A DNA stretch of 64,000 nt from Halorussus gelatinilyticus (GTDB lineage: Archaea; Halobacteriota; Halobacteria; Halobacteriales; Haladaptataceae): assembly GCF_023238445.1 (NCBI RefSeq), contig NZ_CP096658.1:1178001-1242000 (forward strand), given 5' to 3'. Shown piece by piece: positions 1 through 64,000 of this stretch (position 1 is its first letter; each line of letters starts with the position of its first letter). The position numbers and the translations under genes were made by a program. The notes under the pieces were generated by a model. The model saw only the letters and a list, made by a program, of their open reading frames with translations. It was not told where the DNA came from and did not search any database.

Positions 1-248
1 TCCGCGGCGAGGGCGAGGAGAGAAGCGAATCCGGCGAGGGCGGCTCGAAGATGTCGGTGGACGCGCTGACCGCCGAACCCGACGACGAAGTGCAGAAAAT
101 CGGCGAGGAGGACCCCGACGAACTCCAGACGAAGGACCTGTTCGACCCGGCCTCGACCGGTCGCGTCATCATGCTCTGGATTCTGACGCCGAGCGTCTCG
201 GCGTTGGCGTCGTTCCTCCTGTTCGAGTTCTTCCCGATTTATCGCTAA
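1..248 (+). CDS. PiT-family inorganic phosphate transporter, C-terminal part (5' end outside window)
   Basis: The window opens inside this gene. The first complete codon is at position 3 and 81 codons precede the TAA at 246-248. An acidic, glycine/serine-rich linker leads into one hydrophobic stretch containing LWILTP and a final helix. The same LWILTP motif occurs in the complete PiT transporter at 46337-47524, so I read this as the last membrane segment of a PiT permease, a family that imports phosphate by ion symport. An internal ATG at 51 exists, but the frame is open upstream of it. The call rests on a single helix and motif and is therefore tentative. Confidence 0.55.
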   Translation, partial: RGEGEERSESGEGGSKMSVDALTAEPDDEVQKIGEEDPDELQTKDLFDPASTGRVIMLWILTPSVSALASFLLFEFFPIYR

Positions 249-310
249 CGTCCGGGCGTCTCGGGGGAAAACAATAACTACTAACCATGTCGCGGCCGAA
301 CCTCCGGGTG

Positions 311-700
311 ATGCCTACCGTAGAATACCTCAACTACGAAGTGCTGGACGACCAGGGCTGGGACATGGACGACGACGACCTCTTCGAGGAGGCCGCCGAC
401 GCGGACCTCGGCGACGAGGACTACGGCACGCTCGACGTCGCCGAAGGCGAGTACATCCTCGAAGCCGCGGAGGCGCAGGGCTACGACTGGCCCTTCTCGT
501 GCCGCGCCGGTGCCTGTGCGAACTGCGCCGCCATCGTCAAAGAGGGCGAAATCGACATGGACATGCAGCAGATCCTCTCGGACGAAGAGGTCGAGGACAA
601 GAACGTCCGCCTGACCTGCATCGGTAGCGCGGCGACCGACGAGGTCCGCATCGTCTACAACGCCAAGCACCTCGACTACCTCCAGAACCGCGTCATCTAA
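311..700 (+). CDS. fdx: halophilic-type 2Fe-2S ferredoxin
   Basis: This 129-residue protein is a plant-type [2Fe-2S] ferredoxin that carries electrons in the cytoplasm, for instance for 2-oxoacid oxidoreductases. The cluster ligands are visible as [10 protein letters not shown] (C-x4-C-x2-C) and a later TCIGS cysteine. The N-terminus has the acidic insertion ([13 protein letters not shown]) characteristic of haloarchaeal ferredoxins. I chose the ATG at 311 because the mature family sequence begins PTVEYLNYE; an in-frame ATG at 287 would add nine unconserved residues. The gene ends in N-R-V-I-stop, and its last codons are the left attachment site of the element that follows. The coding sequence itself is intact, so integration has not damaged it. 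Confidence 0.95.
684..700 (+). repeat. attL candidate (ferredoxin 3' end)
   Basis: AGAACCGCGTCAT followed by CTAA forms the last codons and stop of the ferredoxin gene. It matches 16 of 17 bases with 18857-18873. Because the gene remains complete here, this is the junction where chromosomal sequence on the left meets the element. Confidence 0.8.
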
Positions 701-741
701 TCAACAGCGTAAAACGTTCGTTAAACAGACACGGTGTTCAG

Positions 742-774
742 CAGAATCGAATCACCCCCGATTCTGTGTTTTTA
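742..774 (+). terminator. hairpin terminator downstream of ferredoxin, supplied by the element
   Basis: CAGAATCG (742-749) and CGATTCTG (759-766) form a perfect 8-bp stem with a 9-base loop, followed by TGTTTTTA. It lies about 40 bases after the ferredoxin stop, just inside the element, so it probably replaces the native terminator separated by integration. Archaeal termination mainly needs the U-run, so the hairpin role is an inference. Confidence 0.5.
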
Positions 775-931
775 CCGCCAGATAGCCTCTGCATCGTACA
801 AACTTCTCTGAGTAGCAACTGCCTCAGCAGAACCAATATCCACACTACTGTTTGAAGCATTAGTAGCCACGGGTATTCAACACATCATCGATGGCACTGG
901 GGCGCATTGAGAACACAGGTAGTTTCGAATA

Positions 932-947
932 GGGGGTTGTCGCAATA
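932..947 (+). repeat. 16-base subterminal direct repeat, left copy
   Basis: GGGGGTTGTCGCAATA occurs here and again at 16962-16977 in the same orientation. The two copies bracket all cargo genes but leave the integrase operon outside. The function is unknown. Confidence 0.6.
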
Positions 948-1088
948 GTAGTTAATACTGACGGGAGAAGTAATTCTTATCCTGCAATCCGCCATTCCGG
1001 GGAAGTGTGCTTCTGGGTCGCACTGGTGGGAGGGAACCGACGCGGGACGAAGAACTGATAACTATGGTTACGCTGTATTCGAAACAAT

Positions 1089-2159
1089 ATGGGTATCCGG
1101 TTCATTGGCCACAAACAAAAACTGGTCTCTGAGATCGTCTCTGTTATCGATTCTACTGTGGGGCAGTCTACTCGTATCGGCGATCTTTTTACCGGTACAG
1201 GCAGTGTTGCAGCAGGTTTGAAGCAATCAGGACATTCCGTTGTTGCTAATGACCTACTCACCCACTGTTGCCTCTCTGCACGCGCCCAACTCTGCAATCC
1301 ACCCCAACCAGCATTTGAGATGCTGCTTGAGGAAGCACCTGAGGTCAGTGAAGTTAGCAACCAATTCATACAGCGTTCGGGATATACACAGACGTTGTCA
1401 TACTTGAATCAGGTTGAGGGCATTCCTGGTTTCGTGTACTCTACCTATTCTCCGGGAGGAACTGCCGACCGAGAGGAGCCAAGACAGTATTTCACGAACG
1501 AAAACGCGAAGCAGATTGATGCAATTCGGCAGAGGGTACATCAGTGGCACAACGACGGGATAATCAGCGATGATGAGCACGCGCTCTTGATCTACGATCT
1601 TATTCAGGCCACAAATGAGGTTGCTAATACGGCCGGAACCTATGGTGCGTTCCTGAAATCATGGTATGAGCGCGCAAAAGAATCGTTGGAATTGACGCCC
1701 TCGGAGATTCCTGATGGACCACTTGATCACAAGATCTTCCAACAGGACGCGAATAAATTAGCTACCGATCTTTCAGTTCCAGCTGTTTATCTTGACCCAC
1801 CGTACACGAAGCGACAATATGCCTCGTACTACCATCTTCCTGAGACAATCTCACAGAAAACGAACCCATCTGTGTCTGGGAAAACCGGCTTACCGGATTG
1901 GAAGCCAAAGAGCTCTGACTACTGCCATAAGCGCAGAGCTGGTGGGAAGTTGGATGGTCTCTTATCTAACCTTGATACAGAGTACGTGTTCCTCAGTTAC
2001 AGCGATGAAGGACACATAACTCCTGACGAACTTAACAATATTCTCACTAACCATGGGTCTGTAGAACTCCATACATTTGATCATCAACGGTACAAAAGCA
2101 ACACAGAAGCGAAATCGGGCGATCTAACTGAAGCGTTGTATGTGGTGGAGTTGGCTTAG
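1089..2159 (+). CDS. D12-class DNA adenine-N6 methyltransferase
   Basis: This 356-residue protein is predicted to transfer a methyl group from S-adenosylmethionine to adenine N6 in DNA. Near the start, RFIGHKQKL matches motif X of the D12 class. Motif I follows as DLFTGTGS (about residues 52-59), and the catalytic motif IV is DPPY at residues 236-239, followed by the aromatic run KRQYASYYH common in this class. The middle region is presumably the target-recognition domain. It is the first cargo gene, separated from the next operon by a clear promoter, so it may be an independent methylase rather than part of that operon. No adjacent restriction endonuclease of a classical type II kind is seen. 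Confidence 0.85.
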   Translation: MGIRFIGHKQKLVSEIVSVIDSTVGQSTRIGDLFTGTGSVAAGLKQSGHSVVANDLLTHCCLSARAQLCNPPQPAFEMLLEEAPEVSEVSNQFIQRSGYTQTLSYLNQVEGIPGFVYSTYSPGGTADREEPRQYFTNENAKQIDAIRQRVHQWHNDGIISDDEHALLIYDLIQATNEVANTAGTYGAFLKSWYERAKESLELTPSEIPDGPLDHKIFQQDANKLATDLSVPAVYLDPPYTKRQYASYYHLPETISQKTNPSVSGKTGLPDWKPKSSDYCHKRRAGGKLDGLLSNLDTEYVFLSYSDEGHITPDELNNILTNHGSVELHTFDHQRYKSNTEAKSGDLTEALYVVELA

Positions 2160-2173
2160 CCGACTCCGGCCAA

Positions 2174-2181
2174 ATTTATAT
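2174..2181 (+). promoter_or_regulatory. TATA box of the 2206-mcrB-mcrC operon
   Basis: AATTTATATT sits centred about 28 bases before the ATG at 2206, the distance expected for a leaderless haloarchaeal transcript. This supports both the start at 2206 and a three-gene operon. Confidence 0.6.
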
Positions 2182-2205
2182 TGGTAGGCTTATTGTTGAC
2201 ATCTT

Positions 2206-2799
2206 ATGGACACACGTCACGTGGATCAGGTTCTCTGGAAATTTCTAACGAGGACCGACTACTCAGCAATGAACGGGCTGTACGCAGGTCAGGGAGGAGG
2301 GTCTGCCAAGCACATCACACTCCCTCCTTCGAAAAAAGAGGAGATTGCGGACTTCTTCGACGTATCCCCGTTCCCCCCTAGCGGACAGAAAGTAATTGAC
2401 AAAAATCTAAGGGTTGAACCCGTGGACGATGTCCCCGGGTCTGAAGGACCGATCAAGATCACCTGTAAATTGGACAGACGGGGTGGCGAATGGCGAATTG
2501 CAGATCAGGACCAAAATCGATACGTACTCTGGTCATCAGACTACGGTTTTCCGAGCCCAGATGAGATTCCGTGGGACGATGATGATTATTACGATATTGA
2601 TCCACCAATTATCTATTTTGTCAAAGACACATCTGGTAACTTCCATGCCCGGGCAGCGACTGATACCTCGCCAGAAACATTGAGGCGTTTCCCACCTGAG
2701 CTGGCACATCAGTGGGATTCGGCTGGAAAGCGTAATAACTTCGGAATTGTTAGATTCACGGACGTGACTTTGGAGGATGCATCAAATATCAATGAGTAG
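2206..2799 (+). CDS. unknown protein translationally coupled to McrB; possible recognition subunit
   Basis: I do not recognise this 197-residue acidic protein. Its N-terminus contains a glycine-rich GLYAGQGGGS segment and the middle has an aspartate cluster (about residues 125-133). There are no membrane segments and no obvious nuclease motif. Its stop lies 8 bases inside the start of mcrB, and it is the first gene after the operon's TATA box, so the three proteins are probably made together. The McrB that follows begins directly with its GTPase domain and lacks the usual N-terminal DNA-recognition domain. I therefore infer that this protein may supply recognition of modified DNA in trans. 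That role is a hypothesis only. Confidence 0.6.
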   Translation: MDTRHVDQVLWKFLTRTDYSAMNGLYAGQGGGSAKHITLPPSKKEEIADFFDVSPFPPSGQKVIDKNLRVEPVDDVPGSEGPIKITCKLDRRGGEWRIADQDQNRYVLWSSDYGFPSPDEIPWDDDDYYDIDPPIIYFVKDTSGNFHARAATDTSPETLRRFPPELAHQWDSAGKRNNFGIVRFTDVTLEDASNINE

Positions 2800-3964
2800 G
2801 ATTAGTGTGACCACCCTTCGAGATCGGTTAGCATCCAATCACAACGTCTTGTTATATGGTCCACCAGGAACAGGAAAGACAGATCTCATGCTCAAGCTCC
2901 AGAATGAGCTGGAGTCTGGGTCAGAGGCAGAACAAGAACCCAGTAAGGTGTTCGATTCTTCTTCAATCGAAGCACCATTTGAGACTGGTGAACCCTCTGG
3001 TGATGATCGTGACTTTCCAGGGGAGGTGAAAACAGCTTGGCTTACCTTTCACGAAAGTACGACACACGAAGAATTTATCGTAGGGTTACGGCCACAACCT
3101 ACTGATGGTGGAGTTAGCTTAGAGCCCCGTGCTGGTATCCTGCTCTCGTTGGCAGAACATGCTCGGAATGGGAATACCAGCGTGATCTTTATTGACGAAA
3201 TTAACCGGGCTAACGTCTCGAAAGTATTTGGTCAATTCATCACGCTGATGGAACCTGACAAGCGTCTTGATACGGACGGTGATCAACAACAATCCACTGT
3301 CGGGATTACTTTCCAACAGCTTGACGATGGAGACGAGGTGAAGAATCCGTGGGGAGACGATTTTACAATCGAATTTCCGTTCCATCTCCCTCAGAACCTG
3401 TATTTAGTTGCATCAATGAACTCTCTTGACCGATCAACGGCACCTCTAGATTCAGCTCTCGCTCGCCGCTTCGATCAGGTGAGCGTTGAACCAGACTATA
3501 CAGCGCTTGCGGACCATCTCGGAACTGACGCTGTTACTGGGGTGGAATTATCGCCAGATCCACAGTCTGTATCGCCTGAAAAGATCGCTATTGCTCTTCT
3601 TTGGCGAACAAACCAGTTCTTGCGGAGCGTATACGGCGACGACTTTCAGCTTGGACCCGGATACGTGTGGTCTGTCGGAGAGGCAGATTCTGACACAGAG
3701 GCCATAGAAGAACTTGCTGTGGCTTGGGATAGCCGAATTCTGCCCAAGCTTCGTGAAGTCTTCCGGTCCCGTGAGGATCAACTAGCGACACTACTGAAGG
3801 CAGATGAGTCTCTTAATGGCATGAATAACCCATATCATCGTGACGAAATTCCCGCCGAATGGGGCAAGGTCGGAGCTGATGGTCCACTTCAACTACCGGA
3901 TCTTCGTAATTTGGACACCGCTGATCAGCGAACAGTCCTTCATGGCCTTGCGCGATCTGACTGA
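2792..3964 (+). CDS. mcrB: McrB-type AAA+ GTPase of a modification-dependent restriction system
   Basis: This 390-residue motor protein is homologous to McrB, the GTP-hydrolysing subunit that assembles with McrC to cut modified DNA. Walker A is GPPGTGKT (residues 23-30) and Walker B is VIFIDE (131-136), followed by the McrB-like INRANVSKVFGQF. The family signature MNxxD appears as MNSLD (209-213), and the arginine finger region is ALARRF. Escherichia coli McrB carries a large N-terminal DNA-binding domain; here the AAA+ core starts almost at residue 1. I chose the ATG at 2792, overlapping the upstream stop by 8 bases; an in-frame ATG at 2777 is an alternative. mcrC follows after 8 bases. Confidence 0.9.
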   Translation: MSRISVTTLRDRLASNHNVLLYGPPGTGKTDLMLKLQNELESGSEAEQEPSKVFDSSSIEAPFETGEPSGDDRDFPGEVKTAWLTFHESTTHEEFIVGLRPQPTDGGVSLEPRAGILLSLAEHARNGNTSVIFIDEINRANVSKVFGQFITLMEPDKRLDTDGDQQQSTVGITFQQLDDGDEVKNPWGDDFTIEFPFHLPQNLYLVASMNSLDRSTAPLDSALARRFDQVSVEPDYTALADHLGTDAVTGVELSPDPQSVSPEKIAIALLWRTNQFLRSVYGDDFQLGPGYVWSVGEADSDTEAIEELAVAWDSRILPKLREVFRSREDQLATLLKADESLNGMNNPYHRDEIPAEWGKVGADGPLQLPDLRNLDTADQRTVLHGLARSD

Positions 3965-3972
3965 GACGAACA

Positions 3973-5244
3973 ATGGTCCTTGTCCAAGAGTACGGCGACC
4001 CAGTCCAGATTAGAGGTAATCCAAGTCAGTTAGCTGAAGCATTTGACTATGCGGAGGAGCACTGGGCTGCTCGATTGGGAACAAGCGACGTCTTTGACGT
4101 GACGGTAATCCCAAATGGTGTTGAAATCAGACCACTTGGAGTCACGGGACAGGTCACCGTAGCTGGTGATAGTATAGAGATTGTCCCGAAATATTTGTTC
4201 CCAGAAGAGGTGGACAATTGGCATGGAAGTGTTGCTGACATTCTAGCGTTCTCTCAGACAGAGAGCTTTGACTTAGTAAGTTCAGCCACGGGTGAAAGAG
4301 ATGTCTCTACTTTCGTCGATCTGCTGGCAGGGGCATTTGCTGACCAGTTACGAGATGGTCTTCGCCATGGCCTTCCGACAGAATATGTCCGTAGAAAGGA
4401 GACTGCAGGTGCCGTAAGAGGACGTCTCGTTATCGAAGACTTGTACCCTCAGGTGCTGAAAGACCCAACTAAAGTGGTTTCCGAGTCTGATGAACTATCT
4501 GTAGATACAATACTCGGGAGGGTACTTCGGTGGGCCGCCAATGAATACGCACATCTCACGACTGATCCGTCTGTACGAAGCAGATTGCTGGAGTTAGAGA
4601 CTAGACTGTCAGAAGCTAGTAAGCAACCACCAAGCTTGGCCCAATTGGATCGATTATTTATCCCACCCCAATATCGCCGTTTTGAACGGGCAGTTGAGCT
4701 CGCCATTTGGCTAAGGCGGAACGAAGGACCCTCACTCCGAAGTGACGAGCTGGATCTTCAGGGAGTATTGATAAGCACACATGATCTGTATCAGGATTTT
4801 GTTGATGCTTGTCTAAGTTACATCTCCCGTGACGAAGATTGGAAATTCACGTCTGAACCTCCGACTCATGTCTCCACAACACCATCAAATCTGACTGCGT
4901 ATCCCGACCACGTCTTGCAGACTTCTCAGGGAGATCTCCTACTTGATTCGAAATACGTGGTTTCAGCCGACTGGGACCAACCAGACAACCGGGGTGAGAA
5001 GCGACCCGACCTCAGCGAAGTCTACCAAGTAATGGCAGCCGGAAGAGCGCGAGAGATTGAGGACGTCGGTCTCGTATATCCTTCGGTGTCAGACCAATAC
5101 ACTGGGCCATGGTCCATTCAGGGTGCTGGAAATCCTCTTAGGATACATCTGGTCGAAATTGACCCTTCCTCATTCAAATTCAGGAATATCGAAAGGTTCA
5201 CCGAGTCGATACAGACAGAGATTCATTCGATTGTTCACGGCTAA
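3973..5244 (+). CDS. mcrC: McrC-like PD-(D/E)XK endonuclease subunit
   Basis: The 423-residue protein follows mcrB at the position expected of McrC, which supplies the nuclease and stimulates McrB GTPase. The N-terminal part resembles the McrC beta-rich region (VTGQVTVAGDSIEIVPKYL). The C-terminal nuclease motif is visible as TAYPDHVL followed by LLLDSKY, i.e. D-x(n)-D-x-K. Together with the upstream genes it forms a compact three-gene operon. Its last 47 bases overlap, on the opposite strand, the last codons of the large methyltransferase gene, so the two C-termini constrain one another. The assignment is strong from context and motif. Confidence 0.88.
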   Translation: MVLVQEYGDPVQIRGNPSQLAEAFDYAEEHWAARLGTSDVFDVTVIPNGVEIRPLGVTGQVTVAGDSIEIVPKYLFPEEVDNWHGSVADILAFSQTESFDLVSSATGERDVSTFVDLLAGAFADQLRDGLRHGLPTEYVRRKETAGAVRGRLVIEDLYPQVLKDPTKVVSESDELSVDTILGRVLRWAANEYAHLTTDPSVRSRLLELETRLSEASKQPPSLAQLDRLFIPPQYRRFERAVELAIWLRRNEGPSLRSDELDLQGVLISTHDLYQDFVDACLSYISRDEDWKFTSEPPTHVSTTPSNLTAYPDHVLQTSQGDLLLDSKYVVSADWDQPDNRGEKRPDLSEVYQVMAAGRAREIEDVGLVYPSVSDQYTGPWSIQGAGNPLRIHLVEIDPSSFKFRNIERFTESIQTEIHSIVHG

Positions 5245-7864
5245 ACTCGTCAGAGAGCGATCGATAGACGTCCAGCACTTGTGACTTGTACTCGAACTCT
5301 CCATCTCCGCGACGGCGAAGTGCTCCGAAACTATTGATAATATGATTCACGTCAGTCTCTGTGAGCTCATAGAGGTGAAAGAAGAGCCCATCAAGCTCTG
5401 CCCGGAGTTCCGTTCTTCGTTCGGAATCCCAATCATAGGGCGTTGATTGGAAGCCAAGATCATCACCCCACGAATCCAGGTCATGGGCGGTGTATGTCAG
5501 CTCTGCCACTCGCTCGCTTATCCAGTCTACCATTGGCTCACCTCGAATCGTTTGCCCTCGATACACTTCTGGAGAGAGAACTGGCGTCTGCCTCACAATA
5601 TACCAGTTGAGGGTGACATTCCCAATCTTCTGACGGCACGCAAAGTCGTACGCCATTGAATTGAGATTCGTCAGCAAACATGCCACCTCTCTGGCGGGAC
5701 GAGAAGTAAGCAACAGGGGGAATTTGTTGCCCACCGCTGTATGGGGGAGAACAGAAGCAATCATAGTCCGAGAGTTCGTCGCGCTGGTAATATCCTTGAA
5801 CCCGATAAACCACTCATGTGGGTAATCACCTGGAGTTGCAGCATCAACGGACTCGGACGGGAGATAATACCGAGCATTCACGGTGAAATCGGGGTTGGAT
5901 AAGTTCGTCTCTTTGGTGGGCTCTTTCGTCCCAGATCGGAACAGGTTGCCGTCAGCGTCCTTCGCGTGAGATTTCCGATGATTGTACTGTCCCACCATAC
6001 GACCCTCATACAACCGCTTGTACGTCTCATCGCCCATGTTGATGTCGCCATTTCTCTCTCGTGTTCCGTCTGAAAGTTCATTGATTGAGATGAACTGATC
6101 TGAGTCTGTAGACATATCGAACATCCTCTTATACGTGACGCCCCACGGATTGGTGTTCTCCGCTTCTTCGTCTCCTTCCTCACCTACAAATATCGGTGAA
6201 ATATCGTGCTGCTTCTGAAGGATTTCGAGCGCTTTTCGTCCACGAACAAGAGGTGCAGTCTTTGTTATTGGATTCAACTGACCGATCTCATTCGGACTTA
6301 ACTTGACGTGTCTAGATTCATCATCGATATCGGATGGCTCATGGGCAAAGAAGACGTAATCAGCCTCTTTTGACGATGGTTCGTTTGAGAGCGTAAGCAG
6401 CGAGAACCTTGTCCGTCCGTCAACATCCTCAAAGAGTTTCTCTCGGTTTTCAAAGTCGTACAGGGAGACCAATTTACCTTGTGTCGTAAGATGCTCGAAG
6501 AAGTCACTGGTGTAGTAGTCCGTCGCAATCCCTGTGGGGACAATAAACGCACAGTAGCCGCTCTCTGAAATTATCTGCAACGAACGTTCGACGAACAAAC
6601 TATACAAGTTTAGCATTCCCACGTTGGTCCATTCGTAATCAACAGAATCCCGGATCTCGTCGGCGTATTTTTTTGCTTGGTCTCGTGCCTGTTGTAGGTC
6701 GGTTTGCACGCTCTCATACCGCTCTCCGGCGATTTGATCCCCTCGCTCTGCAGATGTGCCAACCTCTGCAAGCTTTGGCTGTCTCGCCGCAAGGAACTCT
6801 CTAGTCTGCACTTTAACCCGCTCCCAAGGTGGATTCGTCACTACGATATCAAACCCATCGTTCGAACTGAAGACCTGATCAAACTCCTGCCCCCAGTTAA
6901 TAGGACGTAGTTGCTCACGATAGGTGGTTCCGTTTTCGGCAGATTCTATACTTGAAAGACGTTGTTGTCTGACCGAACCTTGGAGAGAGTCTCCGACGAC
7001 GAATCGATCCGGGCTAGGACCCAGTTCCGAGGCGGCAAAACCGCCTTCAGCCCAGAGAACCGCCAAACAAGCTTCTCGGGAGAGCCGGTTAGCATCTGCC
7101 CCATAAAATGCATTTTCTACGATGAGCTGGTTGGCCTCGGTTAGATCATCCGAATCGGGGTCACTAGACCCCGCGATTGATGTTGCAATAACAGGTGCTA
7201 GCACCTCAAGAACACCAAGTAGCATACTGCCGGATCCACAGGCTGGATCCACAATACTTAATGACGAAACTACGTTTCCTATGTCCTCAGCATCAACACG
7301 TTCGAAATCATCCATACCGCCCGGCCAGCAATTATGTTCTTGGCATCGTTCTCGGACCTTCCGTTCGGTAGCTGGCCTAACAGCTCGTTTTGCTAACTCA
7401 ATCGGTGTGAGATATGTCCCAGAGACTCTTCGATCGTCATTAGCTGATTCATAGTGCAGTTCGTCTACGTCGGGATTAGGTTGGTACTCAGTGAACGATT
7501 CCAGAGCATTGCTGATTGGATCAAATGCGTTTGGCTCTTTGGATTCCCAATTGTTGGTATGAGCAGAAAGTACCTGCTCAACAGGTAAACTAGTAGCGTC
7601 AATCGAACCCGTACGGAAGAGTGGATTTAGAGCATGTTTCTTATTCGACAGCGCAGCGTCTCTGAGGTCAATCCATGTTGTATAGGGATCTACACCCTGC
7701 TGTGTAGCGTGTGTAACGCTAACTATTGATTGAAGCGTAACTCGTTTACAGTCTTGCTCGATCGACTCGAAACTCTGTTCACCATCGCCAACCTGATCGA
7801 TGGCGGACGCTACATACGTGGAGAGTGCATCAACCGCAGGAGGGAGATTTTTGCTTTCTACCAT
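5198..7864 (-). CDS. large Eco57I-like class I DNA adenine methyltransferase
   Basis: This 888-residue protein carries motif I as VDPACGSGS (about residues 205-213) and the catalytic motif IV NPPW in FDIVVTNPPWERVK near residue 345, which together indicate an N6-adenine methyltransferase of the Eco57I/N6_Mtase kind. A GTYLTP motif precedes motif I, as in type I, BREX and type IIG methylases. The C-terminal half is probably the target-recognition region and includes FKDITSATNSRTMIASVLP, a pattern seen in this family. No PD-(D/E)XK nuclease motif is seen in the N-terminal 150 residues, so it looks like a methylase only. It converges on mcrC with a 47-base overlap. Confidence 0.85.
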   Translation of the reverse strand: MVESKNLPPAVDALSTYVASAIDQVGDGEQSFESIEQDCKRVTLQSIVSVTHATQQGVDPYTTWIDLRDAALSNKKHALNPLFRTGSIDATSLPVEQVLSAHTNNWESKEPNAFDPISNALESFTEYQPNPDVDELHYESANDDRRVSGTYLTPIELAKRAVRPATERKVRERCQEHNCWPGGMDDFERVDAEDIGNVVSSLSIVDPACGSGSMLLGVLEVLAPVIATSIAGSSDPDSDDLTEANQLIVENAFYGADANRLSREACLAVLWAEGGFAASELGPSPDRFVVGDSLQGSVRQQRLSSIESAENGTTYREQLRPINWGQEFDQVFSSNDGFDIVVTNPPWERVKVQTREFLAARQPKLAEVGTSAERGDQIAGERYESVQTDLQQARDQAKKYADEIRDSVDYEWTNVGMLNLYSLFVERSLQIISESGYCAFIVPTGIATDYYTSDFFEHLTTQGKLVSLYDFENREKLFEDVDGRTRFSLLTLSNEPSSKEADYVFFAHEPSDIDDESRHVKLSPNEIGQLNPITKTAPLVRGRKALEILQKQHDISPIFVGEEGDEEAENTNPWGVTYKRMFDMSTDSDQFISINELSDGTRERNGDINMGDETYKRLYEGRMVGQYNHRKSHAKDADGNLFRSGTKEPTKETNLSNPDFTVNARYYLPSESVDAATPGDYPHEWFIGFKDITSATNSRTMIASVLPHTAVGNKFPLLLTSRPAREVACLLTNLNSMAYDFACRQKIGNVTLNWYIVRQTPVLSPEVYRGQTIRGEPMVDWISERVAELTYTAHDLDSWGDDLGFQSTPYDWDSERRTELRAELDGLFFHLYELTETDVNHIINSFGALRRRGDGEFEYKSQVLDVYRSLSDEFSREQSNESLSVSTR

Positions 7865-7935
7865 ATGTGACGTGGGGTCTGCTCTGGAATATCTTAGACG
7901 TAGATTCGGCTAAAAGGTATGGATTATTGGAAAGC

Positions 7936-8020
7936 AGTGGTGAGGTCTCATACCACTAACCCGAATACCCGGCCACCACGCCGGGTCCGATCAGGCGTCC
8001 CTCGGCCACCACACCGAGGG
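7936..8020. repeat. three consecutive hairpins
   Basis: Hairpin one pairs AGTGGT (7936-7941) with ACCACT (7952-7957), with an inner GAG/CTC. Hairpin two pairs ACCCGGC (7967-7973) with GCCGGGT (7980-7986). Hairpin three pairs CCCTCGG (7999-8005) with CCGAGGG (8014-8020). The last two display the shared loop-side word GGCCACCAC. Such regular structure is unusual for a spacer and suggests a structured RNA or a protein-binding array. Confidence 0.55.
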
Positions 8021-8260
8021 ATTCACTCTCTCTTTTGGGAACTGGTTCACATGGCTGATCGACCAGCATGCGTCGACGTCTCCCTACATACTTCAATGCA
8101 TGCAAATCTCTTGATGTAGATTTGATCTGTTGAAATCCCATTCTTTAGTTATCTTCTCATCTGAAACGACTTGTCGCTGAATATTACGAACTGACCGCGA
8201 GCATTCGCGTGAGCGGAGCGAGCGCGATTCTGCCTTTTTCACCATGTTTTTCGAGGATTC

Positions 8261-8338
8261 GTGTTACGCGCGTAACACCGAAACACTCTGGAATCACTGT
8301 CGCCCGTTCCCGCCCGCTCTCCCGATCGTAACACCGAA
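8261..8338. repeat. 18-base palindrome and repeated 12-mer
   Basis: GTGTTACGCGCGTAACAC at 8261-8278 is a perfect palindrome. Its right half continues into CGTAACACCGAA (8271-8282), which recurs exactly at 8327-8338 beside the stop of the HEPN gene. This could be an operator or a termination signal. Confidence 0.5.
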
Positions 8339-8339
8339 C

Positions 8340-9965
8340 TCACCGTTTCTCATCATCGGGTATCGTGGCGTTCCCGCCCATCGGCAGGACAGTCCCGTCA
8401 ATTTCTTCTCGCTTCATCCGTTCCTCTTCTGCTAACGCGAACGTCGTGTACAGCAGCGCTGCGCGAGCTAATCGCAGCATTTCCACCGTCACCTCTCGCA
8501 ACTCTTTCTCACCGACCGGGTAGTACTGCGTGTCTTGCAACCAACTTCTGTCCGGGGGTTCGGACACGATCCCATCACGGTACACTTTAAGATAGTCGTG
8601 CTCGATCGCATTCCGGAGGTCTCGGAGTTCATGCGCGACCACAACCGGCGACTCGTCGTCGTTCTGCCCGGAGTCTTCATGGAAATCTTTCCTGAGCCAG
8701 AACAACGCGTTCAACGCCCAGTTATCCGAGTCCACGAACTGTTCTTCTAACCCCTTACTGTAGTGCCCACGGTTGTACCATACTGACCGGAATGACGGGT
8801 CGTCGTGTCCGAGATCGTAGTACTCGTTGATGATGACGGCGATTTTATCGAATACGGAGTACGCCGTTCGGAACGCGGATTTGATTTGCTCGGTTCGGTA
8901 CCCGTACACGGAGTAATCGAGCGTATCTTGCAGCGTGACATTCCTATCAGAGGAATGCCCGACTGATCTCATCCACCCTTCATAATACATGTACCGCGCG
9001 GACACGAACTCCTGTTTGATCTGGTTGAATACACCGGGATACGGAAATTCCTCTCCATCGGGCATGATCATTCCCGGGAGTGTGACAGGGTCGTGCGCGA
9101 CGAATGAGTGCATTGAGATATCGTTCAACGGGTTCAGGTACAACCGGTTGTTGAGCACCCACTCGTGGTACTTGACGTCGAATTTCCCGTCACCGAGCTC
9201 GTACTCGTCTTCAGTTTCGATCGTTAACTGGTCGTCGGCGAACTGTTCGATAGACTCCATCCCGGCTCGGAATCGTGTCTTGGCTTGCGGGTACACGTCG
9301 TCAGCGTTCTGCAACGCGGCTTCGTAATCGGTGTACGCTGAGTGGAGGATCCGGGCGGCGTACGATTGTGACGGTACCAGGCTAGCGTAGTACTGTTTCG
9401 TGATTGCGCGTTTGCCGAGCGCCATGCCGTGTTCCGGATTGATTTCAACGGCTTTGTGATGCCAGTGCAGTGCTTCGCATACCCTTCCGGTTCTGGCGAG
9501 GTACCCGGCGAAATTCGTGTACCGTTGGAGTTGTTGTGTGGGTGTGACGTCGGTGTCGTATTCGTCGCTGACGCTAGCTCTGGCATGCCCGATCGCGTTT
9601 AACAGGTCGGTAGATTCGAAGAACGTGTGTTGCGTATCGTCGCCGGTGACGGTGTGTCGGAGCGAGTACGCGTTCGCTAATTGGTAGTGTCGAATCGCTT
9701 CGTGTGCCGGTGACAAGGCGTCAGTGTCGGGGAACGTTTCGGTGTGCAATTCGATGATGCGATCTAACCCGTCTTGCCGTTGCAGGTCTTCCGACAGGTT
9801 GTACAGCACGCCGGTGAGGTGTAGTCGCGTTTCATCGTGGAGCTCCGCCCAGTCTGCATCGTCTGCGTTGACGAGGGTAGTGTACGCGGCGTCTGGATTC
9901 TCGATACCACGGTTCACGTGGATGTGTTCGGAAAGGTCCTGAAGATTATCTGGGACGTCAGGCAT
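8340..9965 (-). CDS. TPR-HEPN protein, LA2681-like; probable RNase defence protein
   Basis: The 541-residue protein has an alpha-helical N-terminal half with a recognisable TPR-like repeat (GRVCEALHWHHKAVEINPEHGMALGKRA) and a C-terminal HEPN domain with the R-x4-H motif RNAIEH at residues 451-456. The order TPR then HEPN, and the sequence around the motif, resemble the LA2681-like HEPN family. HEPN domains with an intact R-x4-H are commonly metal-independent RNases used in toxin-antitoxin, abortive-infection and other defence systems. Its location among McrBC and methyltransferase genes supports a defence role, which remains an inference. No antitoxin-like partner is evident next to it. Confidence 0.75.
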   Translation of the reverse strand: MPDVPDNLQDLSEHIHVNRGIENPDAAYTTLVNADDADWAELHDETRLHLTGVLYNLSEDLQRQDGLDRIIELHTETFPDTDALSPAHEAIRHYQLANAYSLRHTVTGDDTQHTFFESTDLLNAIGHARASVSDEYDTDVTPTQQLQRYTNFAGYLARTGRVCEALHWHHKAVEINPEHGMALGKRAITKQYYASLVPSQSYAARILHSAYTDYEAALQNADDVYPQAKTRFRAGMESIEQFADDQLTIETEDEYELGDGKFDVKYHEWVLNNRLYLNPLNDISMHSFVAHDPVTLPGMIMPDGEEFPYPGVFNQIKQEFVSARYMYYEGWMRSVGHSSDRNVTLQDTLDYSVYGYRTEQIKSAFRTAYSVFDKIAVIINEYYDLGHDDPSFRSVWYNRGHYSKGLEEQFVDSDNWALNALFWLRKDFHEDSGQNDDESPVVVAHELRDLRNAIEHDYLKVYRDGIVSEPPDRSWLQDTQYYPVGEKELREVTVEMLRLARAALLYTTFALAEEERMKREEIDGTVLPMGGNATIPDDEKR

Positions 9966-10134
9966 GGTGTAGTCTCACGGTGCAGTGAACGTGAGCTTTC
10001 GGCATATTGAAGCGCTATTTTTAGATACAACTTTGGATGAAACAGTCTGTCGATAGAGACTGCGAACTGTATCAGAGGATGTTCTCCTTCTGAAGCGACA
10101 CGTACATGGGCGATAAACTGGTTTGAGAATCCAA

Positions 10135-10782
10135 TCAACCCCCAAGGATATAGGCAGATCCAGGCACGCTGCTTGGAAGTTTCAATTCAACTTTGTCTTT
10201 TGTTATTCTGGTACCCACAGTCAACTGGTTGAATTCAGGGACAAATCTGCCAACCTCTACAGGACCATACTTCTGTAGGGCATCGTCAAATGCATCTGGT
10301 GAATGAGCAGGGGTGTATTTTCCAGGGACAACACAAACTACGTGACAGAATTTTCCTGTCCCAAGAATAACATCGAGCTTTCGGTATAATGCTGCCAATC
10401 TGCTTCGGTAGTAGATCTCGAAAACGACTGGTTCCGGTTCCTCGATATATACATCAGCGGTCATCGAGCCATTGCCTTTGGTGATTTGCGATTCGATTTG
10501 AACGGAATCTCGATTGTACCCCAGCTGATTACAGGCCGTTTTGATTGCGAGTTCACATCCCATTTGATGGACGACTGAAGTCTGTGCTCGGCTGAAGCAG
10601 TCGTCTTGGTCCCCATCGGTGTGAAGGAATTGTCGGTGGGTGTCAGCATGTCTGTCGAATACTACCTCCTCAGCACAGAGTAGGCAATGATAAGTGTCAT
10701 CATCTGTGTAACGTGACTCTGGATCCATTACCTCGGAGCCATCAACCAACTGCTCGCTTGGTGTGTGTATCGCTATGAACAT
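10135..10782 (-). CDS. zinc-finger protein with possible CoiA-like nuclease fold
   Basis: The 215-residue protein starts, in my reading, at the ATG at 10782, nine bases after the upstream gene's stop; the frame is open further upstream but would overlap that gene. Residues 30-55 contain a C-x2-C plus two histidines (CLLC then HADTHRQFLH), likely a zinc finger. Later, ADVYIEEPEPVVFEIYYRS resembles the D-x(n)-E-x-[QY]-x-S pattern of CoiA-type restriction-like nucleases. This match is by eye and weak. The tight spacing after the RNase H-fold gene suggests the two are made together and may act on the same nucleic acid. Confidence 0.5.
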   Translation of the reverse strand: MFIAIHTPSEQLVDGSEVMDPESRYTDDDTYHCLLCAEEVVFDRHADTHRQFLHTDGDQDDCFSRAQTSVVHQMGCELAIKTACNQLGYNRDSVQIESQITKGNGSMTADVYIEEPEPVVFEIYYRSRLAALYRKLDVILGTGKFCHVVCVVPGKYTPAHSPDAFDDALQKYGPVEVGRFVPEFNQLTVGTRITKDKVELKLPSSVPGSAYILGG

Positions 10783-10790
10783 GAGTTGGA

Positions 10791-11441
10791 TTACTGGATA
10801 TCCGGTGGTGCAAGGTTTTTCATCGAAAAGTCGGATCTCGGAACATATCTTCCGGCGAGCTCGGCGAGTTCCCTTGTACGCTCGATATCGGCCAAGTTGT
10901 GCCTGAGCAGTGGTGCCCATTCTGCCTGCTCAAATGCTGTAACAGCGGCTTTACTATCGTCGAATGGATCATAGCTTACATCACCAATGAGCATGTCGTA
11001 AACTCCTACCAAGTCGCGCACATCGTTTGTGTCGAAACGACTGATCGCATCCATCATGTCGGCGTAGGGAATTTCGCGGAATGGCCATGGAATATCGTTC
11101 CGGAGACATGCAGATCTAAGAAATGGAAGGTCAAATCCACCCTTCCAAACTTCTCCATTGTAGGCCGTCAAATAGTGCATGTCGCCATCAATAGCTTCAT
11201 CAACGAATTGTGCAAGGGTCTGTAGTAGCACCTCTTCGTTATCAACGACTCTGAGTTCAGTCGATTTGTTTGTATACTGACCCAGCTCATCTCTAAGGAG
11301 ACCACGATCAGCAGGGCGACTTTGAGTGTTGAGAACCAACCAATTCCGAAGTTGGTGTGAGAATCCTGCAACAGTCACTACAGATCCCTCTTGAAGTCCT
11401 GACGTCTCAATATCGAAGGCGACTGGTGCGAGATCTCCCAT
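10791..11441 (-). CDS. RNase H-fold (DEDD-type) nuclease
   Basis: This 216-residue protein contains the exonuclease motifs of the DEDD superfamily. Exo I is AFDIETSGL with D10 and E12, Exo II is in YNGEVWKGGFDLPFL, and Exo III is HNLADIERT. It resembles the YprB/PolB-exonuclease-like ribonuclease H-like domain, which degrades DNA or RNA from the 3' end. It has no accompanying polymerase domain. It is followed after eight bases by the zinc-finger protein gene at 10135-10782, and the two probably form an operon within the element. Its substrate cannot be read from the sequence. Confidence 0.75.
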   Translation of the reverse strand: MGDLAPVAFDIETSGLQEGSVVTVAGFSHQLRNWLVLNTQSRPADRGLLRDELGQYTNKSTELRVVDNEEVLLQTLAQFVDEAIDGDMHYLTAYNGEVWKGGFDLPFLRSACLRNDIPWPFREIPYADMMDAISRFDTNDVRDLVGVYDMLIGDVSYDPFDDSKAAVTAFEQAEWAPLLRHNLADIERTRELAELAGRYVPRSDFSMKNLAPPDIQ

Positions 11442-11662
11442 ACCGATCTATACACCATCCACTAACATAATTGTCTGCAAACCCGAGTGAAAGTGGTTCT
11501 AAGACGTTCTACCCGAACATTCAAATTCATCCGGGCTTGGATAAGTCTGACTTCTATTCCGAATTCTGGGAAGCTCACTAATCATACCGCCAATAACAGC
11601 ATTTCCGAGTGATTTGGTCGAACGTTTAGGAGTTGGATTACAGAAGGTGAAAGTAATGTCTT

Positions 11663-11944
11663 CTACTGGCTGTCATCAAACGGTACTAAGTCCCGATGGC
11701 GAAACGATATTGGGAGATCTTCGTCTGACTCTATGTTCAGAAGAATATATGAGTATGAATCTGTGTTCCGTTTGGTTTCTGTACCAAGGTCATCTGTGAA
11801 GACTTCAAGGACCTCACAAATCATGTTATTATACTTGGAGTCTGGATCGGCAGACTCGATGTATATCTGTACTTTTTCTCCAACAGAGTATGGCTCACTT
11901 GCAGGCTGGGGAATATCTTCCATTGGTTCGTGTTGACCAGCCAA
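11663..11944 (-). CDS. small conserved haloarchaeal protein of unknown function
   Basis: This 93-residue acidic protein has a pattern typical of a small beta-barrel: PYSVGEKVQIYI near the start, then an acidic stretch and a conserved end, PISFRHRDLVPFDD. I recall similar short proteins scattered in haloarchaeal genomes, with no known role. It stands alone between gene-free stretches of about 220 and 250 bases. An SH3/KOW-like fold is my guess from the spacing of glycine and hydrophobic residues. Confidence 0.6.
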   Translation of the reverse strand: MAGQHEPMEDIPQPASEPYSVGEKVQIYIESADPDSKYNNMICEVLEVFTDDLGTETKRNTDSYSYILLNIESDEDLPISFRHRDLVPFDDSQ

Positions 11945-12195
11945 GCTGCATCAGTCCTTTGTGAAATGTCCGTGAAGTTGAGAACCTCCCCAGCTGATCA
12001 ACGATGAGGTAATACGATGGCTGAGTAGCCGAAACCGTTTAGAGCGGCTTTTCGAACACCGAATTCCGTACTCCACGAGACTCCCCTTATCCTATCACTC
12101 TTCGGACTCGGACACGGTTCTCCTCAGATGAGATAACGCTAGAATACATACAACTGCTACATTCTACGGGCGAGACCCGTTTCTGAATCTTGTTG

Positions 12196-12957
12196 TCACT
12201 CGTGATAGTAGCATACACTATCCGGAAAGAACACTGTGCGACGGCAGAGATCGCTCGCTGTAGCTTCTTCACCGCAATGATACGTCGGGTTTTCATGCTG
12301 TTCTGAAAGGATGAAATACCGCTGAGTCAGGGAGCGTCCTTGGTGTGTGTCTGGGAAGCCCATAACTTGGCGGATAATGTTTCCCTTGAATCCCTTCTCG
12401 GCTAGTATCTTTCCGAACGTCATCCGCAGATTTGCCCCCGAGATGGTCTTGTCGCTACCGGCGCGCTTCCCAATATTCTCCAACCGATGGTTCACCGTTG
12501 CGGGCGTACAGACTCGATCGTGTGTGGCGAAGTATGTCTCTATGAAGTCAGCGAACTCCGGTTCAGGTACTGGCACTCGTCGTGGTTGGAGTGTGCCGTT
12601 CAGCGACCAATATCCGTCTCTCAGGTGCTTGCAGTCTCTACATGGGTGGCCGCCGCCGCTGGTCGTTCGTCCTTTCCGTCCGGGACTCACGGTACACTCG
12701 GTACGATCACCCGGGACACGGACGAAGAGACGACTGCCGTCCCACTCCAGCCACTCCGAAGTCATGTGAGCGAATGTCCCAGGCTTCAAACCGGTCAAGA
12801 GGAGCCCTTCGCCTAGAAGACGGTCTTTGTGGTCTCCGTCTCGGCTAGCTTTCCTGAACGCATTGACGCCGTCGTCTGTGAGCGGGAGCGACTGTCTGCC
12901 TGGGTAAACCTTCAGCTGACGGTCACTGAGGTTCTCAGGAGGGTCACCACTTATCAT
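12196..12957 (-). CDS. degenerate tyrosine-recombinase-like protein
   Basis: This 253-residue protein is a paralogue of the recombinase encoded just upstream (12944-13642), with a similar layout including a C-x2-C pair (HPCRDC) in an inserted loop. However, the catalytic positions are altered. The first arginine region reads LTGLKPGTFAHM, the HxxR box reads NLR, and the next histidine is replaced in GFPD. A late tyrosine (RYFILSE) remains. I take the ATG at 12957; in-frame ATGs at 12960 and 12966 are alternatives. The start overlaps the upstream stop by about 14 bases, implying coupled translation. It may be an inactive partner or DNA-binding regulator of the active paralogue. Confidence 0.65.
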   Translation of the reverse strand: MISGDPPENLSDRQLKVYPGRQSLPLTDDGVNAFRKASRDGDHKDRLLGEGLLLTGLKPGTFAHMTSEWLEWDGSRLFVRVPGDRTECTVSPGRKGRTTSGGGHPCRDCKHLRDGYWSLNGTLQPRRVPVPEPEFADFIETYFATHDRVCTPATVNHRLENIGKRAGSDKTISGANLRMTFGKILAEKGFKGNIIRQVMGFPDTHQGRSLTQRYFILSEQHENPTYHCGEEATASDLCRRTVFFPDSVCYYHE

Positions 12958-13642
12958 CATACTCATCCTGGACGTCCTCCCCAGCGAACTTGATGTACTT
13001 AATCGCTTCTTCGAGGTTCGCATGTCCCATGAGCGCCTTGATTTTGTGAGGGCCGAAGTCTTTTTTCGCCAGAAGCGTGCCGTACGTATCACGGAGATCG
13101 TGGGCGACCACCCGCCGTTCGAACCCCGCCCGTTCGGCGATACTCTTTACGCGGTTAGTGATCGTCCCCTGTGCCGCGACATTTTCGTAGAGGTCGAAGT
13201 AGCTGTTCAGGATATGAATGGTGTCATCATCGCGGACGGGGATCGGTCGGACACCTGCCTCGGACTTTGGCGTAAAGTCCGCACCTGCCGGTGCCCAGTA
13301 CTTCTCTGCCCGGTTTCGGCAGTGGAAGCACGGAACACCAGTCGGATTCGTGTCACCCCCGCTTCCGTTTCCGGATCCGAGTGTGCACACCTCCCCATAG
13401 GGAATTTCGACGTGAGGACGCTCGTTCGGCCCGTTACACCACCATGATGGCGTCATATGTGCCATTGCGGCGGCACGGATTCCAGTTGAGGTAAGTGTTA
13501 GACCAATGAGCTCATCGAGGACGTCGCCGTCCTTAGCAGCCTCTCGAAACCGGATATACTGTGACTTTGGGGCCGGTCTGAACGTCCCGGTCTTATCACG
13601 ATCGCCTGAGAGTCCTAACGGATTGTATGTCATTCCTGGCAT
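12944..13642 (-). CDS. small tyrosine recombinase with zinc-binding insertion
   Basis: The 232-residue protein has the residues of a tyrosine recombinase catalytic domain: R56 in TGIRAAAM, H181 and R184 in HDLRDTYG, H207 in MGHANL and the nucleophile candidate Y216. Between the first arginine and the HxxR box it carries C86 and C105-x2-C108, a likely zinc-binding loop. It is shorter than standard integrases, so a full core-binding N-terminal domain is missing or very reduced. It precedes, with an overlapping start, a degenerate paralogue. Its role could be resolution, inversion or integration; the main integrase of the element is probably the one at 17046. Confidence 0.7.
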   Translation of the reverse strand: MPGMTYNPLGLSGDRDKTGTFRPAPKSQYIRFREAAKDGDVLDELIGLTLTSTGIRAAAMAHMTPSWWCNGPNERPHVEIPYGEVCTLGSGNGSGGDTNPTGVPCFHCRNRAEKYWAPAGADFTPKSEAGVRPIPVRDDDTIHILNSYFDLYENVAAQGTITNRVKSIAERAGFERRVVAHDLRDTYGTLLAKKDFGPHKIKALMGHANLEEAIKYIKFAGEDVQDEYDDKW

Positions 13643-14084
13643 GTTGGTAAAGTTACTTCACAGGGCCAATGCCATAAATGATTGCAAAGTTATCCCGCTA
13701 ACCGGATATTCTCAAACTCTTAGCGGTAGTTACTATGCAGTAAACACGTAACTCCAGCGAAAATGGCCGTTTTGTCATATTCACAGTGTGCAGCGTAGAT
13801 TCACAGCACGACCATATCGGGGTTAAGGATTCGGTGTCTCCCGGGATATCTTATCGCGCACCCGGTGCTTCACAGGGTGAAAATGGGCAAAGGGTCTTGT
13901 TGCACTCCGGATTTAGCAATCGGGAGGTTGTCATACAACGGTTCTTCTGGCCGTTCTTTGCTACCCTGATTCGCTCAGTACAGTCAAAGTACTGAATAGG
14001 ACCTTGACAGCAAATTCTTATTCGAGATGCGTGGCCCTCGCAGGGCGTATTCACTCCGATGGGGCAAACACTTCCTGTGAGGAG
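13643..14084. other. 442-base gene-free stretch
   Basis: The stretch lies between the recombinase pair and the winged-helix regulator, both on the minus strand. No gene with credible composition or start signal was found. The segment around 13890-14020 looks unlike its surroundings and might be a decayed insertion-sequence end, but I found no matching inverted repeats. Confidence 0.4.
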
Positions 14085-14474
14085 TTATTCTTGATTGAGA
14101 TCGGCTTCTAACTTGACGATCTCAGTATCAAGCTCGTCTTCGTCGATGTCCTTCAGTTGGAAGTCGTCTCTGTTGGTGTGCTTGTCGTCGAACATCGTCT
14201 CTAGCTGGTTGAGGCTCCCGACGTACCGGCGAAGGTCATCTCGGTGATCAAGCGCGTGATAGTTCCTGCCCTCGGTTTTCCCGATCAGTCCGTCGTTGTT
14301 GAGTCGAGTGAGAGTCGCTGTGACCGTCGTGTGTGGAATGTCGAGCCGATCTTGAATACCGTCGGTACTGAACCTATTGCCTGGGTTGCCGTAGAGGACC
14401 GCTACGATGTCGGATTTCGCAGTCCCTGGTGTAAGATCGATATCTGCGTCGTGTGTGTCCGAGGGATCTGGCAT
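14085..14474 (-). CDS. winged helix-turn-helix transcriptional regulator
   Basis: This 129-residue protein has a MarR/ArsR-like winged helix at about residues 20-75: TAKSDIVAVLYGNPGNRFSTDGIQDRLDI is split here as helix 1 and helix 2, followed by a recognition helix and the wing LNNDGLIGKTEGRNYHAL. The C-terminal 50 residues are acidic and helical, probably for dimerisation. It presumably controls genes of the element, such as replication or the recombinases. It is a single gene with gene-free DNA on both sides. Confidence 0.75.
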   Translation of the reverse strand: MPDPSDTHDADIDLTPGTAKSDIVAVLYGNPGNRFSTDGIQDRLDIPHTTVTATLTRLNNDGLIGKTEGRNYHALDHRDDLRRYVGSLNQLETMFDDKHTNRDDFQLKDIDEDELDTEIVKLEADLNQE

Positions 14475-14886
14475 GGGCTGTAGTCAATTGTACGACATGG
14501 TGTAGTAACTGGTTTTCGACCATTTTTATTGGGATTCCTCACGGACGATGTTCCCGACATTCATTTTCCTCAATCATAGTCTTGCAGCCCACAATGACAA
14601 CGACTGAGAAACTCGCAGATGGACTGAGCAGAATCCTCACCCCAAGTGGCCCTGAAAACAACTCCCTTGTGAACTGTTCTATGATACCCTATAATCGGCG
14701 TTGACCGGGGCCATTCACTTATAAGGGAACATCAACAATGGAATTTTGATAACCGCTAGGTGGTGTCTAGATAGATTGGTGACTTGGTCGTGGGAGGTCC
14801 GTATAAGTTTGAATACTAAGCCGTGTTCCACACTACGACTGTGTCTTACCGAGTGTATTTACGTATGAGGTTTATTATATCAGAGT
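14475..14886. other. 412-base gene-free stretch with possible promoters
   Basis: The stretch separates the minus-strand regulator from the plus-strand AbrB-like gene, so promoters for both directions should lie here. TTTATTATAT at 14871-14880 is close to the AbrB-like start. A 36-codon open frame at 14594-14704 has no supporting signal, so I did not call it. Confidence 0.4.
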
Positions 14887-15060
14887 ATGGGTGATGAGTC
14901 AGTGACCTCAACGAGTATTACCATAGAGGTTAGTCCTCCAAAGTATCAGGCGACCATTGATAAGCAAGCTCGGAAAGCCCTCGGTGTTGAAGGAAAGGAG
15001 TCTGTGCTCCAAGCTGATCTGACGTTAAAGAGGGTCCTCAGTGAAGGAGGTGACAACTAA
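14887..15060 (+). CDS. AbrB/SpoVT-like small DNA-binding protein
   Basis: This 57-residue protein shows the swapped-hairpin AbrB pattern: an ITIEV strand, then KYQATIDKQARKALG, which fits the family form of a basic residue, Q/T-TI, then R-x-x-LG. A final strand is LQADLTLKRVL. Such proteins are transcription regulators or antitoxins. It sits upstream of the replication gene, on the same strand, and could regulate copy number or replication. It is very short but the motif is clear. The frame uses ATG at 14887 shortly after an AT-rich stretch. Confidence 0.65.
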   Translation: MGDESVTSTSITIEVSPPKYQATIDKQARKALGVEGKESVLQADLTLKRVLSEGGDN

Positions 15061-15087
15061 ACCTGTCACTAGGTTCGGCGAGGAACC

Positions 15088-15107
15088 GGGGGCGTTGGCC
15101 CGCCCCC
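15088..15107. repeat. GC-rich hairpin upstream of rep
   Basis: GGGGGCG (15088-15094) pairs perfectly with CGCCCCC (15101-15107) across a six-base loop, between the AbrB-like gene and rep. It could terminate the small gene or be part of a rolling-circle origin. Confidence 0.45.
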
Positions 15108-15229
15108 AGAACACGGACTCACGTGGATCACGGTGTGGTCCTTGGCTGGTTCTTCGTCAACAGGCGCAATAGGACTTTCGTCCGATGCGACCTGGTGCCC
15201 CTTAGTAGTAACTTGGGAGGTGATGAGCG

Positions 15230-16834
15230 GTGAGTGTCGATAATTTTGATGGTGACGGAACAGGGAGCCAACCATCAATCATCTACGCCTTTGATGGTGG
15301 AGACGAAATCCGCGAACTCTCCCGTTCGGGCTATGGCGAACCTGGCCCGTCACCGGGTGATATTATTGAACGAGAATCTACCCGCTCAAACCCCACGGAA
15401 TGTTTACCAGAACTTGAACTCCCTGGTAGCCGTGGCCTCAAAGAGGACGACTGCGGAGAAGAGATTCCTGTCTTTGCATGTAATCAATGTGGAAAGCCAA
15501 AATATCTCGGTCGCTGTTGCGCTTCACCAGTTTGTGAGCGGGATTGGCCTGCAGCGGTCAAAAAGAAAGCAGTCCGCCTAGCCGGAAAACTAGATGCATT
15601 GCGGCGTAAAGTCTATGCTAGCTATGATGGGAAGAAGAACGTCGATTTCAACCACGTTGTGGCTTCGCTGCCTGATTTCCTCGTTGACTCTCAAAATCCG
15701 ATGCAACGGGCTTACCTAGTACTGAAAACACTCCTCGAAGAGAACTGGCAGGTTGATGGGTTCGGGGCAGTCTATCACCCATATCGGATTAAGAAGGAAT
15801 ACAGAAAGGATCAGTACGAACACGGTGGGAAAGAAGGTAATGGAGATATGACCTGGTCTGATGTCTTGTCAAGTGACGACCCTCTGGAGTATGTGAAGTA
15901 CTCCCCACACTTTCACCTCTTTTTCCCTGCAGTCCGGAAGTCGTTCGATTATCTGGTTGCTGAAGCTGTTGCTAACCAGTCTGGTTGGGTCTTCCACCGG
16001 ATCACCCAAGGGAACGACAGCAACATCTCAGTGGAAGATTTGGAAGGTCTTGTTCATCAGGTGACCTATGCTTTCTCACACGCTGGTGTTAATGAGTGGT
16101 CGGCTGACCGTGCTGAGCTCACTAGCGTGATGAAGGGAGATTTACATAATATGAGTGTCTCTGATGAAATACACGCTGAGTGTCTGTCTCACTTCTGTGA
16201 GGCTGCACCGAACCTACTGGGGACACAGTTCGCCGATCTTGACGAGGCTACCTGTGATGCAGAAATTGCTGGAAGTCCTCCTAAGGAGGATCAACGTACA
16301 GTCAACAGTGAAGGTGCGTCTGACGAGACAGATTCTGAATCGCCGTCTGCACAGGAGAGTGAGGGTGTCAGAGACTCTGAAAGGTCGGTGAAAGAAGAGA
16401 ACTGCGATGAAGAAGGCGAGACTTCATCCACTGATAGTAGTGTTGGCTCCTCGGAATCAAGTGAAACGAACCTGACGTCTGCACGGGACAGAGACACCCA
16501 CACTTCGAGCAATGATACGTCATCTGCAGCGTCGTCAGATTCCTCCCCTCAACAAACACCCATGGAACCCACTCCAGATGATGCGAAAGGTGTTCGTGAT
16601 GATTCACCAGAGCATCCTTTTGTAGATCATAGGGTACAATGTGAGGGTGAACTGGTGCCCATACGGGAAGCCGCGGAGCTGCTTGATGATAGCGAGTGGT
16701 GTGCGAAAGCACCTCATGTTTCTGGCTTGCGTACAGCTGTCAAAGAGTGGAGCCGGCGAACTAATGGGGAGGATCACTTGAGGTGGGTCAATTCGGGACA
16801 GGATCGTTCTCCAGCGGTGATTCAGCTCTACTGA
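15230..16834 (+). CDS. HUH-type rolling-circle replication initiator (Rep)
   Basis: The 534-residue protein begins with GTG, six bases after a strong GGAGGTGA ribosome-binding sequence. A cysteine-rich segment around residues 84-100 (CNQC then CCASPVC) is a likely zinc finger. The HUH metal motif is H227-F-H229 in YSPHFHLFF, and Y280 in VTYAFSHAG is a candidate for the nicking tyrosine. This layout matches Rep proteins of haloarchaeal plasmids and some haloviruses, which nick the origin and attach covalently to DNA. Residues about 345-450 form a long serine/aspartate-rich low-complexity linker before a conserved C-terminal segment. A replication gene within an integrated element implies a circular replicating stage. 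Confidence 0.75.
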   Translation: MSVDNFDGDGTGSQPSIIYAFDGGDEIRELSRSGYGEPGPSPGDIIERESTRSNPTECLPELELPGSRGLKEDDCGEEIPVFACNQCGKPKYLGRCCASPVCERDWPAAVKKKAVRLAGKLDALRRKVYASYDGKKNVDFNHVVASLPDFLVDSQNPMQRAYLVLKTLLEENWQVDGFGAVYHPYRIKKEYRKDQYEHGGKEGNGDMTWSDVLSSDDPLEYVKYSPHFHLFFPAVRKSFDYLVAEAVANQSGWVFHRITQGNDSNISVEDLEGLVHQVTYAFSHAGVNEWSADRAELTSVMKGDLHNMSVSDEIHAECLSHFCEAAPNLLGTQFADLDEATCDAEIAGSPPKEDQRTVNSEGASDETDSESPSAQESEGVRDSERSVKEENCDEEGETSSTDSSVGSSESSETNLTSARDRDTHTSSNDTSSAASSDSSPQQTPMEPTPDDAKGVRDDSPEHPFVDHRVQCEGELVPIREAAELLDDSEWCAKAPHVSGLRTAVKEWSRRTNGEDHLRWVNSGQDRSPAVIQLY

Positions 16835-16961
16835 CTCTCACTTGACCAGAGGCATCACTATCCTGAACAATATGAGCCGCTAAATAGGAACCTGAAGACC
16901 CGGTCTGATGGTGTGATAGTCCAGAATGGTATTACGGTCAGATGCCTTTCGGGTTTTGGTT

Positions 16962-16977
16962 GGGGGTTGTCGCAATA
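16962..16977 (+). repeat. 16-base subterminal direct repeat, right copy
   Basis: GGGGGTTGTCGCAATA is identical to 932-947. It lies about 130 bases after the rep stop and about 70 bases beyond the integrase stop. It may be a Rep, integrase or second-recombinase site. Confidence 0.6.
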
Positions 16978-17045
16978 ACAATTGAATCTATAATTACCCA
17001 CCCACCATGTGTTAGATGACCGGTGGACCTCTCGGTGTCTGAAGT

Positions 17046-18101
17046 TTAATCTGGGCCATACTGATGGAGGTGATCCAACCCTGCTCGTGGGTCGTCTTCG
17101 ACGTAAGTCTCCTCTGTTACTTTTATTGAAGAATGCCCCATCAACTTTGAAACTTCCCAGAGTCCAGCATCGGTCTCATTAACCATGTGAGTCCCAAATC
17201 CATGTCTGATGCTGTGAGCAGTTACCAACCATCGATTTGGGATCTTGTCTCCGTTATCGTCGGTCGGTGCATTGGCATCTGCGTATATTTTCCGATTGAT
17301 ACCAGCTTTATCAGCTGCTTGAATGGCGATCTCGTTAATTCGATCACCCGATAGTGGAGCGCCCTTCTCACCGACCAAAAGTCGCTCGTGGTTTGTTGTG
17401 GCTGCTTTTTCGTCCCTGTAGCCGTGTTCTAACCATTCGGTCAACAAGCCATCAAGTGAATGTTGATAAGCTACTACTCGCTTCTTATCGTTCTTGGCTA
17501 CTGGCTCACGTACCGTGATTTCTCTTGTCTCTTGGTCAATATCACTAATTAATAAGTCTGAGGCCTCTCCTCTCCGCATTCCAGTTTGCCAGAGGAGCCT
17601 AATGATGAGTTGATCCCGAATCCGGTTTCTCCCAACATTTTCCTCCATCTGTCTGATCTCGTCTTGTGAAAGAGCGTATGTTTCCTCTTCTTCTAATTGA
17701 CTGGATTGCTCCGAGCTTTTCGAAAACCCGAATATTTCGTCCTTTTCGTTATTCCACCTCTCGAAGGGATTTGATTCAGACAGATCCATCCTAACCAACC
17801 AGTCGTGAAATGCGTGGATCCTGTCCCACCGATATAGATCAGTTGTTCCATTAAACTTCGCAGCCAACGCTTGGCCAGTTGCGTTGGCTTGTCCGGGTGT
17901 CACGTCAGCCGGTGATTCAACTTCAATCTCATCCAGCCAGTGGTCGTACCATCGGAGATCCTGCTTGTAACGTCTGGTGCTTCCTTGGTCCCGGAGGTCC
18001 GGATCATCGTCGTCTGTCCCCGTTTCTAACTGTCCGATGTACTGTCTGATTGCGTTCCGACAGTCTTCTACGGACTTATATCGTGGAGGCAACTCAGGCA
18101 C
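17046..18101 (-). CDS. int: tyrosine recombinase/integrase of the element
   Basis: The 351-residue protein has an N-terminal core-binding domain (about residues 1-130) and a catalytic domain with R176 in TGMRRGEA, H296 and R299 in AHSIRHGFG, H323 in MGHSS and nucleophile Y333. I chose GTG at 18101, which overlaps the accessory gene's stop in the eight bases GTGCCTGA; ATG at 18176 would overlap much more. The gene is the last of a two-gene operon lying just inside the right attachment site, the usual place for the integrase that catalysed insertion. Gene order recalls pleolipovirus SNJ2-type integrases, which travel with small accessory genes. Its inferred target is the ferredoxin 3' end. Confidence 0.88.
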   Translation of the reverse strand: MPELPPRYKSVEDCRNAIRQYIGQLETGTDDDDPDLRDQGSTRRYKQDLRWYDHWLDEIEVESPADVTPGQANATGQALAAKFNGTTDLYRWDRIHAFHDWLVRMDLSESNPFERWNNEKDEIFGFSKSSEQSSQLEEEETYALSQDEIRQMEENVGRNRIRDQLIIRLLWQTGMRRGEASDLLISDIDQETREITVREPVAKNDKKRVVAYQHSLDGLLTEWLEHGYRDEKAATTNHERLLVGEKGAPLSGDRINEIAIQAADKAGINRKIYADANAPTDDNGDKIPNRWLVTAHSIRHGFGTHMVNETDAGLWEVSKLMGHSSIKVTEETYVEDDPRAGLDHLHQYGPD

Positions 18102-18801
18102 CCGATTCTTTGTAATATCGACGGACTGTACTTTTATCCTGGTTTTCTTCGCCTGACCCTGCTGATAGTGATTCATCCCCGACAGACACCCTAGGTGAGG
18201 AATCAGATGTGGAATCTGTATGACTTGATGACTCCCCAATCGACAAATTGTCGTGTCTTGGGATATCTGCCTCTGCCTCTTCGGTTGTATCTTCAACGAA
18301 TCCTACATCAGGATAGTACTCCAACATTCGTGCACAGGCCCGCCTGACATCGGCGAGATCTTCGTCGAAATACTGTGCCCACACCTCCGGTGTTGAAATA
18401 GCTTGGGCTAAGGCTAGATCACTTGGCGTGTCGAATTGACCGACCTCATCGAAATCCGGCAGGTCATTTCCTGTGGAATGAACCGGCAGTGAAGAATAAA
18501 GGTCACGTGCTAACCGGTCAATTTTATCGTCATTTGTGACGCTCGAATCAATAGATAGCACATGTTCTTCAATCCGATCAAGCCGTTCTTCAAGTGGTGT
18601 GACTGACGTATCCACAGCACGGATAATCTCGTCCTGATCGACTGTCGCCTCTTCATCCCCGCTGTTCATATATCGATACGCTGTAACCCGGAAAAGGCGG
18701 CTTAGGCTATCGAATTCATTCTCTTCTCGTATGAACTCATCAAATTCCTCTCTCTCCTCCGGGGTGAGACGGATACCAACGATCTCACTTCGATCTGTCA
18801 T
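18094..18801 (-). CDS. integrase-associated protein with ribbon-helix-helix-like N-terminus
   Basis: This 235-residue acidic protein starts 56 bases inside the right attachment site. Its N-terminus (IVGIRLTPEEREEFDEFI) fits a ribbon-helix-helix DNA-binding domain. A coiled-coil-like segment follows at about residues 65-90, and the C-terminal 60 residues are serine/aspartate-rich and probably disordered. It overlaps the integrase start by eight bases, so the two are translationally coupled. It may direct integration versus excision or repress the operon by binding near the attachment site. That role is inferred from position. Confidence 0.65.
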   Translation of the reverse strand: MTDRSEIVGIRLTPEEREEFDEFIREENEFDSLSRLFRVTAYRYMNSGDEEATVDQDEIIRAVDTSVTPLEERLDRIEEHVLSIDSSVTNDDKIDRLARDLYSSLPVHSTGNDLPDFDEVGQFDTPSDLALAQAISTPEVWAQYFDEDLADVRRACARMLEYYPDVGFVEDTTEEAEADIPRHDNLSIGESSSHTDSTSDSSPRVSVGDESLSAGSGEENQDKSTVRRYYKESGA

Positions 18802-18856
18802 CGTACTCTGGATTATGAACAGGACTGTGTTAAACGCTTGTATTACATCAAAAGGG

Positions 18857-18873
18857 AGAACCGCGTCATTTAA
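18857..18873 (+). repeat. attR candidate
   Basis: AGAACCGCGTCAT followed by TTAA repeats the last codons of the ferredoxin gene, with one synonymous difference (ATT for ATC). It marks the element's right end; chromosomal sequence resumes after it. Confidence 0.8.
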
Positions 18874-18880
18874 CTACGCT

Positions 18881-18899
18881 GTGGACACGCCGCGTCCAC
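18881..18899 (+). terminator. possible original ferredoxin terminator hairpin
   Basis: GTGGAC (18881-18886) pairs with GTCCAC (18894-18899), a few bases after the duplicated stop codon. Before integration it would have lain directly downstream of the ferredoxin gene. The stem is short and no strong U-run follows. Confidence 0.3.
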
Positions 18900-19062
18900 G
18901 AATCCAGCCACCAGACTAGACATTTTTCACCGAGTCGCCCGATACCGGACGGTGAAGTACGTCTACCTTCGGTCGTGTAGTTTCCTGGGACTGTCGAGAG
19001 AACCATCGTCCGCTTCGTCGAACGGGTGACCGTTCGGCGATTTGCTCGATACGTGGTGCGAA

Positions 19063-20526
19063 TTATTCAGTTGTCCGCCGTGTCTCGGTTACGTTCTCGA
19101 ACTCAAACCGTGCCCCGCCAGCGGCACTCTCCGTCACCGAACACTCCCACCCGTATACGTCCGCCATCTCTTGGACAAACGTCAGTCCTAATCCCATCCC
19201 TCCTTCACTTTGCGAGGACGTGTAACCCGTCTCGAACACGGTCTTCTGTTCGTCCGGTTCGATACCACAACCGTCGTCGGCCACGTAGAAGCCAGTCGAA
19301 AGGTCCCCGACCGTGACGGTGACGCTGGCCCCGCCATGCTCCACGGCGTTCTCGAACAGATTCCGAAACAGATGGCGGATGTACGTCTCGTCCACGTCTA
19401 TCGTCCGGTCGGTCGTCACGTCCAGCGTCGCCTCGGACGTGTCCGCCTCGTCCCACGCTTGTCTCGCCGCATCCGCAAGTTGCACCGTCGAACACTCGGA
19501 GACTGCCTCTCGTCCCCGTGCCACGAGTAACAGGACCTCGATCAAGTCTTCGATGCGGTCGAACGCTTCCGTGACGTACTCTACTGCTTGTGGCTGTTCC
19601 CCACGGGGGAGCTGTTGACTATAAATTTGGCCGATGTTGACCGGGTTCCGAAGTTCGTGTGCGAGGAGACTCGCAAAATTATCCAGTTGCTCGTTCTGAC
19701 GTTCGAGCTGGCGTTCACGCTCGTTGCGCTCGGTCACGTCGCGCACGACACCGACCGTATCGGGGGTGGTGTCCTCCGACTCTGGAAGGGGTGCAACAGT
19801 CCATTCGACCTCGATTATCTCCCCAGACGCAGTTTGCAGCCTCGTCTCGTACATCTTCGAGTCGAACGTCTCTTCTGCGAGGTCGCGCTCCACCTCCTCG
19901 CGTAGTGCCGCTGCGTTCTCCTCCTCGGCCATGACGAACGAGGCGGGCGAGCCGACGAGTTCCTCGCGGTCGTACCCGACGAGTTCGGTGTAGGCGTCGT
20001 TCACCAGTATGAAGCGGTTGTCTTCGTTAGTAACGAAGATTCCGTCGTTGACGGTTTCGACGATGGTTTCGTAGCGTTCGAGTTGTTGGCTGTACTCTTC
20101 AGCGTCCACGGCTCGGGTTTGGGCCTGTCCATCGTGATACCCCATTCCGAGGCCGGCCACGCTGGCAAGTGCCGGGAGGATGAGGAAGTTCGCAAGCGGG
20201 TCGTTCAGTTCGGTGATGAACGAGATAAACAGGAGGATACCGACCATGACTTCGATGGCGCGGACACACCACCCGGCGACAACGTGGTAGAGGTCAGGAC
20301 GGATGTCGCTCGGTGAGAGCCGATAGCCACCGTAGGAGAGCGCGAGACCGCTTGCGCCGACGAGCAACGAAATCATCAGCACGTCGTTGATTGTTCTGTC
20401 GCCGACGGCTGGCGTGACGGGGAAACCGGCGGCAATGACGATGTAGAGTCCCCCAAGGGCGAGGACGACGCGCCGTCCACCGACCTGTTCAATCCCACGT
20501 GCCAAGTACCCCATTGCTGTCTCCAA
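19063..20526 (-). CDS. membrane PAS-domain sensor histidine kinase
   Basis: The 487-residue protein begins with about 140 residues holding four probable membrane helices. A PAS domain follows (about 155-265, from YETIVETVNDGIFVTNEDN to VGVVRDVTERNE). The dimerisation domain has the phosphoacceptor box LLAHELRNPVN. The ATPase domain has the N box FENAVEH, the G1 box VADDGCGI and the G2 box GGMGLGL. It should autophosphorylate in response to a ligand or redox/light signal sensed by PAS or membrane domains. No response regulator gene is adjacent, which is common in haloarchaea. ATGs at 20526 and 20514 are both possible. Confidence 0.9.
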   Translation of the reverse strand: METAMGYLARGIEQVGGRRVVLALGGLYIVIAAGFPVTPAVGDRTINDVLMISLLVGASGLALSYGGYRLSPSDIRPDLYHVVAGWCVRAIEVMVGILLFISFITELNDPLANFLILPALASVAGLGMGYHDGQAQTRAVDAEEYSQQLERYETIVETVNDGIFVTNEDNRFILVNDAYTELVGYDREELVGSPASFVMAEEENAAALREEVERDLAEETFDSKMYETRLQTASGEIIEVEWTVAPLPESEDTTPDTVGVVRDVTERNERERQLERQNEQLDNFASLLAHELRNPVNIGQIYSQQLPRGEQPQAVEYVTEAFDRIEDLIEVLLLVARGREAVSECSTVQLADAARQAWDEADTSEATLDVTTDRTIDVDETYIRHLFRNLFENAVEHGGASVTVTVGDLSTGFYVADDGCGIEPDEQKTVFETGYTSSQSEGGMGLGLTFVQEMADVYGWECSVTESAAGGARFEFENVTETRRTTE

Positions 20527-20782
20527 GCTACCAAGGGGTCATGATGGTTGTGGTTTCCTCCCTGCCACCTCGATTCGGTTATGTCTCCACGGCCATATCC
20601 CGAGAACCCGATTAATCCTATGTACTCATTCGTTCCCACACTGAGAGTGAGAGCCGTGTCATCTAACGTCCGGCGTAGAGAACGGTGGGACGGCCCACCG
20701 GACGCAATTTCTTTGCCGACCGTGGACATCCGGGCTCGCAACGACGGTCTGCGCGAAAAGAGTGAAACGGCGAGCGGCTCGC

Positions 20783-21106
20783 TCAAGCGATCTCGTTGAA
20801 CTTCGGTTGCATCAGGAAGGCCCCGAAGAGCGGCACCAACAGTCCGATTGCGGCTACTCCGGGCGAGAGATCGTCGGTCACCTCGTTCGCGGTCTGTCCT
20901 ATCTGCCACACCGCGTAGAAGTTGACGAACGGAATCAGGAACGTCAGCGTCCGCACACCGGGGCTGTAGCTGGCCCCGCTCGCCTCTTTCAGCTCTTTGT
21001 TCACTTGGTGAACGTAGTACAGCCAGTATAATCCGAACGTGATGCCCGTGAACACGAGTAGCTTGACCGGACTACGCTTCGTTACGCTGTTCGGGGTTTC
21101 CGCCAT
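20783..21106 (-). CDS. small membrane protein, DUF4234-like
   Basis: This 107-residue protein has three hydrophobic segments. The N-terminal motif FTGITFGLYWLYYVHQVNKEL fits the DUF4234 pattern (TfGiYWlyw followed by a charged helix) after splitting at the tryptophan. The function is unknown; the family is found in bacteria and archaea as small integral membrane proteins. It is monocistronic, with an AT-rich promoter-like stretch near 21121-21135 upstream of the ATG. Confidence 0.6.
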   Translation of the reverse strand: MAETPNSVTKRSPVKLLVFTGITFGLYWLYYVHQVNKELKEASGASYSPGVRTLTFLIPFVNFYAVWQIGQTANEVTDDLSPGVAAIGLLVPLFGAFLMQPKFNEIA

Positions 21107-21256
21107 GACGAGAGGCAGGCTTATATCAAATTATTTTGACACTTTTGTAAAATTACGAACTAGTGCGTTACATTTTATTTCCGGCTATCAGGTAGGTCCC
21201 GTAGACCACCGACGAGCGAGTTATCCACCTCGACGTCGTACGGAACGACGAACGAG

Positions 21257-21502
21257 ATGGCAGATCAGAACGCGATGCGAGACACGTTCCGGGTCTGGAA
21301 CTTCGACGCGGTAGAGCGCGAGGTCGTCCTCCGGAGTTCCGACGACCAGTACGTCTCCGTGCCGCTTCCCGGGGAGAACGCGGACCTGTTCGAGCGGTTG
21401 GCAGACTCGTCGGGCACCGTGGAGGCGACACTCGTGGAATCGAGTGGGGCCGGTTCGTCGTGGCGAGTGGCCGAAATCCACGAAAACACCGACGGCGAGT
21501 AG
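21257..21502 (+). CDS. small acidic haloarchaeal protein, unknown function
   Basis: The 81-residue soluble protein has alternating hydrophobic and polar strands (DTFRVWNFDAVEREVVLRS, then YVSVPLPGE) and no cysteine or membrane segment. I do not recognise a domain. It precedes pibD on the same strand by about 90 bases, but a separate TATA-like sequence (TTATATA at 21544-21550) suggests independent transcription of pibD. Confidence 0.6.
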   Translation: MADQNAMRDTFRVWNFDAVEREVVLRSSDDQYVSVPLPGENADLFERLADSSGTVEATLVESSGAGSSWRVAEIHENTDGE

Positions 21503-21590
21503 CGAGCGTCGGCGACGGGTCCCGACGTTCGCCTCTCGTACATTTATATAGGAAGCCGAAACAAACCTCGCTCACGGAGAACTACTCGCC

Positions 21591-22604
21591 GTGGCACTAC
21601 TCGACGCCTCGATACCCGACCTCCTGCGCCTGCTCGTCGTCCCCGTCTTCGGTTGGGCGGCGCTACGCGACGTGAAGACTCGCCGAGTTCCCAATCGGAC
21701 GTGGTACCCTCTCGCCGCGCTCGCGGTCGTCCTGCTGGCCGTCGAGGGGTGGCAGGCGTGGACCGGTACCGCCTACGAAACTCGCGCGTTCGCGCTCCGG
21801 ACTGCCATCAGTCTCGGCTTCGTCGCGCCGCTGGTCATCGCCTTCTGGTGGTTCCGAGCGTTCGGCGGCGCGGACGCGAAGGCCTTCCTCGTCGTCGCCG
21901 CGCTGTTCCCGACGTTCCCGACCTACGAGGCGTTCGGGTGGGTACTTCCCCACCAGCAGACCGCGGTCGGCGTGTTCTCGCTGACGATTCTGACGAACAC
22001 CGTCCTGCTCGGTGCGCTGTATCCGCTCGGGGTCTTCGCGCGGAACGCCGTCTCCGGGCGGTTCTCCCCGGTGATGGTCGTCGGCAAACCGGTGTCGTGG
22101 AGCGCGGTGCCCGAGGAACACGGCCGCCTGCTGGAGACGCCCGAGGGCGTGACCCGCAACGGCGTGGACTTGGACGCGGTGCGGATGTACCTCCGGTGGC
22201 GCGGCCTGACGCTGACGGAGTTGCGCGAGGAGGCCGACCGCTTCCGGGACCCCGCGACCCTCCCCGCGGAACCGAACCCGCCGGGCGACGGGTCGGTCGG
22301 CGTCGAAGAGCTTCGTGCCGACGGTGGCGAACTCGAAGCACCGCCGGGAGAGACCGTCGCCGAGGCGGACGCGCCCGACGACGACCCGTGGGGCGCGGCG
22401 GCGTTCCTCGACGACATCGACCACGGCGCGTACGGGACGACGCCCGCTGGCCTCCGCGACGGACTCGACGTGCTGGTCACCGCCGAGGAGGTGTGGGTCT
22501 CGCCCGGCATCCCGTTCGTCGTCCCGCTGTTCGTCGGGACCGCCGCGGCGCTGACCTACGGCGACTTCCTGTTCGGGGCGCTGGCGTTCTTCGGGTTGGC
22601 GTAG
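21591..22604 (+). CDS. pibD: archaeal prepilin/preflagellin peptidase (A24 family)
   Basis: This 337-residue membrane aspartyl protease cleaves the leader of type IV pilins and archaellins in haloarchaea. The first catalytic aspartate is in the cytoplasmic motif ALRDVKTRRVPN and the second is in FGGADAK, the GxGD-type motif of the family. About six membrane helices are visible, with a long cytoplasmic acidic insertion before the last one, as in haloarchaeal PibD. I take the GTG at 21591 as the start because it lies directly before the first helix and no upstream ATG is available. It is a single-gene unit here, away from pilin operons. Confidence 0.85.
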   Translation: MALLDASIPDLLRLLVVPVFGWAALRDVKTRRVPNRTWYPLAALAVVLLAVEGWQAWTGTAYETRAFALRTAISLGFVAPLVIAFWWFRAFGGADAKAFLVVAALFPTFPTYEAFGWVLPHQQTAVGVFSLTILTNTVLLGALYPLGVFARNAVSGRFSPVMVVGKPVSWSAVPEEHGRLLETPEGVTRNGVDLDAVRMYLRWRGLTLTELREEADRFRDPATLPAEPNPPGDGSVGVEELRADGGELEAPPGETVAEADAPDDDPWGAAAFLDDIDHGAYGTTPAGLRDGLDVLVTAEEVWVSPGIPFVVPLFVGTAAALTYGDFLFGALAFFGLA

Positions 22605-22766
22605 CGTCGGCGGACGCGTCGGTCCGGTCGCGGAATCGGTCGTCGGTCGGTCGATTCCTCGAACGATTGTGAGAAGGGGAGAGACGGGTCTCGTAGCGTG
22701 AAGAGAACAGGTATCTCGTTCAAAACGGACTGTAGAGCGTTTCGCCGAACGAGAACGGTCGGCGGG

Positions 22767-23660
22767 TTATTCCTCGCCCTGCGTTCCCGCGACGTAGCCG
22801 GTGACGTTGCCGACGTTCATCGCTACCGCCAACACCGCGGCGATGACGAAGACGATGAGCGAGGAAATCGCGTTCATCTTCGGCGCGGTCCCGTACTTGA
22901 TCATCGAGTACATCGACGTGGTGAGCACGTCCATCGTCCCCTTGACGAAGTACGCGCGGATGAAGTCCTCGAAGGACCGAATCCACGCGAACAGGAAGCC
23001 CGCGCCGATGGCCGGCGCGACGATGGGGAGCGTGATGTCCCAGAACGTGGTGAGCGGGTCCGCGCCCAAATCGCGGGCGGCCTCCTCCAGCGACTCGTCG
23101 AACGTGTAGAGTCGCGCGGTGACCATCAACAACACGAACGGGAAGCCGTAGACGCTGTGGGTCAGCACGACCGTCAGGAAGCCGGGCGTGATACCCAACA
23201 ACGCCCGGAAGTAGATGAGCAGCGCGATGCCCAGCACGACCCCCGGAATCACCATCGGCAGGATGCCGAATGTCCGGTAAAATTCCTTGAAGGGGAAGTC
23301 GTACCGGGCGAGCGCGAAGCTCGCCAGCACGCCCAACACCGTGGCGATGGACGCCGACAGGGTCGCGATCTGGACGCTGTGGAACAGCGAGGTCATGAGC
23401 GCCCCGTCCGCGAACGTCGCGGCGTAGTGGGCCAGCGTGAACCCGCGGAACGGGAAGAACGTGCTGGCGTTCACCGCGAACGAGAGGAACATCATGACGA
23501 GGAGCGGAATCCAGAGGAACACGAGGAGCGCGCCGGCGACGGCCCATAGCCCGCGACTCAGGAGCCACTCCTTGGCGTTGTGGTCGAGCCGAAGCGCCCC
23601 GCCGGTCGTCTCCGCCGGTTCGTCGGCCGAGGTGCCGGTCTCGGTCGCCATCTCAGGCAC
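22767..23660 (-). CDS. potC: ABC transporter permease, PotC-like (copy 1)
   Basis: The 297-residue inner-membrane permease has six predicted helices and the EAA loop EEAARDLGADPLTTF, which contacts the ATPase. It resembles PotC of spermidine/putrescine importers. Its start overlaps the stop of the PotB-like gene; an ATG at 23651 is the other candidate. It is the last gene of a minus-strand operon with PotD-like, PotB-like and this gene, divergent from the ATPase gene at 25915. A close paralogue is at 27006-27923. Substrate specificity, polyamine or another organic solute, is inferred from family only. Confidence 0.85.
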   Translation of the reverse strand: MPEMATETGTSADEPAETTGGALRLDHNAKEWLLSRGLWAVAGALLVFLWIPLLVMMFLSFAVNASTFFPFRGFTLAHYAATFADGALMTSLFHSVQIATLSASIATVLGVLASFALARYDFPFKEFYRTFGILPMVIPGVVLGIALLIYFRALLGITPGFLTVVLTHSVYGFPFVLLMVTARLYTFDESLEEAARDLGADPLTTFWDITLPIVAPAIGAGFLFAWIRSFEDFIRAYFVKGTMDVLTTSMYSMIKYGTAPKMNAISSLIVFVIAAVLAVAMNVGNVTGYVAGTQGEE

Positions 23661-24585
23661 CTCCCAAGTCCTCGATGCTGACGTACCGGAACGCGACGGC
23701 GAACGCCACCACGATGGAGGCGACGATGAACATCGACGCGGCGCTCCCGTAGCCGATGGCGTACAGCGAGTTGATTCGACTCTCGATGAGTTGTCCGATC
23801 ATCAGCACCTTCCCCTGCCCGAGGAACCGCGGCGTGATGAACGCCCCCAGCGCGGGCACGAACACGAACAGGCTCCCGCTTATCATGCCGGGAAGCACCA
23901 GCGGGACGATGACGTCGCGCAGCGCTTCCGACCGACTCGCGCCGAGGTCGCGGGCCGCCTCGACCAGCGAGAAGTCCAGCCCGTCGAGGCTGGCGTACAG
24001 CGACAGCAGCATGTACGGGAAGTACGCGTGGGTCAGTCCGACGATGATGGCCGGCACGCCGTAGTTGAACAGCGTGACCGGGCCGCTGACGATACCGAGT
24101 TTGAGGAGTGCGCTGTTGATGACGCCGCTCGGGCCGAACATGAGATACCACGAGTAGGCCCGCACGAGGTACATCGTGAAGAACGGCAGCAGTACGAGGA
24201 AGATGATGACTTTGAACGTCGTGCCGCCGCGTCGCGCGAGCAGGTACGCGAGCGGGAACGCCAGCGCTAGGCACAGCACCGTCGTCACCGCCGCGATGAA
24301 GTACGACAGCAACAGCGAGTCGAAGAACGCGGTCTCCCAGAACGGCCCGTCGCCCGAGAACAACTGTCCGTAGTTCTGCAGCGTCGGCTCCCAGACGATC
24401 TGGTAGGCGTCGTTGACGTTCAGGAAACTGACCGTGACCATGAACGTCAGCGGCGCGGCCAACAGCAGGAGGAGCCATATCAGGCCGGGCGTGGTGGTGA
24501 GTGCGAGTTGGTTCCGTCGAGAGGCGAACTGGCTGACCAACCGCTCACGGAGCGATTCCGACCGCCGAGGTGTATCGACAGACAT
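23653..24585 (-). CDS. potB: ABC transporter permease, PotB-like (copy 1)
   Basis: The 310-residue permease has six helices and the loop VEAARDLGASRSEAL. It pairs with the PotC-like permease downstream and is preceded by the binding-protein gene after nine bases, so the three are one operon. Codons 3' of the middle contain a 159-base block (23722-23880) that is identical to the second copy at 27994-28152, showing recent gene conversion or duplication. Confidence 0.85.
   Translation of the reverse strand: MSVDTPRRSESLRERLVSQFASRRNQLALTTTPGLIWLLLLLAAPLTFMVTVSFLNVNDAYQIVWEPTLQNYGQLFSGDGPFWETAFFDSLLLSYFIAAVTTVLCLALAFPLAYLLARRGGTTFKVIIFLVLLPFFTMYLVRAYSWYLMFGPSGVINSALLKLGIVSGPVTLFNYGVPAIIVGLTHAYFPYMLLSLYASLDGLDFSLVEAARDLGASRSEALRDVIVPLVLPGMISGSLFVFVPALGAFITPRFLGQGKVLMIGQLIESRINSLYAIGYGSAASMFIVASIVVAFAVAFRYVSIEDLGGA
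23722..23880. repeat. 159-base identical block, copy 1
   Basis: This block within potB copy 1 is base-for-base identical to 27994-28152 in copy 2; sequence diverges immediately on both sides. It is the longest identity I found by eye between the two transporter clusters. Confidence 0.85.
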
Positions 24586-24594
24586 GGGGTCGAG

Positions 24595-25737
24595 TTACGC
24601 GGTCTTGACCTCTTCCCACGCCTTTATCCACGCGTCCTCCTTCTCGACCGCCTTGAACGGAATCATCTGTTCGAGCCGCGAGGGGTCGATGGAGCCGAAC
24701 ATCTCGTTCTCCTCCTTCGAGAGGTGGTTCTGGGTCTTCGGGTTGACGCTGGGCGAGTAGCCGACCTTCGCCAACTTCGCGCCGAGTTTCGGCGCGATGA
24801 ACTCGTTGACGACCTTCCACGCCTTCTTCTTGTTGCTGGAGGCCTTCGAGACGACGGCGGATTCGAACCACGCGAGCGAGCCTTCCTTCGGAGCGGCCAT
24901 CTTCGGCCAGTCGTCGCCGTTGTTCCACATCTCGACGATCTCGTTGCGGCCGGACTGCCCGATGACGAAGTTGCCCTGCCGGAGCGACTTGATGTAGGTC
25001 GGGTCGGCCGCGATGTAGCCCTGGAGCATCGGCTTCTGGTCTATCAGGGTCTGTTTGACCTTCTGTATCTGCTTCTCGGAGAGCGAGATTTTCTCTCCCT
25101 CGAAGGCGTCCCGATACCCGAGGTAGAGCGCCGCGGCGCTCATCGCCTTGAAGTGGTTGTCGTACATCACTATCTTGCCCTTGTACTGGTCGTCGAACAG
25201 CTTCGCGTAGGTGGGTTCGTGGTCGTCCACTTTCCGGGAGTCGTAGGAGTAGCCGTACCAGCCGAATCGAATCGGGACGCCGTACATCTTCCCGCCGCTG
25301 GTGAACTGGTTGTCGGCGAACCCTTTGAACACGTCGTAGGTCGAACTGTAGTTCGACACCACGTCCTCCGGAACCGAATCGACCAGTCCCGCGTCCATCA
25401 TCTTCGGGACGTAGTTGTTGTTCGGCACCGCGATGTCGTACTGTTCGTTCTGTCCCGAGTTCCACGACGAGAACATCTTCGAGGACGAGGTGGACTTCGT
25501 GAACTTGACGTTCACGTCGAGTCGGCTCTCGATGTCCTTCTTCAGGTCGGCGTACTCCTCCCACGTCAGGATGTTGATGGTCGGCGTGCCGCCGCCACCG
25601 CCGAAGCTCCCGATACAGCCGGCGGTCAGTCCGACGGTTCCCGCCGCGCCGGTCGCCTTGAGGAAGGTCCGGCGGTCGTTACGATACTCGTTCGTCGCGT
25701 CCGATTGCTCGGCCCGCTCGCTTCTGTCACTTGGCAT
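24595..25737 (-). CDS. potD: Tat-exported lipoprotein, PotD-like solute-binding protein (copy 1)
   Basis: The 380-residue protein carries a twin-arginine signal (DRRTFLKATG) and a lipobox ending TAGC, so it should be exported folded and anchored by lipid at the outer face of the membrane. The mature part starts with a glycine-rich spacer and then TINILTWEEYADL, typical of PotD/PotF polyamine-binding proteins. It captures the substrate for the PotB/PotC-like permeases encoded downstream. The second-cluster homologue at 28862 lacks the lipobox cysteine. Confidence 0.85.
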   Translation of the reverse strand: MPSDRSERAEQSDATNEYRNDRRTFLKATGAAGTVGLTAGCIGSFGGGGGTPTINILTWEEYADLKKDIESRLDVNVKFTKSTSSSKMFSSWNSGQNEQYDIAVPNNNYVPKMMDAGLVDSVPEDVVSNYSSTYDVFKGFADNQFTSGGKMYGVPIRFGWYGYSYDSRKVDDHEPTYAKLFDDQYKGKIVMYDNHFKAMSAAALYLGYRDAFEGEKISLSEKQIQKVKQTLIDQKPMLQGYIAADPTYIKSLRQGNFVIGQSGRNEIVEMWNNGDDWPKMAAPKEGSLAWFESAVVSKASSNKKKAWKVVNEFIAPKLGAKLAKVGYSPSVNPKTQNHLSKEENEMFGSIDPSRLEQMIPFKAVEKEDAWIKAWEEVKTA

Positions 25738-25885
25738 GTGATGTCAGGACAAAGAGCGGCGACTTAATTCTTACGTCAAACTTCCGTAGAGCCATAGAAA
25801 TATTTGCCGTGTATTAGCAGAACACCCAAAAGTTTCAGTTGGAACTTATTAATGAATGCCAAAATTGCTGTCGTGACCGAAACTG

Positions 25886-25890
25886 TTTAT
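25886..25890 (+). promoter_or_regulatory. TATA box of potA copy 1
   Basis: GTTTATG lies 25-29 bases before the ATG at 25915, consistent with a leaderless transcript and favouring this start over the longer open frame beginning at 25804. The 177-base gap to 25737 also serves the divergent potD operon. Confidence 0.5.
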
Positions 25891-25914
25891 GCGGAGCAGT
25901 CTGCAACCAGACGT

Positions 25915-26988
25915 ATGGCAACCGGTAACGAGTCGCTGATACGTCTGGACGGGGTTCGCAAGGAGTTCGGCGACGTGACTGCGGTCGAAGAGGTCGATTT
26001 GACGGTGAGGCGCGGGGAGTTCTTCTCGCTGGTCGGCCCCTCGGGGTGCGGAAAGACGACCACGCTCCGGATGATAAGCGGGTTCGAGAGTCCGACAGAG
26101 GGGTCGGTAGTCCTCGACGGACACGACATGGAAGGGGTCCCGCCGGACGCTCGGGACACCAATCTCGTCTTTCAGTATCACTCGTTGTTTCCCCACATGA
26201 GCGTGGGGGAAAACGTCGGCTACGGCCTCGAAAAGGCCGGCGTGGACGCCGACGAGCGCGAGCGGTACGTCGAGGAGTATCTGGAACTCGTGGACCTCGA
26301 CGGCTTCGAGGACCGGAATCCGGGCGACCTCTCGGGCGGCCAGCAACAGCGCGTCGCGCTCGCCCGCGCCCTCGTCAACGAACCCAGCGTCCTGCTGTTC
26401 GACGAACCCTTGGCCTCGCTCGACCGCAAACTGCGCAAGCAGATGCAGGTCGAGTTGCGCAAGATTCACGAGAAGACGCAGGGCGCGTTCTTCTACGTGA
26501 CCCACGACCAGGAGGTCGCCATGACGCTCAGCGACCGCCTCGCGGTCATGAACGAAGGCCGCATCGAGCAGGTCGGCCCGCCCGAGGAGATCTATCGGAA
26601 CCCCGCGAGTCCGTTCGTCGCGGACTTCATCGGCGACACCAACCTGTTCGAGGGCCGCGCGCGGACCGAGAACGGTCGCACGGCCGTCGAAGTCGGCAAC
26701 GGGAGCGGGTTCTCGTTCACGTCCTCGGAGGAAGTGCGCGAGGGCGACGTGACCGTCTCCATCCGACCCGAGGACTTCTCGCTCGCGGAGAACGGCGACG
26801 CCACCTTCGAGGGCGAAATCGTCGAGCGGTACTTCCAGGGCGACCAGACCAACTACATCGTGGACCTCGGCGCGGAGGACCTCGCGGACGTGCAGGTCGT
26901 CATGCAGGGCCGTGACACGCCCATTTCGCGCGGCGAACGGGCGTCGTTCGCCGTCGCGGAGGACGCGCCGGTCGTCTTCGAGGCGTAG
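25915..26988 (+). CDS. potA: ABC transporter ATPase, PotA-like (copy 1)
   Basis: The 357-residue ATPase powers the transporter encoded divergently. Walker A is GPSGCGKTT, the signature is LSGGQQQRVALARAL, Walker B is LLFDEPLASLD, and the switch histidine is in YVTHDQ. The C-terminal 110 residues form a TOBE-like regulatory domain (VSIRPEDFSL, then EGEIVERYFQGDQTNY), as in PotA. In this copy the Q-loop region reads LVFQYHSLFPHM. The close paralogue is at 30200. Divergent arrangement with potDBC suggests co-regulation from the shared spacer. Confidence 0.88.
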   Translation: MATGNESLIRLDGVRKEFGDVTAVEEVDLTVRRGEFFSLVGPSGCGKTTTLRMISGFESPTEGSVVLDGHDMEGVPPDARDTNLVFQYHSLFPHMSVGENVGYGLEKAGVDADERERYVEEYLELVDLDGFEDRNPGDLSGGQQQRVALARALVNEPSVLLFDEPLASLDRKLRKQMQVELRKIHEKTQGAFFYVTHDQEVAMTLSDRLAVMNEGRIEQVGPPEEIYRNPASPFVADFIGDTNLFEGRARTENGRTAVEVGNGSGFSFTSSEEVREGDVTVSIRPEDFSLAENGDATFEGEIVERYFQGDQTNYIVDLGAEDLADVQVVMQGRDTPISRGERASFAVAEDAPVVFEA

Positions 26989-27005
26989 CGACGCGAGAGG
27001 AGGAG

Positions 27006-27923
27006 TTACTCCTCGTCGCTCTCGGTCCCGGCGACCATCCCCGTCACGTTACCGACGTTCATCGCTACTGCCAGCACCACCGCGATGACGAAGACGATGA
27101 ACGACGAGATGGCGTTCATCTTCGGCGCGGTCCCGTACTTTATCATCGAGAACATCGAGGTCGTCAGCACGTCCATCGTTCCGCGGACGAAGAACGCCCG
27201 GATGAAGTCCTCGAACGACCGAATCCACGCGAACAGGAAGCCTGCGCCGATGGCGGGCGCGACGATGGGAAGCGTGATGTCCCAGAACGTGGTGAGCGGG
27301 TCCACGCCCAAATCGCGGGCGGCCTCCTCCAGCGACTCGTCGAACGTGTAGAGCCGCGAGGTCACGATGAGCAGGACGAACGGCAGGCCGTAGACGCTGT
27401 GGGTCAGCACTATCGTCCAGAATCCCGGCACGATAGTGATGCCGAACAGTTGCGGCAGGAGCGTCCGGAAGTAGATGAGCAGCGCGATGCCCAACACGAC
27501 CCCCGGAATCACCATCGGCAGGATGCCGAAGGTGCGGTACGTCTCCTTCAGCGGGAAGGCGTACCGGGCGAGCGCGAAGCTGGCGAGGACGCCGAGTAGC
27601 GTGGCGATAGCGGCCGCAAGCGTAGCGACCTGCACGCTGTGCCACAGCGAGGTCATCAGCGCGCCGTCCGCGAACGTCGCGGCGTAGTGCGCCAGCGTGA
27701 ACCCGCGGAACGGGAAGAACGTGCTGGCGTTCACCGCGAACGAGAGGATCATCATCACCGCGAGCGGAATCCAGAGGAACACGAGCAGTGCGCCCGCGAT
27801 GGCGTACAGACCCCGCCCGAGGAGCCACTCCTTGCGCTGGTGGTCGAGGAGTCCAGTCCCCGTTCCCTGCTCGGTCGCGGGAGCGCGGTCGGTCTCCGTG
27901 CCCGAATCGGTCTCTGTCGCCAT
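27006..27923 (-). CDS. potC: ABC transporter permease, PotC-like (copy 2)
   Basis: The 305-residue permease is a close paralogue of 22767-23660, with the same EEAARDLG loop and very similar helices. It differs mainly at the N-terminus and by an insertion around LLPQLFGITIVPG. It is the last gene of the second potD-potB-potC operon. Its ATG lies one base beyond the potB stop, so translation is probably coupled. Confidence 0.85.
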   Translation of the reverse strand: MATETDSGTETDRAPATEQGTGTGLLDHQRKEWLLGRGLYAIAGALLVFLWIPLAVMMILSFAVNASTFFPFRGFTLAHYAATFADGALMTSLWHSVQVATLAAAIATLLGVLASFALARYAFPLKETYRTFGILPMVIPGVVLGIALLIYFRTLLPQLFGITIVPGFWTIVLTHSVYGLPFVLLIVTSRLYTFDESLEEAARDLGVDPLTTFWDITLPIVAPAIGAGFLFAWIRSFEDFIRAFFVRGTMDVLTTSMFSMIKYGTAPKMNAISSFIVFVIAVVLAVAMNVGNVTGMVAGTESDEE

Positions 27924-27924
27924 C

Positions 27925-28860
27925 TCAGACGCCCCCCAAGTCCTCGATGCTGACGTACCGGAACGCGAGCGCGAACGCGACGACGATGCTCAGGACGATG
28001 AACATCGACGCGGCGCTCCCGTAGCCGATGGCGTACAGCGAGTTGATTCGACTCTCGATGAGTTGTCCGATCATCAGCACCTTCCCCTGCCCGAGGAACC
28101 GCGGCGTGATGAACGCCCCCAGCGCGGGCACGAACACGAACAGGCTCCCGCTGATGATTCCCGGCAGGACAAGCGGGAGAATCACGTCCTTCAGCGTCGC
28201 GGCCCGACTCGCGCCGAGGTCGCGGGCCGCCTCGGTCAGCGAGAAGTCCAACCCGTCGAGGCTGGCGTACAGCGACAGCAGCATGTACGGGAAGTACGCG
28301 TGGGTCAGCCCGACGATGATGGCCGGTACGCCGTAGTTGAAGATGCCCAGCGGCCCGTTCGTGATGCCGAGTCGCATCAGCGTGCTGTTGAGGACCCCGC
28401 TCGGGCCGAACATGAGATACCACGAGTAAGCCCGCACGAGGTACATCGTGAAGAACGGTAGCAGCACGAGGAAGATGACGACCTTGAACGTCGTACCACC
28501 CCGGCGCGCGAGCAGGTACGCGAGCGGGAACGCCAGCACTAAACACAGCACCGTCGTCACCGCCGCGATGAAGTACGAGAGCGCGAGCGACTGGAAGAAC
28601 GCCGTCTGCCAGAACGGTCCCTGACCCGCGAACAACTGGTTGTAGTTCCCCAGCGTCGGCTCCCAGATGATCTCGTAGGTGAGCGTATCGACGCTCGTGA
28701 AGCTGACCGCCACCATGAACGTCAGCGGCGTCAGCAACAGGAGGAACAGCCAGACCAGCGCCGGTCCGGAGGTTATCCCCAGCTTGCTGGCTCGCGAGGT
28801 GAACGCGCCGACGAACTGCTCGCGCGCGGACTGGCCGCGCTCGGAAGTTTCGGTAGCCAC
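27925..28860 (-). CDS. potB: ABC transporter permease, PotB-like (copy 2)
   Basis: This 311-residue permease starts with GTG at 28860, directly after the stop of potD (TAA at 28862-28864). The frame is open further upstream but within potD. It is highly similar to copy 1, including the 159-base identical block at 27994-28152 and the loop TEAARDLGASRAATL. It partners with the PotC-like permease downstream. Confidence 0.83.
   Translation of the reverse strand: MATETSERGQSAREQFVGAFTSRASKLGITSGPALVWLFLLLLTPLTFMVAVSFTSVDTLTYEIIWEPTLGNYNQLFAGQGPFWQTAFFQSLALSYFIAAVTTVLCLVLAFPLAYLLARRGGTTFKVVIFLVLLPFFTMYLVRAYSWYLMFGPSGVLNSTLMRLGITNGPLGIFNYGVPAIIVGLTHAYFPYMLLSLYASLDGLDFSLTEAARDLGASRAATLKDVILPLVLPGIISGSLFVFVPALGAFITPRFLGQGKVLMIGQLIESRINSLYAIGYGSAASMFIVLSIVVAFALAFRYVSIEDLGGV
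27994..28152. repeat. 159-base identical block, copy 2
   Basis: Identical to 23722-23880, in the same orientation, about 4.3 kb away. Recombination between the copies would delete or duplicate one transporter unit. Confidence 0.85.
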
Positions 28861-28861
28861 G

Positions 28862-30010
28862 TTACGCGACCTTGATTTCCTCCCACGCCTGTATCCAACT
28901 CCGCTCGTTCTCGACGGCCTTGAACGGGATGAAGTCTTGGAGCTTCTGCGGGTCGATGGCACCGTACAGGTTGTTCTGGCGCTGGGTCAGGTACTCCTGA
29001 GTCGCGGGATTGACGCTGGGCGAGTAGCCGACCTTCGCCAGCGTCGCGCCGAGTTTCGGCGAAATGTACTCGTCGATGACCTCCCACGCTTTCCGCTTGT
29101 TGTTCGAGGCCTTCGAGACGACCGCGGACTCGAACCACGCGAGCGCGCCTTCCTTCGGCGTGGCCATCTTCGGCCAGTTGTCGCCGTTGACTTTCATCTC
29201 GACGATTTCGTTCCGCCCCGACTGGCCGACGAGGAAGTTACCCTGCCGGAACGACTTGATGTAGGTCGGGTCGGCCGCGATGTAGCCCTGCAACAGCGGC
29301 TTCTGGTCTATCATCGTCTGCTTGACCTTGTCTAACTGCTCCTGAGAGAGGCTGACCTGCTTCCCTTTGAAGGCGTCCTGCATCCCGAGATAGAGCGCCG
29401 CCGCGCTCATCGCCTTGAAGTGGTTGTCGTACATGACGATACTACCGCTCAAGTCCGTCCCCTGGAACTGGTCGCTGAACAGAATCTCGTAGGTCGGTTC
29501 GTGGTCCGGAATCTTCCGGGAGTCGTAGGAGTAGCCGTACCACCCGAACCGAATCGGCACCCCGTAAGCGTCGCCGCCGCTGGTGAACTGGTTGCTCGCG
29601 AACTGCTGGAACGTATCGTAGATGTTACTCTGGTTCGACACCACGTCCTGCGGCACCGGAGCCAGCAGGTCCGCGTTCATCATCTTCGGGACGTAATTGT
29701 TGTTCGGGATGGCGATGTCGTACTGCCGGTACTGCCCGGCGTTCCACGACGAGAACATCTTGGCCGACGACGTGGACTTGGTAATCTGGATGTCCACCCC
29801 GACCTGCTCTTGAATCGGTCCCAACAGTTGCTCGTCGCCGTACTCCTCCCACGTCAGGACGTTGAGCGTCGGTCGTTGGGCCGAGACCGTTCCGACGTAG
29901 TTCGGCAGTCCGACCAGTCCGGCCGCGCCGGCCGCACCGCTGGCCTTCAGAAAGCGCCGCCGAGAGTTGTCGCTCGTTTCGGTACGACTGCTGTCGCCGC
30001 TTCGTGTCAT
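28862..30010 (-). CDS. potD: Tat-exported PotD-like solute-binding protein (copy 2)
   Basis: The 382-residue protein has a twin-arginine signal (SRRRFLKASG) followed by a hydrophobic stretch ending VGTVSAQ. No lipobox cysteine is present, unlike copy 1, so it may be cleaved by signal peptidase I and be soluble or otherwise anchored. The mature domain starts TLNVLTWEEYGDE. I chose ATG 30010, which places the twin arginines about 17 residues in; an upstream in-frame ATG at 30052 would lengthen the leader. It begins the second potDBC operon, divergent from potA copy 2. Confidence 0.83.
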   Translation of the reverse strand: MTRSGDSSRTETSDNSRRRFLKASGAAGAAGLVGLPNYVGTVSAQRPTLNVLTWEEYGDEQLLGPIQEQVGVDIQITKSTSSAKMFSSWNAGQYRQYDIAIPNNNYVPKMMNADLLAPVPQDVVSNQSNIYDTFQQFASNQFTSGGDAYGVPIRFGWYGYSYDSRKIPDHEPTYEILFSDQFQGTDLSGSIVMYDNHFKAMSAAALYLGMQDAFKGKQVSLSQEQLDKVKQTMIDQKPLLQGYIAADPTYIKSFRQGNFLVGQSGRNEIVEMKVNGDNWPKMATPKEGALAWFESAVVSKASNNKRKAWEVIDEYISPKLGATLAKVGYSPSVNPATQEYLTQRQNNLYGAIDPQKLQDFIPFKAVENERSWIQAWEEIKVA

Positions 30011-30170
30011 TTGGTATCCCCCACCAGGTCGAGAGTCGGGGGAAACAATCATAAATGTTTATGCTTTTTGTGGAGTTCGCCGGATTAATTTCGATGATTG
30101 CGACCGCAGACGCTCGTCGGCCGAAGACTTCAATAGAATTTGACTTCCGTTCTCGGCCGACCCCGAGGCG

Positions 30171-30179
30171 TTTTATATT
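30171..30179 (+). promoter_or_regulatory. TATA box of potA copy 2
   Basis: TTTTATATT ends 21 bases before the ATG at 30200, supporting a short or absent leader and that start codon rather than the longer open frame from 30140. Confidence 0.5.
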
Positions 30180-30199
30180 GTGACACAGTACCATGCGGT

Positions 30200-31312
30200 A
30201 TGGGAGTGGACGGGGAGCTAATACGATTAGCGGACGTGCGCAAGGAGTTCGGGGACGTGACGGCCGTGGACGGCATCGACTTCAGTATCGAGCGCGGCGA
30301 GTTCTTCTCGCTGGTCGGGCCGTCCGGGTGCGGGAAGACGACCACGCTCCGGATGATAAGCGGGTTCGAGACGCCCACCGACGGGCAGGTCGTCATCGAC
30401 GGTCGAGACATGCAGGGCGTGCCGCCGGACGCCCGCGACACCAATCTCGTCTTCCAGCACCTCTCGCTGTTCCCGCACATGAGCGTCGCGGAGAACGTCG
30501 GCTACGGACTGAAGAAGTCCGGCGTCGGGAAGACCGAGCGCGAAGACAGGGCCTCGGAGTACCTCGAACTCGTGGACCTCGGCGGCTACGAGGACCGGAA
30601 TCCGGGCGACCTCTCGGGCGGCCAGCAACAGCGCGTCGCGCTCGCCCGCGCCCTCGTCAACGAACCCAGCGTCCTGCTGCTGGACGAACCGCTGTCGAGT
30701 CTCGACCGGAAGCTACGCAAGCAGATGCAGGTCGAGTTGCGCAGGATTCACGAGAAGACGCAGGGCGCGTTCTTCTACGTGACCCACGACCAGGAGGTCG
30801 CCATGACGCTCAGCGACCGCCTCGCAGTCATGAACGAGGGGAAAATCGAGCAGGTCGGCCCGCCCGAGGAGATCTATCGGAACCCCGCGAGTCCGTTCGT
30901 CGCGGACTTCATCGGCGACACGAATCTGCTGGACGGCGAGGCCCACGACGAGGAGGGCCGGACCGTCGTGAAGGTCGGCGGCCGGGACGGCATCGAGTTC
31001 GTCCCGGACGAGTCGGTCGGCGAGGGACCGGTCAGCGTCTCGATTCGTCCCGAGGACATCTCGCTGGCCGACGCGGGCGGGCCGAGCGCGAAGTCCGACG
31101 GGGGCCGCTCGGCGGGCGAGACCTTCGAGGGCGAAATCGTCGAGCGGTACTTCCAAGGCGACCAGACCAACTACGTCGTGGACGTCGGCGAGGGCGTCGA
31201 ACTATCGGTGGTGATGCAGGGCCGGAGTACCCCGGTCGAACGCGGCGAGCGCGCCTCGTTCTGGTTCGCCGACGACGCGCCCGTGGTGTTCGACTCGGCC
31301 GGGAGTTCGTGA
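30200..31312 (+). CDS. potA: ABC transporter ATPase, PotA-like (copy 2)
   Basis: The 370-residue ATPase has Walker A GPSGCGKTT, signature LSGGQQQRVALARAL, Walker B LLLDEPLSSLD and switch YVTHDQ. The C-terminal TOBE-like region contains an extra serine/glycine-rich insertion (about residues 295-312) compared with copy 1. The nucleotide-binding core is nearly identical to copy 1, with long identical DNA runs. It completes the second four-gene transporter module. Confidence 0.88.
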   Translation: MGVDGELIRLADVRKEFGDVTAVDGIDFSIERGEFFSLVGPSGCGKTTTLRMISGFETPTDGQVVIDGRDMQGVPPDARDTNLVFQHLSLFPHMSVAENVGYGLKKSGVGKTEREDRASEYLELVDLGGYEDRNPGDLSGGQQQRVALARALVNEPSVLLLDEPLSSLDRKLRKQMQVELRRIHEKTQGAFFYVTHDQEVAMTLSDRLAVMNEGKIEQVGPPEEIYRNPASPFVADFIGDTNLLDGEAHDEEGRTVVKVGGRDGIEFVPDESVGEGPVSVSIRPEDISLADAGGPSAKSDGGRSAGETFEGEIVERYFQGDQTNYVVDVGEGVELSVVMQGRSTPVERGERASFWFADDAPVVFDSAGSS

Positions 31313-31371
31313 CAGATATAGTATAGTTACGAATCGAAACACTATTGCCGGTCGGTTCGTAGTCGAACCGT

Positions 31372-33444
31372 ATGGAGACGGTTCGTGCGAGCGATTATCA
31401 CGACATCGTGCAGGTCGAGGAGCCGCGCGTCTCGCCGGACGGCGAGCGGGTCGCCTTCGTCCGGAAGATTCCGAAGTCCGACGACGAGTACGCGGCGACG
31501 GTCCACGTCGTCCCGGTCGGCGGCGACGAACCGCGCCAGTTCACGGTGTCGGAGGGCGTCGATAGCCAACCGCGGTGGAGTCCGAGCGGCGACCGACTCG
31601 CGTTCGTCAGCACGCGGGGCGCGGACGACGACCGGCCGCAACTCTGGGTCATGCCGACCGGCGGCGGCGAGGCCCGGCAGGTGACCGACGTGGTCGGCGG
31701 CGTCGCCGAAATCGCGTGGTCGCCCGACGGCCGTCGAATCGCGTTCACCCAGCAGGTCACCGAAGACGACCGCGAGGAGGGCCGCGACACGGGTCTCGAC
31801 GGCGAGGAGTTCGAACCCGAGGACCCCGACCCGCGAGTCATCGATCGGAAGGTCTACCGGGCGGGTCAGCGGTACTTCGACGGGAAGCGCTCGCACGTCT
31901 ACGTCGTGGACCTCGAAAGCGGCGACGACGAAATCCGGCGTCTCACCGACCGCGACTACGACTATCTGAACCCGGAGTGGGCCGACGCGACGACCCTGCT
32001 CTACGGCGCGCGCCGGACCGGCGACCCCGACGACAACATCGTCATCGACGTGGTGGAGTACGACCTCGACGCCGACGAGGAGACCGAGACCGTCACACGG
32101 ACGACCGGGTGGACGCCGATGCTGGCAGCGACGAGCGACGGCCGAGTCGCCTACGCCGCCACGCCCGAGGAGAACGCGACGCTCCGCCAGACCGAAATCG
32201 AAGTGCTGGACCGGGAGACCGGCGAGGTGACGACGCCGACCGAGTCGCTCGACCGGACGCTCTCGATGTCGATGTCGCCCCAGTGGGGACCGAACGAGGA
32301 GCGGATTTACTTCGCCACGCCCGACGAGGGCGAGTACGCCGTCTGGCGCGCGCCCGGCGACGCCGGTTCGGACCCCGAGCGCGTCGTCGGCGACGGCGAG
32401 GTCGAGGCCGCCACGGTCGGCGCGGACAAGATAGCGTTCGTCCGGTCGGAGTGGGACCACCCCGGCGACGTGTTCGTCTCGACGCTCGGCGGTGCCGAGT
32501 CGCGGCGACTCACCCGCGTCAACAGCGACTACCTCGACGACCGCGCCGTCTGCCAGCCCGAGGAAGTCCGGTTCGAGAACGAGTCGGGCGACGAGATTCA
32601 GGGCTGGGTTCTGACGCCCCCCAACTTCGAGCAGGGCGAGGAGTACCCCCTCGCGGTCGAAATCCACGGCGGCCCCCACGCGATGTGGTCCACCAGCGGG
32701 ACGATGTGGCACGAGTTCCAACTGCTGGCGGCGCGGGGCTACGTCGTCTTCTGGTCGAACCCGCGCGGTTCGACGGGGTACGGCGAGGAGTTCATGGCGG
32801 CGCTGGAGGGCGGCAAGTGGGGCGAAGTCGCCTACGAGGACGTGATGGCCGGCGTCGAGGAGGTGGCGAGTCGGGAGTACGTGGACGACGACGACGTGTA
32901 CGTCACCGGCGGGAGCTACGGCGGCTACATGACGACGTGGATAGTCGGGCAGACCGACCGCTTCGCGGGCGCGGTCAGCCAGCGCGGCGTCTACGAACTC
33001 AACAGCTTCTACGGCTCGACGGACGCCTTCAAGCTCATCGAGTGGGACTTCGACGCGAACCCGTGGGACGACTACGAGTTCCTCTGGGAGCGGTCGCCGA
33101 CCGCGGTCGCCGACGAGGTGGACACTCCGACGCTGCTCATCCACAGCGACGACGACTACCGCGTCCCGGTGAACAACGCCGAGATGCTGTATCTCATGTA
33201 CAAGAAAAACGACGTGGAAACTCGACTGGTTCGCTACCCGCGCGAGGGCCACGAACTCTCCCGGAGCGGCGAACCCGCCCACGTCGTGGACCGACTCGAA
33301 CGCCTCGTGCGCTGGTTCGACGGCTACTCGGACCACCACGACGCGCCGAAGGCGCTCGACCGCGGCGACGAGGGTCTCTCGGCGGCCGAGGACGAGGAAA
33401 ACGAGGAAGCCGACGACGCCGACGACGGTGAAGACGGCGAGTAG
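31372..33444 (+). CDS. S9-family serine peptidase (acylaminoacyl/prolyl oligopeptidase-like)
   Basis: The 690-residue protein has an N-terminal beta-propeller with repeats such as PRVSPDGERVAFV, PRWSPSGDRLAFV and IAWSPDGRRIAFT. A C-terminal alpha/beta-hydrolase domain follows, with the nucleophile S515 in GGSYGGYM, an aspartate in HSDDDYRVPV and the histidine in REGHELSR. These peptidases release acylated or proline-containing residues from short peptides in the cytoplasm; no signal peptide is seen. The C-terminus ends in a very acidic tail. It is a single gene with a TATA-like ATATAGTATA at 31315-31325. Confidence 0.9.
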   Translation: METVRASDYHDIVQVEEPRVSPDGERVAFVRKIPKSDDEYAATVHVVPVGGDEPRQFTVSEGVDSQPRWSPSGDRLAFVSTRGADDDRPQLWVMPTGGGEARQVTDVVGGVAEIAWSPDGRRIAFTQQVTEDDREEGRDTGLDGEEFEPEDPDPRVIDRKVYRAGQRYFDGKRSHVYVVDLESGDDEIRRLTDRDYDYLNPEWADATTLLYGARRTGDPDDNIVIDVVEYDLDADEETETVTRTTGWTPMLAATSDGRVAYAATPEENATLRQTEIEVLDRETGEVTTPTESLDRTLSMSMSPQWGPNEERIYFATPDEGEYAVWRAPGDAGSDPERVVGDGEVEAATVGADKIAFVRSEWDHPGDVFVSTLGGAESRRLTRVNSDYLDDRAVCQPEEVRFENESGDEIQGWVLTPPNFEQGEEYPLAVEIHGGPHAMWSTSGTMWHEFQLLAARGYVVFWSNPRGSTGYGEEFMAALEGGKWGEVAYEDVMAGVEEVASREYVDDDDVYVTGGSYGGYMTTWIVGQTDRFAGAVSQRGVYELNSFYGSTDAFKLIEWDFDANPWDDYEFLWERSPTAVADEVDTPTLLIHSDDDYRVPVNNAEMLYLMYKKNDVETRLVRYPREGHELSRSGEPAHVVDRLERLVRWFDGYSDHHDAPKALDRGDEGLSAAEDEENEEADDADDGEDGE

Positions 33445-33731
33445 GCTCACATCCCTCCATTGGCAACTTTTCGCACAGGAAGGGTCGCTTCGGAAGCGGT
33501 CGCTACGGCGAAAATCCCGCCGCCGTCGTGCGGTCGTTCACCCGAAACGGAGGGGTTCGACGGCGGTGACTAACGACCGACACGAACGCCTCCGGAGACC
33601 TACGTTCGGGAACGGGGGTGCTTTTCGTCAGGAGAAATATCCGTAATAACTTCTCGTCACCACGCGATTCTCCAGTCGAGACAGAGGGGTTCGGCGAGGG
33701 GATTTGCGGTCGGCCGACCGTCGCCGGAGCG
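33445..33731. other. 287-base gene-free spacer
   Basis: The spacer follows the S9 peptidase gene and separates it from the convergent zinc-ribbon gene. I see no gene, tRNA or repeat in it. Confidence 0.4.
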
Positions 33732-33950
33732 TCAGTCCACGATGATGTCGGTGTCGCCGTCGTCGATGACCGGGCGCTCCTCGGGTTGCATCTCGGTCTC
33801 GTAGCGGTCTATCCAGTCGGCGAAGCACTCGGGACAGAGCCGCTGGCCGTCTATCTGCGAGCGGTCCACGGTGAGTCGGACGGTGCGCGCCAGCGCGTCC
33901 GAGACGGGGTCCCGGCAGTCGTCGCAGGGGTCGGACTCGTCGTCTGTCAT
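33732..33950 (-). CDS. small zinc-ribbon protein
   Basis: The 72-residue acidic protein has two cysteine pairs, CDDC (about residues 9-12) and CPEC (about 39-42), which form a zinc ribbon. The region between them resembles a short beta sheet (ARTVRLTVDRSQIDGQRL). The start at ATG 33950 follows the ATG-cysteine spacing; the open frame continues far upstream as an antisense shadow of the UspA gene. Function unknown; such tiny zinc proteins are abundant in haloarchaea and often affect growth or biofilm. Confidence 0.65.
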   Translation of the reverse strand: MTDDESDPCDDCRDPVSDALARTVRLTVDRSQIDGQRLCPECFADWIDRYETEMQPEERPVIDDGDTDIIVD

Positions 33951-34046
33951 GGCTCGTGGTGTGTCGGCACGGGTTATGAATTTTGGCGATGCGCAGAGAC
34001 CGACCTGACGCGAACGCTTTTGCTCGCCGACGTCGTGTCTCCGTCG

Positions 34047-34934
34047 ATGAGCGACGACGACTACTGCATCGCCGTCGCGGTGGGCAACCCCGACAACGCC
34101 GAGCAGTTGGTCCGGACCGCGCGGGACATCGCCAGCGAACGCGGCGGCGAGGTGTTCGTCGTCGGCGTCGTCGTCACGCCCAGAGAGTCGCCGTTCGCGC
34201 TGTTCACAGACGAGGTCATCGCCCGCGAGTTCGGCGGCGAGCGACGGGCCGTCCTCGACCGGGCGGTGTCGGTCGCCGCCGAGAGCGACGTGCCGGTGAA
34301 CGGCAAACTGTTCGTCGCGTCGTCGGTCGCTCGCGGCGTCCTCCACGGCGTCCGCGAGCGCGACTGCGACGCCCTCCTGCTCGGGTGGGAACAGCGCACC
34401 CGGCAGGACGCAGTACTCGGGAGCAACGTGGACCGGGTCGTGCGCCGGGCCGACTGCGACGTGCTGGTCGAGAAAATCGGCGCGGTCGCAGGCGAGGTCG
34501 AAGCCGTGCTCCTGCCGGTCGCCGAGAGCCGACACGCCGACTTCGCGGCGTCGGTCGCGCGGGCGATTGCGGTGAAGAACGACGCCACCGTGACGCTCCT
34601 CCGCGTCGTCGGGTCGGAACGCGAGGAATCTGCGGCCCGCGAGTTGCTCGCGGCGCAAGCCGACTCGGTGTCCGGCGTCGATTCGGCGTCCGGCGACGGT
34701 TCGCCATCCGACGTCGAGGTCGAGAACGTCGTCCGGGAGGGCGACGTTGCGGACGTCATCGTCGCGGCGTCCGAGCGCCACGACGTGACGGTCCTCGGGG
34801 CGACGAGGAGCGGCGCGATTCGGCGGCGGGTCGTCGGTTCGACGCCCCAAGAAGTCGGACGGCGCGCGGACGGCACGATTATTCTGGCCAAACGCGGCGA
34901 CGGGTCGCTGGCGTCGCGGGTGTTCCGGTTGTAG
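34047..34934 (+). CDS. tandem universal stress protein (two UspA domains)
   Basis: The 295-residue protein consists of two UspA-like domains, about residues 1-148 and 150-295. Each begins with a hydrophobic strand (CIAVAVGNPDNAEQ; EAVLLPVAESRHAD) and ends with GSNVDRVVRRADCDVLV in the first and a degenerate GSTPQEVGRRADGTIILA in the second. UspA proteins bind ATP or act as stress factors. Start ATG 34047 follows the tight upstream shadow. It is divergent from the zinc-ribbon gene, with about 95 bases between them. Confidence 0.75.
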   Translation: MSDDDYCIAVAVGNPDNAEQLVRTARDIASERGGEVFVVGVVVTPRESPFALFTDEVIAREFGGERRAVLDRAVSVAAESDVPVNGKLFVASSVARGVLHGVRERDCDALLLGWEQRTRQDAVLGSNVDRVVRRADCDVLVEKIGAVAGEVEAVLLPVAESRHADFAASVARAIAVKNDATVTLLRVVGSEREESAARELLAAQADSVSGVDSASGDGSPSDVEVENVVREGDVADVIVAASERHDVTVLGATRSGAIRRRVVGSTPQEVGRRADGTIILAKRGDGSLASRVFRL

Positions 34935-34976
34935 GCCGGGAAAATCATTTTATCGAGTAGAAGCTATTGGGCACGG

Positions 34977-35186
34977 ATGGGAAACACCGTACGAACGTTT
35001 TCGTCTCTCGGGACTAGTGAACCCTCTGACGAAGAACAAGAAGGGCTCGGAGACTCACTCGCCAATATCGACACTGAGCCGAAACTTGAGTATTTGCTGA
35101 TAGGAATGTTCGAGGAAGTCAACGTCGATTCAGTCGAGTCAGTCCGGGAACTGCGCGAGGATACACGAGCAAAAGATTATTCCTAG
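34977..35186 (+). CDS. antitoxin-like small protein upstream of a broken PIN toxin
   Basis: The 69-residue acidic protein has the layout of a VapB-type or DUF-type antitoxin, with a conserved central segment LEYLLIGMFEEVNVDSVESV. Its stop (35184-35186) overlaps the N-terminal codons of a PIN-domain gene in another frame, the usual antitoxin-toxin arrangement. The partner is disrupted, so this antitoxin may be an orphan. Confidence 0.6.
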   Translation: MGNTVRTFSSLGTSEPSDEEQEGLGDSLANIDTEPKLEYLLIGMFEEVNVDSVESVRELREDTRAKDYS

Positions 35187-35564
35187 ACACCAACATCTTC
35201 GTAGCTTCGATTACCAAAAGAGCCAAGTCGAGTAGAGACGGCTAAAGAGCTTCTGAACTCCGATTACGAATTTTATACGTCGTTACTGAACCTACTCGAA
35301 CTACGAACCGTCTTGGCGAAGAAAAAGAGAATAGAACAGGAGCAGGTGGAGGAAGTGATAAATCGAATCTCGGAGGAGGTCGAGGTGTTCGTCCACGAAA
35401 CATCTGATGTACTTGCGACGAACCGACTACAGAAGGAGACCCTTCTCTATCCGATGGATTGTCTACTTCTCGCCGCGGCGGAGGACGCAGATGCCGAACT
35501 GGTGACTTTCGACTCCGGAGTTGTCGATGCAGGCGCAACGCCCCCGTCCGAACTTCTCGACTAA
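35171..35564 (+). pseudogene. PIN-domain (VapC-like) toxin, frameshifted and lacking a start codon
   Basis: The N-terminal PIN sequence RLFLDTNIFVASITK is in one frame and soon meets a stop. The remainder, from EPSRVETAKELL to the end at 35564, is in the +1 frame. Dropping one A from the AAAA run at 35216-35219 joins them into a normal PIN protein with the acidic residues in LDTN, MDCLLLA and VTFDSG. No ATG, GTG or TTG is available in frame before LFLDTN. PIN toxins are RNases. This copy is probably inactive unless frameshifting or a sequencing error explains the break. Confidence 0.7.
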
Positions 35565-35569
35565 CCTGA

Positions 35570-36247
35570 TTACTGCGTCCGGAACGCTCGGTCCCCGGCG
35601 TCGCCGAGCCCGGGCACGATGAAGCCCTCGTCGTTGAGTTCGTCGTCGATGGCAACCGTCAGGAGGTCGGCCTCGTCGAACTCGTCGTCCACGCGGAGCA
35701 GGCCCTCGGGCGCGCTGACCGCCGAGAGGACGAAGAGGTCCTCGGGATTCGGCTGTTCGTGCAGGACTTCCTCGAGGACGGCACACATCGTCGAGCCGGT
35801 AGCGAGCATCGGGTCGGCGACGATGACGGTGTCCTTCTCCTGAATCTCGGGGAGTTTCACGTAGTCGATGGTGATGGGGAAGGTGCCGTCCTCGCCGCGG
35901 CCCGCCTCCTCGTCGCGGCCCGCGCTGATGACGCCTTGCTTGGCGCGGGGGAACGCCTTGAGGAGACCTTCCACGAAGGGCGTGGCGGCCCGGAGGACGT
36001 TGATGATGACCACGTCGTCGAGTCCCTTGACGCGCTGGCCGGTCGTCTCGGTCAGGGGCGTCTCGATGGAGACGTACTCGGTCTCCATCGCGCCGTCGAT
36101 TATCTCGTAGCCGCAGATGCGGCCGAGTTTGACGAGTCCCTTCCGGAAGCCGACCTGCTCGGTCTCCACGTCCCGGAGTTTCGAGAGCGTGTCCTGTGCC
36201 AGCGCGTGGGTGACGAGCTTGGCGTCCCCGCGGTCTTCGATGGTCAT
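35570..36247 (-). CDS. upp: uracil phosphoribosyltransferase
   Basis: The 225-residue enzyme converts uracil and PRPP to UMP in pyrimidine salvage. The PRPP-binding motif is [10 protein letters not shown] and the uracil-binding end is [10 protein letters not shown]; both match the family. Length is typical. The gene runs toward the PIN remnant and ends five bases after it. An arginine-rich loop, [14 protein letters not shown], is the second family landmark. Cytoplasmic. Confidence 0.95.
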
Positions 36248-36277
36248 GTCTTGTCCGTATGCGGGAGACGCGGGGCT

Positions 36278-36820
36278 TTAGCTCTTAATATGGGCGGCGA
36301 GTCCGCGTCCGAGTCCCACGGGCCAGCGTGCCAGTTTCGCGCCGAGGACGCCCCCGAACAGGAGCCAGTGGGGCGCGTCCGCGAGGACGTGCCCGAGGAA
36401 GTCCTCGGTCGGGTCCACCTTGTCCCAGTGGACCGCGTAGTGGTCGGCGAACTCCTTGACGTGGACACCTTTGCCGTCGGGGAGCGGTCGTCGGTAGTCG
36501 GCGCGCTGGCCGCGCGGGTCGCCGGTGTGGAGGACGAATCCGGCGCTCGCGGGCGACGGGAGCGCGTCCTTGGCGACGTGTAGATCGACGTGGTGGCGCT
36601 CCCGGAGGACGCGGGCGACCACGGCGTCCCACGGCGAGCGAGTCGTCTCGCAGTTGCGACACCGCGCTCGGGTCACGTCGGTCTCGGCGTCGCAGGTCGG
36701 GCAGGGTTCGGTCCAGTCCCACGAGACGCGGCGTTCGCAGGCGTCGCATCCGCGTCGGAGGTGCGCGAGCGAGGCGTCGCAGTGGGGGCAGTTCGCGGTG
36801 CTGTCCGGCGATTTCACCAT
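36278..36820 (-). CDS. multi-zinc-ribbon protein, unknown function
   Basis: The 180-residue protein has four C-x2-C pairs within its first 62 residues (CPHC, CDAC, CPTC, CRNC), so two zinc ribbons. The C-terminal half contains an RHHVDLHVAKDALPSPASAG segment and a final hydrophobic helix that could touch the membrane (HWLLFGGVLGAKLARWPVG). It is 30 bases upstream of upp on the same strand and may be co-transcribed. I do not recognise the family. Confidence 0.6.
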   Translation of the reverse strand: MVKSPDSTANCPHCDASLAHLRRGCDACERRVSWDWTEPCPTCDAETDVTRARCRNCETTRSPWDAVVARVLRERHHVDLHVAKDALPSPASAGFVLHTGDPRGQRADYRRPLPDGKGVHVKEFADHYAVHWDKVDPTEDFLGHVLADAPHWLLFGGVLGAKLARWPVGLGRGLAAHIKS

Positions 36821-36906
36821 CGGTTGGCCCTTTCGAGCAGGCGTTATAAACCTTCGTCAGACGCGCCCGGCGGCGTGGAGCGGGCGGTACGAGCGGCCCT
36901 CGCGGA

Positions 36907-37086
36907 CTACTCCACGACGACGTACGTCAGGACCACCAGTCCGGCCGTCGTGAGCGCGACCCGCCGCCACGAGAACGGCGTGACGCCGACGAACGACAGG
37001 GCCGACACGAGAACCCAGGAGAACGCCGCCGAGAGGACGAGGTTCATGGCGAACAGCACTCGCGGGTCGCCCGTCGAGTTGGCCAT
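36907..37086 (-). CDS. small two-helix membrane protein
   Basis: The 59-residue protein, starting at ATG 37086, has two predicted membrane helices (FAMNLVLSAAFSWVLVSAL; VALTTAGLVVLTYVVV). An upstream in-frame ATG at 37119 would add an arginine-rich extension. Function unknown. Confidence 0.5.
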   Translation of the reverse strand: MANSTGDPRVLFAMNLVLSAAFSWVLVSALSFVGVTPFSWRRVALTTAGLVVLTYVVVE

Positions 37087-37301
37087 CGGCAGAGGGTCTC
37101 TCGCACGCGAACTTATCACTTTCTCAGGACGGCCGCCGAGCGACCGGGCGGTGTGTCGTCGGGAAGCGAACGACGACGACGGGTCAGCACGGCAAGTGAC
37201 GATGACTGACTAGCACGCCGAAGGTCGGTGGACGGGTCAACACGGCGAAGGTCGATGAGGGGCCAGCAGAGCGAAGGGCGACGAACGCGTAGACGAGCGG
37301 T

Positions 37302-37634
37302 ATGCGCCCCGAGAACAGACGGGGGACCCCGGTCGATCCGGTTCCGTTTCTGGTCGTCGCGGCGCTGGGATTCCTGGGCTGCTACAGCTACGGCCCGGCC
37401 TACCTCCTCACCGTCGGCGTCGAGTTACCGGCGGCGCTCGCCCTCTCGACCGTCGCCTTCCTCGCCGCGACCGCCGTCGCCTACCACCGGTTCGTCTGGC
37501 TCGCCAGACCCGACCTGCGGGGCGAGGTGCCGCCCGACCTCCGCCTCCGTCGCCTCTTCCTCGGCGGATTGGCGGTCTTCGGGATTTGTGCGCTTCTGGC
37601 GCTTCCCTTAGTAGAGCCGTTAATCCGACCGTAA
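37302..37634 (+). CDS. membrane protein, unknown function
   Basis: This 110-residue protein has three predicted membrane helices, for example PFLVVAALGFLGCYSYG and LFLGGLAVFGICALLALP. A short polar loop (RPDLRGEVPPDLRLRR) separates the last two. The start ATG at 37302 follows a run of non-coding sequence. It precedes the SRPBCC gene by 31 bases and may be co-transcribed with it. Confidence 0.55.
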   Translation: MRPENRRGTPVDPVPFLVVAALGFLGCYSYGPAYLLTVGVELPAALALSTVAFLAATAVAYHRFVWLARPDLRGEVPPDLRLRRLFLGGLAVFGICALLALPLVEPLIRP

Positions 37635-37665
37635 CGCTTTCCTCCCGCCGTGCGTAGGGCCGACG

Positions 37666-38073
37666 ATGCGCGAAGTGGAAGTGTCGGCGTTCGTGCCCGC
37701 GTCGCCCGCCGCCGTCCAGCGCGCGCTCACGCCCGAGGCCGTGGTCGAGTACGAGGGGAGTTTCGAGGTGGTAGGCGCCGAGGAGTCCGACGACGGGACG
37801 ACGGTGACGGCCGAGGCGACCGGGTTGACGATGCGACTCGACTTCGAGGAGCGGCCGGACGGCCTGCGCTACAGCCAGCGCGGCGACGAGGGCCCGTTCG
37901 ACGGGATGGAGACGACGTTCTCGGTCGAGGCGGAGAACGAGGGAAGTCGCGTGACGGCCCGTTCGAGGGTGAGCCTCGGTCTCCCGCTGGCGTCGGTCTC
38001 CGACCGCGTCGCGGCGTGGAAGCGCCGGGGGGAACTCCGGCGCGCGCTGGACGCGCTGGCCGACGACGTGTGA
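37666..38073 (+). CDS. SRPBCC/polyketide-cyclase-like protein
   Basis: The 135-residue soluble protein begins REVEVSAFVPASPAAVQRAL, the typical first strand and helix of the SRPBCC (START/Bet v1) ligand-binding fold. The remaining strands alternate through GTTVTAEATGLTMRLDFEE and end in a C-terminal helix with arginine-rich repeats (VAAWKRRGELRRALDAL). Such proteins bind hydrophobic ligands; no specific ligand can be named. Confidence 0.65.
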   Translation: MREVEVSAFVPASPAAVQRALTPEAVVEYEGSFEVVGAEESDDGTTVTAEATGLTMRLDFEERPDGLRYSQRGDEGPFDGMETTFSVEAENEGSRVTARSRVSLGLPLASVSDRVAAWKRRGELRRALDALADDV

Positions 38074-38229
38074 GCGAGCGACGGCCGACGGTCGAGGCGC
38101 GTGAGCGACCGACCCCGCGAGCGCCGAACGGTCGCGGTCGGGGCCACAGGCGCGCTGGCGGCCGAAGACCGCCGCTCGGACGCCGGACGGCGGCAAGCTT
38201 TTATCGACGGAACGACTGTTTGGCAAACG

Positions 38230-38529
38230 ATGACACTTGCCGACCGAATCGGAGCCTTCCGCGAGGTGGTCGAGGAGTGGCTCCACGGCTTCTACCACGG
38301 GATGGTCGAACACCCCGCCTTCGAACTCATCGAGAAGGAGGCCGAGGACACCGACGACGCGTTCATGTTCGGGTGCTTCGCCGACGCCTTCGGCATCCCG
38401 AGTCCGGTGTCGTACTACACCGTCGAACTCCTCCCCTATCTCGCCGACGACTTCGAGGCGTGGGAGCGACGGATGTGGGACCGCGGGTCGCTGCTCGAAC
38501 GCAAGGGCGAACAGTACCACGTCCACTGA
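38230..38529 (+). CDS. small conserved protein upstream of the ArsA-type ATPase
   Basis: The 99-residue protein starts, in my reading, at ATG 38230, about 30 bases after a TATA-like CTTTTATC at 38195-38202; the frame is open farther upstream. It is helical and aromatic-rich (EEWLHGFYHGMVEHPAFELI, FGCFADAFGIPSPVSYYTV). Its stop overlaps the ATPase start in TGATG, so the two are translationally coupled. Function unknown, but the coupling suggests partnership with the ATPase. Confidence 0.65.
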   Translation: MTLADRIGAFREVVEEWLHGFYHGMVEHPAFELIEKEAEDTDDAFMFGCFADAFGIPSPVSYYTVELLPYLADDFEAWERRMWDRGSLLERKGEQYHVH

Positions 38530-39500
38530 TGGAGAAGTTCGTCTTCTACGGCGGCAAGGGCGGCGTCGGCAAGACGACCGTCTCGTCCGCCTACGCGCTG
38601 ACGTGTGCGCGAGCGGGCCTCCGGACGCTGCTCGTCTCGACGGACCCGGCACACAGCACCTCCGACGTGTTCGACCAGTCGTTCGACGACGACCCCCGAC
38701 GGGTCGAGGGCGACGAGAACCTCTGGGTGATGGAGATAGACCCCGAGGAGGAGGTAGACGACCACATGCAGGAGATACGTCGACGGATGAGCGACCAGGT
38801 GAGCGCGGGCATCGTGAACGAGATCGACCGCCAGATAGAACTCGCTCATCGGACGCCCGGCGCACACGAGGCCGCGCTGTTCGACCGGTTCATCGAGGTG
38901 ATGCGCGACAGCGACGAGTACGACCGCGTCGTGTTCGACACGTCGCCGACCGGCGGGACCCTCCGCCTGCTGTCGCTTCCCGAGTTTCTGGGCGACTGGA
39001 TAGACCGCCTCGTCCAGAAACGGACCAAGAGCATCGACCTGTTCGAGAAGGCCGCCATCGGCGAGCGCGAGGCCCGGCGGAAGTTGGAGAGCGACCCCAT
39101 CGTCCAGCACCTCAAACGCCGCAAGGAGAAGTTCGAGTTCGCGCGCGAGACCCTCCGGAACGACGCGGCGTTCTTCCTCGTGATGAACCCCGACGAACTG
39201 TCGATTCGGGAGACCGACCGGGCGGTCGAGAGCCTGCGGGAGTACGGCCTCGAAGTCGACGGTCTGGTCGTCAACGGGGTGACGCCGGACCCCGACGAGG
39301 ACGACCGGGGACGGGGCGGCCGGTACCTCCGCGAGCGCGTCGCCACCGAGCGCGAGCGCATCGACCACATCCGCGAGGCGTTCGACCAACCGGTCGTCGC
39401 GGTCATCGAGAGCCGCGTCGAGGAGGTGAAAGGCGACCTGCTGGCCGACGTGGCCGCCGAACTCGACGTGGAGGTCGAGCGCGAACCGCCGCGGGCGTGA
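38529..39500 (+). CDS. ArsA/Get3-type P-loop ATPase
   Basis: The 323-residue protein begins with the deviant Walker A GGKGGVGKTT and has the switch motif STDPAHST and a later DTSPTGGTLRLL, all typical of ArsA/Get3 (TRC40). Family members either power arsenite export or insert tail-anchored membrane proteins. Haloarchaeal copies outside ars operons, as here, are usually thought of as Get3-like. The ATG overlaps the upstream gene's stop by one base. No ArsB or arsenic gene is nearby, so I do not assign arsenite transport. Confidence 0.85.
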   Translation: MEKFVFYGGKGGVGKTTVSSAYALTCARAGLRTLLVSTDPAHSTSDVFDQSFDDDPRRVEGDENLWVMEIDPEEEVDDHMQEIRRRMSDQVSAGIVNEIDRQIELAHRTPGAHEAALFDRFIEVMRDSDEYDRVVFDTSPTGGTLRLLSLPEFLGDWIDRLVQKRTKSIDLFEKAAIGEREARRKLESDPIVQHLKRRKEKFEFARETLRNDAAFFLVMNPDELSIRETDRAVESLREYGLEVDGLVVNGVTPDPDEDDRGRGGRYLRERVATERERIDHIREAFDQPVVAVIESRVEEVKGDLLADVAAELDVEVEREPPRA

Positions 39501-39721
39501 GTCGGTCCGGTCCGACCCGGTCCGGACGCTCGCCGACGGTCGCCGGCGTCGCCACTCCCCGGTCGTCGTTCTCCGGCCGCCTCTCCCCGGTTGCGGTCCT
39601 CTCGCGGCCGCCGAACGGTCGGCACGACTGAACGAACGTGATTTTTTAATCCGTTTCGGATAGAAAGGAAGATAATCTTTAATACATTCTTTTTCGTTAT
39701 ATTGTCGTGAGGTGACTTCAC

Positions 39722-41566
39722 ATGGTACAGGTGATGTGGATGGCGGTCGCGGCACTGGTAACGTTCACGGCGGGATATCTCGGCTACTCGAAGTACTTGG
39801 CCCGGTTCGTCGAGTTGGACGAGGAGCGTGAGACTCCGGCGCACAAGTACGACGACGGGCAGGAGTACGTCCCGTCGAAGAAACCGGTGCTGTTGGGGCA
39901 TCACTATTCGAGCATCGCGGGCGGCGCACCCATCGCGGGTCCGATCACCGCGGCGGCGGCGTTCGGTTGGTTGCCGGCGGTAATCTGGGTCGCCGTCGGG
40001 AATCCGCTGTTCGGCGCGGTCCACGACTTCATGTCGCTGTCGTCGAGCGTCCGTCACGACGGCAAGTCGATCGGGTACATCATCGGCCAGTACGTGGGCG
40101 AGAGCGGCAAGAACATGCTGCTGTGGTTCGCGTACCTGACCATCATCCTCGTGATAGCGGCGTTCGCGTACCTCATCGGGTTGGTGTTCGACGCGTTCCC
40201 GTGGACGGCGACCGCGTCGATAGTCTACATCGCGCTGGCGGTCGTGTTCGGGGTGTACCTCTACCAACTCGACCTGCCGTTCCTGCCGGGCGCGGTAGCG
40301 TTCGTCGCGATGGTGTTCGGCGGCGTGTGGGTCGGACTGGAGTACCCCATCGCGCTGTTCGCGCGGTCGAACCTCCCCGCGGACACCATCGTCCTGTTCG
40401 GTCAGGGCGGGGGATGGCTCCCGCTCGCGGAGGCGGCCAACCCGAACATGGCCGGCTGGGTGCTCGTGACCGTGCTGTACGCGTTCGGCGCGAGCGTCCT
40501 GCCGGTGTGGGTGCTGCTCCAGCCGCGCGACTTCCTCACGTCGAGCCTGCTGTACACCGGGGTCGGCGGGATGATTCTCGCGGCCATCGTCGGCACGCTC
40601 GTCGGCTTCAGCGGGACCACCGTCAACGTGCCCTCCGCGGGCATCGAGGGCGTTCAGGTCACGTCGCTGACCACCCAGATTCCGGCGTACACCGGGTTCG
40701 TCCACTCCGAACTCGGACCGCTGTTCCCGTTCCTCTTCGTGACCATCGCGTGCGGGACCATCAGCGGCTTCCACTCGCTGGTCTCCTCGGGGACCACCGC
40801 CAAGCAACTGAACAGGGAGACCGACGCCCGGCTCATCGGGTACGGCGGGATGCTCGGCGAAGGGCTGCTCGCCGTCACGGCCATCATCGCCGTCTCCATC
40901 ATCGCGGGCGGCACCGACTCGCTGAGTTCCGCGCTGGTGACGTTCCCGGCGGGCGGCGGCGCGCTCCTGTCGGTGTTCGGCCTCGGCATCACCGCCGCGG
41001 CCACGTTCATCGGGCTGGTGTTCGTCAGCTTCCTGCTGACCAGCACCGACACCGCGATGCGACTCGGCCGGTACATGATGGAGGAAATCGTCGGCACGCC
41101 CGAAAGCTCGACGCAGGAGACCGTCACGAACCGCTACGTCAACGCGGGCGTGCTCTCGCTGGCCGGCTACCTGCTGGTGGCCAGCGGGACGTGGTCGAAC
41201 ATCTGGCCGCTGTTCGGCGGGGCGAACCAGTCGCTGGCGGCGCTGGCGCTCCTCGTGGCGACCATCTGGCTCGCCAACTGGGACGACAGCAAACAGCTCG
41301 TGAGCACCGGCGTGCCGCTGGTGTTCATGCTCGGCGTGACGGTCATCGCGCTGCTGTGGATCGGACTCTACCGCAACCCGACGACCGTCATGGCGGGTGA
41401 CGCCGGCGGCACCTTCGCGACGATTTCGCTCGTGCTCCAGAGCGTCATCGCGCTGGTGCTGGTCGGACTCATCGTCCAACTCGTGCGCCTCGGCATCGGA
41501 AACATCCGTCAGGCGCGACAGGGCCTCGACCGCGAGGCCGTCACGGGAGGACCGTCCGACGACTAG
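39722..41566 (+). CDS. cstA: CstA-type carbon starvation protein/peptide transporter
   Basis: The 614-residue membrane protein shows CstA landmarks: GHHYSSIAGGAPIAGPI, NPLFGAVHDFMSLSSSVRH and TISGFHSLVSSGTTAKQL, in many transmembrane helices. CstA proteins take up peptides or pyruvate under starvation. A GAGGTGA ribosome-binding sequence lies ahead of the ATG. Its stop overlaps by three bases the stop of the gene on the opposite strand. Confidence 0.9.
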   Translation: MVQVMWMAVAALVTFTAGYLGYSKYLARFVELDEERETPAHKYDDGQEYVPSKKPVLLGHHYSSIAGGAPIAGPITAAAAFGWLPAVIWVAVGNPLFGAVHDFMSLSSSVRHDGKSIGYIIGQYVGESGKNMLLWFAYLTIILVIAAFAYLIGLVFDAFPWTATASIVYIALAVVFGVYLYQLDLPFLPGAVAFVAMVFGGVWVGLEYPIALFARSNLPADTIVLFGQGGGWLPLAEAANPNMAGWVLVTVLYAFGASVLPVWVLLQPRDFLTSSLLYTGVGGMILAAIVGTLVGFSGTTVNVPSAGIEGVQVTSLTTQIPAYTGFVHSELGPLFPFLFVTIACGTISGFHSLVSSGTTAKQLNRETDARLIGYGGMLGEGLLAVTAIIAVSIIAGGTDSLSSALVTFPAGGGALLSVFGLGITAAATFIGLVFVSFLLTSTDTAMRLGRYMMEEIVGTPESSTQETVTNRYVNAGVLSLAGYLLVASGTWSNIWPLFGGANQSLAALALLVATIWLANWDDSKQLVSTGVPLVFMLGVTVIALLWIGLYRNPTTVMAGDAGGTFATISLVLQSVIALVLVGLIVQLVRLGIGNIRQARQGLDREAVTGGPSDD

Positions 41567-42210
41567 CCGAACAGACGGTCGAGGAGTCCCTTCGACTCGT
41601 CGACTTCGTCGAGCGATTCCCAGAGCCTGAACGCCGCCGCCACCTCCGCTTCCTCGCTTTCGACCGCTTCCTCCTCGTCGGGCGCGACCACGACGAGATT
41701 CACCTCGTAATCGCCGTAGTAACCGAACTTCAGGAGCGTCCGGTCCCGGAATCCGGAGACGAACGACCGGACGTCGTCCGGAAGCTCGGGCGCGACCACG
41801 ACGAAGGTGAAGTCGGTGCCGAAGTGCCGTTCGTCGGCGTCGATCCACTCGTCGGCGAGGTCGTGACCGAGACCGACCAGCGATTCGAGGTCGGCCCGAG
41901 AGACGTCGTCCGCCCGGCGGACGAAGAGGTGTTCGCGCTTCTCGTGGTTGCCGTAGTTGAGCGCCGCGTGGAACAGTTGCTTCTGGGACTCGATGCGCAT
42001 CTCGCCGTACATCTCGAACGTCCTGCCGCGGACGTCGAACTTCCGTTCGAGGTCGAAGCTGAACATCAGGCGGTCGCTCACCCGGTCGAGGTACTCGTCG
42101 TCCCACTCGGGCACGTCGTCGGGAACGGCCGCCTCGGGGACGGTCTCGCCCCCGACGGTTACCTCCGCTCCGTTCTCCGAATCGGTCGGGTCCGAGGCAC
42201 CGTCGCTCAT
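41563..42210 (-). CDS. acidic haloarchaeal protein, unknown function
   Basis: The 215-residue soluble protein has an acidic N-terminus, then a mixed alpha/beta domain (RKFDVRGRTFEMYGEMRIES, HFGTDFTFVVVAPELPDDV) and an acidic end. No cysteine or catalytic motif is apparent. The start at 42210 overlaps the upstream cupin gene by four bases (ATGA), indicating coupled translation. It is an archaeal family I recall as uncharacterised. Confidence 0.6.
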   Translation of the reverse strand: MSDGASDPTDSENGAEVTVGGETVPEAAVPDDVPEWDDEYLDRVSDRLMFSFDLERKFDVRGRTFEMYGEMRIESQKQLFHAALNYGNHEKREHLFVRRADDVSRADLESLVGLGHDLADEWIDADERHFGTDFTFVVVAPELPDDVRSFVSGFRDRTLLKFGYYGDYEVNLVVVAPDEEEAVESEEAEVAAAFRLWESLDEVDESKGLLDRLFG

Positions 42211-42581
42211 GCGTCGGGGTCGTAGGCGTGCACGTCGTCCACGGACGGTGCGCCGAGGACGAGCGTCCGGACCGTCTCGTCGGCGTCCTCGGGGACGAAC
42301 GCGCGCTGGGGGCTGTCGGGTTCCACGACGAAGAGGTGGCCCTCCGGGACGACCCGCTCGCCGTCGGGCGTCTCGACGCGGAGTTCGCCCGACTCGACGT
42401 AGAAGACCTCCTCTTGGTCGTCGTGGTAGTGGTAGGCCAGCGGAATCTGCTCGCCCGGTTCGACCTCGTAGAGGTTGAGCGCGACGTTCTCCAGCCCCGC
42501 GACGTCGCCGACCGCGCGCTGGACGCAGGGGCGGTCCGGCGTCGGTTCGACCGACTCCGGGTCGATGACGTGGTATCCCAT
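42207..42581 (-). CDS. single-domain cupin protein
   Basis: The 124-residue protein carries the cupin metal motif PLAYHYHDDQEEVFYVESG (histidines and glutamate at about 49-58) and a second strand set GHLFVVEPDSPQRAFV. Such cupins bind a divalent metal and act as small-molecule dioxygenases, isomerases or sensors. It shares an ATGA overlap with the gene downstream. Function cannot be assigned. A paralogue with an added zinc ribbon is at 60302. Confidence 0.75.
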   Translation of the reverse strand: MGYHVIDPESVEPTPDRPCVQRAVGDVAGLENVALNLYEVEPGEQIPLAYHYHDDQEEVFYVESGELRVETPDGERVVPEGHLFVVEPDSPQRAFVPEDADETVRTLVLGAPSVDDVHAYDPDA

Positions 42582-42699
42582 GTGTGACCACAGACCACAG
42601 TGCGTTAAATAGCCTCGGACGGGCGAGCGCCCCGGTCGGCGGGACCGCCCGCCGAAATCTTAAGATTCCGGACGCCCAACCTCCGTGCAAGACAGTCCC

Positions 42700-42927
42700 A
42701 TGGACGACCAACGAACCGAGGCGTGCGGGCGGTGTTCGATGACCAGCGTCGTCTCGATGACGGAGGGCGACGCGCCGGACGAGCGACCGGGCCGCGACCC
42801 CTTCGACGGCGACCGAATCGAGGTCTCGGAGTCGGAGCTGCGACTCGCCAACCGCCACGTTCTGTGGCTCGGCCGACTCAAGCGACGGCTGGACGAGGTG
42901 GCGACCCGGCTGACGTACGGTCGCTGA
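42700..42927 (+). CDS. small haloarchaeal protein with one C-x2-C
   Basis: The 75-residue protein starts at ATG 42700, with a TATA-like ATCTTAAGAT at 42657-42666. It has a CGRC pair near the N-terminus and a basic C-terminal helix (ANRHVLWLGRLKRRLDEV). Function unknown. Confidence 0.5.
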   Translation: MDDQRTEACGRCSMTSVVSMTEGDAPDERPGRDPFDGDRIEVSESELRLANRHVLWLGRLKRRLDEVATRLTYGR

Positions 42928-42945
42928 ACCCCGGCCGAACCGGAC

Positions 42946-44304
42946 TCAGCGCTCGGCCACCCCGACCGACAGGTTCCCATCCTCGACGGTCAGGTCCGTC
43001 CCGCGGACGAAGCCCTCGGGGCCGGCGAGCACGACCGTCCACGCGCCGCCGGGCGACCGAACGTCCATCGTCGCGCCGTCGACCGTCCAAGTCCCGTTCG
43101 TCGCCGGTGCGCGAGCGTCGAGCGACGCCGCGAACGCCGAGGCGAACTCGCTGGCGTTCTCGGAGTCGTCCCACCGGAGTACCCAGGCGTAGCTGGCGTT
43201 GCCGGACGCGCGCCGGAACGTGTAGAGCGTGTCGTTGCCCCAGCCGGCGGCCCCGCACGCGGCCCGCGACTCGTTCAGTCCGGTCCGGAGCGCGACGCGG
43301 ACGAACGCCTCGCCCAGCGTGTCGGTCCCCGCCCGCCGCCAGGCCGACCCGGTCAGATTCACCGAGACGGGCATCGGTCGGGCGGGTTCGGCGCCCGGCG
43401 GGTAGCCGTGGAGCACCTGCTCGCTCGTCCGGGGCGGCCGGTCGTAGACCGCCGCCAGTCGGGCGGGCGAGTCGATTCGCCCCGCGACGTAGCGGTGGCC
43501 GGCGATGTACCGGAGGTTGGCGTACCGCTGGCGGCTGCCCGGCGCGAGCTGTCGGGCGTACTCGGTGTAGAACTCGGAGTTGAGCCGGTCGCCGGGGACG
43601 TACCGCCGGAGGTAGGCGTCGGTCGCGTACACCGCCGCGCCCTCCAGTACGCTCCGAATCACGAACCGGTCGTCGGTGGTTCCCCCCGAGAGCGTCCGGC
43701 GGAGCTGGGCGCTCCGCCGGTTCTTGAACTGGATGTAGTGGACGTACTCGTGGGCCAGCACCCACTCGATGGACGAGGCGGTGTAGTTGGCCGACGGGTA
43801 CAGCCGGATGCCGCCGAACAGGGTGGTGGCGCCGTTGGGAATCCGGCGGCGCTCGGACCGGTCGAGCGTCGGTTCGGACTCGACCCCGGCGAGCCGCCAG
43901 AACCGGTAGAGCCCTGGCGACCGGTCGGCGTCGTCGGTCGCGGTGTCGTTGTCGGTCGTCGCGTTGCCGAACCGGTCCTCGACCACGTAGACGTACTCCG
44001 GTCGGGTGACGTTCGTGCCGAGGACGCGCTGGACGCGGGCGAAGATTCGGGTCTGGTTCACCGGGAGCGGCGCACCCCGAGCCTCGATGGTCCGGTTGTC
44101 GCCGCCGGCCGTCGCGTTCGCGGCGGTCGTCGCGGACGGAGCCGACGTGGTCGGCCGTTCGCCGGCGGTGGCGGGCGGCGCAGTGGTCGCCCGGTCGGCG
44201 ACTGACCGCCGGTCCTCGGTGACGCTCGTCGGGGCGGTACAGCCGGCGACGACGAGCAACGCGGCCGCGAGCAGCGCCGCGGGGGTCGGAGCGGACGCGG
44301 CCAT
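42946..44304 (-). CDS. lipoprotein with HExxH metallopeptidase-like motif
   Basis: The 452-residue protein has a signal peptide with a lipobox ending VVAGC and a threonine/alanine-rich linker, so it should be anchored outside the cell. The middle contains WVLAHEYVHYIQ, an HExxH zinc motif, and 45 residues later VLEGAAVYATD, where the glutamate could be the third ligand of a gluzincin. I chose the ATG at 44304, one base beyond the upstream stop at 44306; an ATG at 44319 is the alternative. It forms an operon with the lipoprotein gene at 44306. Substrate unknown. Confidence 0.7.
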   Translation of the reverse strand: MAASAPTPAALLAAALLVVAGCTAPTSVTEDRRSVADRATTAPPATAGERPTTSAPSATTAANATAGGDNRTIEARGAPLPVNQTRIFARVQRVLGTNVTRPEYVYVVEDRFGNATTDNDTATDDADRSPGLYRFWRLAGVESEPTLDRSERRRIPNGATTLFGGIRLYPSANYTASSIEWVLAHEYVHYIQFKNRRSAQLRRTLSGGTTDDRFVIRSVLEGAAVYATDAYLRRYVPGDRLNSEFYTEYARQLAPGSRQRYANLRYIAGHRYVAGRIDSPARLAAVYDRPPRTSEQVLHGYPPGAEPARPMPVSVNLTGSAWRRAGTDTLGEAFVRVALRTGLNESRAACGAAGWGNDTLYTFRRASGNASYAWVLRWDDSENASEFASAFAASLDARAPATNGTWTVDGATMDVRSPGGAWTVVLAGPEGFVRGTDLTVEDGNLSVGVAER

Positions 44305-44305
44305 G

Positions 44306-45229
44306 TCAGGCGGTTGCACCGGTGGTCGTCGACTGATCGTCGGCGCCGGTCGTGGTCGTCTCGTTCGACCGGTCGCCGAGCGAGACCGCGGTCTCGGCGG
44401 CCGGCGGGAGCCGAATCGACACGTCGTCGCCGTAGCCCGAGAACCGGAGGGTCGCCTCCTGGTGGAGGTCCATCTGGCGGCCGCGCACGGAGACCGTGGA
44501 GTTGATCGTGGTGTTGGACCGGACCGGGAGGTAGGTGTCGGTCGAGAGCCAGTAGGTGACCGAGACGTTCCGGACCTCGCCGACCCGTCGGTTCGTCACG
44601 TTGGCCGAGAGGTTGGCGTACCGCTCGGGGTCGGGGGTGGCCCGCAGGACGTAGGTCTGGGTGCCGTTGACCGTCTTCCGGCCGACGAACTCGACGTCGG
44701 AGATGTTCAGGAGTTCGCGCTGGCGGGTGAGCGTGTCGAGCGCCGACCACCGCTGGGAGAAGTTGTCCGAGAAGTTGCGGCTGATCCACTTCGAGGAGAA
44801 CGCCCGAGTGAACTGCGGGCTGCGCTGGTAGAGCGTCCGGTTCACCACGTAAGTCGAGACGCTGCTCGACTGCCCGGCCACGCGGGCGGTCCGGTTGATC
44901 CGGAGTTCGCGCTCGGCGCGGTCCACCGTGCCGGTCGAGTCGGTGACCGTCCGGCGCTCGACGTTGTTCGACGAGACGAGAGTGGCGATGTGGGCGTCGA
45001 TGCGGTACGTCTCGACGTCGGCCATCGCGGCGACAGCGGACAACTTGACCGCCGTGGCGTTCACCGACTGGGCGGTAGCGGGGTCGTCGGTCGTGGTCGC
45101 GTCGGCCTCGGTGTGGGTCGTGGTGGTGGCGGTCGAGGTGGCGGGGTCGGTCCCGCCGCCGGAGCAACCCGCCAGCACGACGAGCGCGGCAAAGAGGACG
45201 GCGATGAGCGTGCGCTGTGGGTTCGACAT
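44306..45229 (-). CDS. secreted lipoprotein, LolA/DUF6612-like
   Basis: The 307-residue protein has a classical signal peptide with lipobox LAGCSGGG and a threonine-rich linker. The mature part has long beta strands of a LolA/LppX-like barrel (VETYRIDAHIATLVSSNN, VRNVSVTYWLSTDTYLPVR), and ends threonine-rich. Such folds carry lipids or act as cell-surface modules. It is just upstream of the HExxH lipoprotein gene, and the two may work together at the surface. Confidence 0.6.
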   Translation of the reverse strand: MSNPQRTLIAVLFAALVVLAGCSGGGTDPATSTATTTTHTEADATTTDDPATAQSVNATAVKLSAVAAMADVETYRIDAHIATLVSSNNVERRTVTDSTGTVDRAERELRINRTARVAGQSSSVSTYVVNRTLYQRSPQFTRAFSSKWISRNFSDNFSQRWSALDTLTRQRELLNISDVEFVGRKTVNGTQTYVLRATPDPERYANLSANVTNRRVGEVRNVSVTYWLSTDTYLPVRSNTTINSTVSVRGRQMDLHQEATLRFSGYGDDVSIRLPPAAETAVSLGDRSNETTTTGADDQSTTTGATA

Positions 45230-45542
45230 TCGGGAAAGTTACCGACGACTGACAGCATAAAGCCTCCGGCTGGCCGACAAGTCCGGCGACGGGGCGCCCG
45301 AAACCCCGGTTTCCGTCCGGTCAGGAGGCGGGGTCGGTCAGAAGAGCAGGACTGTCAGTACAGTTCGATCGTCGAACGGGTGTGTCCAGTCGGGACGGGC
45401 GAAGCGGTCGGGACCGCCCGACCCGGTCGCATTCGGTTCGCAGCGGCCGACCGGCAGCGCCTCCGACGCCGCCAATCGGTAACGTGTGACGAAGCCAAGG
45501 ATAAAAGATAAACCTACCCGCGCCATACGGTCACCGACTATA
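45230..45542. other. 313-base gene-free spacer
   Basis: This is the divergent promoter region between the lipoprotein operon and the gene at 45543. No RNA gene or repeat was recognised. The plus-strand frame from 45486 is an upstream extension of the next gene and probably not translated. Confidence 0.4.
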
Positions 45543-46229
45543 ATGGAAGAGAGCGTTTCGGGCTTCAAGCTCCGCGGCACGTGGGGCGACATCGTCGAAC
45601 ACGGCGAGCGAATCACCGAAGCCCTCCGCGAAGCCGGGGTCTCCGGCGACGCCTACGACGAGTGGGAGGAGTGGCGGCCCAAACACCACGAGCGACTCGG
45701 CGAGGACGTCTCGGAGAAGACCGCAGAGCAGGCCTCGGTCGGCGAGGGCGAGGGCGAAAAGAAGGGGAAAGCGCCCGACGACGACTTGAAGACCGCGGGC
45801 GAGAAGATAAGCGAATCCTACGAGAAGTTGGAGGACGAGGACACCGACGAGGCCGTGAGCAAGTGGCAGGACTCGGTGAGCTACGTCGCGCGCGCCGCCG
45901 ACTCCGCGAGTCGGAAGGCGCTCCGCAAGGTCGAGGACACGGTCTACCAGAAGGTGATGACCCGGCTCGCGCCCTACTACTTCGACAACGACCTCATCAG
46001 CGCCAACGTCCAGCAGGTCGGCCGCGGCGGCGAAGAGGAGACGTTCGTCTTCGAGGTCAACATCAACGACGACGACCTCAAGGAGGAGGTCAGCGAGAAG
46101 CTGGCGGACTACGAGGACGAGGTGAACCGCTGGCACGTCGCCACCGAGAAGCGCACCGACACCGCCGAGGCCGCCGAGGGCGTCGAAGCGCCCGAGGAAC
46201 CCGAGGAGTCCCACTCGAAGACGACGTAG
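45543..46229 (+). CDS. haloarchaeal protein, DUF5828-like
   Basis: The 228-residue acidic protein begins MEESVSGFKLRGTWGDIVEH, which I recall as the start of the haloarchaeal DUF5828 family. It has helical segments (SKWQDSVSYVARAADSA, RKVEDTVYQKVMTRLAP) and an acidic, glutamate-rich end. No enzyme motif is visible. ATG 45543 is used rather than the upstream in-frame ATG at 45486. Confidence 0.6.
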   Translation: MEESVSGFKLRGTWGDIVEHGERITEALREAGVSGDAYDEWEEWRPKHHERLGEDVSEKTAEQASVGEGEGEKKGKAPDDDLKTAGEKISESYEKLEDEDTDEAVSKWQDSVSYVARAADSASRKALRKVEDTVYQKVMTRLAPYYFDNDLISANVQQVGRGGEEETFVFEVNINDDDLKEEVSEKLADYEDEVNRWHVATEKRTDTAEAAEGVEAPEEPEESHSKTT

Positions 46230-46336
46230 CGCGGCGGGTCTCTCGGAGGTCGAGTCGAGCGCGAGCGGAGAAAGAAATCGAACGACTCGAAGCCCAAGCC
46301 GGTACACTATTTTATCGTCGGCGAAAGATTCCCGGT

Positions 46337-47524
46337 ATGGTCGGAACCGGCGTCGTGACGTTGGTAATCGCAGCTATCGCCAGTCTGTTCATGGCGTGGG
46401 CCATCGGCGCGGGGTCGTCTGGCTCGACTCCCTTCGCCCCAGCGGTGGGCGCGAACGCCATCTCCGTGATGCGGGCCGGGTTCTTCGTCGGCTTGCTCGG
46501 CTTCTTCGGAGCCGTGTTGCAGGGCGCGAACGTCTCGGAAGCGGTCGGTACGGAGCTAATCGGCGGCGTCCAGTTGACCGCCATCGCGGCGACGACCGGA
46601 CTGCTCGTCGCGGCCGTGCTGGTCGCCATCGGCGTGTTCACGGGCTACCCCATCGCCACGGCGTTCACGGTCACCGGAGCCATCGTCGGCGTCGGACTGG
46701 CGATGGGCGGCGACCCGGCGTGGGCGAAGTACCGCCAGATTTCGGCGCTCTGGATTCTCACTCCGTTCGTCGGGAGTTCCATCGCGTACATCACCGCGAG
46801 GCTCCTGCGCTCGGAGCGCACCGCCGAGGAGGTCGTCATCCCGTTTCTCGCCGGGTTCGTCGGCCTCATCATCGCCAACGTAAAGTTCGTCGTCTTCGGC
46901 CCGCCGGACGTGAGTCAGTCGGTCGCCGAAACCGCTGGCGACGCGCTTTCGCTACCGCCGGTCGCGGGCGTCGAGACCGGCCGCATCGTCGTCTCGCTCG
47001 CTATCGCGGGCGTCCTCGCCGGACTGCTCGCGTGGGACGTGCGTCGGAATCTGGAGGCCGGACAGCGTCACTTCCTGCTGGCGCTCGGGAGCCTCGTCGC
47101 CTTCTCGGCGGGCGGGTCGCAGGTCGGTCTCGCCATCGGCCCGCTGGTGCCCCTGCTCGACCCCTTCGAGATTCCGCTCCTCCCCGTGCTGGTCGGCGGC
47201 GGCCTCGGCCTGCTCGCGGGGTCGTGGACCGGCGCGCCCCGGATGATAAAGGCGCTCGCGCAGGACTACTCGACGCTCGGCCCGCGCCGGTCCATCGCCG
47301 CGCTCATCCCCTCGTTCGCCATCGCGCAGGTCGCCGTGTTCTTCGGGATTCCGGTCTCGTTCAACGAGATTATCGTCAGCGCCATCGTGGGAAGCGGCTA
47401 CGCCGCGGGAGACGGCGGCGTGAGCAAGGAGAAGATGGGCTACACGGTGCTGGCGTGGCTGGCGTCGCTCGTCATCGCCACCGGGGTCGGGTACGGCGTC
47501 TTCGCGCTCATCGAGACGCTGTAG
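46337..47524 (+). CDS. pitA: inorganic phosphate transporter, PiT family
   Basis: The 395-residue protein has about ten helices and PiT landmarks, GANAISVMRAG (for the GxNDxAN motif with a changed central residue) near residue 37 and LWILTP about residue 138, plus a second half with GASAG-like and NEIIVSAIVGSGYA segments. PiT permeases take up phosphate with a cation. A TATA-like TATTTTATC at 46309-46317 precedes ATG 46337 by about 25 bases. A second, partial PiT gene opens the window. Confidence 0.8.
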   Translation: MVGTGVVTLVIAAIASLFMAWAIGAGSSGSTPFAPAVGANAISVMRAGFFVGLLGFFGAVLQGANVSEAVGTELIGGVQLTAIAATTGLLVAAVLVAIGVFTGYPIATAFTVTGAIVGVGLAMGGDPAWAKYRQISALWILTPFVGSSIAYITARLLRSERTAEEVVIPFLAGFVGLIIANVKFVVFGPPDVSQSVAETAGDALSLPPVAGVETGRIVVSLAIAGVLAGLLAWDVRRNLEAGQRHFLLALGSLVAFSAGGSQVGLAIGPLVPLLDPFEIPLLPVLVGGGLGLLAGSWTGAPRMIKALAQDYSTLGPRRSIAALIPSFAIAQVAVFFGIPVSFNEIIVSAIVGSGYAAGDGGVSKEKMGYTVLAWLASLVIATGVGYGVFALIETL

Positions 47525-47700
47525 TCGGGGACCGGTTGCTCGAAAGCGACGGACCCCTCGCTGGAAGTCACTTCCGACGACGAAAACCGAACGAAATCGC
47601 GTGCTACGACGGCGGTTACTGCTATCTACGAGTTGCAATCGTGTGAGCGAACCGCTCATCCTCACGGACGTGCCGACGGAAAACTCGCGGAAACCACGCC

Positions 47701-49092
47701 TCAACTCTCGGTCTCGACGCTGTCCTCGAACTCGGCTCCCTCGTCCGGTTCGGCCTCTGCGCGCTCCTGATCGTCCAACTTCGTCACGCGGGCCTTCATG
47801 ATGCGGGTGTTCTCGACCTGTTCGACGCGGAGGCGCACGCCGTCGTAGGTGATGTCCTCGCCCTCCTCGACCAGTCGGCCCGCGCGGTTGAAGATGAACC
47901 CGGCGATGGTCTCGAACTCCTCGCCCTCGGGGAGGTCTATCTCCAGCGCCTCGTTGACCTCGTCGATGTTGAGTTCGCCACGGACGATGATGGTCTCGTC
48001 GTCCACGTACTCGATGGGTTCCTCTTCCTCGCCTTCGAGGATGTCGCCGACGATCTCCTCGACCATGTCCTCCATCGTGACCAGCCCCTCGGTGGTCCCG
48101 AACTCGTCGATGACGATGACCATCTGCATCCGGTTCTCGCGCATCTCGGTCAGGAGTTCGTCCACGTTCTTGCTCTCGGGGACGTGGAGGGTCGGCTGAA
48201 TCACGTCTTCGAGTTCGAGTTCGTCGTGTTCGCCGTAGGTCTGTTCCCGGACCAAATCCCGGATGTGGATGACGCCGATGACGTTGTCGAGGCTTCCCTC
48301 GTAGACGGGGACGCGCTCGTGGCCGCTCTGGACCAGCGTCTCGATGGCCTCCTCGACGCTCGCAGTCTTCGGGACGGCGGTCATGTCGAGGCGCGGGGTC
48401 ATCACTTCCTTGGCGATGGTGTTGTTGAACCGGAAGATGCGCTGGAGCATCTCGCGCTCGTCCTCCTCGATGACGCCCTCGCGCTCGCCGGTCTCTATCA
48501 TGTTCTGAATCTCGTCGCGGGTCACGTAGGAGGTCTCGATGGCCGAGCGCCCGCCCGTAACCTTATTGACGAGGCGGGTGAGGTAGTCGAACGTGACGAC
48601 CAGCGGGAGGAGGACGTACTCCGACAGTTTCAGCGGGCGGGCGATGCGGAGCGCCCACGACTCGGTGTTCTCCACCGCGTAGCTCTTGGGCGCGGACTCG
48701 CCGAACAGCAGAACGAGGGAGGTAATTCCGAAGGTGGAGATGAGGACTGCCACCCCGGCGCTCTCGACGTGGATACCGACGAGAGCCGTCGCTATCGACG
48801 ACATGGCGATGTTGACGATGTTGTTTCCGACCAGAATCGTCACCAACAGGCGGTGCGGGTCGGATTTGAGTTCGTTGACCGTCTCCGCGCCCGGCACCTT
48901 GTCCTCGACCAGCGCGTCCACGCGGTGGTTCGCCAGCGAGAACATGGCGATCTCCGAGGACGAGAAGAATCCGGAGAGAGCGATGAGAAGGACGATGACT
49001 ATCGCACCACCCCACGTAACCATCGCTGTCGAGACCTGAACGCCCAATACTTCCGCTATCGGGGTCGGCCCCGCAGACGCGACCGTAGACAT
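47701..49092 (-). CDS. CNNM/CorC-type membrane protein (DUF21-CBS-CorC)
   Basis: The 463-residue protein has three or four N-terminal helices of a DUF21 domain with GFFSSSEIAMFSLANHRVD, then two CBS domains (about residues 210-330; EVMTPRLDMTAVP, VIGVIHIRDLV) and a C-terminal CorC_HlyC transporter-associated domain. CNNM/CorC proteins export magnesium or confer metal resistance; CBS domains sense nucleotides. Start chosen at ATG 49092; ATGs at 49104 and 49119 are alternatives. Long, standard-length homologue. Confidence 0.88.
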   Translation of the reverse strand: MSTVASAGPTPIAEVLGVQVSTAMVTWGGAIVIVLLIALSGFFSSSEIAMFSLANHRVDALVEDKVPGAETVNELKSDPHRLLVTILVGNNIVNIAMSSIATALVGIHVESAGVAVLISTFGITSLVLLFGESAPKSYAVENTESWALRIARPLKLSEYVLLPLVVTFDYLTRLVNKVTGGRSAIETSYVTRDEIQNMIETGEREGVIEEDEREMLQRIFRFNNTIAKEVMTPRLDMTAVPKTASVEEAIETLVQSGHERVPVYEGSLDNVIGVIHIRDLVREQTYGEHDELELEDVIQPTLHVPESKNVDELLTEMRENRMQMVIVIDEFGTTEGLVTMEDMVEEIVGDILEGEEEEPIEYVDDETIIVRGELNIDEVNEALEIDLPEGEEFETIAGFIFNRAGRLVEEGEDITYDGVRLRVEQVENTRIMKARVTKLDDQERAEAEPDEGAEFEDSVETES

Positions 49093-49220
49093 CGGGAATG
49101 GCACCATTCGACAATCCAACTTGCAAGTGGACGGGATTAACTCTTTATTCTTTTCCCGGGACGTGACGCGAGACTGCCGCGAGCGAAGACCTTACGGCGT
49201 TTTCGGAACAATACTCGTCT

Positions 49221-49499
49221 ATGAGCCAGTCAACCGGCACCGAGTCCGCGATAACCCTGTACCGCTTGCAGGCGTGTCCGTACTGCGAGCGCGTGGTCAA
49301 CAAGCTACAGGAGTACGACCTCGACTACCGGTCGCGCTTCGTGGAACCGATGCACAGCGACCGCAACGTCGTCAAGCGCATCTCGGGCAAGCGCACCGTG
49401 CCCGCCATCGTGGACGAGAACACGGGCGTCACGATGAGCGAGAGCGCCAACATCGTGGAGTACCTCGAAAACACCTACGGCGCTGGAGGTGCCGAGTAA
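49221..49499 (+). CDS. glutaredoxin-like protein
   Basis: The 92-residue protein has the thioredoxin-fold active site CPYC (about residues 19-22) in YRLQACPYCERVVNKL and the cis-proline segment RTVPAIVDE, followed by a GST-N-like MSESANIVEYL. It should reduce disulfides or mixed thiols in the cytoplasm. Its stop overlaps the start of the next gene by one base (TAATG), so it is coupled to a peroxiredoxin-like protein. Confidence 0.85.
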   Translation: MSQSTGTESAITLYRLQACPYCERVVNKLQEYDLDYRSRFVEPMHSDRNVVKRISGKRTVPAIVDENTGVTMSESANIVEYLENTYGAGGAE

Positions 49500-50062
49500 T
49501 GCCGGACTTCGACGTCGTCTCGCTCCCCGACACCGACCACGTCGCGGAGGGCGACACCGCGCCGGACTTCACCCGACCGCTGGTCAACGACGAGTACTGG
49601 GAGGACGCCGCGCTCTCGGACCTGACCGACGAGGGGCCGGTCCTGCTCGTGTTCTTCACGATGGACGGGGCGTTCCCCGCGACGTACATCTGGAACGAGA
49701 TTCGAGAGAGGAACTGGGGTAGCGAGGCGCAACGCGCCTCGGACGAAGCGAGCGGTGAAACCGCGAGCAACGACGGCCACGACCTCACGATCGTCGGCCT
49801 CTCCATTTCGGACCCCTACGCCCACAAGCAACTCGTCGAGGAACGCGGGATGGACTACCGGCTCTTCTCGGACCCGCAGAACGGCGTCGCCGAGGAGTAC
49901 GGCATCGTCCACGACCTCGACGGGATGGCCGGCGTGAGCGAACCGCGGCCCGCCGCGTTCCTGCTGGACGAGGACCGGACCGTCGAGTACGCGTGGGTCG
50001 CCGAGGAGTGGCCCGACTTCCCGGACTACGACGACGTCGAAGCGGCTATCGAGGAACTGTAG
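49499..50062 (+). CDS. peroxiredoxin-like redoxin lacking cysteine
   Basis: The 187-residue protein has an AhpC/TSA fold: GDTAPDFTRPLVNDEYW at the start, a central GPVLLVFFT strand and DLTIVGLSISDP later. The peroxidatic position, normally T-x-x-C, is replaced by FFTMDGAFPAT, and there is no cysteine anywhere in the sequence. It cannot act as a thiol peroxidase alone. Coupling to the CPYC glutaredoxin upstream suggests a redox complex or a different role, such as chaperone or binding. Confidence 0.75.
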   Translation: MPDFDVVSLPDTDHVAEGDTAPDFTRPLVNDEYWEDAALSDLTDEGPVLLVFFTMDGAFPATYIWNEIRERNWGSEAQRASDEASGETASNDGHDLTIVGLSISDPYAHKQLVEERGMDYRLFSDPQNGVAEEYGIVHDLDGMAGVSEPRPAAFLLDEDRTVEYAWVAEEWPDFPDYDDVEAAIEEL

Positions 50063-50248
50063 CTGTAGCCGAGCGCCGCGAAGCGACGGTCCGACTACGA
50101 CAACGACGCGGCCGTGCAGGGAACCGGCGTCCCGCGCGCCTTCTTCTGACCGGCGTCGAACCGTGAGGGATGTCGAACCGCGAGCGGCGTCGAACTCCGA
50201 GCGGCCTCGGACGCTACGCTTTTTTCCGCGGCCTCCCGAGATAGCGCC

Positions 50249-50857
50249 ATGACCGACGAGTCGATAGCGGAGGCGGCGGACGCGGTTCGCAGGGGCGAAC
50301 TCGTCGTCTACCCGACCGAGACGGTGTACGGACTCGGCGCGGACGCGCTGGACGAGGCGGCGATCGAGCGCGTCTTCGAGGCGAAGCGGCGGTCGCGCGA
50401 GAAACCGATTTCGCTCGCGGCGCCCACCGTGACGTCGGCGCTGGAGTACGTCCGCGCGACCGACCGCGAGGAGCGGTTCATGCGCGAGTTCCTCCCCGGC
50501 CCCGTGACCGTCCTCTGCGAGAAGCGCGAGCCGGTCCCCGACGTGCTGACCGGCGGGCGCTCTCGCGTGGGGGTTCGCGTGCCCGACCACGAGGTCGCGC
50601 TCGACCTCCTGCGCGAGACCGCACCCGTCACGGCCACGAGCGCGAACGTGAGCGGGCGGCCGAGCGCGACCCGCGTCGCGGACGTGGACGACGAGATTCG
50701 AGCGGCCGCGGCGGTCGTCGTGGACGGCGGCGAGACCGGCGGGACCGGGAGTACGGTCGTGAACGTCGCGGACGGAGCCATCGTGCGCGAGGGGCCGAAC
50801 GCCGACGACGTGCGGGCGTGGCTCGACGCGAACGGCGGCGGTTCAGAAACCGAGTAG
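50249..50857 (+). CDS. L-threonylcarbamoyladenylate synthase (Sua5/YrdC)
   Basis: The 202-residue enzyme makes threonylcarbamoyl-AMP for the t6A modification of tRNA. The YrdC signature YPTETVYGLGADA is at residues 22-35, and later motifs SREKPISLAAP and TATSANVSGRPS match. It lacks the extra C-terminal Sua5 domain, so it is of the shorter YrdC type. The last 15 bases overlap, on the other strand, the end of the Cas4-like gene. Confidence 0.92.
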   Translation: MTDESIAEAADAVRRGELVVYPTETVYGLGADALDEAAIERVFEAKRRSREKPISLAAPTVTSALEYVRATDREERFMREFLPGPVTVLCEKREPVPDVLTGGRSRVGVRVPDHEVALDLLRETAPVTATSANVSGRPSATRVADVDDEIRAAAAVVVDGGETGGTGSTVVNVADGAIVREGPNADDVRAWLDANGGGSETE

Positions 50858-51511
50858 CGACTTCAGCGACCGCGTTTTGACGCCGCACTCCGCCCGGTAG
50901 TCGCAGGCCCCGCACTTGGCGTCGTTCGTGAGGCGCGGCGGCGGACCGTCGAGCGTCCGGGCGGCCTCGACCGCGGTCCGGTAGGCGGCCTTCCGGCGCG
51001 TGCCGATGGAGACCTCCCGAATCACGCCGTGGGTGGGGTACTCCGCGAACGCGCGTTCGACCGACTCCTCGGCCTCCCACGAGAGCGCCTTCGCCGCGGC
51101 GACGAGTCGGACCGACTGGGGTCGCCAGACGCCCTCCTCGGGCGGGTCGCCGGTGAAGACCATCGCGGGCGTGGGCGCGTCGAGCGAGAGGACCTTGTGG
51201 ACGATACCTCGGCAGTCCTTGCCCTCGGTCAGGCGCTCGCGGTCGCTCGGGTCCCGGAGTTCGGACCACGCGGCGTCGAAGCGCCGGCGCGCGTACTCCA
51301 GATTCGACCGGAACTCGTCGGGACCGACCGCGAGCGGCAGGTCCGCGAGGTCGTCGCGGTCGGCCGCTAACAGGTCGGCGTAGCGAAAGGCGAGTTCCCG
51401 CCGCTCGGCCACCTCGTCGGGAACCTCGATTTCGTCCTCGCGCCGCCGGTAGTACAACTTCCGCGGGCAGTACGCCGCGGTTTCGAGGTCGCTGAACGGA
51501 ATCTTCGACAC
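50843..51511 (-). CDS. Cas4-like protein, apparently degenerate nuclease
   Basis: The 222-residue protein begins with GTG at 51511 and KIPFSDLETAAYCPRKLYYRR, the Cas4/Dna2 iron-sulfur entry motif. It ends with NDAKCGACDYRAEC, the C-terminal cysteine trio, so the four cluster cysteines are present. I cannot see a clear GxxD or E-x-K catalytic pair between them; the region reads VFTGDPPEEGVWRPQSVRL. Cas4 nucleases work in CRISPR adaptation or DNA repair, but no CRISPR array or cas gene is near. Function may be structural or repair-linked. Confidence 0.7.
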   Translation of the reverse strand: MSKIPFSDLETAAYCPRKLYYRRREDEIEVPDEVAERRELAFRYADLLAADRDDLADLPLAVGPDEFRSNLEYARRRFDAAWSELRDPSDRERLTEGKDCRGIVHKVLSLDAPTPAMVFTGDPPEEGVWRPQSVRLVAAAKALSWEAEESVERAFAEYPTHGVIREVSIGTRRKAAYRTAVEAARTLDGPPPRLTNDAKCGACDYRAECGVKTRSLKSLLGF

Positions 51512-51934
51512 GGGAGCGGATCGTCCCGGCTTCCGAGATAAACTTCGCCCAACTATAGACGTGGTAAAGAACGGAAAATGTTCCTTCAACCTAGAACGGC
51601 CAGCGAGCGACCGAGCGAAGCGAAGGCGCGAGCGGACGCTCGGTCAGACTTCCGACGGCGAACGCCCGGCTCAACCGCCGACAGCGGACGCCCGACTACA
51701 CACCCGCCAGCGAACGCCCGGCCGACCAACCGATACGGAACTAGCATCCGTGCGAGCGAAGCGAGCGCGGTTCACCGCGAGCCACGCGAGCGGACCAAGG
51801 AACCGTCGAAGGAGCGTCCGAACGAAGTGAGGACCGACCGAGGCGGTGACGCCGTGTTTTTGGTCGAGCTTTTGCCAGCGAGGGAGCGTCTGAGCCGCAG
51901 GCTCAGACGCGGCCGAGTGCAGCAAAAGGTCGTC
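51512..51934. other. 423-base gene-free stretch with degenerate GCGAGCG repeats and a long hairpin
   Basis: No gene was supported. The stretch is full of GAGCGAAGCGAG-like words typical of haloarchaeal intergenic DNA, and ends with the hairpin at 51869-51928, which lies just after the Cmi4-type gene. Confidence 0.45.
51869..51928 (-). terminator. long hairpin downstream of the Cmi4-type gene
   Basis: GCGTCTGAGCC (51886-51896) pairs perfectly with GGCTCAGACGC (51900-51910), 11 bp with a three-base loop. An outer pair, CTTTTGC (51869-51875) and GCAAAAG (51922-51928), encloses it. The minus-strand order after the regulator's stop is consistent with termination. Confidence 0.55.
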
Positions 51935-52537
51935 TCAGAAGGAAACGTTCGTCTCCATCCCCTCGGTCGCGTCGTCCAAGCCGTCCTCTTGAAGGCTCTC
52001 GGTCATTCGGTCGGAGAGTTCGCGGTCCTGCAGGACGTTCTCGAACTCGTTGCGGAACTGGTCGTTGACGGTGCGTCGCTGCTGTTTGGCGTCGATGACG
52101 CGGCGGTAGCGACGGACCGTCGATTCGCTCACGTCGAGTTCCGCGGCGCACTCGCCGGTTGAGGCGTCGTCGTCGAGGAGGTCCCGGAGGTCCGCCAAGT
52201 CGAACGGCGCGTCCTCGTCGGACTCGCGCAGGAGGTGGAGGTCGATGCGGGCGCGGGCGACCGTCTTGCCGAGCGAGGCGTCGCCCAGCTCGCGGGCGAT
52301 TTCGGCGTCGGAGTCGCCGGCGTAGAACCCCCGCACGACGCTCACCAACTCGTCGTCGGAGAGCGTCGTCGTGAAGTCGTAGCGGTCTCGCATCCGTCCG
52401 ACGACCTCCGCCAACCGGTCGTCGATGGCCGTCTCCGAACTCAGCGACCCGTGGGTCTCCTCTTGGCGTTCGGTGACGGTTGATTCGTCGGTGACATCCA
52501 TGAAGATGTCACGGAGTTCCTCGGTCTTCTCGTCCAT
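51935..52537 (-). CDS. Cmi4-type (conditioned-medium-induced) HTH protein
   Basis: The 200-residue protein begins DEKTEELRDIFMDVTDES and contains the helix-turn-helix TGECAAELDVSESTVRRYRR at about residues 135-155, plus a second sigma-like segment earlier (GDSDAEIARELGDASLGKT). It ends with DATEGMETNVSF. I recall this as conditioned medium-induced protein 4 in haloarchaea, a presumed DNA-binding regulator linked to cell density. A TATATA stretch on the minus strand at 52568-52577 is about 32-40 bases upstream. Confidence 0.7.
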   Translation of the reverse strand: MDEKTEELRDIFMDVTDESTVTERQEETHGSLSSETAIDDRLAEVVGRMRDRYDFTTTLSDDELVSVVRGFYAGDSDAEIARELGDASLGKTVARARIDLHLLRESDEDAPFDLADLRDLLDDDASTGECAAELDVSESTVRRYRRVIDAKQQRRTVNDQFRNEFENVLQDRELSDRMTESLQEDGLDDATEGMETNVSF

Positions 52538-52651
52538 TATTTTACGATGTGGGTGGGTCGTGGTGGCTATATAAAAACCTGTCGGCGGACAGAGGACACG
52601 CGAGCGTCGTCAACCGAAGCTCTCTTTCTGGTTGACGAGCCACGGGCGAGT

Positions 52652-53236
52652 ATGAGTACCGACACGGCCTCGGTCGAGTTAGTCGGCGAAGAAACCGCAG
52701 GAAACGTCGCGCGTGCGGCCCTGTTGGCCGCGCTCACGGGGGCGTTCGCCTACGTCTCGTTCCCGAATCCCCTCTCGCCCGCGCCGGTGAGTCTGCAAGT
52801 CCTCGGCGTCTTTCTCGCCGGACTGCTGCTCGGTCCGGTCTGGGGCGGCGTCTCGATGGCGCTGTACCTCGCGGCCGGAGCGGTCGGCGCGCCCGTCTTC
52901 GCCGGCGGGTCGGCGGGGTTGGCGGTGCTGTGGATTCAACCGACGAGCGGCTACCTCTGGTCGTACCCCGTCGCGGCGTTCGTCGTCGGCGCGATAGCCC
53001 ACGGCGGTCTCCGACTCCGCGACTCCGTGCCCCGGTCCGTCCCGCGACTCGTCGGCGCGATGGTCGTCGGCACCGCCGTCATCTACGCCGTCGGCGTCGT
53101 CGTCATGTCGTTCGTCCTCGACATGACGCTCCGAACGGCGTTCCTCGCGGGCGCGGCCGCGTTCATCCCCGCCGAGGCGTTCAAAATCGCGGCCGCCGTC
53201 GGCGTCGTCCGGAGCGACCAAATCGTCGCCGAGTAG
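52652..53236 (+). CDS. bioY: biotin transporter substrate-binding component
   Basis: The 194-residue membrane protein has six helices and BioY landmarks (SLQVLGVFLAGLLLGP, GPVWGGVSMALYLAAGAVGAP, GAPVFAGGSAG), which form the biotin-binding S-component of an ECF transporter. It lies directly before the ATPase and the transmembrane coupling protein, giving the order BioY-EcfA-EcfT. The start is ATG 52652; the promoter may lie in the TATATAAAA stretch at about 52569-52577, shared with the divergent regulator. Confidence 0.9.
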   Translation: MSTDTASVELVGEETAGNVARAALLAALTGAFAYVSFPNPLSPAPVSLQVLGVFLAGLLLGPVWGGVSMALYLAAGAVGAPVFAGGSAGLAVLWIQPTSGYLWSYPVAAFVVGAIAHGGLRLRDSVPRSVPRLVGAMVVGTAVIYAVGVVVMSFVLDMTLRTAFLAGAAAFIPAEAFKIAAAVGVVRSDQIVAE

Positions 53237-53264
53237 CGAGACGGAGAAACCGCTCACTCACCAG

Positions 53265-53993
53265 ATGATAGAGACACGAAACGTGGTCCACCGGTACGGT
53301 GACGACGGACCTCCGGCGGTAGACGGCGTCTCGCTCGCCGTCCCGGACGGCGAGTTCGTCCTGCTGGCGGGGCCGAACGGGTCGGGCAAGTCCACGCTCG
53401 TCCGGCACTTCAACGGCCTGCTGGACCCCGACGAGGGCGAGGTGCTGGTGGACGGCACGCCGGTCTCCGAGAACCTCGTAGCGGCCCGGACCAGCGTCGG
53501 AATGGTGTTCCAGCAACCCCGCGACGGGTTCGTCGCGGCCACGGTCGGCGCGGACGTGGCGTTCGGCCCGGAGAATCTGGGCCTCTCGAACGAGGAGATA
53601 GACCGACGAGTCGCGGACGCGCTCGCGGCGGTGAACATGGCGGGCAGGCGCGACGAGCGCATCGACGCACTCTCGGGCGGCGAGCGCGAGCGCGTGGCCA
53701 TCGCGGGCGCGCTGGCGATGGACCCCGACCACCTCGTGCTGGACGAACCGTTCACCGGACTCGACGCGCCGGCCCGCGAGTCGGTGGTCGAACAGCTCCG
53801 GACCCTGAAGGAGTCGGGCACCGGCGTCGTCCTCGTGACTCACGACCTCCGAGACGCCTTCGACCTCGCGGACCGAATCGTCGCGCTCGCGGACGGATGC
53901 GTGGCCGTGGACGCCGCACCCGCGGACGCCCGCGAGCGACTGCCGGACCTCGGGATTCGCGTGCCAGCGGGGGAGGTTCGCGGCGAACGGTGA
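53265..53993 (+). CDS. ECF transporter ATPase (BioM/EcfA)
   Basis: The 242-residue ATPase has Walker A GPNGSGKST, the Q-loop VFQQPRDGF, signature LSGGERERVAIAGAL, Walker B LVLDEPFTGLD and switch LVTHDLRD. It energises biotin uptake with BioY and EcfT. Only a single ATPase gene is visible, so it may form a homodimer. Its stop overlaps the start of the next gene (GTGA). Confidence 0.92.
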   Translation: MIETRNVVHRYGDDGPPAVDGVSLAVPDGEFVLLAGPNGSGKSTLVRHFNGLLDPDEGEVLVDGTPVSENLVAARTSVGMVFQQPRDGFVAATVGADVAFGPENLGLSNEEIDRRVADALAAVNMAGRRDERIDALSGGERERVAIAGALAMDPDHLVLDEPFTGLDAPARESVVEQLRTLKESGTGVVLVTHDLRDAFDLADRIVALADGCVAVDAAPADARERLPDLGIRVPAGEVRGER

Positions 53994-54697
53994 CGCTGAG
54001 TTATCGCCCCGGCGACTCGCTCGCACACCGACTCGACCCCCGGAGCAAGTTGGCCTTTCAGGTCGCGTTCGCCCTCGCGGCGTTCGCGCACACGACGCCC
54101 CGCGGCTTGCTCGCGCTGACCGCGCTCGTCCTCGCGGTCCTCGTCGGGTCGGGGCTGTCGGTCCGGCGGGCGCTCGCGGAGTACCGGTTCGTCTTTCCGT
54201 TCCTCCTCGCGGGACCACTGTTCTCGGCGGCGACGCTCGGGCCGCCGTGGGTTCGCTGGCAGGCCGCGCTCGATACCGCGCTCGCCAGCTATCGCGTCGT
54301 GCTGGTCCTGCTGGTGAGCGCGGCGTACCTCCGAACGACGCCGGTCAGGGACTCGCGGGCCGCGATTCAGCGCCTCGTGCCCGGCAAGACCGGGCGACTC
54401 CTCGGGACGGGCGTCGGGTTCGTCTTCCGGTTTCTGCCGGTCTTGCAGGCGGACCTCCGGCGGATTCGGGACGCCTCGGCCGCGCGGTTGGGCGACCAGC
54501 AGTCGCTCGTCGCCCGGATGCGTCGGGTCGGTATCTCGGGACTGGCGCGGGCGCTCTCGCGGGCCGACCGGTTCGCGCTCGCGCTCCGCGCCCGGTGTTT
54601 CGCGTGGAACCCGACGCTCCCGCCGCTGACGCTCTCGCGGGCCGACGTGCCGGTGTTCGCCGCGAGTCTCGCGCTGTTAGCGTGGGCGGTAGTCTGA
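53990..54697 (+). CDS. ECF transporter transmembrane coupling protein (BioN/EcfT)
   Basis: The 235-residue protein starts with GTG 53990, overlapping the ATPase stop (GTGA); upstream in-frame codons belong to the ATPase gene in another frame. It begins YRPGDSLAHRLDPRSKL and has about five helices. Two alanine-arginine coupling segments appear as RDASAARLGD and ALALRARCF, the EcfT-style motifs that contact the ATPase. It completes the biotin importer. Confidence 0.85.
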   Translation: MTLSYRPGDSLAHRLDPRSKLAFQVAFALAAFAHTTPRGLLALTALVLAVLVGSGLSVRRALAEYRFVFPFLLAGPLFSAATLGPPWVRWQAALDTALASYRVVLVLLVSAAYLRTTPVRDSRAAIQRLVPGKTGRLLGTGVGFVFRFLPVLQADLRRIRDASAARLGDQQSLVARMRRVGISGLARALSRADRFALALRARCFAWNPTLPPLTLSRADVPVFAASLALLAWAVV

Positions 54698-54766
54698 GTC
54701 GTCGCCGACCTGCTCGGCTATCTCGGGGCCAGAAACACGAACCGGAACGTCGAACTGAGTTCGACC

Positions 54767-54964
54767 TTGGGCGTCGGCAAAGGGGCGAGCGCGGTCGTCG
54801 CGGGCGTCGTCGTGTTGGCGTTCGACGAGCCGCTGTTCGCCGAGCTCGCGCGCCGAGCGCCCGAAATCACGGGGTTCGTTCGGACGTATTTCGGCGTGGC
54901 GGGGTTCTGCTTCGCGCTCGGAATCTGGGCCGGCGCGGTCGTCGCGGACGTGATACGGTTGTGA
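54767..54964 (+). CDS. small membrane protein downstream of ecfT (uncertain start)
   Basis: The 65-residue frame from TTG 54767 has two hydrophobic segments (ASAVVAGVVVLAFDEPL, FGVAGFCFALGIWAGAVVA) and ends in VIRL. The frame is in phase with ecfT and stays open from the ecfT stop onward (54698), with protein-like sequence LLGYLGARNTNRNVELSS before the TTG. So the true gene may start earlier with an unusual codon, or reflect stop readthrough. Function unknown. Confidence 0.4.
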   Translation: MGVGKGASAVVAGVVVLAFDEPLFAELARRAPEITGFVRTYFGVAGFCFALGIWAGAVVADVIRL

Positions 54965-55062
54965 GACGATAGCCGGAAAACCGTAAACTCCGAATCCGTT
55001 TTCGGCCGGGGAAGCGGCCTGAGTCGGTAAAACTTAAGCGAATCCTGTTCCCCGTGTACAAC

Positions 55063-57183
55063 ATGGCAAAATTTGTGCTGGCGCAGGCGGGGAGCGAGGC
55101 CACCCGCCCCACGTTCTGGAAGATCGGCCACATCGGCGAGGCCATCTTCTACTACCTCGCGGCGGTGGCGATAGCCATCTTCGCCGTCGGGGTCTACCAG
55201 CGGTTCTCGACCTACGCACAGGGGACCGAGTCGTGGTTCGACCGCCTCGACGACCTCTCCGGGCGTATCGCCTCCGCGACCAAGATCGTCTTCTCGAACC
55301 AGAAGCAGTTCGACCGGGACCTCTACGCCGGCCTGATGCACGCGTTCGTCTTCTGGGGCTTCCTGACCCTGCTCATCGGGACGACGATTCTGGCCATCGA
55401 TATGGACATCTGGACGAAGGCGCTCGGCCAGCCCTCGTTCTTCGAGGGCGCGTTCTACCTCTCGTACTCGCTGGTGATGGACGCGATGGGCCTGCTGTTC
55501 GTCGTCGGCGTCGGCATGGCCATCTACCGGCGCTACTGGGTGGCCGAGGGTCGCCTCTGGGGCAAGCACACCTCGACCGAGGACGACCTGTTCGTCTGGA
55601 GCCTCTTCCTGCTCGGCGTGGGCGGCTACGTCACCGAGGGCGTCCGCATCCTCGGGACGAGCGCGACCCGCAACGTCTCCTTCGAGACCGTGAGTTTCGT
55701 CGGCTGGTTCGTCTACGACGTGCTGGCGGTCGCGGGCGTGACTCCCGAGATGGCGACCGCGGCCTACCCCGTCGTCTGGTGGTCCCACGCCCTGCTGGCG
55801 CTCGCGTTCGTCGCGGCGGTTCCCTACGCCAAGCCGTTCCACATGATTTCGAGTTTCGCGAACGTCGTCACGCGCGACGAGAAGGCGGGCAAGCGCCTCC
55901 CCGGCGTTCCGGACGACGCCAGCCCCGAGGAGATCGGTCACGGCTCCATCGAGGACTTCTCGTGGAAGGAGCTGCTCGACCACGACGCCTGCACGAAGTG
56001 CGGTCGCTGTTCGTCGGTCTGTCCCGCGAAGGCCGCAGACCGACCGCTCGACCCCCGCGACGTGATTCTCGACCTGAAACAGTACCGCGAGGACTTGGAA
56101 GCGGGCCGGACCGAGGAGAAGCCCATCGTCGCCGACGGCGGTGCCTCGGTCATCAACTCGGAGACGATGGAGTCGTGCATGTCCTGCATGGCCTGCATGG
56201 ACGCCTGTCCGGTCGAAATCGAACACGTCGAGCAGTTCACGCAGATGAACCGCCGGCTCACCGAGTCGGGCCAGATGGACGCCAACGTTCAGGACACGAT
56301 GATGAACGTGTTCCAGAACGGCAACACGTTCGGCGAACCCCAGCGCAAGCGCCCCGACTGGGCCGACGAGTTGGACTTCGAGATTCCCGACGCCCGCGAG
56401 CAGTCCGTCGAGTACCTCTGGTACGTCGGCGACTACCCGAGCTTCGACGAGCGCAACCGGAAGGTCGCGCGGTCGCTGGCGACCATCCTCGAAGAGTCCG
56501 GCGTCGAGTACGGCATCCTCTACGACGACGAGCAGGCCGACGGCAACGACGTGCGCCGCGTCGGCGAGGAGGGCCTCTACGAGATGCTGGTCGAGGACAA
56601 CGCCGAGGCCATCCGGAGCTGCGACTACGACAAAATCGTCTGCACGGACCCCCACAGCTACAACACGTTCAAGAACGAGTATCCGGAGTTCGAGGTGTGC
56701 GAGTGGACCGAGGACGACGTGTTCCACTACACGCAGGTCGTCGAAGACCTGTTCCGCGAACTGGGTCTCTCCGGGTCCGAACTCGACTACACCGTCACGT
56801 ACCACGACCCCTGTCACCTCGGCCGGTACAACGACGAGTACGAGGCCCCGCGCGAAATCGTGAAAGCCACGGGATGCGAACTCGACGAGATGCCCCGCAA
56901 CCGCGAGGACTCGTTCTGTTGCGGCGGCGGCGGTGGCGGCCTCTGGATGGACTTCGACGAGGACCCCAAGCCGAGCGAGGAGCGCCTGCGCGAGGCGCTG
57001 AACGACACCGACTCGGGAAGCCGCGTCGAGAAGTTCGTCGTCGCCTGCCCGATGTGCATGACGATGTACGAGGACGGCCGGAAGACCGGCGGCTACGAGG
57101 ACGACATCGAAATCGTCGACGTGTCGGAACTGCTCGTGGAGGCTATCGGTCGGAAAGAACAGGTCGAAGTCGCGGCGGACTGA
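55063..57183 (+). CDS. membrane-bound HdrD-like iron-sulfur oxidoreductase
   Basis: The 706-residue protein starts at ATG 55063, about 28 bases after a TATA-like AACTTAAG, though GTG 55054 is possible. The first 280 residues hold about six membrane helices of a cytochrome b/NarI- or HdrE-like quinone-interacting domain. Two 4Fe-4S motifs follow, CTKCGRCSSVCP near residue 309 and CMSCMACMDACP near 370. Two cysteine-rich CCG domains come last, with DPCHLGRYN and SFCCGGGGGGLW. This fusion of HdrE- and HdrD-like parts should pass electrons between the membrane and thiols or organic acids. The substrate is not readable. Confidence 0.85.
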   Translation: MAKFVLAQAGSEATRPTFWKIGHIGEAIFYYLAAVAIAIFAVGVYQRFSTYAQGTESWFDRLDDLSGRIASATKIVFSNQKQFDRDLYAGLMHAFVFWGFLTLLIGTTILAIDMDIWTKALGQPSFFEGAFYLSYSLVMDAMGLLFVVGVGMAIYRRYWVAEGRLWGKHTSTEDDLFVWSLFLLGVGGYVTEGVRILGTSATRNVSFETVSFVGWFVYDVLAVAGVTPEMATAAYPVVWWSHALLALAFVAAVPYAKPFHMISSFANVVTRDEKAGKRLPGVPDDASPEEIGHGSIEDFSWKELLDHDACTKCGRCSSVCPAKAADRPLDPRDVILDLKQYREDLEAGRTEEKPIVADGGASVINSETMESCMSCMACMDACPVEIEHVEQFTQMNRRLTESGQMDANVQDTMMNVFQNGNTFGEPQRKRPDWADELDFEIPDAREQSVEYLWYVGDYPSFDERNRKVARSLATILEESGVEYGILYDDEQADGNDVRRVGEEGLYEMLVEDNAEAIRSCDYDKIVCTDPHSYNTFKNEYPEFEVCEWTEDDVFHYTQVVEDLFRELGLSGSELDYTVTYHDPCHLGRYNDEYEAPREIVKATGCELDEMPRNREDSFCCGGGGGGLWMDFDEDPKPSEERLREALNDTDSGSRVEKFVVACPMCMTMYEDGRKTGGYEDDIEIVDVSELLVEAIGRKEQVEVAAD

Positions 57184-57490
57184 CCTCTCTCGACCGTTTT
57201 ACTTTCGAGCGCCGAGACGGCCCGGTTCGTTCGATATCGAAAAAGCTGCCGCACCCATCGCGGCAGAGATGCGCTCGCGTGGAGTTCATTGCATGGCACG
57301 CGATGAATCGGCACGCGAGCGCAATTTACCGTACGAACTGCGACTTGTTAGGTCTGACGCCTACCAATTCGCGGAGAAACCCGGTCGGGTAGCGAGTCGA
57401 GTTCGTCAGCCAGCGAGAAAGAGCGACGCGATTTCGGAGAAAGTCGAGGAGTCCGTGGTGGGCCGGACGGAGCGCGGCCACTCCGAATCG
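57184..57490. other. 307-base gene-free spacer with hairpin
   Basis: The spacer lies between the convergent Hdr-like and DedA genes. A hairpin pairs CTGCCGC (57246-57252) with GCGGCAG (57260-57266), a plausible terminator. An open plus-strand frame from 57269 runs antisense into the DedA gene and looks like a shadow. Confidence 0.4.
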
Positions 57491-58204
57491 TTACAGGAAT
57501 CCCAACATGGCCCGGAAGATGCGCGGGCCGAGCAAGGCGAGCACCGTCTCGAAGACGAGCGTGCCGAGCGCCGACAGCACCACGAACTTGCGGCCGTCCA
57601 TCTCGGCGAACCCGGCCGGGACCGTCAGCATCCCGCGAGTGAACAGTAGCGCGTTGCTCACCGGGACGACGACGGGACCCCATCGGTCGAACCACCCGTC
57701 GAAGCGGTCGAGTTGGTCCCCATCGACCCGGAACCACCGCTTTTCGAGCAGGTACTCCCGGCCGCCGCGCTTCGCCAACAGGAACAGTGCGTACTGGCCG
57801 ATAGTAGCCGCGATAACGGAGACCGACACGATAGCGACGATCGTGTCGTAGTCCGTGGGAGAGTCGGCGAGTGCGGTAACGGCCACCGGTACGACCGCCT
57901 CGCTCGGTGCGAAGTACAACAGCATCGCACCCTCCAGAATCATGATGAAGAAGAGCGCGAGCAGGCCGTACTGATTGAGCCACTGTTCCGCCAGTTCCTC
58001 GTTCCCGACGAAGAACAGGCCGACCCCGACCACCGCCGCGAGGACGATACCGGCCGTCAGCAGGAGGAGTCCGTTGTCGGCGAAGAACTGCCGGACTCGG
58101 CCGGGTTCGGTGGCGTTCGACAGCAACACTCCTCCGAGAACGACGACCGCGACGCCGAGCGCTACTGGCGCGTCGGGAGCGACGAGAGCGAGCGGGGACA
58201 GCAT
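57491..58204 (-). CDS. DedA/VTT-domain membrane protein
   Basis: The 237-residue protein has about five hydrophobic segments. The VTT/DedA core is visible as NQYGLLALFFIMILEGAMLLYFAPSE, split after the first glycine, then ATIGQYALFLLAKRGG and a final GTLVFETVLALLG. DedA-family proteins affect lipid scrambling and membrane homeostasis. The N-terminal extension includes two more hydrophobic segments. Single gene. Confidence 0.8.
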   Translation of the reverse strand: MLSPLALVAPDAPVALGVAVVVLGGVLLSNATEPGRVRQFFADNGLLLLTAGIVLAAVVGVGLFFVGNEELAEQWLNQYGLLALFFIMILEGAMLLYFAPSEAVVPVAVTALADSPTDYDTIVAIVSVSVIAATIGQYALFLLAKRGGREYLLEKRWFRVDGDQLDRFDGWFDRWGPVVVPVSNALLFTRGMLTVPAGFAEMDGRKFVVLSALGTLVFETVLALLGPRIFRAMLGFL

Positions 58205-58604
58205 TCGTGACTGTCGTATCGACAGGGCGCGCTAAATGCGTTGTGACCCCGCGCGAGAACTGAACCAGTGATGAAAACGAGACGAGACGACCGAGCTAAG
58301 AACGTCTCTCGAAGCCCCCGCCCGGTCGCGCTCGCTCAGCGACGTACCTGACGGACGTAGTTGCGTCAGACAGTGGTCGCTGAGACGACCACGCGAGCGC
58401 GACCGGGCGGCCCCTTCATCCACCCGTGGTGGGTGATCGGTAGGGCGGTCCCGTCGGTTGATTGGTCGAGCGTTCGCCGGTGGGTCGGAACACCGAGCGC
58501 CCGCAGGTCAAGCGGTCGGTCCCCTCTCGCGTTTCCGGCCGAATTACCGGCAGGATAGCCGTCGGAGCGACGCGGTTTTGAGACCCGCGCCGCAAGTCCC
58601 GGAC
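58205..58604. other. 400-base gene-free spacer with nested inverted repeat
   Basis: The spacer separates the divergent DedA and hemB genes. It contains the three-tier inverted repeat at 58318-58410; no gene is supported. The frame from 58361 or 58458 reading into hemB is an extension of hemB that is probably not translated. Confidence 0.5.
58318..58410. repeat. 93-base nested hairpin (18 + 9 + 6 bp)
   Basis: The outer arms 58318-58335 and 58393-58410 are perfectly complementary over 18 bp (core CGCCCGGTCGCGCTCGC). Inside, CTCAGCGAC (58335-58343) pairs with GTCGCTGAG (58376-58384), and inside that CTGACG (58348-58353) pairs with CGTCAG (58364-58369). It could be a MITE-like element, a structured leader RNA or a cruciform site. 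Confidence 0.7.
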
Positions 58605-59588
58605 ATGAACTTCACCGACCGGCCCCGTCGCCTCCGGCGGGACGGAATCCGCGAGATGGTCAGCGAGACCGACGTGCAGGCTTCGGACCTCATCGCGCCC
58701 GTCTTCGTGGACGCGACGACCGACGTACGACGCCCCATCGAGACGATGCCCGGCCACGAGCGCGTCCCGGTCGAGGAGGCGGTCGCGCGCGTCGAGGAGG
58801 TACTCGAAACCGGGGTCGAGGCGGTCATGCTCTTCGGAATCCCCGAGTCGAAGGACGAGCGCGGGACTCGCGCGTGGGCCGACGACGGCGTGGTGCAGGA
58901 GGCGACCCGGCGCGTCACGAGCGAGACCGACGCCTACGTGATTACCGACGTGTGCCTCTGCGAGTACACGAGTCACGGCCACTGCGGGGTGCTGGAAGAC
59001 GGTGCGAGCGAGGGCGACGTTCGCCTGACGGTACGCAACGACGAGACCCTCGACCTGCTCGGGAAGATTGCGACCTCGCACGCCGAGGCCGGCGCGGACA
59101 TGGTCGCGCCCTCGGGGATGATGGACGGGATGGTGGGCGCGATTCGGGAGTCGCTCGACGGCGCGGGCTACCCGGACGTGCCCGTCATGAGCTACGCCGC
59201 GAAGTACGAGTCGGCGTTCTACGGCCCCTTCCGCGACGCCGCCGACGGCGCGCCCGCCTTCGGCGACCGGCGACACTACCAGATGGACCCGGCGAACCGA
59301 CGGGAGGCCCTGCGCGAGGTCCGCCTCGACGTGGAACAGGGCGCGGACGTGCTGATGGTCAAGCCCGCGCTGCCCTACCTCGACATCGTGCGCGACCTCC
59401 GCGAGGAGTTCGACCACCCCGTCGCGGCGTACAACGTCAGCGGGGAGTACGCGATGCTCCACGCCGCCAGCGAGAAGGGGTGGCTCGACCTGGAGGAGGT
59501 CGCGCTGGAGTCGCTGGTGTCCATCAAGCGAGCGGGCGCGGACCTGATTCTGACGTATTTTGCGGAGGACGTGGCCGAGGAGTTGTAA
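58605..59588 (+). CDS. hemB: porphobilinogen synthase (delta-aminolevulinate dehydratase)
   Basis: The 327-residue enzyme condenses two 5-aminolevulinate molecules to porphobilinogen for haem and cobalamin synthesis. The zinc-site cysteine cluster appears in DVCLCEYTSHGHC, the first active-site lysine in SYAAKYESAFYGPFRDA, and the Schiff-base lysine in LMVKPALPYLDIV. Length and motifs are standard. ATG 58605 is used since the conserved N-terminus, FTDRPRRLRRDGIREM, begins there. Confidence 0.95.
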   Translation: MNFTDRPRRLRRDGIREMVSETDVQASDLIAPVFVDATTDVRRPIETMPGHERVPVEEAVARVEEVLETGVEAVMLFGIPESKDERGTRAWADDGVVQEATRRVTSETDAYVITDVCLCEYTSHGHCGVLEDGASEGDVRLTVRNDETLDLLGKIATSHAEAGADMVAPSGMMDGMVGAIRESLDGAGYPDVPVMSYAAKYESAFYGPFRDAADGAPAFGDRRHYQMDPANRREALREVRLDVEQGADVLMVKPALPYLDIVRDLREEFDHPVAAYNVSGEYAMLHAASEKGWLDLEEVALESLVSIKRAGADLILTYFAEDVAEEL

Positions 59589-59602
59589 GCGAGGCGGAAT
59601 CG

Positions 59603-60022
59603 CTACTCGGACGTGCCGGGGGAGCGCGTCGAACAATCCGAATCTAACGCGATTCCCGGTTTTCCGTCCTCCTCCGCAACTACGCGGACGTGAAATGACC
59701 GGTCTCGTTTTCCGATAGTCTCGGTGTGCCACGTACTGCCGTCTATCTTCACGCGAATCGTGTAGACCGAATGCTGACCGGGGAGTCCCTCTTCGTAAAG
59801 CGGACCTGGAATCACGTCGTCGGTGCGGGCGGGAACGTTCACCTCTCGTTCCCAGATCGTGGTATCGTCCGACACGATTTGGACATGAAAACGGTGTCGT
59901 TTGCGGTCGAAATTCCTGAGCGCAACTGTACAGATTCTGGTCGGCGAACTGTTCGTGCTACAACCACTGAGGGAGGGTAACAGGAGCGGGAGGCCACGGA
60001 GGACGGAGCGGCGGGTAAGCAT
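59603..60022 (-). CDS. Tat-type lipoprotein, unknown function
   Basis: The 139-residue protein starts at ATG 60022 with LTRRSVLRGLPLLLPSLSGC, a twin-arginine signal with lipobox cysteine. The mature part has several beta strands (FHVQIVSDDTTIWEREVNV, VYTIRVKIDGSTWHTETI) of an immunoglobulin-like shape. It is exported and lipid-anchored. A decayed reading frame on the opposite strand follows beyond 60077. Function unknown. Confidence 0.6.
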   Translation of the reverse strand: MLTRRSVLRGLPLLLPSLSGCSTNSSPTRICTVALRNFDRKRHRFHVQIVSDDTTIWEREVNVPARTDDVIPGPLYEEGLPGQHSVYTIRVKIDGSTWHTETIGKRDRSFHVRVVAEEDGKPGIALDSDCSTRSPGTSE

Positions 60023-60077
60023 GGTCGATGGAATCTGATTTGGCAAAAAACGTTTTTGCATTTGTTTCCGGATCTAG

Positions 60078-60266
60078 ACGCCTCAGTTACCAGGTCCGTG
60101 GTCGGACGAGGGACTCGAGGTCGAGCCCGGCGAGACCGCCGCGGCGTGGTCCGCGTTCGTCGTACCTCGGTCCGCGGAGCGCGGCGAGGTGAGAATCGGA
60201 TACAAGCCCGACCGCGAACCGGACGGTCCGTTTCCAGTGCGGTGGGTACCGGAGTCCGACAACTGA
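60078..60266 (+). pseudogene. 3' fragment of a lost gene (DUF4352-like C-terminus)
   Basis: A stop at 60075-60077 is followed by 62 open codons that read like a real protein: LEVEPGETAAAWSAFVVPRS, then VRIGYKPDREPDGPFPVRWV and stop at 60264-60266. No start codon precedes the conserved part. The pattern (pGe..a...FvVP followed by a strand of R-I-G-Y) resembles the end of a DUF4352-type exported immunoglobulin-like domain. The rest of the gene is missing. Confidence 0.6.
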
Positions 60267-60301
60267 CCGGAGGCTACCTCACGGACGACGCACCGACCGA
60301 G

Positions 60302-60796
60302 TCACTCCGGCCCCGCGACCATTCGTCTGACCTCGGCCCCGCAGTCCGCGCAGTAGAGTACGTACGCGTCACCGCCGTCCCGTTCTTCGTAGTCGCGGTC
60401 GGTTTCGTCGCCGCACTCCGGACATCGCTCCTCGATGACCGCGCCGTCGTCGGCCTTCGGTGCGCCGACCGCGATTACCCGTGCGGGCCCTTCGCCAGTC
60501 GATACTGTGCGCTGTTTGGCGTTGGGCGGAACGAAGAACGCCTCGCCCGTCCCCACGTCGTAGTCGCCGTCGGGCGTCTCGACGCGAATCGTCCCTTCGA
60601 CGACGTACAGCAGTTCTTCGTGGTTCGGGTGCCGGTGTTCGCCCCACGGCAACTGCTGTCCGGGGTCGGCGACGTAGACGTTGAACCCGAACTCGGTAGC
60701 GCCGACCGCTTCGTCGACTTCCTTCTTGTGCCGAGTCGGATTGGGAGCGTCGGGGAGGTCTTCGACCGCGACTTTGCGGAACTCGCTGTCGGTCAT
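60302..60796 (-). CDS. cupin with C-terminal zinc ribbon
   Basis: The 164-residue protein has a cupin domain (about residues 35-110) with histidines and glutamate in PWGEHRHPNHEELLYVVEGTI and a second set in GEAFFVPPNAKQRTVS. A zinc ribbon follows in the last 45 residues with CPEC and CADC. Zinc ribbons often tether proteins to nucleic acid or partners, so it may be a small-molecule-sensing regulator. It is a paralogue of the simple cupin at 42207. ATG 60796 chosen; the frame is open upstream as a shadow. Confidence 0.7.
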   Translation of the reverse strand: MTDSEFRKVAVEDLPDAPNPTRHKKEVDEAVGATEFGFNVYVADPGQQLPWGEHRHPNHEELLYVVEGTIRVETPDGDYDVGTGEAFFVPPNAKQRTVSTGEGPARVIAVGAPKADDGAVIEERCPECGDETDRDYEERDGGDAYVLYCADCGAEVRRMVAGPE

Positions 60797-61145
60797 GCGT
60801 CGAGATACGGCGCCGACGCCGAAAAGGGCGCGCCTCGGTCCGCGGACCGAGTGGTACGGCGAACGCGTCCGAGAGAGCGATGCCGTACCCGTCCTCGGGT
60901 CCACGATACGCGTCCAACTCCGGGTCTGTCGCGCGCGCTGCCGACGCACGGGGCCGCGTCTCGTCGGTCGACCCTCCCACACGAACGTCCGAAAACTGAA
61001 CGCCCGAACGGCCGGTTTCTGGACGGAATACAACCTTATATCCGTATTATTCGGTTTTAAACCGGACGCTCGTCTACCTCAGAAGGAATATTCTGTAGTT
61101 TTTCAACGCTTACGCTTATGTACTGCTTTGCCGTCACAGTATATC
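60797..61145. other. 349-base gene-free spacer
   Basis: This is the promoter region between the cupin gene (minus) and the ammonium transporter operon (plus). The AT-rich end (61030-61145) includes TTATATCCGTATTATTCGGTTTT-like sequence divided over 61035-61060, suited to TATA elements. No RNA gene seen. Confidence 0.4.
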
Positions 61146-61262
61146 GTGAGCGAACACACGAACCGAGAGGAATTCGAGATTTTCCTGAACAGTCGTCCAG
61201 ACGACGTGGTCGAGATTCCGAGCGATGCGGCGGAGACGCCGACGGAGGGGTCGGAATGCTAG
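61146..61262 (+). CDS. small leader protein overlapping the ammonium transporter start
   Basis: The 38-residue acidic peptide starts with GTG at 61146 and runs to TAG at 61260-61262, overlapping the ATG of the transporter at 61256. It reads [17 protein letters not shown] and then [16 protein letters not shown]. This is too short to match a family. The overlap suggests translational coupling. It may regulate the transporter or be spurious. Confidence 0.35.
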
Positions 61263-62923
61263 ACGCGCCCCTGCAGGTGGACCCCAGTTCGATAGCCAGC
61301 GGCGTCAACGACGTCTGGGTCCTGACCGTGACCTTCCTCATCTTCTTCATGCACGCGGGCTTCGCGATGCTGGAGGCGGGGCAGGTCCGGTCGAAGAACG
61401 TCGCCAACCAGTTGACGAAGAACATGCTGACGTGGAGCGTCGGCGTCGTCGTCTACTTCTTCGTCGGGGCGGGCCTCTCGAACGTGGTCGGCGGCGTGCC
61501 CGACTCCTTCGCGTACGTCGGGGGCGGCTCCGACGCGTGGATCGGCTGGCTATTCGGCGCGGTGTTCGCCATGACCGCGGCGACCATCGTCTCCGGCGCG
61601 GTCGCGGGCCGGGCGAAGCTCCGGGCCTACGTGACCTACACCGTCCTGCTCTCGGCGGTCATCTACCCGGTCGTCGTCGGCTTCACGTGGGCCGGCGGCT
61701 TCCTGACGACCGTCGGACCGGGCTTTCAGGACTTCGCGGGCGGCGTCGTCGTCCACGGGATGGGCGGCATCGCGGGCCTGACCGCGGCGTGGATTCTCGG
61801 CCCGCGGATGGACCGCTACGGCGACGACGGCTCGGTCAACGTCATCCCCGGCCACTCCATCACCTTCGCGGTGTTGGGGACGCTCATCCTCTGTTTCGGC
61901 TGGTACGGCTTCAACGTCGGCACGGCCGCGAGCGTCTTCGTGGTCGAGAACGGCACGCTCGCGCTCGGCGCGTTCGCCGACACGGTCGGCCGGGTCGCGC
62001 TGACGACCACGCTCGGGATGGCCGCGGGCGCAATCGGCGCGAGCGCGGTCTCGCTGGTCAAGACCGAGAAGGTAGACACTCTGTACGTCGCCAACGGGAT
62101 GCTCGCGGGGCTGGTCGGCATCACGAGCAACACGAACGCGATTACGTGGGTCGGCGCGCTGGTCGTCGGTCTCGTCGCCGGCGGACAGCTCCCGGTCGTC
62201 TTCGAGTTCGTCGAGAAGAAGCTAAAGATAGACGACGTGTGCGCGGTCTTCCCGGTCCACGGTTCGGCGGGGGTCCTCGGGGCGCTGTTGTTCCCCTTCT
62301 TCGCCGTGCCGGGCTACGGGGTCAGCTTCGTCGCGCAGGCCGTCGGCGTCGCCGTCATCGCGCTGTGGACCGTCGCCGGGACGGGCCTCGTCTTCGGCGT
62401 CCTGAAGCTACTGGGACAGGCCCGCGTCAGCGCCGAACACGAGCGCGAGGGTCTCGACATCACGGAACACGGCGTGGACACTTACCCCGAGTTCGGCGGT
62501 CCCGACGTGGAGGGGAGCGCAGTGCGGACCGACGGTGCCGGACTGCGGGCCGACGGCGCGGGCGACCGACCCAACGCGGGGAGAATCAAGATGGTCACGG
62601 CCGTCGTCCGGCCCGACCGTCTCAGCAACGTCAAGACGGCCTTGGCGCAGGTCGGCGCGCCGAGTCTCACGGTGACGAACGTCTCGGGGCGCGGGAGCCA
62701 ACCCGCCAAGACCGGCCAGTGGCGCGGCGAGGAGTACACCGTGGACCTCCACCAGAAGGTGAAAGTCGAGTGCGTCGTCGCCGACGTGCCCGCCGACGAA
62801 GTGGTGGAAGCCGTCCGCGAAGCCGCCGACACGGGCGAACCCGGCGACGGCAAGATATTCGTCGTGCCGGTCGAGGACGCCTGTCAGGTCCGGACCGGCG
62901 TTCGCGGACCGGAAGCGGTGTAG
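61256..62923 (+). CDS. ammonium transporter fused to a PII (GlnK) regulatory domain
   Basis: The 555-residue protein has an Amt channel of about 11 helices (residues 1-395) with the landmarks [35 protein letters not shown] and [14 protein letters not shown]-like [18 protein letters not shown]. From about residue 443 a complete PII domain follows: [26 protein letters not shown], the T-loop [12 protein letters not shown] and the end [17 protein letters not shown] plus RTGVRG. In most haloarchaea GlnK is a separate protein that blocks Amt when nitrogen is plentiful. Here the regulator is covalently attached. The start ATG 61256 is preceded by the small coupled frame at 61146. Confidence 0.88.
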
Positions 62924-63028
62924 CGCGTTCGACCGCCGATTCGGTCCTCCTCTCCCTTCGACCGTCTCGCGCTCGATAGCCGCGCGGCGACGGCCAACAT
63001 ATATTCTCTCGGAGTAGTAAGACTCGGT

Positions 63029-63445
63029 ATGGCCGAACGAGAGACCACCGCCCGAACCGCGGACCGCCCTCCCACGACCGACGCGCGCCCGCCCGACGAC
63101 GACCCGAACACCCTGCTGAACGCCGTCGTCGGTGCCGTCGTCACCGTCGTCACCGCGCCCGCGCTCCCGTTCGCGGCCATCGCCGGCGGCGGCGTCGCGG
63201 GCTACCTGCAGGGCACCGACCTCAGAGAGGGCGCGACGGTCGGAGCCGTCTCGGGCGCGATAGCGACGATTCCGGCGTTCCTCTTCGCGTGGGTCGTCGC
63301 CGGGTTCCTGCTCATCGGGATGGACCCGTTCCTCGCGCTGTCGAGCCTCTTCGCGGTCTTCCTCTTCGTGCTGGTCGCGGGCTACCTCGTCGGTGCCGGG
63401 GCGGTCGGCGGCGCGCTCGGGGCGTACCTCCGCCGCGAACTGTGA
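63029..63445 (+). CDS. small membrane protein, DUF5518-like
   Basis: The 138-residue protein has a charged, proline-rich N-terminus and then four hydrophobic segments, with GGGVAGYLQGTDLREGATVGAVSG typical of the haloarchaeal DUF5518 family, split after the leucine. A TATA box (ACATATATTC at 62997-63006) lies about 26 bases ahead of ATG 63029. Function unknown. Confidence 0.65.
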   Translation: MAERETTARTADRPPTTDARPPDDDPNTLLNAVVGAVVTVVTAPALPFAAIAGGGVAGYLQGTDLREGATVGAVSGAIATIPAFLFAWVVAGFLLIGMDPFLALSSLFAVFLFVLVAGYLVGAGAVGGALGAYLRREL

Positions 63446-63488
63446 CCTCCCCGGACGTCTCGACCCGCCGTACGGACGCTTCGACCGC

Positions 63489-64000
63489 TCACCACGGGAA
63501 CAGCGGCGGGAGGACGCGTGACACCTCCGAGGCGGTGAGTTCCTCGCCGCCCTCGCCGTGGGTCATCGCCGGGTGCGGGCCGAACGAGGTGGCGTGGTCG
63601 AGGTACTGCTCGTATCCCGACTTCGCGCGCGGGGAGAACGGCGACCGCAGGTCCTGCTCCTCGAGCGCCCACTGGCCGAACCGCTCGTTGGCGTTCTCGT
63701 TCTGCCGCCACTCGCCGCCCGAGAGCCGACTTCCCTCCTCGAAATCGGTCTCGTCGCGCTTGCGTTCGTCGGCGTAGAGGTAGTGTTTCGGGTATCGGCT
63801 GGCGTCCCAGACCCGGACGAGCGTCGTCCCGTCGGCCATCGCCGCGAGTTCGAGGAAGGTGTACATGTTCGGCGGTTGGACGACGAACGCGGGCACCGTC
63901 TCCACGTCCATGCCGGTGGTTTCGAGGAACTCGACCGGGCCGAGTTCGTAGAACTTCTCGCGCATGATTTCGATGTACGTGTCGCTCCCGCCGAGCAGGA
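63489..64000 (-). CDS. uncharacterised haloarchaeal protein, 3' part (5' end outside window)
   Basis: The frame is open through the window edge and ends at 63489, giving at least 169 residues. The visible part starts LLGGSDTYIEIMREKFYELG and includes VVQPPNMYTFLELAAMADG and an acidic, aromatic tail. No motif of a known enzyme was recognised. An internal ATG at 63965 could be mistaken for the start. Confidence 0.55.
   Translation of the reverse strand, partial: LLGGSDTYIEIMREKFYELGPVEFLETTGMDVETVPAFVVQPPNMYTFLELAAMADGTTLVRVWDASRYPKHYLYADERKRDETDFEEGSRLSGGEWRQNENANERFGQWALEEQDLRSPFSPRAKSGYEQYLDHATSFGPHPAMTHGEGGEELTASEVSRVLPPLFPW

Follow-up and report, generated by a model that had tools for sequence, protein, structure and literature searches.

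An integrated element in the chromosome of Halorussus gelatinilyticus appears to be a rolling-circle plasmid whose replication origin is broken in two by its own integration. On balance we think it probable that this integrative plasmid, which encodes a Rep of the SNJ1-RepA/IS91-like type, has an origin made up of iterons and the site CTTATCCTGC, split when the element integrates and rejoined when it is excised. The element lies in a stretch of 64,000 nucleotides, here called the window, of a genome that consists of a single 3.67-Mb contig. The evidence, all at sequence level, comprises gene content and element ends, att repeats, a site and iterons found across the Rep family, a split layout seen in two genera, and Rep and integrase genes under selection. 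The features concerned are these (positions in the window):

684-700, plus strand: attL, whose 13-nt core AGAACCGCGTCAT (684-696) falls where the ferredoxin gene (287-700) has its 3' end restored.
928-952, plus strand: putative iteron 2, with its core GGGGGTTGTCGCAATA at 932-947, at the left end of the element; the iteron pattern is found in the family.
976-985, plus strand: candidate origin/nick site CTTATCCTGC, a family-wide site present once in the element.
1089-11944, no strand assigned: cargo, comprising a D12 methyltransferase, an AAA+McrBC pair, an Eco57I-type enzyme, a HEPN (HEPN_LA2681) protein and a DEDD/RNase H-like protein (Pfam, PADLOC).
14085-14474, minus strand: MarR-like winged-helix regulator (Pfam MarR_2, 8.9e-5, below cut-off).
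14887-15060, plus strand: small, possibly AbrB-like ORF upstream of rep, its position conserved in the sister species G013, in Halorubrum and in genomes G445 and G375.
15061-15229, plus strand: structured rep leader of 169 nt, recognised by folding and covariation, with a GC hairpin at 15088-15107.
15230-16834, plus strand: Rep, a predicted SNJ1-RepA/IS91-like HUH endonuclease (534-aa ORF, GTG start).
16962-16977, plus strand: putative iteron 1, GGGGGTTGTCGCAATA, about 130-135 nt past the rep stop, at the right end.
17046-18176, minus strand (frame open to 18296): tyrosine integrase (Pfam Phage_integrase, 2.6e-24).
18094-18801, minus strand: 235-aa protein adjoining int, with an N-terminus that by eye is ribbon-helix-helix-like.
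18857-18873, plus strand: attR, with the AGAACCGCGTCAT core at 18857-18869.

That the rep gene sits within an integrated element, as a first-pass annotation of this DNA had supposed, is borne out by both ends. AGAACCGCGTCAT occurs as an exact 13-nt direct repeat, at 684 and 18857, both copies of which are also present in G013, and the DNA so delimited (684-18869; 18.2 kb, unit length 18,173 bp) lies within the 3' end of the ferredoxin gene. GC content shifts close to both ends. The insert-free site can be seen in other congeners, where six of eight ferredoxin loci join the 21273-side chromosome to the ferredoxin side; no such join was seen at the other two (L025 and L031). The integrase gene is located just inside the right end of the element; for its 235-aa neighbour Pfam gave no support. 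A kinase-like ORF (PAS/histidine kinase by eye) at 19063-20526 on the minus strand, just beyond attR, is missing from this place in six relatives, and the site has therefore taken up more than one insert. With a tyrosine integrase, att repeats and a restored target gene, the element is by its sequence an integrative rolling-circle plasmid; it is bounded by integrase att repeats at a gene's 3' end rather than by the IS91-type ori/ter ends of a transposon that has no integrase. The cargo probably consists of restriction/defence-like genes, and HMM-based searches of nine cargo proteins (Pfam and PHROGs, ORFs of about 90 aa upward) found no virion families. Inside the cargo, at 12196-13642 on the minus strand, two tyrosine-recombinase-like ORFs that carry CxxC inserts overlap in tandem; they are separate from the element integrase.

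The rep gene is intact, and most of what had been proposed for its product on first inspection holds. The protein matches the RepA proteins of SNJ1 (28.1% identity, E 4e-13) and HJIV1 (26.1%) over residues 62-346 when phage records are searched with tblastn, and plasmid records yielded three further matches. Its HUH motif is PHFH (H227, H229), with Y280 lying within VTYAFSH: P226, H227 and H229 are invariant in all 24 aligned family members, and conservation of the tyrosine, put forward earlier as a test of the assignment, extends to 23 of them, the exception being G055, which has Asn. The zinc segment is likewise real, cysteines C84, C87, C97 and C102 being conserved in the same alignment (n=24), and the Pfam domain Zn_Tnp_IS91 (PF14319) is matched by 18 of the 24 members (best E 1.3e-4), the window Rep itself having no match to it. 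The acidic, serine-rich linker that had been noted spans residues 348-467 (120 residues), of which S, D, E and T make up 57.5%. A dN/dS of 0.135 relative to G013, falling to 0.059 for residues 1-350, indicates purifying selection. These data place the window Rep, on sequence grounds, in the SNJ1-RepA branch of IS91-related HUH endonucleases and predict that it is a nickase; replicons of this family are present in 19 of the 391 Halobacteria genomes sampled. They also agree with a published title that relates SNJ1 RepA to IS91, and the ICTV profile describes SNJ1 replication as rolling-circle and dependent on RepA.

Structural modelling adds a measure of support. AlphaFold predicted the full-length protein poorly (pLDDT 49.9); the model of residues 62-346 reached a pLDDT of 61.6 and a pTM of 0.70. 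The HUH fold is supported but not proven, because Foldseek returned no significant match to the latter model (none at E < 0.039), yet the best row of a VIA comparison was ORF119 of SIRV1 (Z 8.0, 115 of 116 residues aligned), which we take to be a rudiviral HUH Rep, followed by the Reps of AAV, parvovirus, geminivirus and pMV158 at Z 4-5.6, interspersed with unrelated rows. IS91 transposases were absent from the rows listed, and a search of PDB sequences gave no relevant match.

The earlier suggestion that the element replicates as a circle after excision thus stands in part. It is consistent with the rolling-circle Rep family, with the purifying selection and with close relatives whose contigs are probably small circles: G170 (terminal overlap of 89 nt), G164 (48-nt overlap) and G375 (period 4796). 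The accompanying likeness to a pleolipovirus is not supported: the Rep matches the RepA proteins of SNJ1 and HJIV1, neither Rep-Arvir (PF25227) nor any other pleolipovirus Rep family appears among the Pfam matches of the window Rep and 24 members, and no virion gene was found among the nine cargo proteins.

Between the small ORF and rep lies a leader that is conserved over its 169 nt in the window, G013, Halorubrum, G445 and G375. The hairpin first noticed in it is real, as judged from the folding of 15061-15229 (z = -3.1, with one of 200 shuffles equally good) and from covariation: an alignment of four loci gives 38 pairs, paired in 92.7% of cells, of which 12 are compensated, a count reached in none of 500 shuffles and falling to 1-3 pairs when columns are slid by 1-3, though the structure was taken from the alignment on which it is tested, so that the test favours it. 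The 20-mer of the window hairpin (15088-15107) is the exact reverse complement of its counterpart in G013 and Halorubrum, the orientation of the flanks being unchanged, in flip/flop fashion. A loop found in either orientation points to a hairpin that replicates or is prone to form a cruciform, and argues against strand-specific nicking within it. In SNJ1 and HJIV1 the leader is absent, because the gene preceding repA overlaps repA. The leader is more likely to be a regulatory element of rep (RNA control) or a single-strand origin than a nick site. As for the small ORF itself, the name AbrB-like is plausible but weak, since the window sequence has no Pfam match up to E 5 and the positional homologue in G445 matches MraZ (4e-4) and MazE (0.011) below their curated cut-offs. 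That homologue belongs to a decayed relative (G445:C27, L206) in which the AbrB-like ORF and the leader hairpin are retained but unrelated sequence takes over after Rep residue 143.

The origin had been sought in this leader, at 15061-15229; the site common to the family is found instead downstream of rep, which in the integrated element means at the far left end (976). In 14 of 19 relatives the 1 kb that follows rep contains CTTA[TC]CCTGC or CTCATCCTGC, on the rep strand in 11 and on the opposite strand in three (G183, G272, G299). Shuffled sequences averaged 0.08 (at most 2), the 1 kb upstream of rep gave none of 19, and the background was 6 in 1.10 Mb. The 19 relatives counted each have a complete Rep and 700 nt or more of downstream sequence, and none has an int cassette; the count leaves out three cassette-bearing elements, two loci with Rep at the contig end (G170, G440), G296 and IMGVR_2974636071 (no Rep ORF extracted or found), the remnants G445, G413 and G093, the fragments of G269:C11, the second Rep copy of G375, and the duplicates L036/L040, L004/L041 and L003/L038. 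Independent lineages are fewer than 14, about a dozen, because SNJ1/HJIV1 and G406/G279chr are close pairs. The strict site was not found in G196, G405, G261, G219 and N. zhouii, the last having it with one mismatch at +412; in G170 it appears when the sequence is read over the circular junction formed by the 89-nt overlap. Across 17 non-redundant sites (near-duplicates G013_left and IMGVR_2974636071 omitted) the ten positions are invariant bar two Y positions and one final C/T. CTTATCCTGC is thus probably the nick site, a reading that rests on this conservation.

Repeats stand ahead of the site. The family pattern is GGGGTT[CG]TCGCA[AT], repeated in front of CTYAYCCTGC: after the rep stop there are two copies in G009 (+225 and +382), two in G229 (+185 and +302) and three in G269 (+565, +655 and +758), and one each in G375, G406 and the chromosome of G279 (+138 to +180), an offset similar to that of iteron 1 in the window. 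In front of the site, iteron-like repeats number two in G009, two in G229, three in G269 and one in G375, against an expectation of 0.62 over all 19 loci. The shorter element [CGT]TCGCA lies upstream of the site, on its strand, at 11 of 17 loci (shuffle mean 1.7, maximum 6; other strand 1 of 17) and is missing from the remaining 6 of the 17 aligned origins. Iteron-type rolling-circle origins, that of pMV158 for example, are laid out in this way, with iterons followed by a conserved site. The GGGGTTGTCGCAAT repeats are accordingly read as probable iterons, putative Rep-binding sites, and the sequence forms GGGGTTGTCGCA and GGGGTTGTCGCAATA as putative Rep targets. Together the repeats and CTYAYCCTGC make a candidate origin-like module downstream of rep that was previously unlabelled. 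We found no description of it in open-licence papers, and we do not claim the SNJ1 origin as new; the SNJ1 replicon reportedly depends on cis elements located at either end of a 3.9-kb fragment, which would fit.

In the host genome the 14-nt core of GGGGGTTGTCGCAATA has only two copies, at 932 and 16962. Rarity by genome count carries little weight, since the iteron 14-mer and its reversed control are equally frequent (3 of 391 Halobacteria genomes each). A scan with an 18-mer found nothing; one of viral contigs with the 14-mer was dominated by chance matches, and its loci were reused only as base-rate background. Other roles for the 16-nt pair were considered and set aside: as integrase att sites, given that the int gene lies outside the pair and that the outer repeats at gene 3' ends fit in two genera; as the end of an IS or a chromosomal dif, given just two copies in the genome; and as a pure scar of cassette duplication, which the iteron arrays of relatives make unlikely.

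Iteron 1 thus stands beside rep and iteron 2, with the site, at the far end of the integrated element, so that the cassette of int, its neighbour and attP comes to lie between them. The same layout recurs in another genus. In Halorubrum sp. CBA1125 a 42-kb element is inserted at the 3' end of secY, bounded by att repeats of 22 nt, and follows the gene order of the window: the AbrB-like ORF and the rep leader come first, then rep itself and a repeat, then int, its neighbour and attR. The repeat is again present twice in direct orientation; the copy at 48934 lies 65 bp inside attL, and the one at 89142 separates rep from int. All 25 nt of window positions 928-952 match this rep-adjacent Halorubrum copy. 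In the window, G013 and Halorubrum the site is at the left end only. Drawn as circles, rep stop and site would be 2,315 nt apart in the window element and 2,069 in Halorubrum. The Reps are 67% identical, the integrases 30% over 188 aa, and the int neighbours unalignable, and it is this difference that marks the cassette between the iterons as the exchangeable unit. A large element in G291 (G291:C45:142000-181999; L204, L205) has a secY-like att, then the same repeat and the same left end, with the Rep end off the contig; here, as in the window and Halorubrum, CTTATCCTGC or a variant stands just right of the left-end repeat. It has cargo in common with the window (10172-11498 and 8000-8109). 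G375:C30 (L202), longer than one unit, is a probable 4.8-kb circular plasmid with one origin and a Rep 52% identical; at other places on it, inspection by eye suggests a gene of ribbon-helix-helix type and an integrase-like ORF. A search for distant plasmid DNA and a single-protein scan of viral contigs found nothing.

Comparison with G013 (L008) reveals two histories within the element. The cargo (650-13750) is near-identical, with two mismatches between 650 and 13665, whereas the left chromosomal flank differs by 3-10%, flanks and rep-int module together by 3-20%, and the rep-int module itself (14716-18976) is about 86% identical. On this pattern the cargo has been exchanged recently between the two Halorussus species at one site, separately from the rep-int module; the integrase, like Rep, has a low dN/dS (0.124), and the module has therefore been kept functional.

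We propose that Rep would bind the GGGGTTGTCGCAAT iterons and then nick at CTTATCCTGC. The attP-integrase cassette would sit between iterons 1 and 2 of the origin, so that integration places rep and iteron 1 on the right and iteron 2 and the nick site on the left; excision driven by Int would reunite rep and origin, bringing rep and the nick site to about 2.3 kb from each other. Rep could then nick, and rolling-circle replication would run into the cargo, in the direction leading away from rep. For the structured leader that precedes rep, the likeliest roles are control of how much Rep is made or that of a lagging-strand origin. The weakest point is that integration would keep replication off, because Rep acts in trans and an origin 14 kb away could fire while integrated.

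Four other readings were weighed against the split origin. The origin might be the hairpin region 15061-15229 itself, the left-end site being something else such as a promoter or terminator; this region is strongly structured, covaries over four loci and is kept beside rep in the window, G013, Halorubrum, G445 and G375. However, SNJ1 and HJIV1 do without it, the reverse-complemented 20-mer of G013 and Halorubrum is ill-suited to a strand-specific loop nick, and the site conserved family-wide stands elsewhere, all of which makes a hairpin origin distinctly unlikely. Alternatively, the iterons might be where Rep starts and stops, a 16-kb single-stranded circle of cargo and rep being released from the integrated copy without excision. 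Rolling-circle Reps do stop at a second copy of the origin, and in Halorussus and Halorubrum alike direct repeats flank cargo plus rep. Yet the right-hand repeat is not a complete origin, because CTTATCCTGC is missing there, and such a circle would lack int and attP; we regard release of this kind as unlikely.

A third possibility is that the repeats are the scar, or the recombination site, of integrase-cassette exchange rather than iterons bound by Rep. Homology between the window and Halorubrum indeed ends at the repeats on both sides, the cassette being wholly different, but G009, G229 and G269 have tandem repeats next to the site with no integrase seen between, and we hold this account to be distinctly improbable. 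Finally, the element could be a decayed, immobile remnant that no longer replicates. Its cargo (650-13750) has been exchanged apart from the rep-int module between two species, and decayed relatives exist in G445 and G413; against this, two species have an intact Rep and Int, both under purifying selection, and neither att copy is damaged, so that we consider a remnant very unlikely. The preferred reading is still an origin split by integration.

With its iterons and its CTYAYCCTGC site downstream of rep, the module gives the SNJ1-RepA replicon family a specific candidate for its origin. A broader interpretation, which we advance tentatively and think may well prove wrong, is that an attP placed inside a rolling-circle origin acts as a switch coupling replication to integration, and that the iteron-bounded cassette is exchangeable, swapping integrases and thereby targets (ferredoxin, secY). 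This suggests a physical means by which an integrated plasmid could hold replication off until excision, and hints at a route of integrase exchange among haloarchaeal elements; a review (PMC8371274) leaves open such exchange between HHPV3 and HHPV4. The proposal is worth testing since every step is accessible in standard haloarchaeal vectors and the candidate origin fits an existing vector system.

Among known systems, the closest in replication are SNJ1 and HJIV1 (Simuloviridae), whose RepA is homologous (26-28%, residues 62-346), with PHxH and YxxSH motifs, and whose CTYAYCCTGC site lies about 485 nt past rep. Both viruses are free, keep site and rep together on one side and lack the leader hairpin, whereas the window element is integrated, has no recognised virion genes and has its origin split by the int cassette. 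The Halorubrum element resembles it most in plan, sharing the order of AbrB-like ORF, leader, Rep, iteron, int and attR and the split repeats, and differs in an unrelated integrase, its target gene and its cargo. In SNJ2, with the Rep-Arvir replicons of betapleolipoviruses, the parallel is one of logic: PMC13107129 describes a replication operon restored only upon excision, and an origin downstream of rep. There, however, the Rep is unrelated (PF25227, Rep_trans-like), the target is a tRNA gene, and excision reassembles an operon, not an origin. With IS91 transposons the window element shares the zinc-binding domain (PF14319, as matched in its Rep family) and, by prediction, HUH chemistry, and is set apart from them by its tyrosine integrase and att repeats.
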